A DNA stretch of 64,000 nt from an uncultured Pelagibacteraceae bacterium (GTDB lineage: Bacteria > Pseudomonadota > Alphaproteobacteria > Pelagibacterales > Pelagibacteraceae). The DNA is taken from positions 1 through 64,000 of the forward strand of contig CACLAC010000002.1 in assembly GCA_902604785.1 (NCBI GenBank), in the 5' to 3' direction. Shown piece by piece: positions 1-64,000 of the stretch; the first letter of the stretch is position 1, and the number at the start of each line of letters is the position of its first letter. A model generated the notes under the pieces. It saw only the letters and a list, made by a program, of their open reading frames with translations, searched no databases and was not told the origin of the DNA. The position numbers were made by a program, and so were the translations under genes.

Positions 1-2056
1 TCAAATCTTTATTATAATTATTTTCTATGATCTTTATTGAACCTTCAATTCCAATTTCTTCACCTTTTTCATCAAAACTTTCGGATAATCCATCAGTAAA
101 GGTATAAAATCTATGATTATTTAATTGTTTTGTATTTGTTTTGTAGGTTGATTTATCTTTATGAGAAATAACACCTAAAGGTGGAGAGTTTGATTCAAAC
201 TTTTCATAATTTCCATTATTATCTCTTATAAGCGCCGGTTGATGACCTCCATTAACCCATCGTATTTCTTTTGTAATTATATTATAGTCTCCAAGAATTG
301 AAGTAACAAACATTCCACCAGTTTTTGTTTTAAACAAATCATTATTCATATGAAACATCATTTCATCTGGATCAACTTGGTCTCTGGCCATTACTTCAAA
401 CAATGTTGAAGCTTTTGCCATAACCATCCCAGCGTGAATTCCTTTTCCTGCAACATCTGCTATTATAAAATAAACACTTTCATTATGTGGATAGAAGCTA
501 AAAAAATCACCTGATACTTCTCTTGCTGAAATATTGACCCCACTTACTGGATAATTATCTAAATTTCTTTTTGGTAAAAAATTCTCTTGAACTTTTACTG
601 CGAGTTTTACTTCATTAGATATTCTACTTCGCCATTTTTCTTTTTGTGTTTCGCTACTTTCTAATTTGCTCATTAATTTATTATAATAAAGACCAATTAC
701 TCCACCGGCAGTAAAAGGATCTTGGGGTCCTCTTATTGTTAAATCTTCTGTTTTAGACTGTTTGTCTAGGATTGAGATTAGGTCATGTTCAACTGATACC
801 GCATTATGTTCTGCGATATTCAAACCTAACTCTTCATGTAAAGCACTTACCCTTAAAGGATAAAAATAATTTATTACTTTTAATAAAGTATATGAAGATA
901 GAAATGTAAATATTCCAATAGAAATAACTCCAATAAACTGAGCTTTAATTTGTTCCAACCTAGTTAGGCCGGTACCGAGAATTTCTAAATCTGAAAAAAA
1001 TCCAACAGCTAAGGTTCCCCATATTCCTGCTGCTAAGTGTACTGGAATAGCGCCTACAACATCATCAATTTCAAATTTATTTAAAAGCTCGTTAACATAA
1101 ATTGCAATTAAAGCTCCAACAATTCCAACAAATATAGCCGTAATAGATGTCATTGAATTGCATCCTGCTGTAATTGCAACCAATCCTGCTAGAGGTCCAA
1201 GAATTACATAAAACGCATCTGGTTTTTTATATATTATAAAAGAAGTTGATAAACCGGTTAACAATCCAAATGCAGCTGCAAGAAATGTATTAATTAAAAT
1301 TAAAGGAACAGCTTCATCCATTGCACCGTTACTTCCTCCATTAAAACCAAACCAGCCAAACCAAAGTATTAATGTTCCAAGAACCGCAAGAGGAAAACTA
1401 GATCCAGTAAATTTTCCTTTGTTCGCTTCTGAATATTTTCCTATTCTTGGTCCTAAAATTAATACTGCTGAAAGAGCTATCCATCCCCCTACAGAGTGAA
1501 CAATTGTACTTCCTGCAAAGTCAACAAAACCTATATCGGTTAGCCATCCAGTCGTTTTAACTTGACCAGTAGCAGCTAATAACTGTGTTACGGCATCATA
1601 GTTACTTAAATAACTTGAAGACCATGCCCAATGACCGACTAATGGATAGATTATACCTGTTGCAAGTACAGTAATAATTAAATACCCAACAAATTTCATT
1701 CTTTCAGCAACTGCGCCTGAAATTATTGTTGCTGCCGTTGCAACAAACATTGCCTGAAAAACAAAATAAGTCATATATTCAGTTTTCTCAGTCTTAAAAA
1801 GAAATAAATCGGTTCCAAACAAACCATTAAAGCTTTGACCAAACATTATACCAAAGCCGAATAACCAAAAAATTACAACTGATACTCCAAAGTCAGCAGC
1901 ATTTTTCAGTGCAACATTGATACTGTTTTTATGCCTAGAAAGTCCAGTTTCCATGCACATAAAGCCTGCTTGCATAATAAATACAAGAATTGCACAATCG
2001 ATTACCCAAAGTGTATCTACAAATGATTTTACAGAATCCAGATCAATATTCTCCAT
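1..2056 (-). CDS. Ammonium transporter (Amt/AmtB family) fused to C-terminal SpoIIE/RsbU-type PP2C phosphatase; C-terminus runs off the window
   Basis: Reverse-strand reading from ATG at 2056 gives MENIDLDSVKSFVDTLWVIDCAILVFIMQAGFMCMETGLSRHKNSINVALKN..., Amt transmembrane core, then REVSGDFFSFYPHNESVYFIIADVAGKGIHAGMVMAKA... PP2C motifs; no stop before position 1. Not in supplied ORF track because it is truncated. Confidence 0.9.
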   Translation of the reverse strand, partial: MENIDLDSVKSFVDTLWVIDCAILVFIMQAGFMCMETGLSRHKNSINVALKNAADFGVSVVIFWLFGFGIMFGQSFNGLFGTDLFLFKTEKTEYMTYFVFQAMFVATAATIISGAVAERMKFVGYLIITVLATGIIYPLVGHWAWSSSYLSNYDAVTQLLAATGQVKTTGWLTDIGFVDFAGSTIVHSVGGWIALSAVLILGPRIGKYSEANKGKFTGSSFPLAVLGTLILWFGWFGFNGGSNGAMDEAVPLILINTFLAAAFGLLTGLSTSFIIYKKPDAFYVILGPLAGLVAITAGCNSMTSITAIFVGIVGALIAIYVNELLNKFEIDDVVGAIPVHLAAGIWGTLAVGFFSDLEILGTGLTRLEQIKAQFIGVISIGIFTFLSSYTLLKVINYFYPLRVSALHEELGLNIAEHNAVSVEHDLISILDKQSKTEDLTIRGPQDPFTAGGVIGLYYNKLMSKLESSETQKEKWRSRISNEVKLAVKVQENFLPKRNLDNYPVSGVNISAREVSGDFFSFYPHNESVYFIIADVAGKGIHAGMVMAKASTLFEVMARDQVDPDEMMFHMNNDLFKTKTGGMFVTSILGDYNIITKEIRWVNGGHQPALIRDNNGNYEKFESNSPPLGVISHKDKSTYKTNTKQLNNHRFYTFTDGLSESFDEKGEEIGIEGSIKIIENNYNKDL

Positions 2057-2131
2057 AACGAATTAACATAGTCTAGTTTTATAGATAAAACAAAATTTAA
2101 TTAAATATATTTTGCGCTCAGAATAGGTCTA

Positions 2132-2205
2132 ATCTTTTTTTTTCCAAATAAAATAAAAAAAATATGGAGCTGTAGCTGGAAGAACACCAAGCCAAAACCA
2201 CAGAT
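2132..2205 (-). pseudogene. Remnant of the C-terminus of the 81-aa small membrane protein gene at 4892-5137
   Basis: Reverse strand encodes WFWLGVLPATAPYFFYFIWKKK, near-identical to WFWFGFIPATAPYLFYFIWKKK of the 81-aa ORF; the nucleotide match is obvious by eye. Lies directly after the stop of the second Amt-PP2C gene. Confidence 0.8.
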
Positions 2206-2209
2206 TGAT

Positions 2210-4438
2210 TTATTTTCCGATTCCAATGATAGTTAGATCATCATCAAGAATATCATTGTTTTCTTTAATTCCTTTTTCATTGTAATCCTTTTTCAAACTT
2301 TTTTTTCTAATTTCTTCAGTTGCATTTTCAAGTTCTTTTTTTAAAGAAAAGTTTTTGTGCTTTTTGATCAATTCTTTTACACCATCAATTCCTATTTCTT
2401 TATTATTTTCATCCAAACATTCTGAAAACCCGTCAGTAAAACAATATATTCTTCCCTCATCTAGTTTGAATGAAGCAAGTTTATAAACATCACTATATTT
2501 TTGTCTAATTACCGCTAAAGGAGTTGAGGAAGATGGAAATTCGGTAAAATTATCTCCTTTTCTCAATATTGCTGGTTGATGGCCGGCATTTGAAATTTCT
2601 ACTATATCGGTTTTTAAATTATAGCTACCAACAATTGATGTAATAAATGTTCCAGGTGGATTTGTTTCTTTCAAATCATTGTTCATTTCTAATAAAATTT
2701 CATTTGGTTTGAATTTTTGCCTAGCAAATATTTTGAAGAGGGTAATGGCTTTAGCCATTACCATTCCAGCATTTACTCCTTTTCCAGAAACATCTGATAA
2801 CGTAAAATAAAGTTGGTCATCATGAAGATAAAAATCATAAAAATCACCTGATATTTCTCTGGCTGGAATATTTAATCCATAAATAGGGTAATTTGATAAA
2901 TCTCTATTTGGCATTAATCTTTTTTGAACATTCATTGCAAGTTTAATTTCACTAGAAACCCTATTTTTCCATTTATTTTTTTGCTTTTCTGATTGTTCCA
3001 ACCTTTGCATTAAAACATTGTACTGAGTCCCAATAATTCCACTATCAGTAAATGGATCCTGCGGTGCTCTCATTGAATAATCTTCTGATTTAGCCTGCTT
3101 CGTTAATACTTCTAAAAGTTCGTGGGTATCAGTTGATGCATTGTGTTCTGAAATATTTAAACCTAGCTCTTCTTCTATTTTGCCAACTCTTAAAGGGAAA
3201 ATTAAATTGATTAATTTAAATATTATAAAGGATGAAAAGAAACAAAAACTACCAATGCTAACTATTCCTATTAGTTGAATTATTAATTGTTCAAACCTAG
3301 TTTTTTCAATTCCCATTAATTCAAAATTACCAAATAGTGCAACTGCAATTGTGCCCCAAATTCCACAAGCTAGATGAACTGGGATTGCACTTACTACATC
3401 ATCAATTTTCAATTTTTCTAATAAAACTATTGTTGATCCTGATACTAGTCCCCCAATACTTCCTATTAGAATAGCTTCCGAAGGTGTCACGTGTGCACAT
3501 CCTGCAGTAATTGAAACTAATCCTGCCAAAGGACCTGTGATCATGAATAATGGTTCGGGTTTTTTTAAAACTAGCACACCCATAATACTTGAAAAAATTA
3601 AACCGAATGAAGCAGATAAAAAAGTATTGATTAATATCAAAGGCACCTTTAAATCCATAGCCCCATTGGCTCCCCCATTAAAACCAAACCAACCAAACCA
3701 TAAAATTAACGCTCCCAATGCAGCCATAGGTGTGTTGCTCCCTTGGAAAGTTTTCCTTGCACCTTCTCTAAATCTTCCAGTTCTATTTCCAATAATTAAT
3801 AAAATTGAAAGTGCAACCCAACCTCCAACAGAATGAACAACTGAAGCACCTGCAAAATCTATGTATCCCATTTTACCAAGCCAACCAAATTTTTCACTTG
3901 GATCATCAAAATTAAATGCCCAGGCCCAATGACCAACTATTGGATATAAAAAACCTGAAGTAACAAATGTAATAATTACATATGAAAAAAATCTTAATCT
4001 TTCAGCAACTGCTCCTGATATAATAGTTGCTGCAGTAGCAACAAACATTGCCTGAAAAACAAAGTACGTCTGATAACCAGCTACATGAGTAGTAAAAAAA
4101 TAGAATCTATTTCCAAACAATCCCATTACACTTGTTCCGTACATTAGCGCAAAGCCAAAAGCCCAAAATGTAACCACAGCTATTCCAAAGTCGGTTACGT
4201 TTTTTAATGCTACGTTAATACTGTTTTTATTTCTAGAAAGACCAGACTCTAAACACATAAAGCCTGACTGCATCAAAAATACTAATATTGCGCAAATCAA
4301 TAACCAGAATGTATCTAGGTTTGCTTGTAGAATTGCATCTAGTCGAAATTCTAAAGCCTTTAATGTACCTTTTGTAGGCAGCTGATCAATCTTTGACTGA
4401 AGCTCGTTAATTAATGTTTGAGTATCGGCCTCAGTCAT
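2210..4438 (-). CDS. Ammonium transporter fused to C-terminal SpoIIE/RsbU-type PP2C phosphatase (paralog of 1-2056)
   Basis: 742 aa; Amt motifs FAGASVVHSVGGW and DDVVSAIPVHLACGIWG (twin His retained); C-terminal EISGDFYDFYLHDDQLYFTLSDVSGKGVNAGMVMAKA and DDDLTIIGIGK PP2C motifs. Confidence 0.95.
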   Translation of the reverse strand: MTEADTQTLINELQSKIDQLPTKGTLKALEFRLDAILQANLDTFWLLICAILVFLMQSGFMCLESGLSRNKNSINVALKNVTDFGIAVVTFWAFGFALMYGTSVMGLFGNRFYFFTTHVAGYQTYFVFQAMFVATAATIISGAVAERLRFFSYVIITFVTSGFLYPIVGHWAWAFNFDDPSEKFGWLGKMGYIDFAGASVVHSVGGWVALSILLIIGNRTGRFREGARKTFQGSNTPMAALGALILWFGWFGFNGGANGAMDLKVPLILINTFLSASFGLIFSSIMGVLVLKKPEPLFMITGPLAGLVSITAGCAHVTPSEAILIGSIGGLVSGSTIVLLEKLKIDDVVSAIPVHLACGIWGTIAVALFGNFELMGIEKTRFEQLIIQLIGIVSIGSFCFFSSFIIFKLINLIFPLRVGKIEEELGLNISEHNASTDTHELLEVLTKQAKSEDYSMRAPQDPFTDSGIIGTQYNVLMQRLEQSEKQKNKWKNRVSSEIKLAMNVQKRLMPNRDLSNYPIYGLNIPAREISGDFYDFYLHDDQLYFTLSDVSGKGVNAGMVMAKAITLFKIFARQKFKPNEILLEMNNDLKETNPPGTFITSIVGSYNLKTDIVEISNAGHQPAILRKGDNFTEFPSSSTPLAVIRQKYSDVYKLASFKLDEGRIYCFTDGFSECLDENNKEIGIDGVKELIKKHKNFSLKKELENATEEIRKKSLKKDYNEKGIKENNDILDDDLTIIGIGK

Positions 4439-4452
4439 AGATCAAATTCTAA

Positions 4453-4788
4453 TTAATCAACTAGTTTTCTCGCCTCTCCAGCATCATCAATAAATTTATC
4501 TGATTTTACAACCTTAACTACTTCAAATCCTGTGCCTAAAATTGCATTTTTAAACTCTTCTTCGTTTAAATTAGATTTATCTTCAAATGCAGAAACCGCT
4601 ACTCCTTCAGGCCAAGAAACTTTAACTTTTGCTGTAGGACTTACCGCAATTAATGCTTTTGTAACCATTTTTTGGCATTTGATACACATCATACCATTTA
4701 CTTGGCCAACCATAGACTCTGCTGCATAAAGTAAGTTGTTTATAGAAACAAAAAAAATTAAAAATAATATGCTTAATAATTTTCTCAT
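4453..4788 (-). CDS. Secreted/periplasmic heavy-metal-associated (HMA-like) domain protein
   Basis: 111 aa, signal-peptide-like N-terminus MRKLLSILFLIFFVSINNLLYAAES, then VNGMMCIKCQKMVTKAL with a CxxC motif in HMA-like context. Confidence 0.65.
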   Translation of the reverse strand: MRKLLSILFLIFFVSINNLLYAAESMVGQVNGMMCIKCQKMVTKALIAVSPTAKVKVSWPEGVAVSAFEDKSNLNEEEFKNAILGTGFEVVKVVKSDKFIDDAGEARKLVD

Positions 4789-4891
4789 TTTTTATCTCCT
4801 TACATATAAAGATTTATTTTAAACTAGGTTAAACTTATTAAGAGAAATTTCAATTCAAATTGTGATGAAAATTTATAATAAAATTAGTCAA

Positions 4892-5137
4892 TTATTCTTT
4901 TTTTTTCCAAATAAAATAAAAAAGATATGGAGCTGTAGCTGGAATAAAACCAAACCAAAACCATTCATCCCACCTAAATCCCTTGTCTATAGAAAGACTT
5001 TTTATGCCATTCCACCAGGTCAAATAGCCAATTAAAATCATCCAACCTAGGCTAATACTTACGAATATTTTTGCTTTGTCAGAAAAATTATATTTTGGAA
5101 TATTGTTAAAAAACTCTTTTATGTTATCTAAATTCAT
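4892..5137 (-). CDS. Small membrane protein of unknown function
   Basis: 81 aa with two hydrophobic segments; C-terminus duplicated at 2132-2205. Confidence 0.6.
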   Translation of the reverse strand: MNLDNIKEFFNNIPKYNFSDKAKIFVSISLGWMILIGYLTWWNGIKSLSIDKGFRWDEWFWFGFIPATAPYLFYFIWKKKE

Positions 5138-5146
5138 AAAAAAAAT

Positions 5147-5593
5147 TTAACATTTATTATTTCTAACAGCTTCCCGGGTCTCTAGAGCAAAAGTAATTTC
5201 ACAATCCTTCGAACCGTAGTCTGCAAGTGCTTTGATTGTATAATCTGTTCCATCGCCATATATACAGAAATAAAAATTAATATCTTTATAAGCTATTGGA
5301 ACTCCAAGTCCATCGTCTTCATCAATTATTTTTATTGTTGTGGCTTTAGTAGGAGTGCATGAGCTAGCACCATCAACCCAATATGAATCCGAGTCGGAAA
5401 AATATTCCGTTTGAGCTAATGAGATTTGTTGCATTGTATTTGAAGCCGCTGACATTTTTGTAGTCGTGGTATAAGAACCATAGGCTATTATGCCAACAGA
5501 TGCCAATACTCCTAGAATAGCTACAACAACTAAAAGTTCTATTAAAGTAAAACCTGGACTTAGAAAAAATAATTTTCTATTTTCACTCAACAC
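5147..5593 (-). CDS. Type IV pilin-like protein
   Basis: Class III prepilin signal PGFTLIELLVVVAILGVLASVGIIAYGSY. Confidence 0.85.
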   Translation of the reverse strand: MLSENRKLFFLSPGFTLIELLVVVAILGVLASVGIIAYGSYTTTTKMSAASNTMQQISLAQTEYFSDSDSYWVDGASSCTPTKATTIKIIDEDDGLGVPIAYKDINFYFCIYGDGTDYTIKALADYGSKDCEITFALETREAVRNNKC

Positions 5594-5604
5594 TATAATA
5601 GCTA

Positions 5605-6093
5605 TTACTCAACATTAACTGTGTTTGTTAACAGGTTTGTGTTTTTAGCATCTTCATATTTAGCTGTGCAGGTTTCTATCTTTACACCTGAACTATTTGA
5701 AAGATGAATAACTCCTCTGTCATCAGTATCACAGTTACCTGACTTCGCGCCGCTACTTATAGCGTTTGTAGCTGGGGCGTAAGGATTAGAAAAATCGTCT
5801 GATGCTCCTAAAGAAGCTACTACAGCTTTGATAATTTCATCCGCATCACTTTTGTTTGTATCGCAGTCTAGATTGCCTTCCATTGCTTTTGATTCTCCAA
5901 TGTTGCATTTTTGAAGCTCATTTTGCACCCATTTTTTAACTGAGTTATGATTTGATTTAGAGGCACCTTTTTTTGCTGATTGTGTATATCCGTTATATGC
6001 CACAACTCCAACTGATGCTAAAATTCCTATAATTGCTACAACAACAAGTAGCTCGATTAGTGTAAAACCTTTATTCTTTTTTCTTTTTATCAT
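5605..6093 (-). CDS. Type IV pilin (candidate major pilin)
   Basis: MIKRKKNKGFTLIELLVVVAIIGILASVGVVAYNGY prepilin N-terminus. Confidence 0.88.
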   Translation of the reverse strand: MIKRKKNKGFTLIELLVVVAIIGILASVGVVAYNGYTQSAKKGASKSNHNSVKKWVQNELQKCNIGESKAMEGNLDCDTNKSDADEIIKAVVASLGASDDFSNPYAPATNAISSGAKSGNCDTDDRGVIHLSNSSGVKIETCTAKYEDAKNTNLLTNTVNVE

Positions 6094-6249
6094 AAATTTT
6101 CCTTTATCCTATTTTGTGTAAAAACTTAAAACCTTTCGAGTTAATATATATTCTATTAAAGTATTTTCAACTAACTAAAAATTGGCTTATTACAATAAAA
6201 TACTGCAAAATAACTTGATTTTAATAGAAAATTAATAAATATAACAAAT

Positions 6250-6549
6250 ATGTCGTATAAGGTTACTGAAGAAGGCAACATATCAACTGTCTTTTTAGAT
6301 GGAGAGATTGATATGGATAAAACTGAAGCTGCTAAAGAATTAATAATGCCTTTAATTGAGGCAAAAAAAGAAGTTCATTTAAATCTTAAAGATGTTCAAT
6401 ATATGGACTCATCGGGTATCTCTGTACTCATAGAAAGTCATCAAAAAGCTGAGGAAGTTGGAACAAAAGTTACTTTAAAAGAGATAAGCAAATCAGTTTT
6501 AAAAGTAATAATGATGGCCAAACTAGAACAAATCTTAAATTTAGAATAA
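6250..6549 (+). CDS. STAS-domain anti-sigma factor antagonist (RsbV/SpoIIAA-like)
   Basis: 99 aa; VQYMDSSGISVLIESH motif with the expected phosphorylatable Ser region. Confidence 0.9.
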   Translation: MSYKVTEEGNISTVFLDGEIDMDKTEAAKELIMPLIEAKKEVHLNLKDVQYMDSSGISVLIESHQKAEEVGTKVTLKEISKSVLKVIMMAKLEQILNLE

Positions 6550-6553
6550 ATTT

Positions 6554-6964
6554 ATGAATATAGTTGAGTCACAAGATTTTGCAGTAAATACAAAAAGTCT
6601 TAGAGAGGTTAGAGATTTTGCAAGGAATATTTTTGATAAATCTCCTATTTTACAATCTCAAAAAGATGAACTTGTTCTAGCTATTGCAGAGGCGGCACAA
6701 AATATAGTCAAACATGCCTATAAAGATAATCAGGATACAACAGACAAAATGCAAATTAAGATTTCATTTAAAGACAATGAATTAGAAATAGGTTTTTTTG
6801 ATAAAGGAAAGCCTGTTAATGAAGAAAATATCAAGCATAGAAAATTAGATGATGTTAAGCCAGGAGGATTGGGAACTTATTTTATTCAGCAAATAATGGA
6901 TGAGGTTGTATTTAAAGAGTCAACTGGTTGGCATAACCATTTAGTTTTAACAAAAAAGTATTAA
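6554..6964 (+). CDS. HATPase serine-protein kinase / anti-sigma factor (RsbW/SpoIIAB-like)
   Basis: 136 aa; VLAIAEAAQNIVKHAYK N-box-like and KPGGLGTYFIQQIMDEV G-box-like motifs; immediately downstream of the STAS gene. Confidence 0.88.
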   Translation: MNIVESQDFAVNTKSLREVRDFARNIFDKSPILQSQKDELVLAIAEAAQNIVKHAYKDNQDTTDKMQIKISFKDNELEIGFFDKGKPVNEENIKHRKLDDVKPGGLGTYFIQQIMDEVVFKESTGWHNHLVLTKKY

Positions 6965-6981
6965 AGAATATTAATTAAATA

Positions 6982-8220
6982 TTATCCCATAATAGCACCA
7001 ACATTAAAGATCGGGGAATACATGGCTATCATCAAGCCACCAATCATTAATCCCATAAATACGATCATTATTGGTTCTATTAAACTAGACATATTTTCTA
7101 CAGATGTATCGAATTCTTCCTCATAATATGCAGATACAGAAGTAAACATTTCATCTAAATTACCTGTTTGTTCGCCGACAGAAATTAGCTGACTAAATGT
7201 TGGTGGAAAAACTGGTTCTTTTAAAAATAATTTAGTTAATGTGTCTCCAGAAAAAACACCCTTTTTAACATTTTCCAAAGCTTGTGTTACTACATCGTTA
7301 TTACTAACTGATTTTGCAATTTCAATACTTTCTAATAAATTTACTCCAGCAGCACTTAAATTTCCCATAATTAAAGCAATCCTTGCAATAAGAGATTTTA
7401 AAATCATGTCTCCAAATACTGGAAGTTTTAGAACTCTTTCATGCCACTTGTATCTTATCGCTGGAATTTTGCTTGTTGTATATTTGAATATTGCAAAAAT
7501 AATTGCAAGAATAACAAAAAGCGTCAATCCTCCTGAGCCTCTTAAAAAATTACTCATATTCATAATTACAGCTGTAGGAGTTGGAAGAGCTACGCCCATA
7601 CCATCATACATTTTTGCAAATACTGGGACTACTTTAATTAACATGAAAACACTAACAGTTATTGCTACACTAAACATCACCCCAGGATACATCAACGCTC
7701 CTTTGATTTTCTTTTTTACCTTTTCTCTTTTTTCTAATGAGTCAACTAACTTTAATAAAAATGTATCCAATTTACCGCTGGCTTCTCCAGCTTTGATTAA
7801 ATTTATATAAACGTTATCGAAAATTTTTGGGTATTTTTCAAAGCATTTTGATAAAGTAACACCTCCCTCAAGACTTTTTCTTACATCTTCAATAATTTCC
7901 TTCATTGTTGGATGCTCAATTTGGTCTCTTAACATTTGCAATACGTTCAAAATAGGCAAACCAGCCTTAACCATAGTTGCAAATTGTTTAGAAAAAAGCA
8001 TAACATCTTGTGGTGTTACTTTTTTCTTACCAAACGAAAATCCACCACCTTTTTTCTTTTCTTTGACGGCTTTTTTCTTCTTTGATCTTGCTAAATTTGT
8101 AATAATGATCTTCTGTTCTTTTAGCTTAAAAGACGCTTCTTCTTGATTTAGAGCCTCTATGTCGCCTTCGACATATTTTCCTGCTGAAATACCTTTATAG
8201 GTAAATGTTTCTGAAGACAT
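6982..8220 (-). CDS. pilC: Type IV pilus inner membrane platform protein (PilC/GspF family)
   Basis: 412 aa; MLFSKQFATMVKAGLPILNVLQMLRDQ and LISVGEQTGNLDEMF GspF repeats. Confidence 0.93.
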   Translation of the reverse strand: MSSETFTYKGISAGKYVEGDIEALNQEEASFKLKEQKIIITNLARSKKKKAVKEKKKGGGFSFGKKKVTPQDVMLFSKQFATMVKAGLPILNVLQMLRDQIEHPTMKEIIEDVRKSLEGGVTLSKCFEKYPKIFDNVYINLIKAGEASGKLDTFLLKLVDSLEKREKVKKKIKGALMYPGVMFSVAITVSVFMLIKVVPVFAKMYDGMGVALPTPTAVIMNMSNFLRGSGGLTLFVILAIIFAIFKYTTSKIPAIRYKWHERVLKLPVFGDMILKSLIARIALIMGNLSAAGVNLLESIEIAKSVSNNDVVTQALENVKKGVFSGDTLTKLFLKEPVFPPTFSQLISVGEQTGNLDEMFTSVSAYYEEEFDTSVENMSSLIEPIMIVFMGLMIGGLMIAMYSPIFNVGAIMG

Positions 8221-8224
8221 TCAT

Positions 8225-10000
8225 TTATTCCATCGTAAGAACTCTATCGAATTCTCTAAAATTTAAATCACCTGATAAAATTAATTCTCTACCCATGTCA
8301 TGCATAGTTCTAAAGCCTTCTTTAATAGCTATTGCTTTTAGTTCTGGTGTTGTTGCTTTAGCTAAGATTGCTTCTTTTATGGCTTTCGTAACATTTAAGA
8401 CTTCATAAATTCCCATACGTCCTTTATATCCACTATCTTTACATTTTGGACATCCTTTTCCTTTAACTGCATTTGCTCTTGACGCTTGTTCAGGTGTAAA
8501 TCCAAAATCTGCTAAAACTTTTGGTGTTACATCTGGATCAGGTTCTCTACATTCTGTACAATTTTTTCTTGCTAATCTTTGTGCCAAAACTAAAGAACAT
8601 GCTGCTGAAATAAGATAATCAGGAGTTCCCATATTTTGTAATCTAGTAATTGAACTTGGCGCGTCGTTGGTATGGAGTGTACTAAAAACTAAGTGACCTG
8701 TAAGAGCGGCTTTTAAACCTATATCAACAGTTTCTTTATCACGCATCTCTCCAACTAAAATTATCTCTGGGTCTTGTCTTAAAAAAGATCTTAATGCTGC
8801 TGAAAAATTCAAACCAATATCATCTTTTATTTGAACTTGTCCTACACCATCCAATTCATATTCAACAGGATCCTCTGCTGTTAAAATATTTAAATGAGGT
8901 TGAGAAACTTCTTTTAAGATACTATATAAAGTTGTTGTTTTTCCAGATCCAGTTGGCCCTGTAACTAAAACTAATCCTTGAGTAGAGTGTATTGCTTTTC
9001 TTAGATTTTTTAAATCTCCTTCATCAAAATTCAATTGTTCTAAACTTATGTCTCCCGCATCTTTATTAAGAACCCTCATTACTATTCTTTCGTTTGTTGC
9101 TGTAGGCAAAATTGAAAGACGAAGGTCAACAACTTTTCCGTCTATTTTAAAAGGTATTGCTCCATCTTGTGGTAAACGTCTTTCTGCAATGTCTAGTTTA
9201 CCCATGATTTTAAATCTTGTTACGACAGCACCGTAGTTTGAATGTAAAAACTTTTTGAAGTGTTCTTGTTCTTGAAGCATACCATCTAATCTATATCTTA
9301 CTCTTGATGAAAATCTAAAAGGTTCAATATGAATATCAGAAACTCCAGATTTAATCGCTTCTGCAACCACTGCTGTACTAAATCTTATTACCTCTGATTC
9401 ATTTTCTAATGCTTCTATATCTTCTTCAGGAGTTTCTTCTAAAACTTCAGCACTTTCGTCTACATCATATTCAAAGGTTTTGGTTTTTTCCTCTTTTTCT
9501 TCTAGTTCTTGTCTTTCAGCATTTGCCGCTTTGATAGATTTTATCGTTGTTTCACCACCTTCTAACAATTTTTCAATGAAATCTGATATTTGTGTTACTT
9601 TTGCAGCATGAAGCTCTATCTCTTTCTTAGTTATTGTTCTTAGATTTCTCATTAAGCTTAATTTTGAACTATCAGAAATAGCTATATGAAGAATCTTGCC
9701 TTCGACTTTAAATGGAGCAATAAAATTCATATTTATATAATTTGATGGAAGAACTGATTTAATTTCTTCAGTGATTTCTATGTTTGAAAGATCAATTGTA
9801 GCTAAAGATTGTTCTGTAACTAAAAGATCTAATATTTTATCTTCATCAGTTAGCTGTAATTCGAAGACTGCATCTAGCTGTGATTTTTTACTTTCTGTTG
9901 AAACTTTTTTAATATTAGCTAAATCTTTTCCAGAAATTATATCTTGATCAATTAAGATATTGATTAGATTAATCTCTGATTCTCTACTTATATTTATCAT
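8225..10000 (-). CDS. pilB: Type IV pilus assembly ATPase (PilB/GspE family)
   Basis: Walker A GPTGSGKTTTLYS, AEDPVEYELDGVGQVQI, zinc-binding CTEC...CPKCKDSGYKGRMGIYEVL; N-terminal MshEN-like region. Confidence 0.93.
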   Translation of the reverse strand: MINISRESEINLINILIDQDIISGKDLANIKKVSTESKKSQLDAVFELQLTDEDKILDLLVTEQSLATIDLSNIEITEEIKSVLPSNYINMNFIAPFKVEGKILHIAISDSSKLSLMRNLRTITKKEIELHAAKVTQISDFIEKLLEGGETTIKSIKAANAERQELEEKEEKTKTFEYDVDESAEVLEETPEEDIEALENESEVIRFSTAVVAEAIKSGVSDIHIEPFRFSSRVRYRLDGMLQEQEHFKKFLHSNYGAVVTRFKIMGKLDIAERRLPQDGAIPFKIDGKVVDLRLSILPTATNERIVMRVLNKDAGDISLEQLNFDEGDLKNLRKAIHSTQGLVLVTGPTGSGKTTTLYSILKEVSQPHLNILTAEDPVEYELDGVGQVQIKDDIGLNFSAALRSFLRQDPEIILVGEMRDKETVDIGLKAALTGHLVFSTLHTNDAPSSITRLQNMGTPDYLISAACSLVLAQRLARKNCTECREPDPDVTPKVLADFGFTPEQASRANAVKGKGCPKCKDSGYKGRMGIYEVLNVTKAIKEAILAKATTPELKAIAIKEGFRTMHDMGRELILSGDLNFREFDRVLTME

Positions 10001-11544
10001 TATAATATTCTTGGTGCTATAAATACCAATAATTCATCTAGGTCATCAACATTTTTTTTACTTTTAAATAAATTTCCAACTACTGGAACATTTCCTATGC
10101 CCGGAACTTGTTTTTTTGAGTCTGCAACTTTATTTTTCTTTATACCACCAATTACTACTATATCTCCATCTGCTACTAATAATTTTGTTACAATTTCCAT
10201 TTTATTTAATGGTGGTTGTTCTGCATCACTGCTTTCATCTACTGAGTCATTATTAACTTTTATTTCTAATAAAACGTTTCCATCTCCAATAATGCTTGGG
10301 GTAACTACTAGTTTTAAAGCCGCTTCTTTAAATGAAGTGGTTGTTCCCTCAGCAGAAGTAGTTTGATAGGCTACTTCTTGACCTTGTGTAACTGTTGCAA
10401 TTTGATTATCCAAAGTAAATACCTTCGGGTTTGAAATAGTTCTACCAAAGCCTCTTGCCTCTAAAGCTGTTATTTCTGCTTTTAGAACTCCTGTCCCCGT
10501 AGCTTTCAAAATTCCTATACCACTTGTTGCACCTCCGGCACCTAGATTTGTTATAGTATCAACATTGCTAGCTAAAGCTGCGGATGTGTCACTTAATGTT
10601 CCGGCTGAACTAGTTCCCATTACTCCACCTATTTGCTTACCTCTTTTTTTCCAATATCCGCCAAGTTTTGTTCCTAACTCTCTTTCAAAATCAGAGTTTG
10701 CTTCAACTATAAAAGCTTCGATAAGAACTTGTTTTGTTCTTATATCAATTTCTTTGATAACTTTATCAACCACATCTAGATCTTTTTCTTTTCCTCTTAC
10801 AATTATTGATCTTGTTGTTGTTTCTTCAGTAATTTGAATTGGTGAAGAAGAAGATTCTCCGCCTGCTGAAAATAATTCATTAAGTGTATTTTTAGCTTCT
10901 GCTGGTGTTATATAATAAAGTCTAAATATTTCTGAGTAAATCGGTTCTACGCTGTCTTCCCATTCAACTTTCTTTTTTACAGCCTCAGCTCTTTCAGATT
11001 TATAATTTTCTTGTGCTGTCAAAGTTTCTGGGGAATGAATTCTTATCATATTACTTTTTACATCAATATCTGAAGCATAATTTTTCATATCCAGAATAGC
11101 TTGGAATGCTTTATCCCATGGAACATCTATTAATTCAGCTGATATTGCACCTGCAACTTCATCTCCTACTAAAACATTAATTTCTCCTATTTTACCCATC
11201 AATTTCATTGTTTCTTTGAAATCAAGATTCTTAAACTTCAAAGTTACTCTTTGTTTAAGTAAAGGATAATCATCTGGAATTATTAAATAATTTTTATTTA
11301 CTTCAGATGAAATTTTTTTTCTTTTACCTAGTTTTCTTGGATCTCCGTCAACTGGTTTTGGACCCATCTCTAAAGTTTTAGCTATTTCAGCTTGTTTTTT
11401 CTTCGCAATATCAGCTTTGATTAAAGGTGTATTGTGCTTAAAAGGTTTATTATATTTTTTAGCAAATTTAGAGTTTGCACATCCACTTAAAATTAAGGCT
11501 AATATAATAATACCAATCAATGAAAAAAACTTTTTAATATTCAT
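10000..11544 (-). CDS. pilQ: Type IV pilus secretin (PilQ/MshL family)
   Basis: Lipoprotein-like N-terminus (ALILSGCANS), secretin core IEAFIVEANSDFERELGTKLG ... GDIVVIGGIKKNKVADSKKQVPGIGNVPVVGNLFKS. Confidence 0.9.
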   Translation of the reverse strand: MNIKKFFSLIGIIILALILSGCANSKFAKKYNKPFKHNTPLIKADIAKKKQAEIAKTLEMGPKPVDGDPRKLGKRKKISSEVNKNYLIIPDDYPLLKQRVTLKFKNLDFKETMKLMGKIGEINVLVGDEVAGAISAELIDVPWDKAFQAILDMKNYASDIDVKSNMIRIHSPETLTAQENYKSERAEAVKKKVEWEDSVEPIYSEIFRLYYITPAEAKNTLNELFSAGGESSSSPIQITEETTTRSIIVRGKEKDLDVVDKVIKEIDIRTKQVLIEAFIVEANSDFERELGTKLGGYWKKRGKQIGGVMGTSSAGTLSDTSAALASNVDTITNLGAGGATSGIGILKATGTGVLKAEITALEARGFGRTISNPKVFTLDNQIATVTQGQEVAYQTTSAEGTTTSFKEAALKLVVTPSIIGDGNVLLEIKVNNDSVDESSDAEQPPLNKMEIVTKLLVADGDIVVIGGIKKNKVADSKKQVPGIGNVPVVGNLFKSKKNVDDLDELLVFIAPRIL

Positions 11545-12004
11545 CGGCCTGCCTTACAATATTATTAAAATCAATGATTAAGTATGATTTGTCTTCTTTT
11601 TGAAAAATAGCTTCAGTTAATCTTAAATCAATTAATTTAATTTTACCTAAATTTTGTCCTAAAGTTAAAATTGTATTATCTCCAGAAGCGTCTACTAAAG
11701 AAATATAACTGTGGTCTTGTCCTGAAATTAAACCTGTCAATTTATAATTATATAAACTAAATTGCTCTTGCTTTTCTTCTTCTGGAATATTTGAGTTAGA
11801 AGATGATGTGCCTTCATTTCCAACAAATGGATCATTTAATGGAACATCTTCTTCTTCTTCGATTTGTTTATTTATTTCTTTAGCCAGATTAACTATTTCT
11901 TCTGTTGTTTTTTGAGTTTCATCAGCTAGTGCAGTAGATGGTCCAGCTAAAATAAAAATTATAATAAATAAAATTCTAAAAAAACTCATTTGGCAATCCC
12001 ACAA
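11534..12004 (-). CDS. PilP-like type IV pilus periplasmic protein
   Basis: Position between secretin and PilO-like genes; signal sequence; YKLTGLISGQDHSYISLVDASGDNTILTLGQNLGKIKLIDLRLTEAIF resembles PilP/GspC-like. Start may be 11989 (MSFFRIL). Confidence 0.65.
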   Translation of the reverse strand: MWDCQMSFFRILFIIIFILAGPSTALADETQKTTEEIVNLAKEINKQIEEEEDVPLNDPFVGNEGTSSSNSNIPEEEKQEQFSLYNYKLTGLISGQDHSYISLVDASGDNTILTLGQNLGKIKLIDLRLTEAIFQKEDKSYLIIDFNNIVRQADEY

Positions 12005-12614
12005 TAGTTAATTCTCCTTTGGCAATTATCGCCCCAGTTGAATCATTTTGTACTACAGATATAGTCTCTTTGTCAAAGTTTAAACTTTTTTTAGATTTTG
12101 ACACGGCTCTTTTAAACTTAATATATCCCAAAAAATTACCTTTAATCTCATAATCTACTGGAATCTTATAATAAGAAATCATACCTACTTTTATTTTATC
12201 TTTAGATTGTTTTGCTTTGCCCTTTTTGAAAACTGGTTTAGGCTCTTTCTTTTCAATTTTTGATATTACCAAACCATTCGCAGCAGCAAATCTACTTAAA
12301 CTATTATACAAATCTTCAACTTCGGCTTTGGAGTGAAATAAAGTTGAAACTTTTTTAAATTCTGGAGTTAATTTTTTTATTTTTTTTTTCATTGATATAA
12401 TATCATTTTGAAATTGTTCTGTTTCTTGTTCTTTTAAAATTTTATCTTGATATATTGCTTCTCTCTTCTTCACCATTGGATTTAATATTGAATAATAAAT
12501 TATCAAAAATAAAATAATCGAACCAAATCCTATACCAAATTTAATTAATGTTTTTTTATCAATAGATTGGAGTTTTTCTTTTAAGTCTGAAATTTGAATA
12601 TTTTTTAAGTCCAT
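11976..12614 (-). CDS. PilO-like type IV pilus alignment protein
   Basis: Single TM followed by coiled coil and C-terminal domain (LYNSLSRFAAANGLVISKIEKKEPK...YYKIPVDYEIKGNFLGYIKF). Confidence 0.75.
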   Translation of the reverse strand: MDLKNIQISDLKEKLQSIDKKTLIKFGIGFGSIILFLIIYYSILNPMVKKREAIYQDKILKEQETEQFQNDIISMKKKIKKLTPEFKKVSTLFHSKAEVEDLYNSLSRFAAANGLVISKIEKKEPKPVFKKGKAKQSKDKIKVGMISYYKIPVDYEIKGNFLGYIKFKRAVSKSKKSLNFDKETISVVQNDSTGAIIAKGELTIVGLPNEFF

Positions 12615-14326
12615 TATGATTTCTCCACTATACAGGCTATTGTAAAACCTTTCATGGGTTGTTTTCCAGCCTGAGTATTATTTGGTGCACTCATACTTGC
12701 TAAAGATGCTTGTGAAATTAGTTTTTGATTATTCAAATTACCAATTAATTTTAATATATCTTGATCTCCATATGCGGATCCCCTAATCATAACCAAATCA
12801 CTTCCATTATAATCAATGGAGTCGAATTTTACTCTTTTTGGAACAGATGATGCAATTTGTGCCAAAATTCTGAAATTTATTCTCTTATTTGATTTTATGG
12901 TTTTGCTAAGCTTTATAGATTTGTTTAGTAATGATAATTCTTTTGTTACTTTATCTTTTTCTAATGTTTTTAGTTCGTATGATTGTAATACATCATCATA
13001 GCCGACTATTTTATTATTTAAATTATGAATTTGCCAAAAAGATAGTCCACCTAAAACAATATAGATTATTGCAACAAGACCTACTATTCCTTTAAAAGCA
13101 TAGTTTGAAAAAAATTTTGCCTTTTTTTGCGCGATCATGCTTTGTCTATCTGGAAGCAAATTTATATTTTTGACTGCAGTTACAAATTTGTAATATCCAA
13201 AAACATCTAATTTTCTAAAAGCTAAACCAATTACTGTTGAGAAATATGATCTGTTATTATATTTAACACTTTCTTCCATTTGAGCAGGAATTTTAATTCC
13301 ATCAAGAGGATCAAATAAATTAAATCCTGTATTAGTCATGCTTTTTCTAAAACTTGCAAGGTACTCATCTACATTTGGTAAATTGGAAGTGACTTTTAAA
13401 TTTCTAATTCTTTTTTCATACTTTGTTTCAAAATCTTGAACAGCTTGTTTAACCTGTGTTAAATATCTTCTAACAAGTGCATCTTTTTCATCCTGGTCGG
13501 TTGACTCGACTAATGTTTTTCTGTCTTGGCTTCTTATAAAAATATCTGTAATTATCGGATTATTTTCGTGTAAGATCATTACATAGTTTTCATCTAATCC
13601 AAATTCTAAAATTGCAGTTAAGTTTGAGTCTTCTATAGAACCTGCTATTTGATTTATTTGGTCAACTGCAGACTTTAATGCAAAACATTTTACATCTATA
13701 ATTACAGCATTTAACCCACCTTTTTTAATTATTTGTGTATAATTATTTATGTCAGAAAGTTTCGAGGCAACAAACAAAATGTCCATTGTGTTACCTTTCT
13801 CATCTTTATTTATAACCTGATGAAATATTGAATAATCGGCAAGATTATCAGTTAACTGTACTAGGTTTTCCCAAAGTGAGTCTGTATCTATTGCTTTACT
13901 TAATTCATCATCAGTCATCAATGGTGCAGTAACGACTCTTATAATTGCGCTAGTAACTGGTATTGCTATTGCAGCATTTGTTGTAGAAATTTTTGATTTT
14001 TGCAATGCTAGTTTTAATTCATCAGCTATTTTGTCAGGATTTTCAAGAACAGATGCATCTTCTGGAAGACCCTCAATTTTATGAACAAAAAATCTATCTA
14101 GTATCCACTGATTGGACTTATTATTTGATAATTGTGCTAATCTAATTTCGTTTGCATTTAGCTCAACTCCAACAATCTCTTCTCCTTGTACGGCTGATTT
14201 CCCTAATCTATTTTTTAAGTATTTATCAAAAAAACTAGTTTTTTTTTTAGCTCCAGTAATCCCAGGTTTTGGAGCATCTTCTTCTTTATTCTTTTTTTTA
14301 AATAAATCTTTAAATGGATTTTTCAT
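12614..14326 (-). CDS. PilM-PilN fusion protein of the type IV pilus alignment complex
   Basis: 570 aa; PilM actin-like part (VGVELNANEIRLAQLSNNK...) followed by PilN-like NINLLPDRQ, TM segment and coiled coil in one ORF. Confidence 0.8.
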   Translation of the reverse strand: MKNPFKDLFKKKNKEEDAPKPGITGAKKKTSFFDKYLKNRLGKSAVQGEEIVGVELNANEIRLAQLSNNKSNQWILDRFFVHKIEGLPEDASVLENPDKIADELKLALQKSKISTTNAAIAIPVTSAIIRVVTAPLMTDDELSKAIDTDSLWENLVQLTDNLADYSIFHQVINKDEKGNTMDILFVASKLSDINNYTQIIKKGGLNAVIIDVKCFALKSAVDQINQIAGSIEDSNLTAILEFGLDENYVMILHENNPIITDIFIRSQDRKTLVESTDQDEKDALVRRYLTQVKQAVQDFETKYEKRIRNLKVTSNLPNVDEYLASFRKSMTNTGFNLFDPLDGIKIPAQMEESVKYNNRSYFSTVIGLAFRKLDVFGYYKFVTAVKNINLLPDRQSMIAQKKAKFFSNYAFKGIVGLVAIIYIVLGGLSFWQIHNLNNKIVGYDDVLQSYELKTLEKDKVTKELSLLNKSIKLSKTIKSNKRINFRILAQIASSVPKRVKFDSIDYNGSDLVMIRGSAYGDQDILKLIGNLNNQKLISQASLASMSAPNNTQAGKQPMKGFTIACIVEKS

Positions 14327-14450
14327 AATATTTAATCGTTATATATATATATTATCAACTAGAACACGAAAATATAATATTTATGATCATTTGAGGAAAC
14401 TTATAACTTTAAATAACAAAAATACATAAAATATTGTAAAACATTATAAA

Positions 14451-15467
14451 ATGTTTGAGAAATTAGAAGATTTAGCAAAAAATAATAAAAAAATATCTGA
14501 CTTTCATATCAGGGCTGGTTCACCATTAGCATATAGACAAACTGGTGAAATTATAATGGTGAAAGAAGTTATGGTTAATGCTCAAGATCTAAAAGATTTA
14601 CTTTCTATGAATTGTAATGAAGCAGAATTAGATAGATTTGCAAAAACTCATGAGTTGGATACCGCTGTTACTTTAAGTGGTTTAAGATTTAGGGCAAATT
14701 TTTATAAAACTATAAACGGTCCAGCATGTGTTTGCAGAAGAGTTGAGAGCCGAATACCAGAGATGGATCAATTTAACTTGCCTCAACCACTTTATGATAT
14801 AGTTGACATGCATAAAGGATTAGTTTTGGTTACAGGTCCTACTGGTTCAGGAAAATCTACTACTCTTGCAGCAATTGTAAATGAAATAAATAAAACTAGA
14901 TCGGCAAATATTGTGACTGTTGAGGATCCAGTTGAATTCATTCATAAAGATAATAGGAGTATAGTGTCTCATAGGGAAGTTGGAAAACAAACTAAGTCAT
15001 TTGCTGCAGCATTAAAGGCAGCTCTAAGAGAAGATCCTGATGTAATTCTTGTTGGAGAAATGAGAGATCTTGAAACAATAAGTTTAGCTTTAACAGCTGC
15101 TGAAACTGGACATTTAGTATTTGGAACTTTGCACACAAGTGGTGCCCCAAGCACAATAAATAGAATTATAGATGTATTTCCTCCAGAACAACAAGAACAA
15201 ATTCGAGCTCAAATTTCAACGTCTTTAAAAATGGTAGTTACACAAAGGTTAATGAAAACAAAAGATGGATTGGGACGTGTTGGAGCTTTTGAAATAATGA
15301 AATGTACTTCACCTATCCAAAACTTAATTAGAGAAGCAAAAATTCATCAAATCCCAAGTATCATGCAAACAGCAACAAGAGAAGGTATGATTACAATGGA
15401 AAAATCATTAGAAGAATTAGTTAAATCAGGAAAAATTGATCCAGGTGCAGCAAGATCAGGGCATTAA
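14451..15467 (+). CDS. pilT: Type IV pilus retraction ATPase (PilT/PilU family)
   Basis: GPTGSGKSTTLAAIVNEINK, VEDPVEFIHKDNRSIVSHREVG, REDPDVILVGEMRDLETISLALTAAETGHLVFGTLHT. Confidence 0.92.
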   Translation: MFEKLEDLAKNNKKISDFHIRAGSPLAYRQTGEIIMVKEVMVNAQDLKDLLSMNCNEAELDRFAKTHELDTAVTLSGLRFRANFYKTINGPACVCRRVESRIPEMDQFNLPQPLYDIVDMHKGLVLVTGPTGSGKSTTLAAIVNEINKTRSANIVTVEDPVEFIHKDNRSIVSHREVGKQTKSFAAALKAALREDPDVILVGEMRDLETISLALTAAETGHLVFGTLHTSGAPSTINRIIDVFPPEQQEQIRAQISTSLKMVVTQRLMKTKDGLGRVGAFEIMKCTSPIQNLIREAKIHQIPSIMQTATREGMITMEKSLEELVKSGKIDPGAARSGH

Positions 15468-16098
15468 AGGATTTACAATTTTGGAGTTGCTAGTGGTACT
15501 AGCGCTTATTGGAATTGTGTCTGCGATAGGAGCTCCAAACTTTTCAAAATGGAAAAAAAGTAGAGAAGTAAGAGTTGGAGTAGAAAAAATATTTGGCATG
15601 ATGAACAATGTTATTACTCAAACTCAAAGAGGACATTACAGTTATGTCCAAATAGAAGCAAACTTTGCTACTACTCCTTTTCAAATAATTACTAAAGGAA
15701 TGAAGAGAGAAACATTTAGTAAAAGATTAAATCAGCAACTTGCTTTGGATTGTGGCGACTCAATTACTTGGGATAATTCTAATGTTGAAAAGTTTGAAGC
15801 GGACAACATTGATCTTCATATTAAATCAAAAGGTGCGGTTTGTTTTTCTAAAGATGGATCACATTATCAACTTACAGGTCTGTTAGATAATAATGACAAT
15901 ATATTTATAGAAGATAAATCAAATGCTAAAAAAGACTATATAATTATATGCTCAAAATCCGACTCTGTAAAAAATATATGTCCTGCGACGGATAAAATAA
16001 AAAAAAACCAGCCATTATACTTGATAGCTTGGTCAAGATTTGGCATGATTAATAAATTTAAATGGGACTTAAGAAATAATGAGTGGAAAAGAGACTAA
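15436..16098 (+). CDS. Minor pilin / GspH-FimT-like pseudopilin
   Basis: KGFTILELLVVLALIGIVSAIGAPNF prepilin signal; start probably TTG at 15436 or GTG at 15445; overlaps the end of pilT. Confidence 0.8.
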   Translation: MIQVQQDQGIKGFTILELLVVLALIGIVSAIGAPNFSKWKKSREVRVGVEKIFGMMNNVITQTQRGHYSYVQIEANFATTPFQIITKGMKRETFSKRLNQQLALDCGDSITWDNSNVEKFEADNIDLHIKSKGAVCFSKDGSHYQLTGLLDNNDNIFIEDKSNAKKDYIIICSKSDSVKNICPATDKIKKNQPLYLIAWSRFGMINKFKWDLRNNEWKRD

Positions 16099-16675
16099 TA
16101 GAAATAAAGAAAAAGGATTAACCTTACTAGAATCTATAGTAGCAACTGCCATTGTAGCAATTGGATTTCTTGCGGTATTTCAGATGGTTAATTATTCCGT
16201 ACATTCAATCGGCATTTCTGGTGAAAGAACTAAAGCAAACTATTTAGCTGCCATGATTGCAGAAGATTTAATTGGTGACAAAAATACTATTGTTTCGGGA
16301 ACTACAAGATTAAAAGATCAATTATTATCAGATAGAGATGGTTCAAAAAAGGCTTGGAAAATGGACAAATGTGTAACTGGATCAACGGCAACAGGTACGA
16401 ATAATGTCTATTTTAATAAAGTAAAAAAAAAATGGGACAGTTGGCTTTCTAAAAGAAGATTAAAATGCAAAAGTGACAAAGATTTAAAGTCCTTAAAATT
16501 ATTTGATCTTTGTTCAGACTTGGTTGCTGTTGATCCAAAACCATCATGTGATTTCAAAAACGATAAAAAATATTTTTTAGAAAGTTCTGGTGATGGTTTA
16601 ACAATTATAGGCAAAATGGAAGTAAGATTAAACAATGGCAAAGTTAAAAAAGCACTTTGGTTTCAAGTAGAATAA
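16079..16675 (+). CDS. Minor pilin, PilV-like
   Basis: KGLTLLESIVATAIVAIGFLAVFQMVNYSV prepilin signal. Confidence 0.8.
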   Translation: MSGKETNRNKEKGLTLLESIVATAIVAIGFLAVFQMVNYSVHSIGISGERTKANYLAAMIAEDLIGDKNTIVSGTTRLKDQLLSDRDGSKKAWKMDKCVTGSTATGTNNVYFNKVKKKWDSWLSKRRLKCKSDKDLKSLKLFDLCSDLVAVDPKPSCDFKNDKKYFLESSGDGLTIIGKMEVRLNNGKVKKALWFQVE

Positions 16676-17523
16676 TGAAAAAAAAATTTATAAAAATATC
16701 AGGAATTACTTTGCTAGAAATGTTAATTGGTATTGTAATTTCTTCAATAATGATGGGTGCATTATATACTTCTTACACTGTTGTAAACGGTTCTTATACT
16801 CAAGTTGCAGATAAAGAAACAATTAGTAGAACAGGAAGAGACATAGTTGGAATGTTGTTAAGAGACATTAGGATGGCTGGCTATTTCGATGTTGAATCTA
16901 TAAAAATTGCTGGAAATGAAATGCATCCACTTTTAATTAGCAAAAGTACAAATTTTTCTGGAGGATCGAGAATATGTGATAAAATTAGAGTAGTTTATGG
17001 AGACATTGTTTATAATAAAGGAAGTACTCCTGAATATGATTATCCAATTTATCGAATTGATTACAGATGTAAAAAATCAACAATACCAAATAGAAAAGCA
17101 CAAAAAAATGCAGCGGGAACTTTCCCAACAAAAGATTTGTTTGCTATTTATAAAGAAAAAAAATCTTGGAATAGATCTACTGGATCTTGGAATGATCCGA
17201 CAACAGATAATGATCCAAAAACATATGGTCATGAGTTAATTATAGACCATGTGGAAGATTTAATTTTTAATCCAATAGATGCAAATGGAGAAATAATTAC
17301 ACCAACTCCAGATCTTACTAATCAAAGTAGATTGTACGACATAAAATCTGTAGATATTTTAATAATACTCAGGTCACCTGATCCTTTTTATAAAAAAGCA
17401 AAACCAAGAGCTGCTTATGCATTTAGTAATAAACCTCTTAGAAATAAAAAATTAAATGACAAATTTCTAAGAGAAACAATTGTGGTAACAGCTAATGCTA
17501 GAAATATAGGAATTGCAAAATGA
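16675..17523 (+). CDS. Minor pilin, PilW-like
   Basis: SGITLLEMLIGIVISSIMMGALYTSY ... SRTGRDIVGMLLRDIRMAGYFD; ATG at 16675 overlaps the upstream stop (TAATG). ORF-track start at 16657 is upstream. Confidence 0.82.
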   Translation: MKKKFIKISGITLLEMLIGIVISSIMMGALYTSYTVVNGSYTQVADKETISRTGRDIVGMLLRDIRMAGYFDVESIKIAGNEMHPLLISKSTNFSGGSRICDKIRVVYGDIVYNKGSTPEYDYPIYRIDYRCKKSTIPNRKAQKNAAGTFPTKDLFAIYKEKKSWNRSTGSWNDPTTDNDPKTYGHELIIDHVEDLIFNPIDANGEIITPTPDLTNQSRLYDIKSVDILIILRSPDPFYKKAKPRAAYAFSNKPLRNKKLNDKFLRETIVVTANARNIGIAK

Positions 17524-18215
17524 ACAATCAAAAAGGATTTGCTTTAGTTTTGGCTCTTGTAATGTTAGTGGTTATGTCCTTAATGGGTGGTGCGTTAATT
17601 GTTGTAGCATCTGGAGATCACAGAACAAATAATGTTAGTGATAATTATCAACAAACTTTTTATGTTGCAGAAACAGCCTTATTAGAAGGAGAAAAGTATT
17701 TAATAAATCAGCATTTAGGACCTTGGGGCACAAGTGGCAGCGAGCTGGGTGTGAGAAAAAAAAGAGATATGTTGCCTAGCAATCAGACAACTAAATTTGA
17801 TGGAAAAATGTTGGTTTTTAAAAACTATACTACAGCAAATAAAAGTGAAGATTGGTATATTGATACTAGCAAAAGTTGTTTCAATAGTTTTAGTGGGATA
17901 AAGCAAGATGACTTTTACGTTGTAACTGCTCAAAGTAATAACTTTGGAATTTTAGTAGACGAAGGTTTAAGTGCATATACAAAAACTGATGCTGAAACAA
18001 AACAAATAAAAAAATTAAAAAATTATTATTATGAATTTTTTATTACTAAAGGTGGCTCAGCATCTTTTTCAGGATCTGGATCAAGTGTTGCTCAAGGAAG
18101 AACAGATTCAACAACGAAAGGTATAGCCTATAAAATATATGGATGTGGAATTTATGGAGGATCTGATAGAATGGTTGTTGCACTAGAAAGTTCTGTTGTT
18201 TTACCAAGACAATAA
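17520..18215 (+). CDS. PilX-like type IV pilus assembly protein
   Basis: MNNQKGFALVLALVMLVVMSLMGGALIVVASGDHRTNNVSDNYQQTFYVAETALLEGEKYL; position between PilW-like and PilY1-like genes. Confidence 0.75.
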   Translation: MNNQKGFALVLALVMLVVMSLMGGALIVVASGDHRTNNVSDNYQQTFYVAETALLEGEKYLINQHLGPWGTSGSELGVRKKRDMLPSNQTTKFDGKMLVFKNYTTANKSEDWYIDTSKSCFNSFSGIKQDDFYVVTAQSNNFGILVDEGLSAYTKTDAETKQIKKLKNYYYEFFITKGGSASFSGSGSSVAQGRTDSTTKGIAYKIYGCGIYGGSDRMVVALESSVVLPRQ

Positions 18216-18241
18216 TGTAAAATTATGATCAAATATTAAAA

Positions 18242-18826
18242 ATGTCCAAATTAAATAAAATCATCTTTTCTCTTTTGGCTTACATGCTTCTAGTTTCGGC
18301 AGCAATAGCAAAATGCGATTTTGGAATAAAAATAGGTGAAAATATTTCAGATAAATTCGAAGGACAATATGGAATTGCAAATAAAATAGCTGAAGAAGAA
18401 AACATTCCTGAAGAAGAAAATATATATGTCGAAAATAACGGCATACAATTTATATATTTTGATGCAAATGAAATATGTAATACCAGTTCTTTAAAAGATA
18501 TAGAGATAGAATTTACTGTATTATATGATGAACTTGCATCAATTAGAATGACAGCAATCAATGATGAGAAAAATATTCCAACTAAAAAATTTACTTTAAT
18601 GAAATATGCTAAATCAAATTATGGTGACTTCGACACTGGTTTTGATCCAGAAACATTTAATGATTTTTATCATTGGAGAAAAAATAAGTCTTTGGTGATT
18701 TATAGTAGAACAATAAATAAAGATAATATTTGGGATGAAGAAATTTATATTACAAATGATAGATATGAGGAAGCTATAAACTTAGCACTAAGTGGAGAAA
18801 TTGAAATTAAAAATTCAAATGAATAA
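18242..18826 (+). CDS. Secreted protein of unknown function in the minor pilin operon
   Basis: 194 aa, signal-peptide-like N-terminus (LLAYMLLVSAAIAKC), no recognised domain. Confidence 0.6.
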   Translation: MSKLNKIIFSLLAYMLLVSAAIAKCDFGIKIGENISDKFEGQYGIANKIAEEENIPEEENIYVENNGIQFIYFDANEICNTSSLKDIEIEFTVLYDELASIRMTAINDEKNIPTKKFTLMKYAKSNYGDFDTGFDPETFNDFYHWRKNKSLVIYSRTINKDNIWDEEIYITNDRYEEAINLALSGEIEIKNSNE

Positions 18827-21800
18827 AAATTTTACAGTTAAAAATACGATGTATATTTCTTTGAAAGTAATTATTTTATTTTTATTTTTCATTACTCAAG
18901 GTTATGCAAAAAATTTACCTCCAGGTTCAGGTGAAGGAGATTTGCCTGCAAACGTTTTAATCTTGCTAGATAAATCTGGAAGTATGAGTGCAAGGTCAGG
19001 ATCAACAGGAGTTGATAGTAGGCGACCTTATAGATTAGCCGTAGGTAGTACTAGTGTTGACGGAGGAAGGAATGTATTTTTAAATTCTAGATGGGGTTCT
19101 TACGATAAGAGAAATATTTCCTATGACAATAAATTAACATGGAAATGGAAAAAAAATTCACCTTGTCATTATAATGCAACCACAGAAGTGGCTGAATTTT
19201 ACGATGGACATTTTTATTTTGTTAACAATTATCATAAAGAAAGAGAATTTTGCAAAGTTAATCAAACAACTGGAAAAGTTACAAAAATAAAAACTTATAA
19301 TAAAAACAATTATAATTTTAAAGGTGGCGATCTATACGACAAATATTTATATCTTTTTAGTTATAATTGGAGTTCCCCAAAAATAATTATATGGGACTTG
19401 TCTACAGAAAAGTCAAAAGAATGCTCTTATAGCTCTGGTTGGGGTACTAAAGATCTTGGGCAAACTATGACTAGCTGGTATTTTTACAGCAACGGTACTC
19501 CAGAAATAAATAGAGCTGGAACCTATATGATGGCTTATGGATATGACTGGTGGGACACTAACAAGAGAGGTTTTTATAAATATAATATTACACCTGGCCT
19601 TAATTGTCCTGATAAAAGCAATGATCAATTTATTAAATATAACTATACGTCAAACGGTCAAATTAAACATATTGAGAGCGCTTCAACAAATGATGACTAT
19701 TTTTATGTTGCAAATTACTCGAAACATAAAATTCAGCGTTTTGATGTTTCGGGATCTACAATTACTTCCTCTGAAATTAAAGAAATTGGAAAAAATGGAA
19801 AAGTTGATGCATCTTACAGCCCCACATCTGATAGTGAAGTAAAGTTTAAAAATCCATATTCAATTGCTGTAGATTCATCGAATAACAGAATATATGTCGC
19901 TGATTATAATAATAATGTAATTCAAGTACTTAGTGAAGAAAATGATGGATTTGAATGGGTAAGAAACGTTGGTGGTAGAATTAACCAAACAAGAATGACA
20001 GGAGCTCATCAAGCAATAAAATCTATTACTACAGATGCAAATTTAACTTCTGGTGTTCATTTCGGATTTGCCTACTGGTCATCAGCAGCTACAGTTTGGG
20101 TATATTGGAATTATAATAAATATCCAAAATGTAGATCAATTAAATCAACACTTATGACTAAATATGGAGTTTCATCAAATCATTGGTGGTTTTCAAACGC
20201 AAATTATACTTGTAGAGATCGTGGAGGCGCTTTACCTGGTTATACTGGTTGGGACACTACAAAAAATTATGATGCAATTGATAAAAAATATTGGGGGCAA
20301 GGTATACCTTGTGACAATGATAATTGTTTAAAAGTAAGAGTAAACAAAGAAGGTGCCCCAAGAGTTGCAAAAGAAGTAGTCAAAGTAACTCCTGGAGGAG
20401 GTACAGATGCAAAAGTATTTACTGATATAGCATTGCAGTATTTCAAGCACGCTGACTCTCCCCGAGATCCTTCTTATTCATGCCAAGTAAATTATATAAT
20501 TGTTATTGGAGATGGTGTTTGGGGCAACCATGCTGCAGGACTAAAAAACGTAAAAACTTTAAAAAATACTTACGGGGTTAAAACAATAACTATTGCCTAT
20601 GGTGGAGGTATTCGAAGTAGTGGTAAAGCAAATTTTAGAGAGTTTGCTAAAGCAGGAGGAACTGCTGATGTAATTATTGCAGATGATCCGGCAACACTAA
20701 AATCTACATTAAGTGCAGAAATAAATAGAATATTGGCTGAAAGAGTATCCTTTACTGCGCCTGCTATTACAGCAACAATTGAAGAAGGTGGTTCTTTAAT
20801 GCAAGCTCAATTTAAGTATGTCCAAAATCAGGAATGGAGAGGGACTTTAAAAAAGACAAAATTAAAAGAAGATGGTTCAGTTGCAAAAGACTCAAAAGGA
20901 AATCCTGTGGTATTGTGGGAAGCAGATAAGGTCATGCCAAATCCTAGTGAAAGAAAAATTTGGAGCGTTGTACCAGGAACAGATTATACAACTGACCTAA
21001 ATAATATAGTTACATCAAATAGAGATGATATTCTTGATATGTTTACTTTATTTGGTTCAGAGATAAATAATTATCATAGAGTAACGCCAAAAGTTGCAGG
21101 ATCTGTAAGTAATACTAGATGCAAAAGTGCTTCTCTTTTCGGACCAACTAACGCGGTGTTAGATAGTACAACCGATGATGCTGAGGGATTAATTACTTTT
21201 TTAAGAGGACTTGATTACTTTGATTATGATGGAGATTGTAATTTAACTGAAATTAGAAAAGACACTGATGGCAACAAAACCTATTTAGGTGACATTTATC
21301 ACTCGGAAATGATAACGGTAGGTAAGCCAAATGCTGAAACTAAATATTCATCGCAAAAAGAAGAGGCTTATTGGAGAGCACTTAATAATTATGATGCTTG
21401 GGCGGCAGCAGGAAAATTACAAAATAGAAAAGACATAGTTTATGTAGGTGCGAATGATGGTATGCTTCATGCAATAGATTTCAAAACAGGAGTAGAGAAA
21501 TGGGCGTTTATCCCTCCATTTATACTTCCAAAATTACCTAATATTATTAACGAGAGTTATAACGATGATAATAAAAAAGGTGGATCTAATGCAATCTTTG
21601 GAGTTGATGGTTCTCCTGTGCAGCATGATATATATTTCAAAAGTCCCTTTGATACAGCTGCAAAATGGAATACCGTTTTAATTGTACCTTATGGTAGAGG
21701 AGGAAATGGTTTTAGTGCAATAATTGTAACTGATCCTGATAAACCTAGACACTTATTCTCAATATATAATGATATTATAAACAACAAAGTACATGTCATG

Positions 21801-23327
21801 AAACATGATGGAAGCACTCTAGGACCATTTGAATATATAGCTAAAAGTTATTTACTAAGTGATACTACAGAGGCTTTAGCAGTAACAGATGTTTATGAAG
21901 ATGATAAAACAGGTTCAGATAAAACATGTAATGACACTCTGCTTACAACTTGCTACTTAGAATATGAATGGACATGGGAAAATTTCCCTGGAAATGGAAT
22001 GACGGCTGCTGACTTTACCATAGTTGTTAATGACAAAACATTATCCAATGTTACAGTAACAAATACAAACAACACTCTAACTCTAAGGTTTCCAACTTCA
22101 ATAAACTATCAAGCTGATCCAGACAGGACAGCTGGGGCAGATCAAGTAGCTATTTATGTAAATCAAGCTTCTGCCGCTACAGGAGTTCAAAGTCCAAATG
22201 AAGATTATGATTATAGTGAACTTGGAGAAACATGGTCTGCACCAAGAGTAATAAGAATTCCAAATTTGGGTCCTAGTGATAATAATATTTACGATGATCT
22301 TTATGTTGCAGTTATGGGAGCTGGTTATGGTGCAAATTACCCAGGTGTAGGTTCTGGAGTTTATGTAATAAATTTAACTGATACTGAACGTCCTGGAAAA
22401 TTAGAGAAATTTATTGATATCAAAGATACTCCTGCAAATGGTATTAATAATTCAGTTCCAGGTGATGCAGTTGTAATAAATAGAGATAGTGCCAAAGGTT
22501 ATGTAAGCTATGGTGGCGCTATTGTATATGTAAATGACCTAGAAGGTAAAATTACAAAAATAAATTTAACTGATTTAATTGAACCAAATTTAAAATTATA
22601 TGATCATTACACAATGTTTGATGTTAAGAGTACCTCGTCTGATGGAAGACTTATGTATCATTCAATGGACGCGGCTATTGGAAAAGATACTAAGCAATTA
22701 TGGTTATTTGCAGGAACAGGAGATTATAATAATTTAACTGATACTACTTCAGTAGGTGGCAATATATTACTTGGAATTGCAGATGAAACGTTTCCAGAAT
22801 TTAAAACTCCAATAGATATTCAAAATTTTAATTCAGGAGCAACTATGGTGCCTCCAACAATAGATGATCTATCTACATGTTTAGACACAACAAAGGTAAC
22901 AGTTCTTTCTAGTTCTATCAAATGTCCAAAAAATATGGGCGCTGGAATATCTCCAAAGGAAGGATGGGTTATTTACTTAGACAACCATAAAAAAGTTACC
23001 TCCTCACCGACCGTATCCGGTGGAATTGCATATTTTCCAGTATTCTCACCTCCAATTTCTGGAGATAAATGTAGGAATGGTGCCGCTACTATTTGTGCTG
23101 TAGATGATGAATGTGGAACTAATGCCTCATCACTTTTAGGAACGCACGCAAAGAGTGATAAATGTTTATATGTTGGTGAAGGAATTCTTTCAAAAATTGT
23201 GACTTATGGTGGAAAAATATATGCCAATATCGCTGGTAAGTCTGACACCGGCAGTGATTTGATAGAAAAAGACTCAATCGGTATGGAAGTTGACATTACT
23301 AGAGGTACTTGGAAAGAAAATTTCTAA
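18819..23327 (+). CDS. PilY1-like type IV pilus tip adhesin with VWA domain and inserted beta-propeller-like segment
   Basis: About 1500 aa; signal peptide, MIDAS NVLILLDKSGSMS, later YIIVIGDGVWGN; PilY1-type C-terminal part (RKDIVYVGANDGMLHAIDFKTGVEKWAFIPPFILPKLPNI). Start likely ATG at 18819; ORF-track start is 18792. Confidence 0.85.
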   Translation: MNKNFTVKNTMYISLKVIILFLFFITQGYAKNLPPGSGEGDLPANVLILLDKSGSMSARSGSTGVDSRRPYRLAVGSTSVDGGRNVFLNSRWGSYDKRNISYDNKLTWKWKKNSPCHYNATTEVAEFYDGHFYFVNNYHKEREFCKVNQTTGKVTKIKTYNKNNYNFKGGDLYDKYLYLFSYNWSSPKIIIWDLSTEKSKECSYSSGWGTKDLGQTMTSWYFYSNGTPEINRAGTYMMAYGYDWWDTNKRGFYKYNITPGLNCPDKSNDQFIKYNYTSNGQIKHIESASTNDDYFYVANYSKHKIQRFDVSGSTITSSEIKEIGKNGKVDASYSPTSDSEVKFKNPYSIAVDSSNNRIYVADYNNNVIQVLSEENDGFEWVRNVGGRINQTRMTGAHQAIKSITTDANLTSGVHFGFAYWSSAATVWVYWNYNKYPKCRSIKSTLMTKYGVSSNHWWFSNANYTCRDRGGALPGYTGWDTTKNYDAIDKKYWGQGIPCDNDNCLKVRVNKEGAPRVAKEVVKVTPGGGTDAKVFTDIALQYFKHADSPRDPSYSCQVNYIIVIGDGVWGNHAAGLKNVKTLKNTYGVKTITIAYGGGIRSSGKANFREFAKAGGTADVIIADDPATLKSTLSAEINRILAERVSFTAPAITATIEEGGSLMQAQFKYVQNQEWRGTLKKTKLKEDGSVAKDSKGNPVVLWEADKVMPNPSERKIWSVVPGTDYTTDLNNIVTSNRDDILDMFTLFGSEINNYHRVTPKVAGSVSNTRCKSASLFGPTNAVLDSTTDDAEGLITFLRGLDYFDYDGDCNLTEIRKDTDGNKTYLGDIYHSEMITVGKPNAETKYSSQKEEAYWRALNNYDAWAAAGKLQNRKDIVYVGANDGMLHAIDFKTGVEKWAFIPPFILPKLPNIINESYNDDNKKGGSNAIFGVDGSPVQHDIYFKSPFDTAAKWNTVLIVPYGRGGNGFSAIIVTDPDKPRHLFSIYNDIINNKVHVMKHDGSTLGPFEYIAKSYLLSDTTEALAVTDVYEDDKTGSDKTCNDTLLTTCYLEYEWTWENFPGNGMTAADFTIVVNDKTLSNVTVTNTNNTLTLRFPTSINYQADPDRTAGADQVAIYVNQASAATGVQSPNEDYDYSELGETWSAPRVIRIPNLGPSDNNIYDDLYVAVMGAGYGANYPGVGSGVYVINLTDTERPGKLEKFIDIKDTPANGINNSVPGDAVVINRDSAKGYVSYGGAIVYVNDLEGKITKINLTDLIEPNLKLYDHYTMFDVKSTSSDGRLMYHSMDAAIGKDTKQLWLFAGTGDYNNLTDTTSVGGNILLGIADETFPEFKTPIDIQNFNSGATMVPPTIDDLSTCLDTTKVTVLSSSIKCPKNMGAGISPKEGWVIYLDNHKKVTSSPTVSGGIAYFPVFSPPISGDKCRNGAATICAVDDECGTNASSLLGTHAKSDKCLYVGEGILSKIVTYGGKIYANIAGKSDTGSDLIEKDSIGMEVDITRGTWKENF

Positions 23328-23524
23328 AATAAATAAAAGTAAAAGTAAAATATCCACAAAAAACCAGTTGCCATAGTCAAAAATATTAAAGCAAGTCCAA
23401 CTATAGTATCTTGATCAACTTTCTTTCTCCATTTTATTGGAAAAAAACTTAATGAATATGCGTAAACAATTAAAAAAACATTTAGTGAAGTAAAAATAAT
23501 ATTTGTGAATAAAAAATTTTCCAT
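23324..23524 (-). CDS. Small membrane protein of unknown function
   Basis: 66 aa, two hydrophobic segments; ATG overlaps the TAA of the duplicated autotransporter 3' end (TAATGG). Confidence 0.5.
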   Translation of the reverse strand: MENFLFTNIIFTSLNVFLIVYAYSLSFFPIKWRKKVDQDTIVGLALIFLTMATGFLWIFYFYFYLF

Positions 23525-23573
23525 TAGAAAACTTTATTTAATGATATATTGGCATTTTGACTTTTACTATCAT
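23517..23573. repeat. 57-bp direct repeat, copy A (flanks sulfotransferase-like gene)
   Basis: ttttccattaGaaaactttatttaatgatatattggcattttgacttttactatcat; one mismatch to copy B at 24390-24446. Confidence 0.95.
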
Positions 23574-23585
23574 AAATTTAAACAA

Positions 23586-24383
23586 TCAACTATAAATTTT
23601 TGGTGATGGTATATATTTTAATAATCTAAAAATCTTTTTAAAACGTTTATATCTTAAAATCTTTCTATAAAATTTTTCTCCAAAAATTTTTAGATTTTTA
23701 AATAAAAAAAATAATATTTTATTTAATATTAAATGATAATAAATTTCATTTTCTAAATAACTAGAATTTTCCTTATTAAGGTTAAGTTCCTCTGTATTAA
23801 CATTTAAAATTTTTGAAAGTTGAATTTTAAATTCCTCAGGATTGTTCTTTAATTGATCAAATTTCAAAATGTGGACTTTAAAGAATTTTTCATAATAAGA
23901 CTTTATCTTTTGAACATCTAAAAATTCTTTGTTTATTAAGAAAAAATTTTTATAATCTTTGTAGCTTATAGTGCAACCTGTCTTAACGGCAAAATCATAT
24001 TGTGATCTATAAAAACTTTCGTCTTTGTCTCTTTCGATAATCAATATTTCTGCTTCAGGTATAATCTCTTTTAGTAAAATTACTGCATTTTCATGATATT
24101 TCTCCGCATTAAAATTTTTTAATGGCTTAAAATCAAATTCTGTAAGAATTGGAACTGGAAAACCTATATTTTCACAAGAATATGCTATGCATTTAATTTT
24201 TTTTGCTCCGCTATCAATATTAATTTCTGTATTTGAATCTGAAATATTTTTAATAGAATTAGATAATAATTTATGATGTAAGCTGGATCCAGCGTCTAAA
24301 ATAATTTCTGGATGTTTTTCAAAAGCTATTTGTATACTTGTTGAAGCTGCTCTTCCCATCCCAATGTGTATGATTTTTTTCAT
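23586..24383 (-). CDS. Sulfotransferase-like protein
   Basis: 265 aa; N-terminal MKKIIHIGMGRAASTSIQIAFEKHPEI resembles the PAPS-binding P-loop-like motif of sulfotransferases; KVHILKFDQLKNNPEEFKIQLSKILN. Confidence 0.7.
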   Translation of the reverse strand: MKKIIHIGMGRAASTSIQIAFEKHPEIILDAGSSLHHKLLSNSIKNISDSNTEINIDSGAKKIKCIAYSCENIGFPVPILTEFDFKPLKNFNAEKYHENAVILLKEIIPEAEILIIERDKDESFYRSQYDFAVKTGCTISYKDYKNFFLINKEFLDVQKIKSYYEKFFKVHILKFDQLKNNPEEFKIQLSKILNVNTEELNLNKENSSYLENEIYYHLILNKILFFLFKNLKIFGEKFYRKILRYKRFKKIFRLLKYIPSPKIYS

Positions 24384-24389
24384 ATAAAT

Positions 24390-24446
24390 TTTTCCATTAA
24401 AAAACTTTATTTAATGATATATTGGCATTTTGACTTTTACTATCAT
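24390..24446. repeat. 57-bp direct repeat, copy B
   Basis: ttttccattaAaaaactttatttaatgatatattggcattttgacttttactatcat; encodes the last codons (DSKSQNANISLNKVF*) of the autotransporter-like gene. Confidence 0.95.
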
Positions 24447-26688
24447 GAAGAAGATCAGTATCAATATTGAATTTTAGATCAAAACCATTAAATTTTTTAA
24501 CAATATTAAAACCTGTTTGAATTGTTTCACTGCCACTAATAGATAATGCATACTCTGTTTCTGTATTTGGAACCCATCCTGCAGTAAAGTTCAAATTATC
24601 TGTATTACCAGTTCCATTTTCTGCATAATCTATTTCATAATTTAAAATTATAGACCAACCATTTATTGTTGATAAATCAAAACCTAATCCTGCTTTATAA
24701 TTATGTGTAGACTGATTTCCAATTTTTATATAATTGTATGGGTTAGGACTACTTACATATGAAACATGAGTACTAGTTGATGGACTAAAATCAGCAGTAT
24801 ATTCTAAACGAACCATAGGTTTTAGCACATTCCCATTATTAAATTGTTTAGTACTATCAACTAACATTCCTATAGAAGCTAAACCTTTTGGAATTCGATG
24901 CTTGTCATAAATTAACGCATGAGCACTTCCACTTTCTTGAAAAGTAGCTAGTTCTGTATAACCAAAATCAAATCTTGCAGTTGGATTTATATTAATATTT
25001 TTTTTATAGTATATTTTATTTAATTTAATCGACCCAAAAGCTTGTTTGCCGTCCCTTTTTCCTCTTAAATTAACACCCTCTTTTTTCCTTAAGTGATATG
25101 TTTTCAACGTACTTACGCCTAATGCTGCATCTAAAAAACGTCCATCTTCATGAGGCAATGTTCCATAAAAAACTAAACTATAATTATCAGTATCTAATAG
25201 AGCAGCGGAATTACCAATGTCAGCACTATCTCTTCCAAATTGAAGTGCATAACCGTACATTTTATTTTCAGTTACTTTTTTATCTGCACCAATTGTTATA
25301 TTGTTTGTATCTATCTCTTTCCTTGAAGAGCCTGAGGTTGCTTCTATATCGCCAATACTAACTTGTCCTTCACTCCAAAAAAACCAATCACCCTTCTGCT
25401 CTTCATTAGTTGAACTTTCTTTATTTCCTACAGGTATTACTTTAGCTAATGAAGCAAGCATTTCGTTAGAAAAGTTAAATTTTAAATTCTGATTTGTTAA
25501 ATTGTCTTCTTTTCTATGTCTTCTTAACCATTCAAGACGATGCATAACTGGTTTTATATTATTCTTCATAACTCTTTTGGACATTTCGGTATAAGATTCT
25601 AAAACCCCAATCATATCTTTATCAGAATCTGAAACAGGGTTTTTACAAGTGACTACTCCGTAAGGACAGTCCAAACTATACTGTAAAATCGCTTGTCTTA
25701 ATATGCTCTTACCGGACTCCCATCTAGACCATGTGGTATATAATTTTGATCCATCATTGTTAAATTCCATATACTTTAATTCTCCAAAAATACTGTCTCC
25801 GGTTGCAGCTTCTATGATTTCCTGATATTTTGCAGTCAAATCTATACTTCCTAAATGAGCAACTGTAGATGATAAATCAAAACCAGTAGATAAACTGTAT
25901 TGATGTATCTTATCACCATTTGCATCAGCTTCGCCATCTGAGTCAATTACAAACATCATTGTACCATCATCATTAAATCGAAGACCGCTTGGATTATCTA
26001 TACCCTCTGCTTCTAAATCATAAGATTGGCCAGAGTCTGAAGCTGTATTAATATCAAATCCTTCAGATAAATGAAATTCATAAACACTATTACCCCCATT
26101 TGTTGTTACAAACATTTTTGTACCGTCAGAGTTAAATGACAATCCATAAGCATCATTTTCACCGATATTTACTGCTGCAGTATCAGTTAGATCAATTCCT
26201 TTTTTGTCAGGATCTGTATTTGTTGTAATATCATAATTAGTACTTAAATTAATTTCACAAATATCACTATCGAGAGTATTATTTAGTTCATTGGTCAAAA
26301 AAAGTTTTGAACCGTCATTATTAAAAAATGCATCACCTGGTTGTTGAAACTTACCACTACCACCGCATCTTAATCTAATACCCAATTCATCATTAAAAAG
26401 AACTGTACCTCGAATATCCCAAGGGGTTCCTAAGTCATACTCAAAAATATCATCATCACTACTGCCAGCAGAGGAAGTTGTTTTTGAATGTACTATATAC
26501 ATTTTAGTTCCATCTGAATTGAAAGTTATTCCTCTATAAGCTCGAAAAGCATGGTCTAACATACTTTCAGACACTCCTGCACTAACTTTGTCTATCTGCA
26601 AGCTAGCTTCAAAAGTAGCCGCAGCAAAAGAATTATTTTGAAATATTGATAAAAAAAAAATGTTTATAAATAATATTATTTTTTTCAT
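24397..26688 (-). CDS. Autotransporter-like surface protein: N-terminal beta-propeller repeats, C-terminal beta-barrel
   Basis: 763 aa; repeated FNSDGTKMYIV / FNNDGSKLFLT / FNSDGTKMFVT / FNDDGTMMFVI motifs; C-terminal region of alternating strands ending in Phe. Confidence 0.7.
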   Translation of the reverse strand: MKKIILFINIFFLSIFQNNSFAAATFEASLQIDKVSAGVSESMLDHAFRAYRGITFNSDGTKMYIVHSKTTSSAGSSDDDIFEYDLGTPWDIRGTVLFNDELGIRLRCGGSGKFQQPGDAFFNNDGSKLFLTNELNNTLDSDICEINLSTNYDITTNTDPDKKGIDLTDTAAVNIGENDAYGLSFNSDGTKMFVTTNGGNSVYEFHLSEGFDINTASDSGQSYDLEAEGIDNPSGLRFNDDGTMMFVIDSDGEADANGDKIHQYSLSTGFDLSSTVAHLGSIDLTAKYQEIIEAATGDSIFGELKYMEFNNDGSKLYTTWSRWESGKSILRQAILQYSLDCPYGVVTCKNPVSDSDKDMIGVLESYTEMSKRVMKNNIKPVMHRLEWLRRHRKEDNLTNQNLKFNFSNEMLASLAKVIPVGNKESSTNEEQKGDWFFWSEGQVSIGDIEATSGSSRKEIDTNNITIGADKKVTENKMYGYALQFGRDSADIGNSAALLDTDNYSLVFYGTLPHEDGRFLDAALGVSTLKTYHLRKKEGVNLRGKRDGKQAFGSIKLNKIYYKKNININPTARFDFGYTELATFQESGSAHALIYDKHRIPKGLASIGMLVDSTKQFNNGNVLKPMVRLEYTADFSPSTSTHVSYVSSPNPYNYIKIGNQSTHNYKAGLGFDLSTINGWSIILNYEIDYAENGTGNTDNLNFTAGWVPNTETEYALSISGSETIQTGFNIVKKFNGFDLKFNIDTDLLHDSKSQNANISLNKVF

Positions 26689-27446
26689 AACATTGCATGT
26701 AAAAAACTATCTTTAAATACTATAAAAATCATTGTTGCAATAATTATGTAGGGTCCAAAAGGTATTTGAGAGCTTAGTTTTTTTGATTTTTTTAATAAAT
26801 CTGGAATGACAATGATTAAAGCTGTAACTGATGAAAGAAAAATAACAAATGGAATTGAAATCCAGCCAAACCAAAAGCCAATAACTGCCAAAAGTTTTGC
26901 ATCACCTAATCCCATTCCTTCTTTGTTTCTAATTTTTTTATAAAAGACAATTAAAAACCAAATAATTCCATATCCTATTATTCCACCAAGCAAAGAATTT
27001 ATATAATTTGGAAAAATAGGGCTTAAGTTTGGGTCAAAAGATTTAAAAAATCCTAATGCCATCATAGGAAAAGTTAAAACATCCGGAATGATATAATGCT
27101 TTAGATCAATAAAAAAAATTATTAAAAACGATAAAAATAATATCATTAATAAAATTGTTGTAAGAGAAATTCCAAATAAATAATAAATAATTAAAAAAGA
27201 AATAATACTTATCGCTTCAACTATCAGATATTGAGTTGAAATTTTTTTTTTGCATTTGCTGCATTTTCCTCCAAGTATTAAATAAGATAAGACAGGTATA
27301 TTTTCATACCAAAATATTTTTTTTTTACACTTTGGGCAAAATGATCTTCCTTTGACAACTCCTCCTTTTAATGGAAGTCTATAAATGCAAACATTGGCAA
27401 AGCTTCCCCATAATGACCCTAGAATACCAACTAGTAAAAGATCCAC
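26685..27446 (-). CDS. pilD: Prepilin peptidase / N-methyltransferase
   Basis: GSLWGSFANVCIYRLP, two CxxC pairs (FCPKCKKK, KCSKCKKK), GLGDAKLLAVIGFWFG active-site motif. Confidence 0.93.
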   Translation of the reverse strand: MDLLLVGILGSLWGSFANVCIYRLPLKGGVVKGRSFCPKCKKKIFWYENIPVLSYLILGGKCSKCKKKISTQYLIVEAISIISFLIIYYLFGISLTTILLMILFLSFLIIFFIDLKHYIIPDVLTFPMMALGFFKSFDPNLSPIFPNYINSLLGGIIGYGIIWFLIVFYKKIRNKEGMGLGDAKLLAVIGFWFGWISIPFVIFLSSVTALIIVIPDLLKKSKKLSSQIPFGPYIIIATMIFIVFKDSFLHAML

Positions 27447-27614
27447 GGGTATTTATTATAATTTTATATTTGATGTAATTTGAAGAAAACCATCAATAAC
27501 TAATTGGACTAATAAAACAGCATCTTGAAAATGTATATAAAGTCCAGGTGTATTAATGATTATTTCCATTCTTGTAATATTAATCAAAATCAGCTTAAAA
27601 TACTACCTTAATAA

Positions 27615-28907
27615 ATGTTTCTATTTAAACCAAAAAAACCTGATCCAAATAAAACAGATGCTAATCTTAAAGTAAACTTAGATCTCGAGATCATTACAAA
27701 AATGAATCAAGAATTTGCTGTATCTCTTGACTTAAATGAAACTCTAATGACAGCTCTAAAAGTTATAATTACAAGAATAAATGCTCAAGCTGCAAATATA
27801 TTTTTGATAAATGAAAAAAAGAAAAAATTTGAATGTATTGCATCATTACATCAAGATTATTTAGACGAATATGAGCTAGATCTTAAAGATGGAGTTATGG
27901 GTAAAGCAGTTGAACAAAGAAAATGTATTAGGGTTGGAAATGTTAGAAAAGATGTTAGAGAAATAGCTGAATTTTATTTTGATTTAGATAACAAAACTAA
28001 TTTTACAACATATTCAGTTTTATGTTCTCCATTAATTGCAGCCAATGAATGTATCGGTGTCATTCATTGTTTAAATAAAAAAACAGATGACAAGCTATTT
28101 ATCGAAGATGATAGACAGCTATTAGAAACTCTTTCTGCACCTGCTGCACTTGCTATTCGTAATGCAAAAATGGCTAAAGATATGGTTGAAAAAAATAAAA
28201 TACAAAAAGAAGTAGAAATTGTTGGTGAAATTCAAAAATCTCTTTTATCACAAAATAAAAAAGATGCCTTCCCTATTGCAGGAATTAATATCCCTGCAAA
28301 AGTAGTATCTGGAGATTTTTATAATTTTGCAGATTTAGGAGATGGTAAATATGGTTTTGGTGTAGCCGATGTATCAGGTAAAGGAATTAAATCTTCTCTT
28401 TTAATGTCAAAAGCATCAAGTCTTTATCGATGTTTGAGTAAGACAAATTTTTCAGCCGCAGATTTATTAATACAATTAAATAATGAAATTTGTGAAACCA
28501 TTTCCCGAGGTATGTTTGTAACAATGCTCATTGGAATTTATGACAGTAATAAAAAAGAATTGTTACTATCAAGCGCAGGTCATGAACCTCCAATAATATT
28601 TGCTAAAGATGGAACTTTTACAAATTATAGTGAAGCCGGTCCTCCCTTAGGAATTATGCCAAAAACTAAATATACTGAACACACTATACCTTTTACAGAT
28701 AGTTCAATGTATATTTTCACTGATGGAATTACAGAAATAAAAAATCCAAATGGTGAAATGCTAGGATCAGAAGGTTTTCAAAATTATATTAAAAAGTATC
28801 AAGCAAGTCCTAATAATGAAAGACTAAAAACTATGATTGATGATATTTTGAATGCAGGTCATATTCAAAAGGATGATTTAACAATTGTAGTAGTTGATGG
28901 AAAATAA
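27615..28907 (+). CDS. GAF-domain SpoIIE/RsbU-type PP2C phosphatase
   Basis: 430 aa; GAF-like N-terminal half (LIAANECIGVIHCLNKK), PP2C VVSGDFYNFADLGDGKYGFGVADVSGKGIKSSLLMSKA, KDDLTIVVVDGK. Confidence 0.9.
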   Translation: MFLFKPKKPDPNKTDANLKVNLDLEIITKMNQEFAVSLDLNETLMTALKVIITRINAQAANIFLINEKKKKFECIASLHQDYLDEYELDLKDGVMGKAVEQRKCIRVGNVRKDVREIAEFYFDLDNKTNFTTYSVLCSPLIAANECIGVIHCLNKKTDDKLFIEDDRQLLETLSAPAALAIRNAKMAKDMVEKNKIQKEVEIVGEIQKSLLSQNKKDAFPIAGINIPAKVVSGDFYNFADLGDGKYGFGVADVSGKGIKSSLLMSKASSLYRCLSKTNFSAADLLIQLNNEICETISRGMFVTMLIGIYDSNKKELLLSSAGHEPPIIFAKDGTFTNYSEAGPPLGIMPKTKYTEHTIPFTDSSMYIFTDGITEIKNPNGEMLGSEGFQNYIKKYQASPNNERLKTMIDDILNAGHIQKDDLTIVVVDGK

Positions 28908-28913
28908 AATTAA

Positions 28914-29927
28914 TTAATCCCCTTCGTAAGCTGTTCCAATAATTTCACCAGATCCCTCCATTCTCTCAACTGTGACAGCAAACTGTGCTTCGGTTGATCC
29001 TTGAATTGCATGACCACCTTCTAGAATCAAAGTTCCAAGTCCTGTGCTTTCACTTGTGGCAGTAGTAAATTTACCATAATGAAAAACACCGTGTTCTGAT
29101 GCAACTTCTACACAAGCGGCCATACAAATAGGTGCAGTTGTATCATGATTGTAAATATTAATTAGTTGTTGTCTCGTTTTATGTGTTGATGCTTGTAGTG
29201 TAGAGTTGGATGCTAACAAGGTATCATGACCAGTATCAAACATATCAGAAGCAGTCTCGCCTTCACTCGTCATTAATCTTCTAGTTTCTTCAGCTACTAC
29301 AGGTACTGAGTTAAAAGTAGCAGCTCCAGTATTCCAATCGTAACGTTTTTCTCCATTACCATCATGTACTAAAGTGATTTTTGCCGACATATCAGCACTT
29401 ACTTCTCCCTTTTTAAAGTTAACATAAACTTTTCCTCTCATTTGTTGAGCTGCAGTTGCATCGAATACTTCATTGTCAGTATGATAAGTTTTTGAATCGT
29501 AAGTGGTTTTTTTAGTGAGCGTTACCCATCCAGTATCGTAAACAATTGTATCTTGATCTAAAGTAGGCACATAATCTTCAGCTAATTCAGTTATATTACT
29601 TTCCATTTGAGATAAAGCTGCAGAAATTGAATCGCTGTCAGTTGATGTCATGTTAGCTAAGATTTCAGCTGCAGAAGAGTCTATTTTAAGATTAAATTTT
29701 TCAGCATCTGCTTTAATGTCTTTTTTTAAGTCAGATGAATTAATAATGCTAGAAGTTTTAACATTTATATTTTTAATGTTTCCATTATTTGTTGCACTAT
29801 GACTTAAAGAATTAGCAATTTGATTAAGTGTTGTTGACGGTGTAGGAATTGAAATTCCTGCAAAACTGTAAGATTTAAAAAGTAAAATTATAATAACTGT
29901 ATTGATAAAAAAATAATTCTTTTTCAT
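28914..29927 (-). CDS. Secreted protein of unknown function (tandem paralog 1)
   Basis: 337 aa; signal peptide; shares PTPSTTLNQIANSLSHSA, DYVPTLDQDTIVYDT, VYVNFKKGE, GTAYEGD with the next ORF. Confidence 0.7.
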   Translation of the reverse strand: MKKNYFFINTVIIILLFKSYSFAGISIPTPSTTLNQIANSLSHSATNNGNIKNINVKTSSIINSSDLKKDIKADAEKFNLKIDSSAAEILANMTSTDSDSISAALSQMESNITELAEDYVPTLDQDTIVYDTGWVTLTKKTTYDSKTYHTDNEVFDATAAQQMRGKVYVNFKKGEVSADMSAKITLVHDGNGEKRYDWNTGAATFNSVPVVAEETRRLMTSEGETASDMFDTGHDTLLASNSTLQASTHKTRQQLINIYNHDTTAPICMAACVEVASEHGVFHYGKFTTATSESTGLGTLILEGGHAIQGSTEAQFAVTVERMEGSGEIIGTAYEGD

Positions 29928-29949
29928 CTAAAGACAAATATTAATTTAA

Positions 29950-31008
29950 TTAATCGCCTTCGTATGCTTTTCCAGTTATAGAACCAGAAGCTTCGTGTCT
30001 TTCTATTGAGGCAACAAATCCTGCTTCATCAGAATTATCATCATGATGACCGGCTTCGACTGCAATTTCTCCTAAAGCAGTTCCGCCCTCTGATGGTGTT
30101 GTGAATTTTCCATACATATATACAGATTCCCAAGCATCTTGATTGCCACCATCATTATCATGATTATACTCGCTAGCACGGTTCTCTGCACTATCCCACC
30201 AAGATCCCGTACAGCATGACGCTTGAAGTGCAGTTGCACTTGCTTTCATTGTATTATGTTCGCCACTTGCTGGTTGGTCAAATCCAGTACCAGTAACTCC
30301 AAACGTTTGTGATATTCTTCTAGCTTCATCAGCTACTACTGGCACATCATCAAACGCTGCAGTACCAGATGTATATGAAATTGCTTGTTGAGTGTTAGCA
30401 GCCGCATTATTTGTTTCTTCAACTAGAGTAAGTTTTACTTCCATATCGGCCCACATTTCTCCTTTTTTAAAGTTAACATACACTTTACCTTTAGCCATTT
30501 GATCAACACCTTCTGTAAATACGTCGTGTGTGGTAGCGTAATCAAAATTTGTCATAGCTGAAGGATTTGCGCCTGCCTGAGCTCCAACTTTTTTTAATGC
30601 AAACCATTCTGTTTCATAGACAATTGTATCTTGATCTAAAGTTGGAACATAATCATAACCTAATCCCCTGATATTGCTGTCCAATTGAGCCATTGCTTTT
30701 GAAATTGATGCAGAACTTGAAGTATCGACACTTGCTAAAATCGTTGCTGCTTCGGTATCTATGCTTAAACCAAATTTAGCAGCAGTCGCTTTGATACCTG
30801 CTGTTAATTGTGAAGAATTAAGTAAAGATGAAGTGGCACTAGATACATTTGAATTAGTTTGGGCATTATTTTTTGCAGAATGACTCATTGAGCTTGCAAT
30901 TTTATTAATCGCTGTAGATGGCGTAGGAGTTGATACTCCTGCAAAAACATAAGAATTAAAAAAGAAAATAATAAAAATTGATTTAATTATTAGTAAAGTT
31001 TTTTTCAT
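29950..31008 (-). CDS. Secreted protein of unknown function (tandem paralog 2)
   Basis: 352 aa; shares PTPSTAINKIASSMSHSA, DYVPTLDQDTIVYET, VYVNFKKGE, GKAYEGD with the downstream ORF. Confidence 0.7.
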   Translation of the reverse strand: MKKTLLIIKSIFIIFFFNSYVFAGVSTPTPSTAINKIASSMSHSAKNNAQTNSNVSSATSSLLNSSQLTAGIKATAAKFGLSIDTEAATILASVDTSSSASISKAMAQLDSNIRGLGYDYVPTLDQDTIVYETEWFALKKVGAQAGANPSAMTNFDYATTHDVFTEGVDQMAKGKVYVNFKKGEMWADMEVKLTLVEETNNAAANTQQAISYTSGTAAFDDVPVVADEARRISQTFGVTGTGFDQPASGEHNTMKASATALQASCCTGSWWDSAENRASEYNHDNDGGNQDAWESVYMYGKFTTPSEGGTALGEIAVEAGHHDDNSDEAGFVASIERHEASGSITGKAYEGD

Positions 31009-31009
31009 T

Positions 31010-31588
31010 TTAATTTGTTACCATCGCTTCATATCCAGGATTAGTAATATTTACAGATGTAATTCCATCTGAAAGTATTAGATTTCCAGGTATCATTCCT
31101 AAAGTATTTGCAGGTCCCGGCCCTAACAACACAACAGTACTCTTATCATTAGACTCTGATAGTACAACAAATTCTGTACCACGAGCTCCTAGAGTGCCTG
31201 AAGGAATTTTAACTTCTAAATTGTCAGGATTTTTATTACTAATTTGCCCTGTTATAAATTTTACTGTTCCAGATTTAACGTTTGAAACAAAAGATCCATC
31301 ATGACTATTAGGATCATATATAAATTCATCAATTGTTAACTCGGTATCTTCACCAAGTGTTAATACTGTCTGATCTAAGAATAATATTTGAGCATTCGAC
31401 TGCGCCTCTGAAATTATTGTATCTCCGTAAAATATTTTTGAACCATTAATGAGTTTTTCATTATTTTGGTTTTTGATATCTCCAATAGCAGCTCCGATTA
31501 CTCCAATAAATTCTGAAGTACTGGCATTTGCTGTATTTGTCCCTATCAAAAAGATAAGTGAAAAAATAAGCTTTTTAAAATAGTCCAT
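31010..31588 (-). CDS. FecR-domain periplasmic/secreted protein
   Basis: LINGSKIFYGDTIISEAQSNAQILFLDQTVLTLGEDTELTIDEFIYDP...SGTLGARGTEFVVL FecR-type motifs. Confidence 0.85.
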   Translation of the reverse strand: MDYFKKLIFSLIFLIGTNTANASTSEFIGVIGAAIGDIKNQNNEKLINGSKIFYGDTIISEAQSNAQILFLDQTVLTLGEDTELTIDEFIYDPNSHDGSFVSNVKSGTVKFITGQISNKNPDNLEVKIPSGTLGARGTEFVVLSESNDKSTVVLLGPGPANTLGMIPGNLILSDGITSVNITNPGYEAMVTN

Positions 31589-32894
31589 TTAAATTTAACC
31601 TTTTTGTTAAACCAATTGTTCCATAGTTTCTCGCTATATCATGGTTTAATATATTTGAACTTACATCAGAAAGTCTAGCATTTAAAGTGTAAAATAGACT
31701 ATCATCTAACTTGAATCTTTTTAAAAATGGTATCAATTTAACCACTTGTCCTTCAAGAGATATTGCCGCAACTAAACTTTCGTCCTTTCTAATAATTGTA
31801 GGACTAACAAATGATTCTATTTCATCATAGTCATTTTTAAGAAATGTCCCTCTTAATTTCAATGTTCCAAAGGGTAGTATTTGGGAAAGAGTAAGGTTTA
31901 TACCTGTTGAGTCGTAACTATCAAATTCTTTTTTAGATTCAGTTCTGCCCCAAATAAGTTTTGTTCCTAACTGAGTTTTTTTAGTTAGATTATAATTATA
32001 TCTAATAAAACTTGAGTAGGCTCCACTATCATTATCTGCAGCCGTATCAAAAGCTGCATTTTGAACATAAGAAGTATCTGAATAACTTAGGCCATAATTC
32101 AAATTATTTTTTTCATTTATGATATATGTATTGTTTATACCAAGACCCATTGTGTCATAGTCTGCCTGCTTTCTATAATTTGGTTTAGTCCAAAAAACAT
32201 ATGGTGAAATATAATGTTTGTCTTTTGCTTTAAAATAACTCACTGAGGATGAAACAACATCATTATCACCTTTAATTTTTTTGTTAATTGTATTTATGTC
32301 TAGGCCTAAATTAAAAAATAATGATGAACTTTCATCTATGTTTTTTCCAACTGTTAGCGAGCCCGCTCTTGTATAAGTTTTGTCATATTTAACAACTAAT
32401 CTACTATCAACTGTCGTATATGGAATTTTACTGTCATCTTGTAATAATTTATGAGATTTTGTAACTCCACTAATATTATCTTCTTCAGTTTGAGAATATT
32501 TTATATCTAAGTAAGCAAACCATTTGCTTTCCTTTTTTTTCTCTCCGGTATTGGATAATAATTCTGCTATTAGCTTTCTTGTTTCAACTGAAGTATTTGG
32601 ATCATTCATCATAGTTTTTACCATCAAATCAACTTTAACTGCTGAGTCCATCTTAATTAAAATAGATAACAAATATAATTTAATGTCAGTATTAGAAGGA
32701 TAAAGCATGCTTAATCTTTCAAGCGTAGAAATAGTTAATTTAAGATTTCCAGAACTTTCCTGTTGTTTTGCGTAATTTAAATTTAATTCAAGATCTGTGG
32801 GATTATCTAAAATTTCTTTATATGTAATTGTAGCAGCAAAAGAATTTGCTGAAATAAAAAGAAAAATTAAACATACTTTTAATAATTGTTTCAT
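31575..32894 (-). CDS. TPR-like N-terminus plus C-terminal beta-barrel outer membrane protein (paralog of 36390-37727)
   Basis: Signal peptide, TPR-like NPTDLELNLNYAKQQESSGNLKLTISTLERLSMLYPSNTDIKLYLLSILIK, then long alternating-strand region with terminal Phe. Confidence 0.7.
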   Translation of the reverse strand: MKQLLKVCLIFLFISANSFAATITYKEILDNPTDLELNLNYAKQQESSGNLKLTISTLERLSMLYPSNTDIKLYLLSILIKMDSAVKVDLMVKTMMNDPNTSVETRKLIAELLSNTGEKKKESKWFAYLDIKYSQTEEDNISGVTKSHKLLQDDSKIPYTTVDSRLVVKYDKTYTRAGSLTVGKNIDESSSLFFNLGLDINTINKKIKGDNDVVSSSVSYFKAKDKHYISPYVFWTKPNYRKQADYDTMGLGINNTYIINEKNNLNYGLSYSDTSYVQNAAFDTAADNDSGAYSSFIRYNYNLTKKTQLGTKLIWGRTESKKEFDSYDSTGINLTLSQILPFGTLKLRGTFLKNDYDEIESFVSPTIIRKDESLVAAISLEGQVVKLIPFLKRFKLDDSLFYTLNARLSDVSSNILNHDIARNYGTIGLTKRLNLNGLF

Positions 32895-32941
32895 GAATCG
32901 AGAATTTAAATTTTTTTTATGAGTGTATCTTAATAAACTTT

Positions 32942-35008
32942 TTAATTCTTCTTTTTTTTTCTATCTATAATATCTGTATTTTTAAGATCTAGGGCTAAAC
33001 AAGTTATATCATCTCTTAATTTATCAATGCCCCAGTTAAGTTCTGAAGCTATAGAATCTACTATCTTTTTAGGTGTAATATCATCTATATCTTTTACTAT
33101 TCTTTCAACTCCTTCTGCTCCGAGTTCTTGACCATTTTCTAAATATCCTTCTGTTACTCCATCAGTGTAAACTATAAATGATTTTTCGTTTAAATTTATA
33201 GTTTTTGATTTAACCATAGATTCGGCAAAATATTTTATAATGCCAATTGGCGGTAGTTCAGATTTTATAAATTCAAAATTTTTATCTTTATCTACAACCA
33301 TAATACTTTCATGGCCTGCATTTACAAAAGTTACTTCTTTTGTTTTTACATTAAATTTACCAAACACAGCTGTTACAAACATTCCCTTAAATTTTGCTTC
33401 AACTATTTCGTTATTTACAAGATAAACAACTTTTTCTAGTGGAAATGATAAATTAGAAAGAGTTCTAAAAGTTGAAGATGCTTTGGCCATATACATTCCA
33501 GCTTTAACTCCTTTTCCAGATACATCGGCTAAAGTAAAATAATATTCATCTTGTCCTACGCTAATTACATCAAAATAATCTCCCGAGACATCTCTTGCAG
33601 GAATATTTCTTGCATATACAAAATTTTCAAATTTTGAAATATCTGGGAATAAACTTTTTTGTACACCTCCTGCTAGTTCTCTTTCTTTCAATAATTTTGC
33701 TTCTTTTTGTAGATTTTCTAGTGCCATTTTATTTTCTTCAATAAATCTAAAATATAGCCCGGTTAAGAAAGTAATTGTAAGCATAAAGATTGGGTAGCTA
33801 ATATCGATTAATTCTGATCTTAAAATAAAAATACTAAAACCAATTATAATTACTGTAATTAAACTTACAAAAAAAATTGATAAACTGTACTTAGGTTTTA
33901 ATTTTTGCGATAAAAAAAACGTTATAAAGGCTACGATAATTGAGAATAATAATTCGAAAACATATATATTTGGATTTCTTAATAGATAAGATTTATCTAA
34001 AATATTTTCAATTACATTTGCATGAACTTCAACACCTGGTAAAGTAATACCTAAAGGAGTTTTAACTAAATCAAACAATCCTTGAGCAGAAGCTCCTATC
34101 AAAACAAACTTATTTTCAAACCTTGATTTATCGAAATTTCCTTCAAATACTGAACTGGCAGATATATATTGGCTCTTTAGAGGTTGTTTGTACCTAATCC
34201 AAAAAATTCCATTTGGGTCTGTTAAAATCTTATGAGGTCTAACGCTAATTCTGTTTATTCCAATCTCATCCAATTCAACATATAAATTTTTTTGATTTAA
34301 ACCGACACGGACCATTTCGAGTCCCATTGTAGGATATATTTTTTTATTAAAACGTAAGATTAAAGGTAAAGATCTTATAATACCGTCAGTTTGGTCTAGG
34401 AATGAGATGGATCCAAGACCTTTTACACTTTTCTCTAATTTTTCAAGTGATCCTATAGAATACGGATAGTTAAAAGTATGTAGTTTTGGATCACCACCTT
34501 TAGATAAAAATCTTGCTTTTGATTTACGATCATAACTTGAATGTGATGATACGTTGCTTCCTAAAACTGCAAGAACTGATTTTGAATTTTCTAACTGTTT
34601 TCTAAATCTTTCATCATGTCCTTTTATATTAGTTAAATAATTTATTACATCGCCAGATAATATATTGTAGGACTTGATTATTTCTTCGGGACTTTGTTTA
34701 TCTTTTTCACTAAAAAATACATCGAATCCAATTGCCTTTGGATTTGCTTGATTAACATTTTCAATTATTTTTGCAAAAACAGATCTGCTCCAAGGAAATT
34801 GTCCAAATGTTCCTAAACTTTTTTCATCTATATCGATAATAATTACTTCGGAGTCTTGTTTGGTTAAGGGTATAATTTTTTGATATAAATCAAAACTTAA
34901 ATAAGAAATTGATTTTATAAAATTTGGATTAAATGTTTTTAGTGATATTAAAAGAATCAATAATAAGAAAAAAATTAGGTAATTTTTAAATTTTAATAAA
35001 GGTTTCAC
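32942..35008 (-). CDS. CHASE2-domain membrane sensor with C-terminal SpoIIE/RsbU-type PP2C phosphatase
   Basis: 688 aa; EVIIIDIDEKSLGTFGQFPWSRSVFAKIIENV CHASE2 motif, TM segments, PP2C DVSGDYFDVISVGQDEYYFTLADVSGKGVKAGMYMAKA. Confidence 0.92.
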   Translation of the reverse strand: MKPLLKFKNYLIFFLLLILLISLKTFNPNFIKSISYLSFDLYQKIIPLTKQDSEVIIIDIDEKSLGTFGQFPWSRSVFAKIIENVNQANPKAIGFDVFFSEKDKQSPEEIIKSYNILSGDVINYLTNIKGHDERFRKQLENSKSVLAVLGSNVSSHSSYDRKSKARFLSKGGDPKLHTFNYPYSIGSLEKLEKSVKGLGSISFLDQTDGIIRSLPLILRFNKKIYPTMGLEMVRVGLNQKNLYVELDEIGINRISVRPHKILTDPNGIFWIRYKQPLKSQYISASSVFEGNFDKSRFENKFVLIGASAQGLFDLVKTPLGITLPGVEVHANVIENILDKSYLLRNPNIYVFELLFSIIVAFITFFLSQKLKPKYSLSIFFVSLITVIIIGFSIFILRSELIDISYPIFMLTITFLTGLYFRFIEENKMALENLQKEAKLLKERELAGGVQKSLFPDISKFENFVYARNIPARDVSGDYFDVISVGQDEYYFTLADVSGKGVKAGMYMAKASSTFRTLSNLSFPLEKVVYLVNNEIVEAKFKGMFVTAVFGKFNVKTKEVTFVNAGHESIMVVDKDKNFEFIKSELPPIGIIKYFAESMVKSKTINLNEKSFIVYTDGVTEGYLENGQELGAEGVERIVKDIDDITPKKIVDSIASELNWGIDKLRDDITCLALDLKNTDIIDRKKKKN

Positions 35009-35074
35009 ATTAAGAACTTAACCTTAATAAAACTAAAGTAAATATAGCAAAAAAGAGAAAGATTTTAGTGTTTA

Positions 35075-36256
35075 TTAGTTTTTATTTTTATTTTTATTTT
35101 TTTTTTTGTTTTTGTTTTTGTTCTTATTTTTGTTTTTTTTCTTATTCTTTTTTTTGTTGCTTTTAGCTTTTGGTTTTGGTTTGTTCTTTTTGGTATTTTT
35201 AGCTTTAGGTTTTGGTTTGTTCTTTTTGGTATTTTTAGCTTTAGCTTTTGACTTTTTCTTTTTATTGTTCTTCTTGTTTTTAGCGTTTGATTTTTTCTTT
35301 TTATTATTCTTATTTTTTTTAGCTTTTGCTTTTTTCTTTTTATTCTTTTTCTTATTTTTGGCATTTGCTTTTTTATTTTTGCCTTTATCATTTTTTAGAT
35401 TTGCATTTTTCTTTTTCGCTTTTTTCTTTTTTGCTATAGCTTTTTTCTTTTCTGCTTTTTTCTTTTTATCTTTCTTAATATTTTCTTTTATCAATACTTT
35501 AATTTCAGCTTTTTCTAAACCAGCTGCTTCAAGTTCTTTTTTAATTCCTGCTTTAATTTTCTTTTTTTCATTTTTTGAAACACCTTCAAGTTTTGCAACC
35601 TTGAGTGCTTTCATTTTTTTATTAAATTTTTTAAGCTGTCCTTTAGTTATTTTCTTCGCCTGCCCTGGGGCTTTCCCTTTTTGCATCGTAGTAATACTGT
35701 ATGGATTATTCAGCAAAGTTGATCCAAGTTTATTACCAACAAGAACTGCTCCTGGTCTTAAACCAAGTGTATTATTTTTACCAGGTCCAATAAGCAAAGT
35801 ACTTGTTTGTTTCTTTGATACCATTGTTTGAAATTCTGTTCCTCTTGATCCCAGTGTTCCCTCGGGAACTTTCACAGTTAAGCTATCAGGATTTTTTTTA
35901 CTAATTAAACCAGATATAACTTTAAGACTTCCTTGTTTTACTTCTGCAATAATTTTTCCATCATTAGTATCTGGGTCATAAATGAAGGTATCCATGACTA
36001 CCTCGGAGTCTGAACCAATTGTAAAAGTTGACTGATCTAATAAAAGAATTTGAGTTCCTGAATCTGCACCTGCTAAAATAGTTTCATTTAAATAAATTTT
36101 ATCACCAGTTTTTAATTCTCTTGTTTCTGTTTTAACGTTTCCAGAAATTGCACCTATAATTCCTATTAGTTGTTTTTCAATATTTACTTTCTCGGCAGCT
36201 GAAGCCGATGACAACATAAGTATTGTTAAACTGATAACTAATAAAATTTTTTTCAT
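35075..36256 (-). CDS. FecR-domain protein with long Lys/Asn-rich low-complexity C-terminal tail
   Basis: FecR motifs ADSGTQILLLDQSTFTIGSDSEVVMDTFIYDPDT...PEGTLGSRGTEFQTM; tail of KKKNKKKKAKAK-type repeats from about residue 200. Confidence 0.85.
   Translation of the reverse strand: MKKILLVISLTILMLSSASAAEKVNIEKQLIGIIGAISGNVKTETRELKTGDKIYLNETILAGADSGTQILLLDQSTFTIGSDSEVVMDTFIYDPDTNDGKIIAEVKQGSLKVISGLISKKNPDSLTVKVPEGTLGSRGTEFQTMVSKKQTSTLLIGPGKNNTLGLRPGAVLVGNKLGSTLLNNPYSITTMQKGKAPGQAKKITKGQLKKFNKKMKALKVAKLEGVSKNEKKKIKAGIKKELEAAGLEKAEIKVLIKENIKKDKKKKAEKKKAIAKKKKAKKKNANLKNDKGKNKKANAKNKKKNKKKKAKAKKNKNNKKKKSNAKNKKNNKKKKSKAKAKNTKKNKPKPKAKNTKKNKPKPKAKSNKKKNKKKNKNKNKNKNKKKNKNKNKN
35172..35243. repeat. 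Two exact 36-bp tandem repeats inside the Lys-rich tail
   Basis: ggttttggtttgttctttttggtatttttagcttta x2; encodes the duplicated 12-aa unit KAKNTKKNKPKP. Confidence 0.9.
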
Positions 36257-36389
36257 TTTAATTTTTATAGCAATTTATAATTATTTATAAAGAATTTAAA
36301 TATTAAATAATTGATTAATACAAGCTATAAAAATAAGAAATTATATATTTTTTATATGTTTAAAACTATTTATTAAGTTTTTAACAATA

Positions 36390-37727
36390 TTAATTTAATT
36401 TTATTGATTTCGAAATGCCTAGTGAAAAGGAATCGGTGATATAATCATAATTTAATATATTTGCCTCTGAAATAATTTTTTCATATGACAGGGTAACAAA
36501 TATGCCTCTGTTTGGATCAATCGAAGGAAAGATATCTCCAACAGCTTTAGTTAGCATAATATCAAAAGTATTTGTTACATCTGATCTAATCAAATTAGAA
36601 CTAATACTGGTATCTGCAACTCCATACTCATTAATGCTTACAGCATCCCCTATTGACAAAGATGCCCATGGAAATGCAAAGTTAAATCTTAAGCTTAAAT
36701 CATAAGTTTCAACATCATTTCCTGCAGCAACTACAGCATCTGAGTCACTATATCCCAACCCAATAGACGTAGAAATTAAATCATTAAATATATAGTCATG
36801 ACCAAATGTAAAACCGTGCGCTTCAGCATTTGAGTCTCTTGCCAATGTATCAGATGTATTACGGTTTGCCTTTGAGTCTGCATAAGAATATCCATAAGAA
36901 AATGTATTTTTCTCACCTACTGAAAAATATCCTCCAATTCCATACATATAAGAAAAGCTATCTGCATCGTTTTGATAATCTGACTTACTTAATATTAGAT
37001 AAGGACTTAAACTTTGGTTTCCAATATAAGTATCCAATGCAAAGGTAAGTCCATAATTTTCATAATCATCATCATTTTCTACATCTTGTTTAGATTCAGT
37101 GTGAGACAAATTAATCATTAAAGATGAGTCATCTCCAATAGATCTAGTTGCTGTAAGTCCTAAACTTCCATTTACTGTTGAATCATATTTCGCAGTATTA
37201 AATCCTATAACACTATCTGAGCTCATTTGTTTTCTAGATTTTGATACACTATTTGAATTATCAGTATGCACAGCCCCCAATGAAATATCTGCAGAAAAAT
37301 TCCAAAGTTTAGGTTCCGATCTGCCTTTCAGTTCATTTTCTATTTCTATAACTGAATCTAAATCCTCTTGGCTCACATCTTTTCTAAGTTTAATTTCTTC
37401 GATTAAATTTATTGCTTTTTCAGGAGAGTCTGTTTGTACCAATATTGAAATTAAATATAGTTTAATTTCAATATTATCTGGATATAACATAAGCAGTCTT
37501 TCTAAAGTTGAAATGGTTTGTTTATAATTTCCTATTTTTCCTTGTTGTTGTGCATATTTTAAATTTAAATCTAGGTCATTTGGTTTTTGTAAAATTTGCA
37601 TATAAGTAATATTTTTATCTACGGAATCATCGGAGTTTGTTGAAAAAATTACAAAAATTGTTGAAAAAACAATAATTATTAAACTTTTTAATAAGGTAAA
37701 AATTTTATTTTTAAATTTTGAATTCAT
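36390..37727 (-). CDS. TPR-like N-terminus plus C-terminal beta-barrel outer membrane protein (paralog of 31575-32894)
   Basis: NPNDLDLNLKYAQQQGKIGNYKQTISTLERLLMLYPDNIEIKLYLISILVQ closely parallels the other paralog; C-terminal barrel-like strands. Positions slightly different on the barrel side. Confidence 0.7.
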   Translation of the reverse strand: MNSKFKNKIFTLLKSLIIIVFSTIFVIFSTNSDDSVDKNITYMQILQKPNDLDLNLKYAQQQGKIGNYKQTISTLERLLMLYPDNIEIKLYLISILVQTDSPEKAINLIEEIKLRKDVSQEDLDSVIEIENELKGRSEPKLWNFSADISLGAVHTDNSNSVSKSRKQMSSDSVIGFNTAKYDSTVNGSLGLTATRSIGDDSSLMINLSHTESKQDVENDDDYENYGLTFALDTYIGNQSLSPYLILSKSDYQNDADSFSYMYGIGGYFSVGEKNTFSYGYSYADSKANRNTSDTLARDSNAEAHGFTFGHDYIFNDLISTSIGLGYSDSDAVVAAGNDVETYDLSLRFNFAFPWASLSIGDAVSINEYGVADTSISSNLIRSDVTNTFDIMLTKAVGDIFPSIDPNRGIFVTLSYEKIISEANILNYDYITDSFSLGISKSIKLN

Positions 37728-37842
37728 CTAATAATTTTTTTATCATAGATAGTAAGTCTAAAAAAAATTTATAACAACTTATATTTAGATTTATTAATTT
37801 ATATAATTCGATTTTAAATAAATTTTTTTTATTATTTTATGG

Positions 37843-38974
37843 CTAGTAATTTGAAATTTGATCCTGTCTATATATTTTACAACTCATAACAATACTTAAT
37901 CCAAGCATTATTGATAACATTGATGATCCTCCATAAGACATGATGGGTAATGGTGCACCTACTATTGGAAGTAAACCTAAAACCATTGAAATATTTACAA
38001 ATACATAAAGGAAAACTGCTGATGCAAAGCCAAAACAATAAAGTTTAGCAAAAAAACTTCTTACAAAAAAACCGATACTGATTATTCTAATGATTAACAA
38101 TATATATAAAATCATTAATATTATAGATCCTAAAAAACCAAATTCTTCTGAAAAAAGTGTAAATATAAAATCAGTATGTTTTTCTGGTAAAAATTCTAAA
38201 TAACTTTGTGTACCTTTTAGATATCCTTTTCCAAAAAAAACCACCTGAACCAATGGCAATTTTTGATTGAATAATTTGATATCCTGCTCCTAGGGGATCT
38301 CTATCCGGATTAAAAAAGGTTAATATTCTAGATTTTTGATAAGGTTTTAAAACAGAAACTATAAAAGGAAAAGAGACCAAAAATAATAATCCTGAATAAA
38401 CAAAATATTTTATATTCAGTCCAGCTATCCATATTACAACAATACCGCTTCCTGCTATTAAAATAGATGTACCAAGATCTGGTTGGGTTATAACTAAATA
38501 GCAAGGTATAATTAACAGCAAAATTGGAATTAACAAAAATCTATAACTTTGAATATCTGAACTTTGCATTCGATGATAGTATCTTGCAAAACATACTATA
38601 ATTGCAATTTTCATTAATTCTGATGGTTGTAAATTTAAAAAATATAAATTAACCCATCTCTTTGAGCCTGAAGCAGTTACTCCAAACAACAAAACAACTA
38701 TTAATAAAAATAAACAAATTAAATAAAATATATATGCATTTCGATACCAGAAAGTTATTTTTACAAAAGATAAAAATAAAAACATAAAGAAAAATAAGAC
38801 AAGTCTTATAAGATGGTTTTTTGTATAATAAGAAAATTCACCACTTTCTGTAGAATGTATTGCAAATACACTTATTGATCCTATTGCAATAACTATAATG
38901 ATAAGAAAGTAATCTATTGCTAATAACTTATCGAAAAAAGAATATTTGGATGTATGCAGTCTTTCAGTTAACAT
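37843..38974 (-). CDS. rodA: Rod shape-determining protein RodA (SEDS family), apparently frameshifted
   Basis: ORF 38974-38171 (DPLGAGYQIIQSKIAIGSGG...) continues in another frame as FFGKGYLKGTQSYLEFLPEKHTDFIFTLFSEEFGFLG (38259-37843); the break coincides with an 8-base A/T homopolymer at 38233-38240. Confidence 0.9.
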
Positions 38975-40941
38975 TATGCTAAAATTAAATTATTTTTTAT
39001 CATCTGTTCTCTTAATTTATGACGATCTATAATTTTTTTAATTAATTTACTTGCAAGAGGTGCTGCAGCTTTGCTTCCTGAGCCTCCGTGTTCAATTAAA
39101 ACACTTATTGAATATCTAGGTTCTTTATATGGAGCAAAAGCTATATATAATGCATGATCCCTATTTTCATATTTTATTTGAGATTGTTTTAAATCTAATT
39201 TTCTATCAGCTTCAGTAATTCTTCTTACTTGTGATGTACCTGTTTTTCCTGCAAATTGATATTTCAGACTTTCATATCTTGATTTAAAGGATGTTCCATA
39301 TTGTTCATTGGTTGAGCCAAACATTGCATCTTTAACAAAATCTATATTTTTAGAGTTTTTATAAAGTCTTTCATAAGGCTGGTACTCTTTATCTTCTAAA
39401 TAATTCTTTTTAGCAATCGAGTTACTAAGAAGACTATCATTCATAAATTGTTTTGCAATTTTCAACTTAGCATTTTCAAAATTAATTTCTTTGTCATATA
39501 GAATGTGTGGTTTAATTTTAAATCCACCATTTGCTATTTGGGCAGTCATTAAACAAAGCTGCAAAGGTGTTGTTTGAATATACCCTTGACCGATACCATT
39601 AATTACAGTTTCTCCAAGATACCATGATTTTCCTATCGCATTTTTTTTCCATATAGTATTTGGAACTACACCTTTTTTTTCGTCAAAATATATATCTTTA
39701 AGAATATTTGAACCTAAACCATATCTTTTTGCAATTATTGAAAGTTTATCTACACCTAAGATTCTTGCCATCTCATAAAAATAAATATCACATGATTGTT
39801 TTATGGCATTTCTTAGCCTCATATAACCATGTCCATGTTTTTTCCAGCAATGATATTTTACACCATACAATTCATATGGGTGTTTATGACCTTTGCACAG
39901 TATAGATCTATCAGGATCAATCGTACCAAACTCTAATGCAGCAAGTGCCACTATTGGTTTTAATGTTGATCCTGGGGAATATAATCCAGCTATTGATTTG
40001 TTAACTAATGGTTTCAATGGATCATCTCTTATTTCTTTCCAATCTTTATGGCCAATACCATGGGTAAATTTGTTTGGATCATAAGTTGGTGATGATGCCA
40101 TAGCAATAACTTGTCCAGTATAAATATCCATAGCACAAATAGAGCCAGCTTTATTTATTAATAATTCTTGAGCGTATTTTTGAATTTCAAGATCAATAGT
40201 TGTTTTAATCTCAGTCCCTTGCGACTCTTTTATATGTTCTATCTGATTTATCCTTTTACCAGAAGAATTTACTTCATATCTTTTAATACCATATTTACCA
40301 ATTAAAGATTTTTCATTTGAATATTCAATTCCTGATTTTCCTACTTTCAAACCTGGAACAAGATTTTCTTTAATAGCCTCCATTCTTTCAATATCTTTTA
40401 AACTTGCTTGCCCAACATATCCAACTACATGTACTAAGTTACCACTATAAGGATAATATCTTGAAGAAGACACCACAGGTTTTACTCCTTCTAAATCGTG
40501 TAAGTATAAGTTTAATTTTGAAAATTGGTTCCAATCAAGATTATCGGAAACGACCAAAGTATCCCAAGGTTTTAGTTTCTCTTTTAATTTATAAATTTTT
40601 TTAATTTTACTGTCACTAAGGTTGATAATATTTTTTAACCTAAATATCGTTTCATCAAAGTCTTTAATTTCATCTAGTGTTAAATGAACTTGAAAGACTC
40701 GGTCATTGTCAGCTAAAACTTTATTATAAAAATCAGTTATTAAACCTCTTTGAGGTGGAGTTTTCCATTCTCTTATTCTATTTTTGTCAGATAAAATTTC
40801 ATACTTTTCTCTATCTGAAATTTGTAAACTGTATAAACGAGATGTTATTCCAGCAAATAATAAGATTTTTGCTGCAGACAATATGAATAGTCTTCTTGAA
40901 ATAATTCTACCTTTTTGTACGTTGCCTGCTCTATTTTGCAC
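38974..40941 (-). CDS. mrdA: Penicillin-binding protein 2
   Basis: PPQRGLITDFYNKVLADN, YSPGSTLKPIVALAALE (SxxK), FAGKTGTSQ (KTG). Confidence 0.94.
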   Translation of the reverse strand: MQNRAGNVQKGRIISRRLFILSAAKILLFAGITSRLYSLQISDREKYEILSDKNRIREWKTPPQRGLITDFYNKVLADNDRVFQVHLTLDEIKDFDETIFRLKNIINLSDSKIKKIYKLKEKLKPWDTLVVSDNLDWNQFSKLNLYLHDLEGVKPVVSSSRYYPYSGNLVHVVGYVGQASLKDIERMEAIKENLVPGLKVGKSGIEYSNEKSLIGKYGIKRYEVNSSGKRINQIEHIKESQGTEIKTTIDLEIQKYAQELLINKAGSICAMDIYTGQVIAMASSPTYDPNKFTHGIGHKDWKEIRDDPLKPLVNKSIAGLYSPGSTLKPIVALAALEFGTIDPDRSILCKGHKHPYELYGVKYHCWKKHGHGYMRLRNAIKQSCDIYFYEMARILGVDKLSIIAKRYGLGSNILKDIYFDEKKGVVPNTIWKKNAIGKSWYLGETVINGIGQGYIQTTPLQLCLMTAQIANGGFKIKPHILYDKEINFENAKLKIAKQFMNDSLLSNSIAKKNYLEDKEYQPYERLYKNSKNIDFVKDAMFGSTNEQYGTSFKSRYESLKYQFAGKTGTSQVRRITEADRKLDLKQSQIKYENRDHALYIAFAPYKEPRYSISVLIEHGGSGSKAAAPLASKLIKKIIDRHKLREQMIKNNLILA

Positions 40942-41455
40942 TATCTTCCCTTAAATCAATTAATATAATTCTATCAAATAATTTTGACAATATTGGATAA
41001 ATTAAAAATGTAATAAATGCGCTAAACATTAAAGTTCCATATTTTATAGGATATTCAAAAATTAATGTTAAAGTTATATAGTTTACTGAACTAATTATTA
41101 AAATTGCAATTAAATAAAAAATCCAATCATACAATAAATTTGGCATTAAGGTTCTGGTTCTTAAAAATGCAGCTATAGAACATAATAATAAATAATTTAT
41201 TGAAGAAATGCCTATTGGAAAATTTTGAACTACATCATTAATTATTCCAGCTAAAAATATTAATCCGTATCCTAGCCTGTCTGGTTTTTTTAAAACCCAA
41301 TAAAAAATTACTGCATAAATAAAATTAAAATAATAGTTATTTCCAAATAAAAAAAATGAAAGATCAAAACCTGTAAATGCTAAAACAAATAATAATATTA
41401 ATGGAAAAGTATGTATAATGTTATGATATACTTTTCTTATATTACTTTTAGTCAT
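40931..41455 (-). CDS. mreD: Rod shape-determining protein MreD
   Basis: Polytopic small membrane protein between mreC and mrdA, PDRLGYGLIFLAGIINDVVQNFPIG. Confidence 0.85.
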   Translation of the reverse strand: MTKSNIRKVYHNIIHTFPLILLFVLAFTGFDLSFFLFGNNYYFNFIYAVIFYWVLKKPDRLGYGLIFLAGIINDVVQNFPIGISSINYLLLCSIAAFLRTRTLMPNLLYDWIFYLIAILIISSVNYITLTLIFEYPIKYGTLMFSAFITFLIYPILSKLFDRIILIDLREDSAK

Positions 41456-41458
41456 ATT

Positions 41459-42295
41459 TTATTTATTTACTTTCACATATTTTAATTGATTGAAATCTAC
41501 AAAAAATTCTACTAGCAAATTTTCATTTTTTTTAAGTACTTTTCCGATTGGAATAGCTTCTGATATTATTCCATCTACACCCGATGTATAAACTATATTA
41601 CCTTCTTTGATTTTTTTTAATTTTGGTAAAAACTCAAGTTCAGCAAAATTATTATGTCCTTGACCTGATAGAATTGCATTTGTACCGGTTGGCTCAATTA
41701 TTACTGGAATTTTACTATTTAGATCACTAGCCAGAAGTACTCTAGAGGTTAAAAAATTAACGTTAATTATCTTACCTACAAAATAAGATTTTTCTTTAAC
41801 AGCTACACCCAATTTTATTCCATGATTAAAACCCTTGTTAATAATAACCGACTTCAAATATGGGCTTTGTTGGTCAAGTAAAATTTTTGAAAACAAATAT
41901 TCTTTGGAGTATATATTTTTCTCGTCTATTAACTTTTTTAATCTTTCGTTTTCTGATTTATAAAATTTATTTTCATTTATTAATGCATCTATAGAATATT
42001 CTTTATTTTTTAATTCTGTATATTCATCATACATTTGTAGATGATCTTTAAAATTATAATAATTTTTTTTTAAATAAACGAAGGGTTCAGATATAAAAAA
42101 TGAAGCCTTAAAAATTATATCTTTTGTAATTGATCTAAATTTATCAACTGGTCCAGTCTTAAAATATTCTAAAGATAGAACTAAAATTGAAATTATTAAT
42201 AATGTAAATAAAGAAAATTTTTGCCGTGTCCCTTTTTTTAAAAAAGCTGAACGAATAGCTATTACAAAATCATCTCTACCCGTGTCTGAAGCCAT
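41459..42295 (-). CDS. mreC: Rod shape-determining protein MreC
   Basis: Single TM, coiled coil, NKGFNHGIKLGVAVKEKSYFVGKIINVN; adjacent to mreB. Confidence 0.9.
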   Translation of the reverse strand: MASDTGRDDFVIAIRSAFLKKGTRQKFSLFTLLIISILVLSLEYFKTGPVDKFRSITKDIIFKASFFISEPFVYLKKNYYNFKDHLQMYDEYTELKNKEYSIDALINENKFYKSENERLKKLIDEKNIYSKEYLFSKILLDQQSPYLKSVIINKGFNHGIKLGVAVKEKSYFVGKIINVNFLTSRVLLASDLNSKIPVIIEPTGTNAILSGQGHNNFAELEFLPKLKKIKEGNIVYTSGVDGIISEAIPIGKVLKKNENLLVEFFVDFNQLKYVKVNK

Positions 42296-42301
42296 AGTAT
42301 T

Positions 42302-44916
<2,615 letters not shown>

Positions 44917-45005
44917 AAAATTATTTTTAGCCAAAGCATCATACATGCTCACGCTCAGATTGCAAAATAAATTGAACCTTTTTAACTAAAATTGTTATTT
45001 AAAAT

Positions 45006-46592
<1,587 letters not shown>

Positions 46593-46593
<1 letters not shown>

Positions 46594-48359
46594 TAAACTA
46601 ACGTTCTTCCTTTTCCAGTAATTTTCTTTTCTTTTTGATCTTTTGGTCCTAATAACATCTGATTATGCGGTTTTCCTGATGGTATCATTGGAAAACAATT
46701 TTCCTGCTTATCAACAAGACAGTCAAATATTACTGGTTGATCAGTATTTAGCATTTCTATAATTTTATCATCTAGTTCTTCTGGCCTCTTTGCTCTTAGC
46801 CCAACACAACCATAAGCTTCAGCTAATTTAACAAAATCTGGTAATGCAGCAGTATAACTTTCGGAATAATTTTTATCATGAAGTAATTCTTGCCATTGTC
46901 TAACCATACCCATGTATTCATTATTCAAAATAAAAATTTTAATTGGTAAACTATATTGAACAGCTGTTGACATTTCTTGCATAGTCATTAACACCGAAGC
47001 TTCTCCTGCAATATCAATTACCAATTTATTTGGATGTGCAACTTGAACTCCAACTGCGGCTGGCAAACCATATCCCATTGTTCCTAACCCTCCAGAAGTC
47101 ATCCATCTGTTTGGTTTATTAAATTTATAATGTTGTGCAGCCCACATTTGATGTTGTCCCACCTCTGTAGTGATGTAAGTATCTTTATTTTTAGTAAGTT
47201 CATATAATCTCTCTATAGCATATTGTGGCTTAATAGTTTCTTCACTTCCAATATAATCTAGAGATCTTTTTGATCTCCATTTTTGAATTTTTTCCCACCA
47301 TTTAGAAATTTGTTGTTTATTTGATTTTATAAAATTAGGTTTTTTCTTTTTTAAAGTTTTTACTATTGAAGAAACAACTGTCTTAACATCTCCAACAACA
47401 GCCAAATCTACTTTCACATTTTTGTTTATAGATGATGGATCAATATCAATATGTACTTTTTTTGATTTAGGAGAAAACTCATCAATTTTGCCTGTTATAC
47501 GATCGTCAAATCTTGCGCCAATGTTTATCATTAAATCACATTCATACATTGCGTTATTAGCTTCATATGTTCCGTGCATACCCAGCATTCCTAAGAATTG
47601 ATTATCATCTGCTGGATAAGAACCTAAGCCTTGTAATGTAGATGTAATTGGAAAACCAGTTGCATTAACTAGTTCTCTTAATAGTTCGCTTGCCTTTGGA
47701 CCTGAATTAATTACTCCACCTCCGGTATAAAAAATAGGTTTTGTGGCTTTCCCCATTAAATTAATAATTTTATCAATATCATTTTGAGAAAAACGATTGT
47801 GTGATTTACCGTTTAGTTTATTAATTTTTTTATAATTCTTGTAAGCCGTTTTTTGAAACTGGATATCTTTCGGAATATCAACTAGCACAGGACCTGGTCT
47901 GCCTGAGGTTGCAACTTCAAAAGCCTTATGAATAGTTTTGGCTAAATCTTTTATGTCTTTCACAAGCCAATTATGCTTAGTACATGGACGAGTAATACCT
48001 GTTGTATCACATTCTTGAAAAGCATCTGTTCCAATTAAATGAGTTGGTACTTGTCCTGATATACAAACCAAAGGTACAGAATCCATATAAGCATCTGTTA
48101 ATGCTGTAACAGCATTAGTTGCTCCTGGTCCAGAAGTTACTAATAGCACTCCTGGTTTTCCTGATGATCTTGCGTATCCTTCAGCTGCATGGCCCGCTCC
48201 CTGTTCGTGTCTTACTAAAATATGCTTAATAGAATTAAAATTTTTTAATTCATCATATATTGGGAGAACGGCTCCTCCAGGATAGCCAAATATATTAGTC
48301 ACACCTTGGTCCTTAAGACATTTGAATACAATTTCAGCTCCTGAAAATAATTTTGGCAT
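46593..48359 (-). CDS. ilvB: Acetolactate synthase large subunit
   Basis: GAEIVFKCLKDQGVTNIFGYPGGAVLPIYDEL, HEQGAGHAAEGYARSSGKPGV. Confidence 0.96.
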
Positions 48360-48412
48360 TTAGCCAATCTAGCTGAAGTTGTACTCTCAGGTCAAGTTAT
48401 ACTAGGGCTAAA

Positions 48413-49321
48413 TTATATTTTTTTTAAAATTTTTTTTAGATCTTTTGGATTTACTTTTTGCCAATTCGTCATTTGGCCTCTCGCCCAAGTACTTTGTCTT
48501 TTAGCATATTGTCTTGTTTTTATTGTTATTTTTTCATTAACTTCATTCAAATTAGTTTTTTTGTTCAAAAAATCTTTAATTTCATTAATTCCAATCACTT
48601 TGTTTGAAGAATTATCTTTTTTTAACCTTATCTTTAGAAACTTTTTAACTTCTTCAATTGCTCCATGTTTGAGCATTTCATCAGTTCTCTTTGAAATTTT
48701 ATCCAGAAGTTCTTGTCTTGGAAAATCAATATAAATTTTAACAAAATCATCAGCAGCATATTTAGATTTTGTATTTTTATACCAATCGAATAAAGATTTT
48801 TTTGTATATGATTTAACTTCATAGGCTCTTATAGATCTTTGCACATCAGTAGATTTAATTTTTTCTTTTACTGATGGATCCAATTTAATTAATCTCATAA
48901 AAAATTTTTTTTGACCTAGTTTTTTTTGAAGGTTTCTTATTTTATTTCTAGATTGAATTGGAATATTTGGAATTTTTACTAAACCATCTGTTAAAGCTTT
49001 AAAATACAAACCTGTACCCCCGACTAAAATTGGAATTTTTTTTCTTTTTTTTATTATGTCTATTTTTTTATTTGCAAGCTTAAGCCATTTTCCTGTAGAA
49101 AAATTTTTTTTAACACTTTCAAAACCATATAGATGATGTTTAATTTTATTGTAATCACTTTTTGCTGGTCTTGCTGTTAAGATTCTTAATTCTTTATAAA
49201 CTTGCATGCTATCTGCATTGATGATTTCACCTTTAATTTTTTTTGCAAGTTTTACTGCAAATTTTGATTTACCTGATGCGGTTGGTCCTGATATTAAAAT
49301 TATTTTGGACTTAAGGTCCAT
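48413..49321 (-). CDS. miaA: tRNA dimethylallyltransferase
   Basis: IILISGPTASGKSKFAVKLAKKIKGEIINADSMQVYKEL, PILVGGTGLYFKALTDGL. Confidence 0.95.
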   Translation of the reverse strand: MDLKSKIILISGPTASGKSKFAVKLAKKIKGEIINADSMQVYKELRILTARPAKSDYNKIKHHLYGFESVKKNFSTGKWLKLANKKIDIIKKRKKIPILVGGTGLYFKALTDGLVKIPNIPIQSRNKIRNLQKKLGQKKFFMRLIKLDPSVKEKIKSTDVQRSIRAYEVKSYTKKSLFDWYKNTKSKYAADDFVKIYIDFPRQELLDKISKRTDEMLKHGAIEEVKKFLKIRLKKDNSSNKVIGINEIKDFLNKKTNLNEVNEKITIKTRQYAKRQSTWARGQMTNWQKVNPKDLKKILKKI

Positions 49322-50742
49322 TAATTTAATTTAATACCAATGTATCTTCTTTGATTTTGATTATTATAAATAGCAATTAGCAGCGTTTTTTCTGATCCAC
49401 GTAATCTCATTTTAACAATATTATCAAGATCGCCAATTGTGTTAATTTTTTTCTTCTGAGCTTCAACAATAATGTTATTCACCTCTAAATTATAAAGAGG
49501 GCTATCTTTTTCAATTTTTGTAATTACAACTCCTGAAGTTGTTTTTGGTAATTTTCTTTCCAAAATATCTTGTTTATTTAATAATCTAACAGTTATTTTT
49601 AATCCTTCTATTGTGTTTTCTTTTGGCTTTTGAGTAATTACTCCTTGTGATTTAAAATCTGAAGAAGTTTCTAACCTTCCAAGGATAATATCTTTGGTTA
49701 TTTCTCTTTGATTCCGCCAAACTTTTACATTTACTTTTTTGCCAACATCTGTTGCTGCAACTATTTTTGGCAATTCGCTCATTTCATTTATAAGCTTTCC
49801 ATCGAATTCTAAAATAATATCGCCTGGTTTTATTCCCGCATCATCTGAAGGACTTCCATCTGCTACACTTGCCACTAAAGCGCCTCTTGGTTTATCTAAC
49901 TTTTCTACTTCTGCGATTTCATTAGTTACATATTGAATTCTAACTCCCAACCATCCTCTTTTAGTTTCTCCAAATTCTATCAATTGACTAATTACTCTTT
50001 TGGCATTGTTTGATGGAATGGAAAAACCAATTCCTATATTTCCTGATGGACCTAGTATTGCAGTATTAATTCCAATGACATCACCATCCATATTAAATAA
50101 TGGTCCGCCTGAGTTACCTTGGTTAATAGATGCGTCTGTTTGAATAAAATCTTCATATCTTGATAATCCAATACTTCTATTTCTTGCTGAGATAATTCCT
50201 GAAGTAACAGTTCCTCCAAATCCAAATGGATTTCCAATTGCAATAACCCAGTCTCCAATTCTTGCTTTATCTGAGTCACCAAATTTTACAGGCTTAAACT
50301 TTTCATCTGTTTCTATCTGAAGAACAGCAATATCCATGCCTGGGTCTGATCCTAAAACTTTTGCTTTATATTCTTTGTCGCCATTTACTCTTACAACAAT
50401 ATCTTCAGCACCTTGTATTACATGATTATTAGTAACAACAATACCCTTTTCATCGATTATAAAACCTGATCCTAGAGCACTTGATTTTCTTTCTTGAGGT
50501 GCTCCAAATTCTTTAAACATATCTTCAAAAGGAGAACCTGGAGGAAATTGAAAAGGAAAAGGGTTCGCTTGTGTTGTAACTGTAGTTGTTGTTGAAATAT
50601 TCACAACTGAAGGCATTACACTTTCAGCCAAATCTGCAAATGATGAAGGTATATTTTTAGTATTACCAGAAAAAGAAATACTAAAAGTAGCAAATAAAAT
50701 TATTAAAAATTTAAAACACTTTTTCATCTTTTTAAATACCAA
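49321..50742 (-). CDS. degP: Do-like periplasmic serine protease with PDZ domains
   Basis: GSGFIIDEKGIVVTNNHVIQGAEDI, INQGNSGGPLFNMDGDVIGINTAI catalytic motif, PDZ repeats. Confidence 0.93.
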   Translation of the reverse strand: MVFKKMKKCFKFLIILFATFSISFSGNTKNIPSSFADLAESVMPSVVNISTTTTVTTQANPFPFQFPPGSPFEDMFKEFGAPQERKSSALGSGFIIDEKGIVVTNNHVIQGAEDIVVRVNGDKEYKAKVLGSDPGMDIAVLQIETDEKFKPVKFGDSDKARIGDWVIAIGNPFGFGGTVTSGIISARNRSIGLSRYEDFIQTDASINQGNSGGPLFNMDGDVIGINTAILGPSGNIGIGFSIPSNNAKRVISQLIEFGETKRGWLGVRIQYVTNEIAEVEKLDKPRGALVASVADGSPSDDAGIKPGDIILEFDGKLINEMSELPKIVAATDVGKKVNVKVWRNQREITKDIILGRLETSSDFKSQGVITQKPKENTIEGLKITVRLLNKQDILERKLPKTTSGVVITKIEKDSPLYNLEVNNIIVEAQKKKINTIGDLDNIVKMRLRGSEKTLLIAIYNNQNQRRYIGIKLN

Positions 50743-50909
50743 ATAATAATAAATCCTAATATTGCAAATATAAATCCACCAGTTCTAAGCTGACCATTAT
50801 TCACTTTATTTAATTTTTGAAGCATACTTTTCATTTTTGCTGGAAATAAGGCGTATAAAATTCCTTCAATAAATAAGAAAAGACCAAAGGCTATGATCAG
50901 TTCCTTCAT
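50724..50909 (-). CDS. Small membrane protein, DUF2065-like
   Basis: 61 aa MKELIIAFGLFLFIEGILYALFPAKMKSMLQ; located beside hflC and the protease gene, typical context. Confidence 0.75.
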   Translation of the reverse strand: MKELIIAFGLFLFIEGILYALFPAKMKSMLQKLNKVNNGQLRTGGFIFAILGFIIIWYLKR

Positions 50910-50916
50910 AATTAAC

Positions 50917-51786
50917 TTATTCTGATTTAGGTTTTATATTTCCAAAAAATTTAAAAAATTCACTATCTGGAGAAAGTATTAAAGAAGTTTCTCCACCAAT
51001 TAGAGATTTTTCATATGCTTGCATTGCTCTATAAAATGCAAAAAACTCTGGATCTTGTCCGAAAGCATCGGCAAAGATTTTATTTCTTTGGCCATCTCCT
51101 TCACCTTTCATGATCTCTGATTTCTTTTGAGCATCTGCAAGGATTACTGTTACTTCTTTATCAGCAGTTGAAGTTATTGTTACTGCCATTTCAGCTCCTT
51201 TTGCTCTAAACTCTTTTGCTTCTCTTTCTCTTTCTGTTTGCATTCTTCTAAATATAGCGTCACTGTTTGCTTGAGGTAAGTCAGCTCTTTTAATTCTTAC
51301 ATCAACAATTTTTATTCCAAAATTTTCAGCTTCTCTATTTACACCTTCTTGAATTAATGCCATTTGTTTAGACCTATCTTGAGATAACAATGTTTGTAAT
51401 TCTTGTTGTCCTAAAACATTTCTTATTCTAGAATTTATAATTGTAGCTAATCTTGATCTTGCAACTCTTTCATTTCCAACTGAAATATAAAATTTTAATG
51501 GATCGACAATTTGAAATCTAGCAAATGCATCAACGATTAAACGTTTTTGATCAGATGCTATTACTTCTTCTGGCGGTGTATCTAAATTTAAAATTCTTTT
51601 ATCTAAAAATACAACGTTTTGAATAAATGGAATTTTGAAGTTTAAACCTGGTTTTAAAATGATCTTTTTTGGATCACCAAATTGTAAAACAATAGCTTGA
51701 TTAACTTCTTTAACAACAAATACTGAAAAGAAAATTGTTGCGGCTATAACAATTAATAATGGTAATAAAATTTTTCCGACTTTCAT
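50917..51786 (-). CDS. hflC: HflC membrane protease modulator
   Basis: SPFH/band-7 protein: VNQAIVLQFGDPKKIILKPGLNFKIPFIQNVVFLDKRIL. Confidence 0.93.
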   Translation of the reverse strand: MKVGKILLPLLIVIAATIFFSVFVVKEVNQAIVLQFGDPKKIILKPGLNFKIPFIQNVVFLDKRILNLDTPPEEVIASDQKRLIVDAFARFQIVDPLKFYISVGNERVARSRLATIINSRIRNVLGQQELQTLLSQDRSKQMALIQEGVNREAENFGIKIVDVRIKRADLPQANSDAIFRRMQTEREREAKEFRAKGAEMAVTITSTADKEVTVILADAQKKSEIMKGEGDGQRNKIFADAFGQDPEFFAFYRAMQAYEKSLIGGETSLILSPDSEFFKFFGNIKPKSE

Positions 51787-52871
51787 TAATTTGTACCTGT
51801 CTTTAATTCTTGTAATGGTAAATATGGAACAACTCCAGATCCAGCATTTTTATCAATTATAATTTTATTTATATCTGCTAATACTTTTTCCATTGTCTCT
51901 AAAAACATTCTTTCCTGTGTAACTTCTTTGGCTTTTGCATATTCGTTATATATTGAAAGAAATCTACTTGCTTCACCTTCTGCTTTTGCAACAACTTCTT
52001 TCTTGTAAGCTTCAGCAGCTTGTAAAATTTTTGCTGCTTCCCCTCTTGCTCTAGGTATTACATCATTTGCATAAGCTTCAGCTTCATTTTTAGATCTTTC
52101 CATGTCTGCTCTTGCAGCCTGAACATCTCTAAAAGCATCAATAACCTGATCTGGTGGATCAGCTTTTTGAGTTTGTACCTGTGTAATTTGAATACCACTA
52201 TTATATTCATCTAAAATTTGTTGAATTATTTCTTGAGTATCTGTTTCTATCAAAGATCTTCCTTCTGTAAGTATTGGTTGAATTCTTGATCTTGCTATAA
52301 CTTCTCTCATTGCTGTTTCGGCTGCAGCTTTTACTGTTGCCTGTGGGTCTTGAATTTTAAATAAAAAATTACCAGCGTCTTTGATTACCCAAAATACGGA
52401 AAAGTCTATGTTTACAATATTTTCATCTCCAGTTAACATTAAACTTTCTTCTGGAACATCTGCAACTCCACCAGAAGTAAAACCGCTATCTCTTTCAGAT
52501 CTAAAACCAATATCCATTCTATTAACCTTGGTGACTTTTGGCGTTAGTACAGTTTCTATTGGATATGGAAAATGATAGTTAAGTCCTGGTTGAGTGGTGT
52601 TAACAAATTTTCCGAATCTCAAGACGACTCCCTGTTCATCAGGTAAAACTCTGTACAAGCCACTTAAGGTCCAAAGAATTGCCAAAATAATTAAACCAAA
52701 TAAAATTGTTCTAGCTCCGCCTTTACCACCTCCGGTAAATCTATTAATAGTATTTTGAATTTTTTTTACGATTTCATCGATATCTGGTGGTGTTGGTCCT
52801 CTTCTAAATCCACCATTTCCACCTCCTCCGGGAGGGCTTCCCCATGGGCTTTGGTTTTTGAAATCACTCAT
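51786..52871 (-). CDS. hflK: HflK membrane protease modulator
   Basis: Gly/Pro-rich N-terminus, VLPDEQGVVLRFGKFVNTTQPGLNYHFPYPIETV; adjacent to hflC. Confidence 0.94.
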   Translation of the reverse strand: MSDFKNQSPWGSPPGGGGNGGFRRGPTPPDIDEIVKKIQNTINRFTGGGKGGARTILFGLIILAILWTLSGLYRVLPDEQGVVLRFGKFVNTTQPGLNYHFPYPIETVLTPKVTKVNRMDIGFRSERDSGFTSGGVADVPEESLMLTGDENIVNIDFSVFWVIKDAGNFLFKIQDPQATVKAAAETAMREVIARSRIQPILTEGRSLIETDTQEIIQQILDEYNSGIQITQVQTQKADPPDQVIDAFRDVQAARADMERSKNEAEAYANDVIPRARGEAAKILQAAEAYKKEVVAKAEGEASRFLSIYNEYAKAKEVTQERMFLETMEKVLADINKIIIDKNAGSGVVPYLPLQELKTGTN

Positions 52872-52923
52872 ACGACATTGTATATAGTGTCTTTATGATT
52901 AAAAACAAGATATTGATAAATGC

Positions 52924-53727
52924 ATGAATGACACATTAAAAGCAAAAATTGAACCAAAAAACTTCAAAAAAAACCCTATTAAAGGAACAAAATTTACAAT
53001 AGCAATTTCAAGTGCAAAAGGTGGGGTTGGTAAATCTACATTTGCAACCAACCTGTCCTTGGCCCTTAAAAATATTGGGTGCAAAGTTGGACTACTTGAT
53101 GCAGATATTTATGGTCCATCATTACCAAAGTTATTTTCAATAAATAAAAAACCTGAAAGTGATGGTAAAACTCTAAAACCAATAATCAAATACAACATAC
53201 AATGTATGTCTATTGGTTTTTTAACAGATGAACAAACACCAATGATATGGAGAGGGCCGATGGTTACTAGCGCAATTAAAACTTTTACTCAAAAAGTTGA
53301 TTGGAAAGATTTAGATTTTATTATAGTAGATATGCCTCCAGGAACAGGTGACACTCAATTAACTTTTGCTCAAGAAATAAATATGGATGGAGCAATCATT
53401 ATTTCAACTCCTCAAGAAATAGCTCTGCAAGATGTAAAGCGCGGAATTAAAATGTTTGATAAATTAAAGGTTAAAATTATAGGTTTAGTAGATAACATGA
53501 GTCATTTTATTGGAGATGATGGAAAAAAATATGCGATTTTTGGAAATGGAGGTGTTAAAAAAACTGCAGAAGAATTTGAAAAGGAATTTTTAGGAGAAAT
53601 TCCAATTAATCCAGAAGTAGGAAAACAAGGAGATATGGGTGTACCTATTGTTGAAAGTAAACCTGATCATGAAATCTCAAAAATATACTTAGAGTTTGCT
53701 CAAAAAATTAAATCAACTTATCTTTAA
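52924..53727 (+). CDS. mrp: Mrp/ApbC-family iron-sulfur carrier P-loop ATPase
   Basis: [62 protein letters not shown]. Confidence 0.93.
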
Positions 53728-54655
53728 GATTAAAAGCTTCCATCAATTCATTCCATTCTCTTTTTGAAAGACCAGATTCTTCAATAGTAACATTTTCTTT
53801 TTTAATTAGTTTTTGGATTATTAATTTTCCTTTTGATGAAACTTCAGTTCCTCCTACTCTATAATCCATAAAAGCTTCATAAGTAATTGGAACCCATCTT
53901 TTTAAAGTATCTAACATTGCATCTGCATAAGCTCTTATTTCATATTGAGCATGGTGATCTGCACGAAGCCTTAAAAAATTCATTAAGTTTAGTAAATCAG
54001 TTTTCCAATACCATTGGGTATATGTGTTTAATGTTAAATTCATTCTTGCAAGCTCTCTTGCTAAACCAATTTTATTTTCTTCAATTACTGAACCATCATA
54101 TCTTTCGTTCAACATCTCTTCATAGTTATTGTATGTTCTTTCGGCATCAGTTTTAAGTAAATTCAAAACTTTTTTTGCTTGTTCGCCTTCAATAACATCT
54201 CCTCTTCCTTGTCTATTGCTTTTTGATTGTGCTGCTAAATTTTCTTCTGAGGGTAAATAAAATTCTTTATCTAAAATTGAATATCTGGCAGAATACTCAT
54301 TAACATTCGCAGTTCGATGTCTAATCCATTGTCTTGCAATAAAAATTGGAAGCTTAACATGGTATTTTATTTCGCACATTTCAAATGGGGTACTATGCCA
54401 ATGCCTCATTAAATATTTTATTAAACCTGAATCTGTAGAAACTTTTTTTGTTCCTTTTCCATAAGAAACTCTTGCTGCTTGTACTATTGAAGAGTCATTA
54501 CCCATATAATCAACTACTCTTATAAATCCATGATCAAGTATTGGAATAACTTCATATAACAGTCTCTCTAAATCAGGTGACGTTACTCTTTTTGTAATAT
54601 TTTTTTGTTCTTGCTGATCTTTTATTTCTTCAACTTGTTCTGATGTAAGTTTCAT
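53708..54655 (-). CDS. thyX: FAD-dependent thymidylate synthase
   Basis: Signature [15 protein letters not shown]. Confidence 0.95.
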
Positions 54656-54775
54656 AGTTGTTATTCGGTTATAACTTTTTTTTTTAATATTAATATTAAA
54701 ATTTAAGATGAATCTTATTTTTGTAAAATAAAATTTTTCAACCTTGAGGAGAAAAAATATTAAAAATTTGTTTCT

Positions 54776-55501
54776 TTAAAATTTATTCAAAATTTTGTTT
54801 GAAAATTTTTTAATAATAAAAATGCATAAAATTAATAGAATCTTTAGACTCATTTTACTTTTGCCTCCAAATCTTCTATCAAAATATATAAAAATATCTT
54901 TAACTTTAATGTTTTCTTGATTTGAATAAATTAAATCAGAAAGAATTTTATAGCCTCTAGAAAATAAATTGTTTTTATTATCTAAAAAAAATTTTTTTTT
55001 AAAAATAAAAAAACCACTCATTGGATCTTTGGTTCTAAAACCCAATAAAAAGTTAATAACTTTGATTAATATTATTGAGAATAATTTTCTTTGGAAAGAT
55101 AAACCAATATTTTTTTGACTTGAGAAGTTTCTGCAGCCTACAACAAAATCATATTTATTATTTAAAAAAATTTTGAAAATTTTATAAATATAACTAGGAT
55201 GATGTTGCATATCTCCATCCATAACTAAAATATTTTTATATCTTGATTTATTAAATCCAGCTATGCAAGATTTTGACAAATCTTTATTTTTGTTTTGTCT
55301 AACATAGTGTTTCAAATAAGAATATTTTTTTATTTTCTTTTTTAAAATATCTTTTGTGCCATCTTCAGACTTATCGTCTATAAATAGAACTTCAAATTTT
55401 TTTATTTTCAGTTTTTTTTTAACTGCGTTAATTTCAGAGATTAAAGATTTTAAATTTTTAGCCTCGTTATATATAGGAATAACAACTGATAGTTCCTTCA
55501 T
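54776..55501 (-). CDS. Family 2 glycosyltransferase (dolichol-phosphate mannosyltransferase-like)
   Basis: ELSVVIPIYNEAKNLKSLI, EVLFIDDKSEDGT, ILVMDGDMQHHP. Confidence 0.88.
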   Translation of the reverse strand: MKELSVVIPIYNEAKNLKSLISEINAVKKKLKIKKFEVLFIDDKSEDGTKDILKKKIKKYSYLKHYVRQNKNKDLSKSCIAGFNKSRYKNILVMDGDMQHHPSYIYKIFKIFLNNKYDFVVGCRNFSSQKNIGLSFQRKLFSIILIKVINFLLGFRTKDPMSGFFIFKKKFFLDNKNNLFSRGYKILSDLIYSNQENIKVKDIFIYFDRRFGGKSKMSLKILLILCIFIIKKFSNKILNKF

Positions 55502-55630
55502 TAATATTTTACAAATTAATTATTATTTATATTCTTTATAATTAAATTTTTTTATTTTAATATATTGAGCAAAATAAAAAACTTTAATCCCTTTGTTAAA
55601 AGAATTAAATTAAAATTTTATACATTTTGA

Positions 55631-55659
55631 TTGGATAATTTTAATTTACCTACTATAAT
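55631..55659 (+). promoter_or_regulatory. Putative promoter of the tmRNA gene
   Basis: TATAAT at 55654-55659 preceded at 17 bp by TTGGAT (55631-55636), just upstream of the tmRNA acceptor piece. Confidence 0.55.
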
Positions 55660-55663
55660 AAAG

Positions 55664-55930
55664 TTGTTGGAACTCCAACTATGACGATAAACGAATTTCG
55701 TAATAACCATTACGGACGTGGGGGCAGTACCCACCACCTCCACCATTTTCAACTTATGGGGGTGAATTAGGATCGACGGGTGTCTAAAAGTTATTCTTTC
55801 GTTCGGTATTGTTCCGCCGTAATGGGCTAATTTATAAATGCTAACGAAAGTTACGCACTTGCAGCTTAATTAATTTATTAATTAAGTTACGGGGTCTTGG
55901 GGCACCTGGCAACAGAACGCCCCTGTGACA
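55664..55930 (+). ncRNA. ssrA: Circularly permuted two-piece tmRNA: acceptor piece (to CCA at 55745), spacer, coding piece from 55758
   Basis: GGACGTGGGGGCAGTACCCACCACCTCCACCA T-arm/CCA end; GGGGGTG at 55758-55764 pairs with CACCTCC to form a 7-bp acceptor stem with a G3-U pair; tag frame gct aac gaa agt tac gca ctt gca gct taa at 55840-55869 = ANESYALAA*. Outer ends approximate. Confidence 0.93.
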
Positions 55931-55990
55931 ATCATTAAAGAATTCAATCAAAAAAAATTGTGTAAGATTTAATTTGATTAAGAATAAATT

Positions 55991-56458
55991 ATGAAACTAA
56001 AAATAAATTCTAAAGCTCCAAATTTTAAATTATTTAGCACAAATAATTTAATAGTTGAGTTAAATAAAATAAAAAAAAAAAATATAATTTTATATTTTTA
56101 TCCAAAGGATGATACCCCGGGTTGCACAATTGAATCAAAAGATTTTAATAAATTAAACAGCGTTATTAAAAAAAATAATTGTGTTGTATTTGGTATTTCT
56201 AAAGATAGCATTGAAAGCCATTTGAAATTTAAAAAGAAATATAATTTAAATTTTGACTTGTTGTCAGATGAGAAGCTTTCAGTAATAAAAAAATATGGTG
56301 TTTGGGGTATGAAATCTTTTTTAGGAAAAAAATATAAGGGAATTATAAGAACTACATTTTTAATTAATACAAAAGGTAAAATCCATAAAATATGGTCCAA
56401 TGTCAGAGTTAAAGACCATGCTAAAGAAGTTTATGAAGAACTAAAAAATATCAAATAA
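55991..56458 (+). CDS. bcp: Thioredoxin-dependent peroxiredoxin, BCP family
   Basis: ILYFYPKDDTPGCTIESKDFNKL. Confidence 0.93.
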   Translation: MKLKINSKAPNFKLFSTNNLIVELNKIKKKNIILYFYPKDDTPGCTIESKDFNKLNSVIKKNNCVVFGISKDSIESHLKFKKKYNLNFDLLSDEKLSVIKKYGVWGMKSFLGKKYKGIIRTTFLINTKGKIHKIWSNVRVKDHAKEVYEELKNIK

Positions 56459-56498
56459 ATAAGATAAAATTATAACAAATTTCAAATATTTATAATTT

Positions 56499-56584
56499 TG
56501 GTGCGGCCAGAGAGACTCGAACTCTCATGGGCTGTGCCCACACGGCCCTCAACCGTGCCTGTCTACCAATTTCAGCATGGCCGC
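56499..56584 (-). tRNA. tRNA-Leu (anticodon GAG), CCA encoded
   Basis: Reverse strand GCGGCCATGCTGAAATTGGTAGACAGGCACGGTTGAGGGCCGTG...GAGAGTTCGAGTCTCTCTGGCCGCACCA; anticodon loop TTGAGGG within CACGG/CCGTG stem, long variable arm. Confidence 0.95.
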
Positions 56585-56642
56585 AGTTTATGCGTCAGAT
56601 TAAATGCATGACAATTCCAAATCAAGTTGATAAGTTTTTATT

Positions 56643-57632
56643 ATGGAATTTAATGCTGAAGTAAAAAGAGTTACTGATCCAATTTATAAGAAAGTCTCTA
56701 AAACCATTCCTGAGATTGAGTGGTCAACTCATGCTCCTTACATTTATAAAATAAATAAATTAAAAAAAGAGAAGAATGCAGTAATTCTTGCTCATAATTA
56801 TCAGACGCCAGAAATATATCATGGAATTTCAGATTTCTCCGCTGACTCTCTTGCTTTGGCAGTAGAAGCAGCAAAAACAAAAGCAGATATAATTGTAATG
56901 TGTGGTGTTCATTTTATGGCAGAAACAGCAAAACTAATGAGTCCTGAAAAAAAAGTTTTACTACCTGACATGAATGCTGGTTGTTCATTATCAGCATCGA
57001 TAACAGGTGAGGATGTTAGAAATTTAAAAAATAAGTACCCAGGGGTTCCTGTTGTTTCTTATGTTAATACATCTGCTGACGTAAAAGCAGAAACTGATGT
57101 ATGTTGCACTTCGGCTAATGCTGTAAAAATTGTAGAGTCTTTAGGAGTAAAAAAGGTTATATTTTTGCCAGATGATTTTTTAGCTAAATATGTAGCATCA
57201 CAAACAGATATTGAAATAATATCATGGAAAGGAACTTGCGAAGTCCATGAACAGTTTAATGACTCAGAAATAAATGAAATAAGAAAAAATAATCCTGGAA
57301 TTAAGATAATTGCCCACCCAGAGTGTCCACCTGAAGTAATTCAAGCAAGTGATTTTGCAGGATCGACGAGTGGTATGATTAAGTACGTTAAAGATAACCA
57401 ACCTAGAAAAGTAATGATGGTTACAGAATGCTCAATGAGCGACAACGTTCAAATCGATAATCCTAAAGTAGAATTCATTCGTCCATGTAATTTATGTCCA
57501 CATATGAAAAAAATTACTCTTCCTAAAATATTAAATTGTTTAGAAAATGAAACAAATGAACTAATTATGGATAAAGAGACAATAGAAAAAGCTAGAAAAT
57601 CTGTAGAAAGAATGACAGAAATAGGCAGATAA
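56643..57632 (+). CDS. nadA: Quinolinate synthase A
   Basis: NAVILAHNYQTPEIYHGISDFSADSLALA, VMMVTECSMSDNV. Confidence 0.95.
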   Translation: MEFNAEVKRVTDPIYKKVSKTIPEIEWSTHAPYIYKINKLKKEKNAVILAHNYQTPEIYHGISDFSADSLALAVEAAKTKADIIVMCGVHFMAETAKLMSPEKKVLLPDMNAGCSLSASITGEDVRNLKNKYPGVPVVSYVNTSADVKAETDVCCTSANAVKIVESLGVKKVIFLPDDFLAKYVASQTDIEIISWKGTCEVHEQFNDSEINEIRKNNPGIKIIAHPECPPEVIQASDFAGSTSGMIKYVKDNQPRKVMMVTECSMSDNVQIDNPKVEFIRPCNLCPHMKKITLPKILNCLENETNELIMDKETIEKARKSVERMTEIGR

Positions 57633-57637
57633 AATCT

Positions 57638-58474
57638 GTGTCAAAAATTCAATTAAGTAAAAATTTTATAAGAAACACTTGCAAATTAGCTTTAGCTGAA
57701 GATCTATATCCATCTGGAGACATAACATCAAATTTATTAGACAATAATTCTATTAGAAAGATTAAATTAATTAGCAATGAAAGAGGAATAATAGGAGGGT
57801 TAGAATTTGCTAAACAAACTTTTAATTTATTGGATAAAAAAATTAAATTTATTTCAAAAAAGAAAGATGGATCCTCAGTAAATAAAGGATCTGTAGTTGC
57901 AGTAGTAGAGGGTAAAATTAAAAATATACTTATGGGTGAAAGAGTAGCTCTTAATTTTGTCTCTCATATTTCAGGAATTGCAACAAAAACAAATAAATTT
58001 GTAAAAAAAGTTGGAAAAAGAACTAAAATTTGTTGCACTAGAAAAACCATTCCAAATCTTAGAGTTATTCAAAAGTATGCTGTAAAATTAGGAGGTGGAA
58101 CAAATCATAGATTTAATTTAAGTGATGAGTTTTTAATTAAAGATAATCATATTGCTTCATCAAAAAAATTTGAAGAAATTATCAAAAAAGCAATTAAGTC
58201 AAAAAAAGGAAAAAAAATTACGGTTGAAGTTGATAACTTAAATCAACTTAAGAAAATTAATGGTTTAAAATTTGATAGAATATTATTTGACAATATGAAC
58301 TCTAAAAATCTTAGAGAAGGAGTTAAACTAGCTGAAAAGCTTTATGAAACTGAAGCATCTGGTGGCGTTACTTTATACAATGTAAGAAAAATTGCTAGAA
58401 CTGGTGTGGATAGAATATCTATTGGTGCATTAACACATAATATTAATTCATTAGATTTAAAATTAGAAATTTAA
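57638..58474 (+). CDS. nadC: Nicotinate-nucleotide pyrophosphorylase (carboxylating)
   Basis: LALAEDLYPSGDITSNLL, TRKTIPNLRVIQKYAVKLGGGTNHRFNLSDEFLIKDNHI; GTG start. Confidence 0.94.
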   Translation: MSKIQLSKNFIRNTCKLALAEDLYPSGDITSNLLDNNSIRKIKLISNERGIIGGLEFAKQTFNLLDKKIKFISKKKDGSSVNKGSVVAVVEGKIKNILMGERVALNFVSHISGIATKTNKFVKKVGKRTKICCTRKTIPNLRVIQKYAVKLGGGTNHRFNLSDEFLIKDNHIASSKKFEEIIKKAIKSKKGKKITVEVDNLNQLKKINGLKFDRILFDNMNSKNLREGVKLAEKLYETEASGGVTLYNVRKIARTGVDRISIGALTHNINSLDLKLEI

Positions 58475-58479
58475 TTAGA

Positions 58480-61137
58480 TTATTTTTTTAATTGAGCTTG
58501 AGCAGCTGCTAAACGTGCAACAGGTACTCTATAAGGAGAACAAGAAACATAATCCAATCCAACTTTAGAACAAAATTCTATACTTTTTGGATCTCCTCCA
58601 TGTTCTCCACAAATTCCAAGTTTAATTTTTTTGTTTTGCTTTTTTCCTCTAGTCACAGCTATTTCAATTAAATCTCCAACTCCATCATCAATTGATATAA
58701 AAGGATCAATATCAAAAATCTTATTTTCGATATAATCATTTAAAAATTTGCCGCTATCGTCTCTACTTATCCCAAACGTAGTTTGAGTTAGGTCGTTAGT
58801 TCCAAAACTAAAAAATTCTGCATATTTTGCAATTTCTTTAGCTTTTATTGCGGCTCGTGGAAGTTCAATCATTGTACCTACTAGAAATTTGATTTTAGTT
58901 TTATTTTCATTCTGTACTTTTCTGGCAATATTAATAACCAGTTCTTTCATTATTTTTATTTCAGCTTCGGTTGAGACAAGTGGTATCATTATTTCCGGCA
59001 TAGTTGATTTAATTTTTCTTTTTTTGCATTCTACTAAAGCTTCGAATATTGCCCTAATTTGCATTTCGTAAATTTCTGGAAAAGAAATTCCCAGTCTACA
59101 TCCTCTATGACCTAACATGGGATTTTGTTCGTTTTGTTCTTCGATTCTGCCTTCAATTTCTTTAATTGATAAATTTAAAGATTTTGAAATATCATTAATT
59201 TCTGAAGCACTTTTAGGTAAAAATTCATGTAGTGGTGGATCTAAAAGTCTTACTGTAACTGGAAGTCCATTCATAATTTTAAATATTTCTATAAAATCAT
59301 TTTTTTGATGTGGTAGTAATTTTTCTAAAGCTTTAGCTCGGTCTTCTTTTGATTTTGAAAGTATCATTTCTCTAACTGACAAAATTCTATCTTCATCAAA
59401 GAACATGTGTTCAGTTCTACATAAACCAATTCCTTCAGCTCCAAAATCCCTTGCTATTTTGCTGTCCAAAGGTGTTTCAGAATTTGTTCTGATTTTTAAT
59501 TTTCTAAAACTATCTGCCCAACTCATCAACTTAGAAAAATCTCCTGAAATTTCAGGTTTAACAGTTTTTACTTCTCCTAAAATTATTCTACCAGTTGAAC
59601 CATCAATGGTTATCAAATCTCCTTCTTTAATTTCATCACCATTTGCTTTAAATAAGTTATTTTCATAATCAATTTCTATTTCGCTTGAACCAGAAACACA
59701 CGGACGTCCCATTCCTCTTGCAACTACCGCAGCGTGGCTTGTCATTCCACCTCTTGCGGTTAAAATCCCCTTAGCTGCATGCATACCATGAATATCTTCT
59801 GGAGAAGTTTCGACTCTTACTAAAATTGTATTTTGCATCATTTCATTAAGTCTTTGAGCTTCATCTGAGGAAAAAACAACTTTTCCACTTGCAGCTCCAG
59901 GAGATGCGGGCAAACCTTTTGCTATTACTTCAACGTTACTTTTTTCATCCAAGGTTGGGTGAAGTAAAGAATCTAGGGAGTTTGGTTCAATTCTTAAAAC
60001 TGCTTCTTTTTTTGAAATTAACTTTTCTTTAACCATATCTGTAGCAATTTTAATTGCAGATTTTGCTGTTCTTTTTCCTGATCTAGTTTGTAACATCCAA
60101 AGCTTTTTATTCTCTACTGTAAATTCAACATCTTGCATGTCTCTATAATGTTTTTCCAGTCTAAATAATATTTTTTTTAAATCTTTATAAATTGAAGGCA
60201 TTGACTCCTCCATTGAAAGTAATTTTTCCTTAGAATTTAATCTAGCCTTTTTAGTTATGTGTTGAGGGGTTCTGGTGCCAGCTACAACATCTTCGCCTTG
60301 GGCATTAATTAAGTACTCACCAAATATTTCATTACTTCCATCTGATGGATTTCTTGTAAATACTACGCCTGTTGCACTATTATTTCCCATATTGCCAAAT
60401 ACCATTGACTGAACATTTACTGCTGTGCCCCAATCGGATGGTATTTGATTTAACTTTCTATAAACTTTTGCTCTATGACTTTCCCAAGATAAAAATACTG
60501 AACTGATAGCTCCATTAAGCTGTTGTTTAACATCTTGTGGGAATTCTTTTTTTGTTTTTTCTATGACTAAATCTTTAAAATCTTTAATTAATCCATCCCA
60601 GTCATTTTCATCAAGCTCAGTATCTAACAAAACACCCTTAGTTAATTTATAATTTTCTATTAGTTCCTCAAAATGATAATTTTCAATATTCAAGACTACG
60701 TTGGAGTACATCTGAATAAATCTTCTGTAACTATCTTTTGCAAATCTAATATTTGAAGTTTGTTTTGATAGGGCTAAAACTGTATTATCATTTAAACCAA
60801 GATTTAAAATAGTATCCATCATTCCTGGCATTGAAACTCTTGCGCCAGATCTAACTGAAACTAGCAAGGGATTTGTTAAACCACCAAATTTTTTTTTTGT
60901 TTGTTTTTCTATATTCTTTAGTTCTAAATTTATTTGTTTAATTATTTGAGAATTTAATTTTTTTTTATTTTTATAAAATAATTCACATACTTCTGTTGAA
61001 ATAGTAAATCCTGGAGGTACAGGCAAACCTAGTTTACCCATTTCTGCTAAGTTCGCACCTTTTCCACCTAAAATACTTTTAGCTTTCTTTGAATTTAATG
61101 ATTCTTTTGAACTAAAATTAAAAATAAGTTTTTTCAT
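58480..61137 (-). CDS. ppdK: Pyruvate, phosphate dikinase
   Basis: LGGKGANLAEMGKLGLPVPPGFTISTEVC, TARGGMTSHAAVVARGMGRPCVSG. Confidence 0.97.
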   Translation of the reverse strand: MKKLIFNFSSKESLNSKKAKSILGGKGANLAEMGKLGLPVPPGFTISTEVCELFYKNKKKLNSQIIKQINLELKNIEKQTKKKFGGLTNPLLVSVRSGARVSMPGMMDTILNLGLNDNTVLALSKQTSNIRFAKDSYRRFIQMYSNVVLNIENYHFEELIENYKLTKGVLLDTELDENDWDGLIKDFKDLVIEKTKKEFPQDVKQQLNGAISSVFLSWESHRAKVYRKLNQIPSDWGTAVNVQSMVFGNMGNNSATGVVFTRNPSDGSNEIFGEYLINAQGEDVVAGTRTPQHITKKARLNSKEKLLSMEESMPSIYKDLKKILFRLEKHYRDMQDVEFTVENKKLWMLQTRSGKRTAKSAIKIATDMVKEKLISKKEAVLRIEPNSLDSLLHPTLDEKSNVEVIAKGLPASPGAASGKVVFSSDEAQRLNEMMQNTILVRVETSPEDIHGMHAAKGILTARGGMTSHAAVVARGMGRPCVSGSSEIEIDYENNLFKANGDEIKEGDLITIDGSTGRIILGEVKTVKPEISGDFSKLMSWADSFRKLKIRTNSETPLDSKIARDFGAEGIGLCRTEHMFFDEDRILSVREMILSKSKEDRAKALEKLLPHQKNDFIEIFKIMNGLPVTVRLLDPPLHEFLPKSASEINDISKSLNLSIKEIEGRIEEQNEQNPMLGHRGCRLGISFPEIYEMQIRAIFEALVECKKRKIKSTMPEIMIPLVSTEAEIKIMKELVINIARKVQNENKTKIKFLVGTMIELPRAAIKAKEIAKYAEFFSFGTNDLTQTTFGISRDDSGKFLNDYIENKIFDIDPFISIDDGVGDLIEIAVTRGKKQNKKIKLGICGEHGGDPKSIEFCSKVGLDYVSCSPYRVPVARLAAAQAQLKK

Positions 61138-63201
61138 TTAAGCTTCTATTTTTGAAAAATTAAAATAATTTTCGAAGCTTTTACATAACATTTTTAAAAG
61201 CTCCAACCTGTTTTTTTTTATTGTAGGATCGTTATCATTTACTATTACATTTTCAAAAAATGCATCTATTTCATATTTTGCTAAGGATAATGTTCTTAAA
61301 CTTTCATCATAATCTTCAGATTTTCCTATATTTGAAAAATACTTTCTTATATCATTAATTCTTTTATAAAGATTTTTTTCAAAATCATTTTTAAAAAGAC
61401 CTGGATCAGCTGAACCTATAATTTGTGAATAACTTTCTTTTTCACTAGATAAGATATTTGAAGATCTTTTATATATTGAAATAACGTCCTGGCCAAAATC
61501 TTTTTTAATATTTTTGTTTAAAGCTTCGGATTTTTTAAAAATTTTTAATATTTCGTCTATATTGTAATTATTTGTGGAACTTTCAATAATATCATTTCTA
61601 ATTTGTTTCTCTTTTAAATAATTTTTCAATCTTTCTAAAATAAATTCACTTAAATCTTTTTGTATTAATTTTGTATCAAATTCAAAATTTTGTTCTTTGT
61701 AAAGCATACATGCATAATTAATTAAATCTTTAAGTTTAAGATTATTATTATTTTCAATAATTAATCTGATTAAACTAATTGCCATTCTTCTTAAAGCATA
61801 AGGATCTTTAGAGCTTGAAGGTTTTAATTTAATTCCAAAAAATCCCACTAATGAGTCCAGTTTATCACTTATAGATAATGCTACGCTGTATGGTTTTTTT
61901 GGGACTGTGCTATCCATTCCAATTGGTAAATAGTGTTGTGATACAGCTAAACTTATTTCTTTGTCAAAACCTTGGGCTTCAGCATAATAGCCTCCCATAA
62001 CACCTTGCAATTCAGGGAATTCTCCTACCAAATCTGACATGAGATCTACTTTGCAAATAGACGATGCTATTTCTATTTTTTCTTTACTAATTAACATTTC
62101 ATCAGAAATTATCCCACATAATTTTCTAATTCTTTGAACCTTATCAAAATATGTTCCTAGTCCTTTAAAATAATTGATATTTTTTAATTTTGAAACTTGT
62201 TTTACTAAATTTTGTGATCTATTTTTTTTCCAAAAAAATTCAGCATCATTTAGACGTGCTTCAATAACTCTTTCATTTCCTAATTTCACAAATCCTTTTG
62301 GATCTTTTTTATCTGCAACAACTATAAAATTATTTGTTAAATTATCTTTATTGTCAAAAGTAGGAAAATACTTTTGATGGTTTTGCATAGTAATTATCAA
62401 TATTTCTTTTGGTATCATTAAATATTTTTTGTTAAATTCACAAAGTAATACTTTTGGTTTTTCTACTATATTTGTAATTTCTTCTAATAATTCTTTTTTT
62501 AATTTAATATTAATTTTTTTTTTGCTTGATAATTTAATAATTTCATTTGAAATAAATGATTTTCTTTTTTCTTGATCTATTAAAACTCCTTGGGTTTTAA
62601 AAAAAGAATTATAAGATTTAAAACTGCTAAAACCTTTAGTCTTTTCTTCCAACTCTTTGTCAATAAATGTAATATTTGAGCTCTTTAAATGATTAAAATT
62701 AAAATCTAATTTTTTACCATCATAAATACTTAATATTGATTTTAAAGGCCTACCCCAAAATAAATTATAATTTCCCCATTTCATAGACTTGTTCCATGTA
62801 ATCTTGGATAAAATATTTGGTATATGTTCTTTTAATAAATCTGCTGTTTTTATTTTTTGAGATGGTTTTTTATAAAAATAAAACTCTCCTTTTTCAGTTT
62901 TTTTTATAAAAACCTGCTTTTTTTTAATATTATTTGATCTCAAAAACCCTTCTAAAGCCTTATCTGGAGAGTTTTTATTTGGACCTCTAATTTCTTCAGA
63001 TTTTTTAGATATTTGTTTTGTAATTTTATCTAAATTAATAACAAGTCTATTGGGAGTAGAATAAACATTTAATTTCCCTTTAATAGAAATTTCATTTTCT
63101 TCTAAAAATTTTTTAAAATTTTCTAATAAACTTTTACGCGCATTAACTTGAAGTTTTGATGGAACTTCTTCACTAAATAATTCTAAAAAAAATTCTGACA
63201 T
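61138..63201 (-). CDS. glyS: Glycine--tRNA ligase beta subunit
   Basis: MSEFFLELFSEEVPSKLQ..., KYFPTFDNKDNLTNNFIVVAD; ORF-track start 63219, likely start at 63201 (MSEFF). Confidence 0.95.
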   Translation of the reverse strand: MSEFFLELFSEEVPSKLQVNARKSLLENFKKFLEENEISIKGKLNVYSTPNRLVINLDKITKQISKKSEEIRGPNKNSPDKALEGFLRSNNIKKKQVFIKKTEKGEFYFYKKPSQKIKTADLLKEHIPNILSKITWNKSMKWGNYNLFWGRPLKSILSIYDGKKLDFNFNHLKSSNITFIDKELEEKTKGFSSFKSYNSFFKTQGVLIDQEKRKSFISNEIIKLSSKKKINIKLKKELLEEITNIVEKPKVLLCEFNKKYLMIPKEILIITMQNHQKYFPTFDNKDNLTNNFIVVADKKDPKGFVKLGNERVIEARLNDAEFFWKKNRSQNLVKQVSKLKNINYFKGLGTYFDKVQRIRKLCGIISDEMLISKEKIEIASSICKVDLMSDLVGEFPELQGVMGGYYAEAQGFDKEISLAVSQHYLPIGMDSTVPKKPYSVALSISDKLDSLVGFFGIKLKPSSSKDPYALRRMAISLIRLIIENNNNLKLKDLINYACMLYKEQNFEFDTKLIQKDLSEFILERLKNYLKEKQIRNDIIESSTNNYNIDEILKIFKKSEALNKNIKKDFGQDVISIYKRSSNILSSEKESYSQIIGSADPGLFKNDFEKNLYKRINDIRKYFSNIGKSEDYDESLRTLSLAKYEIDAFFENVIVNDNDPTIKKNRLELLKMLCKSFENYFNFSKIEA

Positions 63202-63202
63202 T

Positions 63203-64000
63203 TTAATTTTGACTCTCAAGCCAAACTTTTCCTATTGCTTTAGTTAGATCCCTAATTTTTGATATATAATCTGATCTTTGTGCAACACTAATAACTCCTC
63301 TAGCATCAAGTATATTAAATATATGACTTGCTTTCAAACATTGGTCATAAGCAGGTAGTGAAAATTTTTTTTCAATTAATGATTTGGCTTCTTCTTCAAT
63401 CATATTAAATATTTTAAATAAATTGTCTGTATTTGCATGTTCAAAATTATATGCTGAAAATTCTTTTTCTGATTGATAAAATATATCTTTATAAGAAATG
63501 CCTTCGCTATTCCAATTTAAATCAAAAACATTTTTTTTATTTTGAATAAACATACAAAGTCTTTCAAGCCCATAAGTGATTTCAACTGAAATAGGCTTAC
63601 ATTCTACACCGGCCATTTGTTGAAAATAAGTAAATTGAGTAATTTCCATACCATTGCACCATACTTCCCATCCTAGTCCAGCAGCACCTAATGTTGGGCT
63701 TTCCCAGTCATCTTCAACAAATCTAATATCATGTTCATTATAATTAATTCCTATTGCCGCAATACTATTTAAATATAATTTTTTTATATTGTTAGGAGAT
63801 GGTTTAATTAAAACTTGAAATTGATAATAATGTTGAAGTCTATTTGGATTATCACCATATCTTCCATCAGTTGGTCTTCTAGATGGTTGAACATAAGCTG
63901 TCTTCCATGGTTTTTCTCCTAGAGATCTAAGAGTTGTTGCTGGATGAAATGTTCCTGCTCCTACTTCTAAATCGTAAGGTTGAATTATAACACATCCTTG
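63203..64000 (-). CDS. glyQ: Glycine--tRNA ligase alpha subunit; N-terminus lies beyond the window
   Basis: Reading frame continues upstream of the ORF-track start (63649) to the window edge as [68 protein letters not shown]... Confidence 0.96.

Follow-up and report, generated by a model that had tools for sequence, protein, structure and literature searches.

The window that we analysed, a stretch of 64,000 nucleotides from an uncultured Pelagibacteraceae (SAR11) bacterium, begins at base 1 of contig C2, which is why one of its genes, the second Amt-SpoIIE fusion, is cut (Table 1). Inside a type IV pilus locus it carries a gene for a STAS-domain protein followed by one for an RsbW/SpoIIAB-like kinase, and because the kinase start lies only 4 bases past the STAS stop, the two probably form one operon. 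A first-pass annotation had placed a STAS and HATPase-kinase pair on the + strand between the pilins and pilC, and the reading frames and their Pfam matches agree with it. Its description of a partner-switching pair holds as regards the nature of the pair; that the system consists of two genes only does not, as four SpoIIE phosphatases encoded here had been overlooked.

Table 1. Genes and other features of the window, with family matches (E-values) and remarks.
Feature	Position	Strand	Matches and remarks
Amt-SpoIIE fusion 2, truncated by contig end	1..2056	-	PF00909 1.4e-109, PF07228 5.9e-30
Amt-SpoIIE fusion 1: ammonium-receptor-like Amt, linker, PP2C/SpoIIE phosphatase	2210..4438	-	PF00909 2.9e-108, PF07228 1e-27
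MerP/CopZ-like heavy-metal-associated protein, signal peptide and CxxC	4453..4788	-	NCBIfam MerP/CopZ matches weak, below cut-off
Small conserved protein, 81 aa, probably membrane, between pilins and Amt-SpoIIE	4892..5137	-	
Second type IV pilin	5147..5593	-	N_methyl PF07963 7.1e-07
Type IV pilin, divergent from STAS	5605..6093	-	N_methyl PF07963 2e-10
STAS-domain protein, RsbV/SpoIIAA-like, conserved YMDSSG phospho-serine motif	6250..6549	+	99 aa; Pfam STAS PF01740 E=1.2e-16
RsbW/SpoIIAB-like serine kinase, HATPase_c_2	6554..6964	+	136 aa; PF13581 E=2.3e-21
PilC/GspF inner-membrane platform protein	6982..8220	-	T2SSF 3.8e-60; downstream of kinase, convergent
PilB-type extension ATPase, MshEN domain	8225..10000	-	T2SSE 4.7e-123, MshEN 2e-12
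Secretin (PilQ)	10000..11544	-	Secretin 6.6e-41
PilO	11976-12614	-	PilO 3.5e-05
PilM-PilN fusion	12614-14326	-	PilM_2 2.6e-20, PilN 1.4e-07
PilT-type retraction ATPase	14451..15467	+	T2SSE 1.9e-48
NHL-repeat protein	18792-23327	+	1511 aa
Autotransporter beta-domain protein	24397-26688	-	
Prepilin peptidase PilD	26685..27446	-	A24_N_bact 3e-31, Peptidase_A24 2.7e-22
GAF-SpoIIE phosphatase, adjoining prepilin peptidase	27615..28907	+	Pfam SpoIIE 5.9e-42, GAF_2 4.9e-11
FecR domain	31010-31588		
CHASE2-SpoIIE membrane phosphatase, flanked by FecR-domain genes	32942..35008	-	CHASE2 9.5e-54, SpoIIE 2.9e-32
FecR domain	35075-36256		
TPR protein	36390-37727		
tmRNA gene	55649-55960	+	Tag peptide ANESYALAA (asterisk-marked by ARAGORN)
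tRNA-Leu(gag)	56499-56584		

The STAS protein is a single-domain one with a phosphorylatable serine (DSSG). It scores 71 bits against the NCBIfam ant_ant_sig model (cut-off 53), and the motif YMDSSGIS is unchanged in all 16 aligned copies. Its partner, a serine kinase of the HATPase_c_2 type, has an N-box and G-boxes: EAAQN (N-box), D.G and GGLGT (G2-box) are kept across relatives. By sequence, the closest solved structures to the two proteins are Bacillus subtilis RsbV (6m36_B) and RsbW (6m36), and the AlphaFold model of the kinase has SpoIIAB and RsbW as its top fold matches (TM about 0.8), with a weak match to SiaB-SiaC. The kinase scores far below the NCBIfam equivalog cut-offs of both RsbW (58.8 bits vs 145) and SpoIIAB (33.7 vs 135). 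In the available genome (1.04 Mb, 70% complete) there is one STAS gene and one RsbW-like HATPase_c_2 kinase, both in the window.

The two pilins open a same-strand series of genes that runs away from the pair: after them come the 81-aa protein, the MerP-like protein and the two Amt-SpoIIE fusions, and the successive intervals measure about 11, 9, 103, 14 and 153 bases. The 81-aa protein has no match in Pfam or NCBIfam and is kept at the same place in many loci. The MerP/CopZ-like protein is a conserved neighbour in several loci, and a 46% identical copy adjoins the kinase in locus L067, which suggests a metal-related link. Farther along the pilus locus lies an autotransporter beta-domain protein; a SAR11 autotransporter adhesin is reported to adjoin genes for type IV pili or for type II secretion in every case (PMC12636525). 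The NHL-repeat protein, which follows the minor-pilin run, is placed like a PilY1-type pilus tip protein. Promoter and terminator motifs at the divergent pilin-STAS promoter were considered and set aside, their counts being no higher than in shuffled sequences of this AT-rich DNA; intergenic conservation between clades is low in this region.

A SpoIIE/PP2C phosphatase is the customary third partner of STAS-kinase switches. The window encodes four with catalytic motifs, and no SpoIIE protein was found elsewhere in the available genome (1.04 Mb, 70% complete). The motifs SGD, D(V)SGKG-type, GH and TDG align in all four SpoIIE domains, and DD(L/I)T is present in the three complete proteins, fusion 2 ending before the position of this motif. 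The AlphaFold model of Amt-SpoIIE, of low overall pLDDT (64) and better in the phosphatase domain, was used for fold matching only, and its SpoIIE part matches the PP2C domains of SiaA and RssB. With these phosphatases, the locus is predicted to be a complete RsbUVW-type kinase-STAS-phosphatase circuit with four sensory inputs, which are likely the sensor domains of the phosphatases (Amt, Amt, GAF and CHASE2). As for the surroundings of the CHASE2-SpoIIE gene, the stretch 31010-36256 combines it with FecR-domain proteins and a SlipAM-like outer-membrane protein, and the TPR protein is close by. The divergent genome G012 (L081) again has CHASE2-SpoIIE together with TPR and p393-like (FecR-domain) genes, and G509 (L127) has it with a TPR-like gene.

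The Amt-SpoIIE pair look like ammonium sensors. The structures closest to the Amt part are the receptor Sd-Amt1 of Shewanella denitrificans (ON/OFF states) and the sensor Ks-Amt5 of Kuenenia, with plain transporters ranking behind them, and the match to Sd-Amt1 extends past the Amt part into the linker. In Ks-Amt5, the high-affinity ammonium site comprises Q24, E31, N47, D50, T51, T109 and T112, and the pore is blocked by F27, Y30 and F34 (PMC5764959). Every fused SAR11 Amt has five of the seven site residues identical (Q24, E31, N47, D50, T109), with T112 replaced by S and T51 by F; F27 is retained, Y30 and F34 are not, and the twin histidines and Phe gate of the pore are intact. In six stand-alone SAR11 Amts, A or H stands at position Q24, L at D50 and S at T109 (Ks-Amt5 numbering), and these three positions appear to tell receptor-type Amts apart from uptake-type ones within the same organisms. 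P-II was found in 0 of 55 same-genus genomes and in 30 of 36 from the sister family; because the genus seems to do without it, another ammonium sensor would fill a gap. Outside the genus, a search of 399 Pseudomonadota genomes gave no Amt-SpoIIE among its best 25 loci.

The named relatives with kinases 61-86% identical are all Pelagibacteraceae (SAR11). Among 91 same-genus genomes, most of them incomplete, 37 have the kinase, not counting G071 with its weak match broken by a stop, and the same 37 and no others have pilC. All 37 also have SpoIIE, which is found in 8 more genomes, all incomplete, with no kinase or PilC detected. Fisher tests on this co-occurrence (91 genomes) give p=2e-26 and 5e-18, values that exaggerate the support since the genes are adjacent, sharing assembly gaps, and the genomes are related. 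Gene order is the stronger evidence: pilin, STAS, kinase and PilC follow one another in every fully assembled close-type locus (30 genomes), with no exception, and the kinases of these conserved loci differ from that of the window by up to 44%. Whether the linkage to the pilus genes is conserved had been set as a check beforehand, and the unbroken order in 30 genomes, together with kinase and PilC in the same 37 of 91, answers it positively. The pair's arrangement in the pilus locus is not due to chance, because it is seen again in 30 SAR11 genomes.

The phosphatases vary more from locus to locus. Amt-SpoIIE is intact, in a single frame, in 26 same-genus genomes, and all 20 members scanned match both the Amt and the SpoIIE families, as a fusion of Amt to a signalling domain. 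Other loci have CHASE2- or GAF-type SpoIIE nearby. Because a sizeable share of the loci assembled in full have no Amt-SpoIIE right beside the pilins, with CHASE2- and/or GAF-SpoIIE there instead, ammonium cannot be the only input of the switch. In G055 the Amt-SpoIIE next to the pilins has decayed to fragments (L042 8031-8299) and another contig (L170) carries an intact one, and in G509, of the same family, CHASE2-SpoIIE stands in place of Amt-SpoIIE. In some genomes a single kinase is accompanied by two STAS genes in tandem (L046, L062, L063, L064, L065, L069 and L080), the second of which has a different, shorter C-terminus. G012 and G082 are complete genomes whose pilus is divergent: their PilC and other pilus genes are about 45% identical and the kinase is within about 1 kb of pilT; each has one CHASE2-SpoIIE, elsewhere than the kinase, and no STAS gene was found beside the kinase in the stretches read.

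What the switch acts on is a question that the sigma factors help to answer. The first-pass annotation had reported none in the window and proposed searching the rest of the genome. The Sigma70_r2 search of the available genome is in line with this, giving only RpoD (contig 7) and an RpoH-type protein (C2:74500, about 10.5 kb past the window) whose neighbours, a pseudouridine synthase-like and a purA-like gene, are housekeeping in look. Same-genus genomes have at most RpoD and RpoH, in the same number with or without the switch, apart from G003, where an extra Sigma70_r2 match is below the family cut-off, and G018, where the extra sigma is of the ECF type and is followed by a candidate membrane anti-sigma gene (L124 1453-2582), unusual for the genus. 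These searches, which besides G018 and G003 give only RpoD and RpoH, led us to reject a dedicated sigma factor as target; it appears unlikely because the set is the same with or without the switch. A cognate sigma, encoded or co-occurring with the kinase as for a strict anti-sigma RsbW/SpoIIAB, was not found in these genomes, and the kinase seems to be without the defining partner of an anti-sigma factor. Arg20 of SpoIIAB was also considered as a marker of sigma binding and discarded as non-discriminating: every kinase of the family has Arg at position 20, the profile alignment begins at residue 27, and Arg20 of SpoIIAB is involved in docking STAS as well.

On balance, we think it probable that a partner-switching circuit is wired into the SAR11 type IV pilus locus and leads from nutrient-sensing phosphatases through STAS to the pili. 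The RsbW-like kinase would phosphorylate STAS at the DSSG serine and so keep it inactive, and any of up to four SpoIIE/PP2C phosphatases would strip the phosphate off, in response to external ammonium sensed by the two Amt domains or to the signals of one GAF and one CHASE2 domain. We infer from their kinds and neighbourhood that kinase, STAS and phosphatases are specific for one another; ammonium would be the ligand of the Amt domains, and its effect may be of either sign. The output would most likely be dephosphorylated STAS and not a freed sigma factor, and it would act on pilus production or activity, so that the state of the pili would track nutrient signals. Over 31 loci, the mean p-distance is 0.16 for STAS, 0.31 for the kinase and 0.15 for PilB; the low divergence of STAS fits a hub and possible output, and may also come from the need to fit several phosphatases. 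Because the pilus linkage is strictly conserved, a pilus role of the switch is favoured, and control of pilus expression or assembly, which had been suggested for the pair at the outset, may be its form. Gene linkage can also be a product of joint transfer or shared expression instead of direct control.

The kinase could still work in a classical anti-sigma circuit, sequestering RpoD or RpoH until unphosphorylated STAS frees the sigma factor, with pilus promoters merely among those affected. In fold and sequence it is nearest to the true anti-sigma factors RsbW and SpoIIAB, the RpoH gene lies 10.5 kb past the window, and the Rsb system of Chlamydia controls the availability of the primary sigma factor (PMC4552016). 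We nonetheless regard such a circuit as rather unlikely, given that RpoD and RpoH do not co-occur with the kinase, that the neighbours of rpoH look housekeeping, and that the kinase is the faster-changing partner compared with STAS. It is more improbable still that the target is unrelated to pili, for instance nitrogen uptake or metabolism, and that the pair merely hitch-hikes in the pilus neighbourhood. The Amt sensors and the absence of P-II do suggest a nitrogen role, and the 8 same-genus genomes with SpoIIE and undetected kinase or PilC, all incomplete, would suit it; yet the co-occurrence with PilC is perfect, the position between pilin and PilC is unbroken in spite of kinases differing by up to 44%, and the kinase stays near pilT even in G012 and G082.

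A similarly small chance can be given to a division of labour in which not all four phosphatases act on STAS, the Amt-SpoIIE proteins being mainly transporters or acting on another phosphoprotein. Transport would agree with pores that have the twin histidines and Phe gate and are without two of the bulky residues that block Ks-Amt5. The 2025 phosphoproteome of strain HTCC1062 would fit as well: it holds >1000 Ser/Thr/Tyr phosphosites on 555 proteins, RsbW (SAR11_0057) is the single Ser/Thr kinase, and no protein phosphatase is known there (PMC13198564). Against this, SpoIIE-type PPM phosphatases typically target STAS proteins (PMC11418112), and a single STAS gene was found in the available genome. 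The preferred reading remains that of a nutrient-responsive switch acting through STAS on the pili. A bolder form of it, in which SAR11 bacteria sense ammonium through Amt-SpoIIE and a sigma-free switch directly sets type IV pili on or off, would be a PII-free, protein-level pathway from nutrient to pilus of a kind not described so far; we put this forward tentatively, and it may well turn out otherwise.

SAR11 bacteria are noted for having few regulators. They are also the most abundant heterotrophic group of the surface ocean (PMC12636525). If our reading is true, these cells may tune their pili to nutrients with no sigma factor dedicated to the task, a prediction made from sequence. The SpoIIE genes offer candidates for dedicated phosphatases in many SAR11 genomes, which is useful given the phosphoproteome of HTCC1062; ammonium is proposed as an environmental input for some of them, and type IV pili as the likely target system. 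Two questions become testable in this way, namely how ammonium is sensed in a genus that lacks PII and what role the RsbW-like kinase of SAR11 plays. Our search of the open-access literature, as distinct from subscription journals, turned up no account of an Amt-SpoIIE fusion, nor one of a pilus-linked partner switch in SAR11.

Comparison with known systems helps to place the switch. RsbU/RsbV/RsbW and SpoIIE/SpoIIAA/SpoIIAB of Bacillus have the same three parts and folds (phospho-serine STAS, HATPase_c_2 kinase, PP2C). Unlike them, the SAR11 switch lacks a dedicated sigma factor across the available genome and the genus (the ECF sigma of G018 apart), and its single pilus locus gathers four sensor phosphatases, of which two are fused to an ammonium-receptor domain. 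The PP2C fold of SiaA, which works with the kinase SiaB in Pseudomonas aeruginosa, resembles the SAR11 SpoIIE part. The target of SiaA/SiaB is a diguanylate cyclase, whereas nothing of that kind was identified adjoining the SAR11 switch. Ks-Amt5 is, like the SAR11 fusions, a receptor-type Amt joined to a signalling output domain; its output is a histidine kinase instead of a SpoIIE phosphatase, and its Y30, F34 and T51 are not kept in SAR11. Among alphaproteobacteria, RbaV/RbaW/RbaY of Rhodobacter capsulatus includes a STAS-kinase operon; no sigma gene lies near it and none has been found as its cognate, and the STAS protein RbaV is the decisive regulator there (PMC3999984). It differs in that RbaY has a REC domain and that its outputs are the gene transfer agent and stationary-phase survival, with no pilus link reported. 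Finally, HmpU/HmpV/HmpW of Nostoc punctiforme is a partner switch tied to type IV pilus motility, with the STAS protein HmpV as output (PMC6495340, PMC8256260). It serves the development of hormogonia in a cyanobacterium, and we liken it to the SAR11 switch by type of system, not by orthology. The parts of the SAR11 switch are of known kinds; their combination appears to be new.

Follow-up and report, generated by a model that had tools for sequence, protein, structure and literature searches.

Gain of a single gene next to a duplicated autotransporter gene end in a SAR11 genome

Background

How can a dense SAR11 genome gain a gene without breaking neighbours that overlap? Such events have little documentation at base resolution. 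The question is raised by the window analysed here, a stretch of 64,000 nucleotides from an uncultured Pelagibacteraceae bacterium (contig CACLAC010000002.1), in which two copies of a 57-bp direct repeat bracket one gene, with no second gene between them. An original prediction, made from the letters of the DNA, described this gene as sulfotransferase-like and proposed an insertion at the overlap of a stop and a start codon, with duplication of a gene end, resembling att-type site-specific integration but carrying no recombinase. The locus has the following features, all on the minus strand.

23324..23524 (-): orf66, a gene for a small membrane-type protein (66 aa); the target neighbour
23517..23573 (-): repeat copy A, comprising a relict of the AT 3' end, the stop and the orf66 start; its orf66-side flank matches the empty site of AG-439-F23
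23574..24389 (-): inserted segment of ~816 bp, essentially a single ORF, absent from the empty site
23586..24383 (-): ST, a weakly sulfotransferase-like gene (265 aa)
24381..24398 (-): MEKFI* stub, the first orf66 codons; its TGA overlaps the ST start codon
24390..24446 (-): repeat copy B, comprising the functional AT 3' end and the start of the MEKFI* stub
24397..26688 (-): AT, a 763-aa autotransporter (PF03797); the target gene, duplicated at its 3' end
26685..27446 (-): prepilin peptidase, bordering the variable slot on its upstream side

Results

The repeat pair

The two copies are identical at 56 of 57 positions, a match of a kind that occurred in none of 100 dinucleotide shuffles. Their one mismatch (A/G at 23527/24400) is synonymous for the AT C-terminus (Phe, TTC/TTT). 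When up to three mismatches were allowed, the 1.04-Mb assembly contained these two copies and no others, and self-comparison of the window shows weaker similarity beyond the 57 bp, giving a repeat of 65 bp at 95%. Sequence comparison therefore bears out the predicted placement of the repeat around ST only.

AT ends in ...DSKSQNANISLNKVF*, and its stop overlaps the orf66 start (TAATG). The same codons recur in copy A, fused to the start of orf66, and copy B retains 12 nt of that start, which yields MEKFI*; in all of this the sequence agrees with the prediction. The TGA of the stub overlaps the start codon of ST (ATATGAAAA), which suggests that the stub could couple ST translationally or supply its translation start. 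The inserted segment reaches ~12 bp past the ST stop and ~6 bp ahead of the ST start, and, as predicted, it encodes no recombinase. An assembly or amplification chimera is unlikely, given real substitutions between the copies and the 94% identity of the relict at a second locus, described below.

Direction of change

The nearest genome with the locus is that of Pelagibacteraceae AG-439-F23 (SAR11), which has an empty site: a single repeat copy, with AT leading straight into orf66. ST is therefore a gain, and it was gained recently by insertion. The predicted insertion with duplication of a gene end is thus upheld by a single-copy empty site of the sort that the prediction had proposed to look for, together with the lack of ST, one marginal local match apart, in 398 other genomes of the genus. 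Because copy A continues into orf66, with a flank like that in AG-439-F23, it is the original AT/orf66 junction, and copy B and ST are the addition.

The relict in copy A matches its own AT at 56 of 57 positions, the AG-439-F23 ortholog at 89% and the paralog in its own genome at 68%. Being closest to its own AT, it arose in this lineage or in one very closely related, and these values rule out the remnant of a tandem AT paralog. Copies A and B also have lineage-specific changes in common relative to AG-439-F23, and the duplication is therefore younger than the split from that genome.

Genomic setting

Type IV pilus genes, autotransporters and paired ammonium transporters make up the region. 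Passages of Wilhelm et al. (2007; PMC2217521) describe the SAR11 hypervariable region HVR1 with such gene content, and the insertion site falls within a known hypervariable region. The slot between orf66 and prepilin peptidase (23324-27446) is a hotspot, for which SAR11 genomes show at least five types of content: some relatives have nothing there, and others have an autotransporter, pilins, a FecR operon or an adenylate-cyclase/phosphatase-type gene. Convincing relatives of orf66 occur in ~70 of 399 genomes of the genus. The possibility that relatives carry ST between orf66 and pilY1 was ruled out, as other genes occupy those slots.

Two further observations concern genes of these classes. 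Compared with AG-439-F23 (locus L065), the translocator and C-terminal part of AT mostly show 80-97% DNA identity and the passenger ~50-60%, as if the passenger had been swapped. In another locus (L080, 10599-10697 / 11148-11246), adjacent pilin genes have 99-bp starts that are 99% identical, which suggests recent duplication or conversion.

The inserted gene

The sulfotransferase-like label given to ST by the prediction survives as a weak resemblance. Its best Pfam match is Sulfotransfer_3 (E = 0.014), whose 16.1 bits lie below the curated cut-off of 27, followed by Sulfotransfer_4 (E = 0.052), also sub-threshold. Searches of NCBIfam and PDB gave no match, and a single-sequence structure model (mean pLDDT 40) was set aside. 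No homologues were found in 398 other genomes of the genus, apart from one marginal local match, and none in phages, viral contigs or 289 class-level genomes. With a GC content of 22.8%, ST stands at the 11th percentile among 726 ORFs of the same genome.

Two further scars

A scan of 787 kb of the 1.04-Mb assembly yielded three scars with the same geometry, consisting of an intact gene, added genes, and then a 57- to 68-bp relict of the gene end. The locus above is scar 1, and the other two lie at unrelated genes. Scar 2 is in the window and has the following parts.

4896..4963 (-): intact 3' end of p81, an 81-aa gene (4892-5137)
2133..2200 (-): p81 3' relict (68 bp at 94%); it lies upstream of amt1 and retains the flank ACCTATTYTGAGC of the ancestral p81-amt1 junction
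2210..4788 (-): added block of amt-SpoIIE (amtS2, 2210-4438) and a heavy-metal-binding protein gene (HMA, 4453-4788)

After the relict comes ACCTATTCTGAGC. What lies downstream of p81 varies among relatives: amt1, HMA-amtS2 or other content. ACCTA lies no more than 16 nt from the p81 stop in 10 of 16 amt1-type loci and in none of seven HMA-type loci, the window being among the seven. By this pattern, the relict marks the original junction of p81 with amt1; the block consisting of the p81 end, HMA and amtS2 is then the addition, unless duplication shuffled the order. The arrangement p81-HMA-amtS2 is a natural haplotype in relatives (L177, L179, L181 and L182). The gene order at scar 2 as a whole is unlike that in most relatives.

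Scar 3 is on another contig (C11; L170 10977-11034 / 13163-13220, G000:C11). It duplicates a nucleotidyltransferase 3' end (58 bp at 90%), and its relict is placed after a 678-aa radical-SAM gene (B12-type), apparently in a surface-polysaccharide region. Elsewhere in the assembly (G000:C1, 44492-44563 / 44583-44654), the 5' end of a ParA-like gene is copied directly upstream of the gene (72 bp at 86%).

Scanning 400 kb of one control genome (G424) and 416 kb of AG-439-F23 (G023) turned up none, nor was there a clear case among 823 kb of relatives' loci. The three repeats have no motif in common above shuffled controls. Their relict lengths (57, 58 and 68 bp) are much alike, with three cases being too few to judge.

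Discussion

A proposed capture through homology on one side

We give somewhat better than even credence to a one-ended homologous capture, retained where the duplication preserved both overlapping neighbours. The incoming DNA fragment would have carried an AT end followed by ST, and would have been captured at AT through homology on that side. Its far end, just past the ST stop, would have been joined without extended homology to a point in the resident AT ~57-61 bp short of its end. The route could have been homology-facilitated illegitimate recombination (HFIR); alternatively, a short linear fragment could have circularized and then undergone a single RecA crossover. The product would be AT-stub-ST-[AT 3' relict]-orf66. 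The relict probably survived because it carries the ribosome-binding region and start of orf66; if selection acts to retain the overlapping start of a downstream gene, it would favour those insertions that bring a duplication of this kind.

Both the empty site and the joining of the insertion at a homologous gene end favour the capture, as do the close match of the relict to its own AT, the recurrence of one scar geometry at three unrelated genes and the lack of a motif common to the repeats. At scar 2, the relict has the p81-amt1 flank, and HMA-amt comes after the intact p81, an order shared with several relatives. Several points count against it. The presumed donor haplotype, AT-ST, was found in no genome; the assembly, at 70% completeness, yielded no ComEC; the three relict lengths are curiously alike; and the scans of G424 and AG-439-F23 found no scars, with no clear one in the relatives' loci. 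Classical HFIR, moreover, usually results in deletion and not duplication.

Alternative explanations

A tandem duplication of the segment AT 3' end-orf66-ST, followed by loss of the first orf66 (leaving MEKFI*) and of the second ST, is viable, especially for scar 2, and on the whole unlikely. It accounts for the stub as a remnant of orf66. Moreover, six relatives' loci (L188, L190-L192, L195 and L196) have the order p81-amt1-HMA-amtS2, from which a single tandem duplication plus two losses would yield the order in the window, p81-HMA-amtS2-relict-amt1. Wilhelm et al. (PMC2217521) also report that tandemly duplicated genes are gained and lost in SAR11 HVR1. However, no relative has ST adjoining orf66, or ST anywhere, and at scar 1 at least two extra events are required.

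The att-type integration of the original prediction, with a recombinase-less cassette mobilized in trans into a gene 3' end, has the right geometry: the gene is restored, the relict lies at the far end, and an empty site exists. One Xer-like recombinase is usual in the genus, being present in most relatives, and small cassettes with direct repeats of tRNA ends occur in other streamlined marine bacteria (PMC7771536). Nonetheless, PF00589 has no matches in the insert or in the assembly (70% complete), and the three repeats differ. The lack of both a common motif and a tyrosine recombinase in this incomplete assembly argues against a common att site. The cargo of scar 2 consists of ordinary chromosomal genes in a haplotype that relatives also carry, and the relatives' loci examined showed none of the alternative cargo that the prediction had proposed to seek at the 57-bp site. 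We therefore consider this part of the prediction improbable. An integron gene cassette was rejected, as the ~12 bp between the ST stop and AT-derived sequence is too short for an attC site and PF00589 is lacking from the incomplete assembly.

Template switching or staggered-break repair, in which foreign DNA was copied in and synthesis resumed ~60 bp back to leave a long target duplication, would in one step explain the near-identical local copy and the stub, and repeat lengths are similar at the three sites. We nevertheless regard it as decidedly improbable: the block added at scar 2 already holds the p81 end of a natural haplotype.

Significance

Taken by itself, the ST locus is ordinary hypervariable-region traffic. 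We doubt strongly that SAR11 has a recombinase-independent or trans-mobilized process that adds genes one at a time at the 3' ends of others and characteristically duplicates 57-68 bp, keeping overlapping neighbours functional; if true, this would be a general route for loading genes into the hypervariable regions of streamlined genomes. A chance end-joining accident in DNA uptake or repair explains the data better than a new mobile cassette. The gene-end relicts are readable scars of single gains that tell which side is new, and they could be tallied over thousands of single-cell genomes to reveal the recombination route.

Comparison with known systems

When linear DNA with one homologous end enters E. 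coli, the dominant product is an insertion flanked by a duplication (PMC3240628). Part of the target was duplicated in 56 of 60 clones tested, over 109-950 bp in sequenced clones, and the products were read as a degraded fragment that circularized and then underwent a single crossover (PMC3240628). Those clones have the geometry of the scars described here, with homology on one side of the insertion and, as is proposed for the scars, an illegitimate joint on the other; they differ in that the duplications here are 57-68 bp, natural and in SAR11.

At T6SS/Rhs loci, displaced gene 3' ends have been proposed to remain downstream (PMC5361080). There too the incoming gene follows a conserved upstream part and pushes old 3' sequence downstream, but here the old gene is intact, only ~60 bp is left, and there is no toxin-immunity logic. 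The cassettes at tRNA ends in Ca. Actinomarinales (PMC7771536) are likewise small, with a gene end directly repeated at their borders, whereas here the target is protein-coding, the sites differ among scars and no recombinase was found. Finally, according to the passages on SAR11 HVR1 in PMC2217521, that region acquires and loses type V autotransporters and ammonium transporters, the same gene classes as those seen here; gene-end repeats are not described in those passages.
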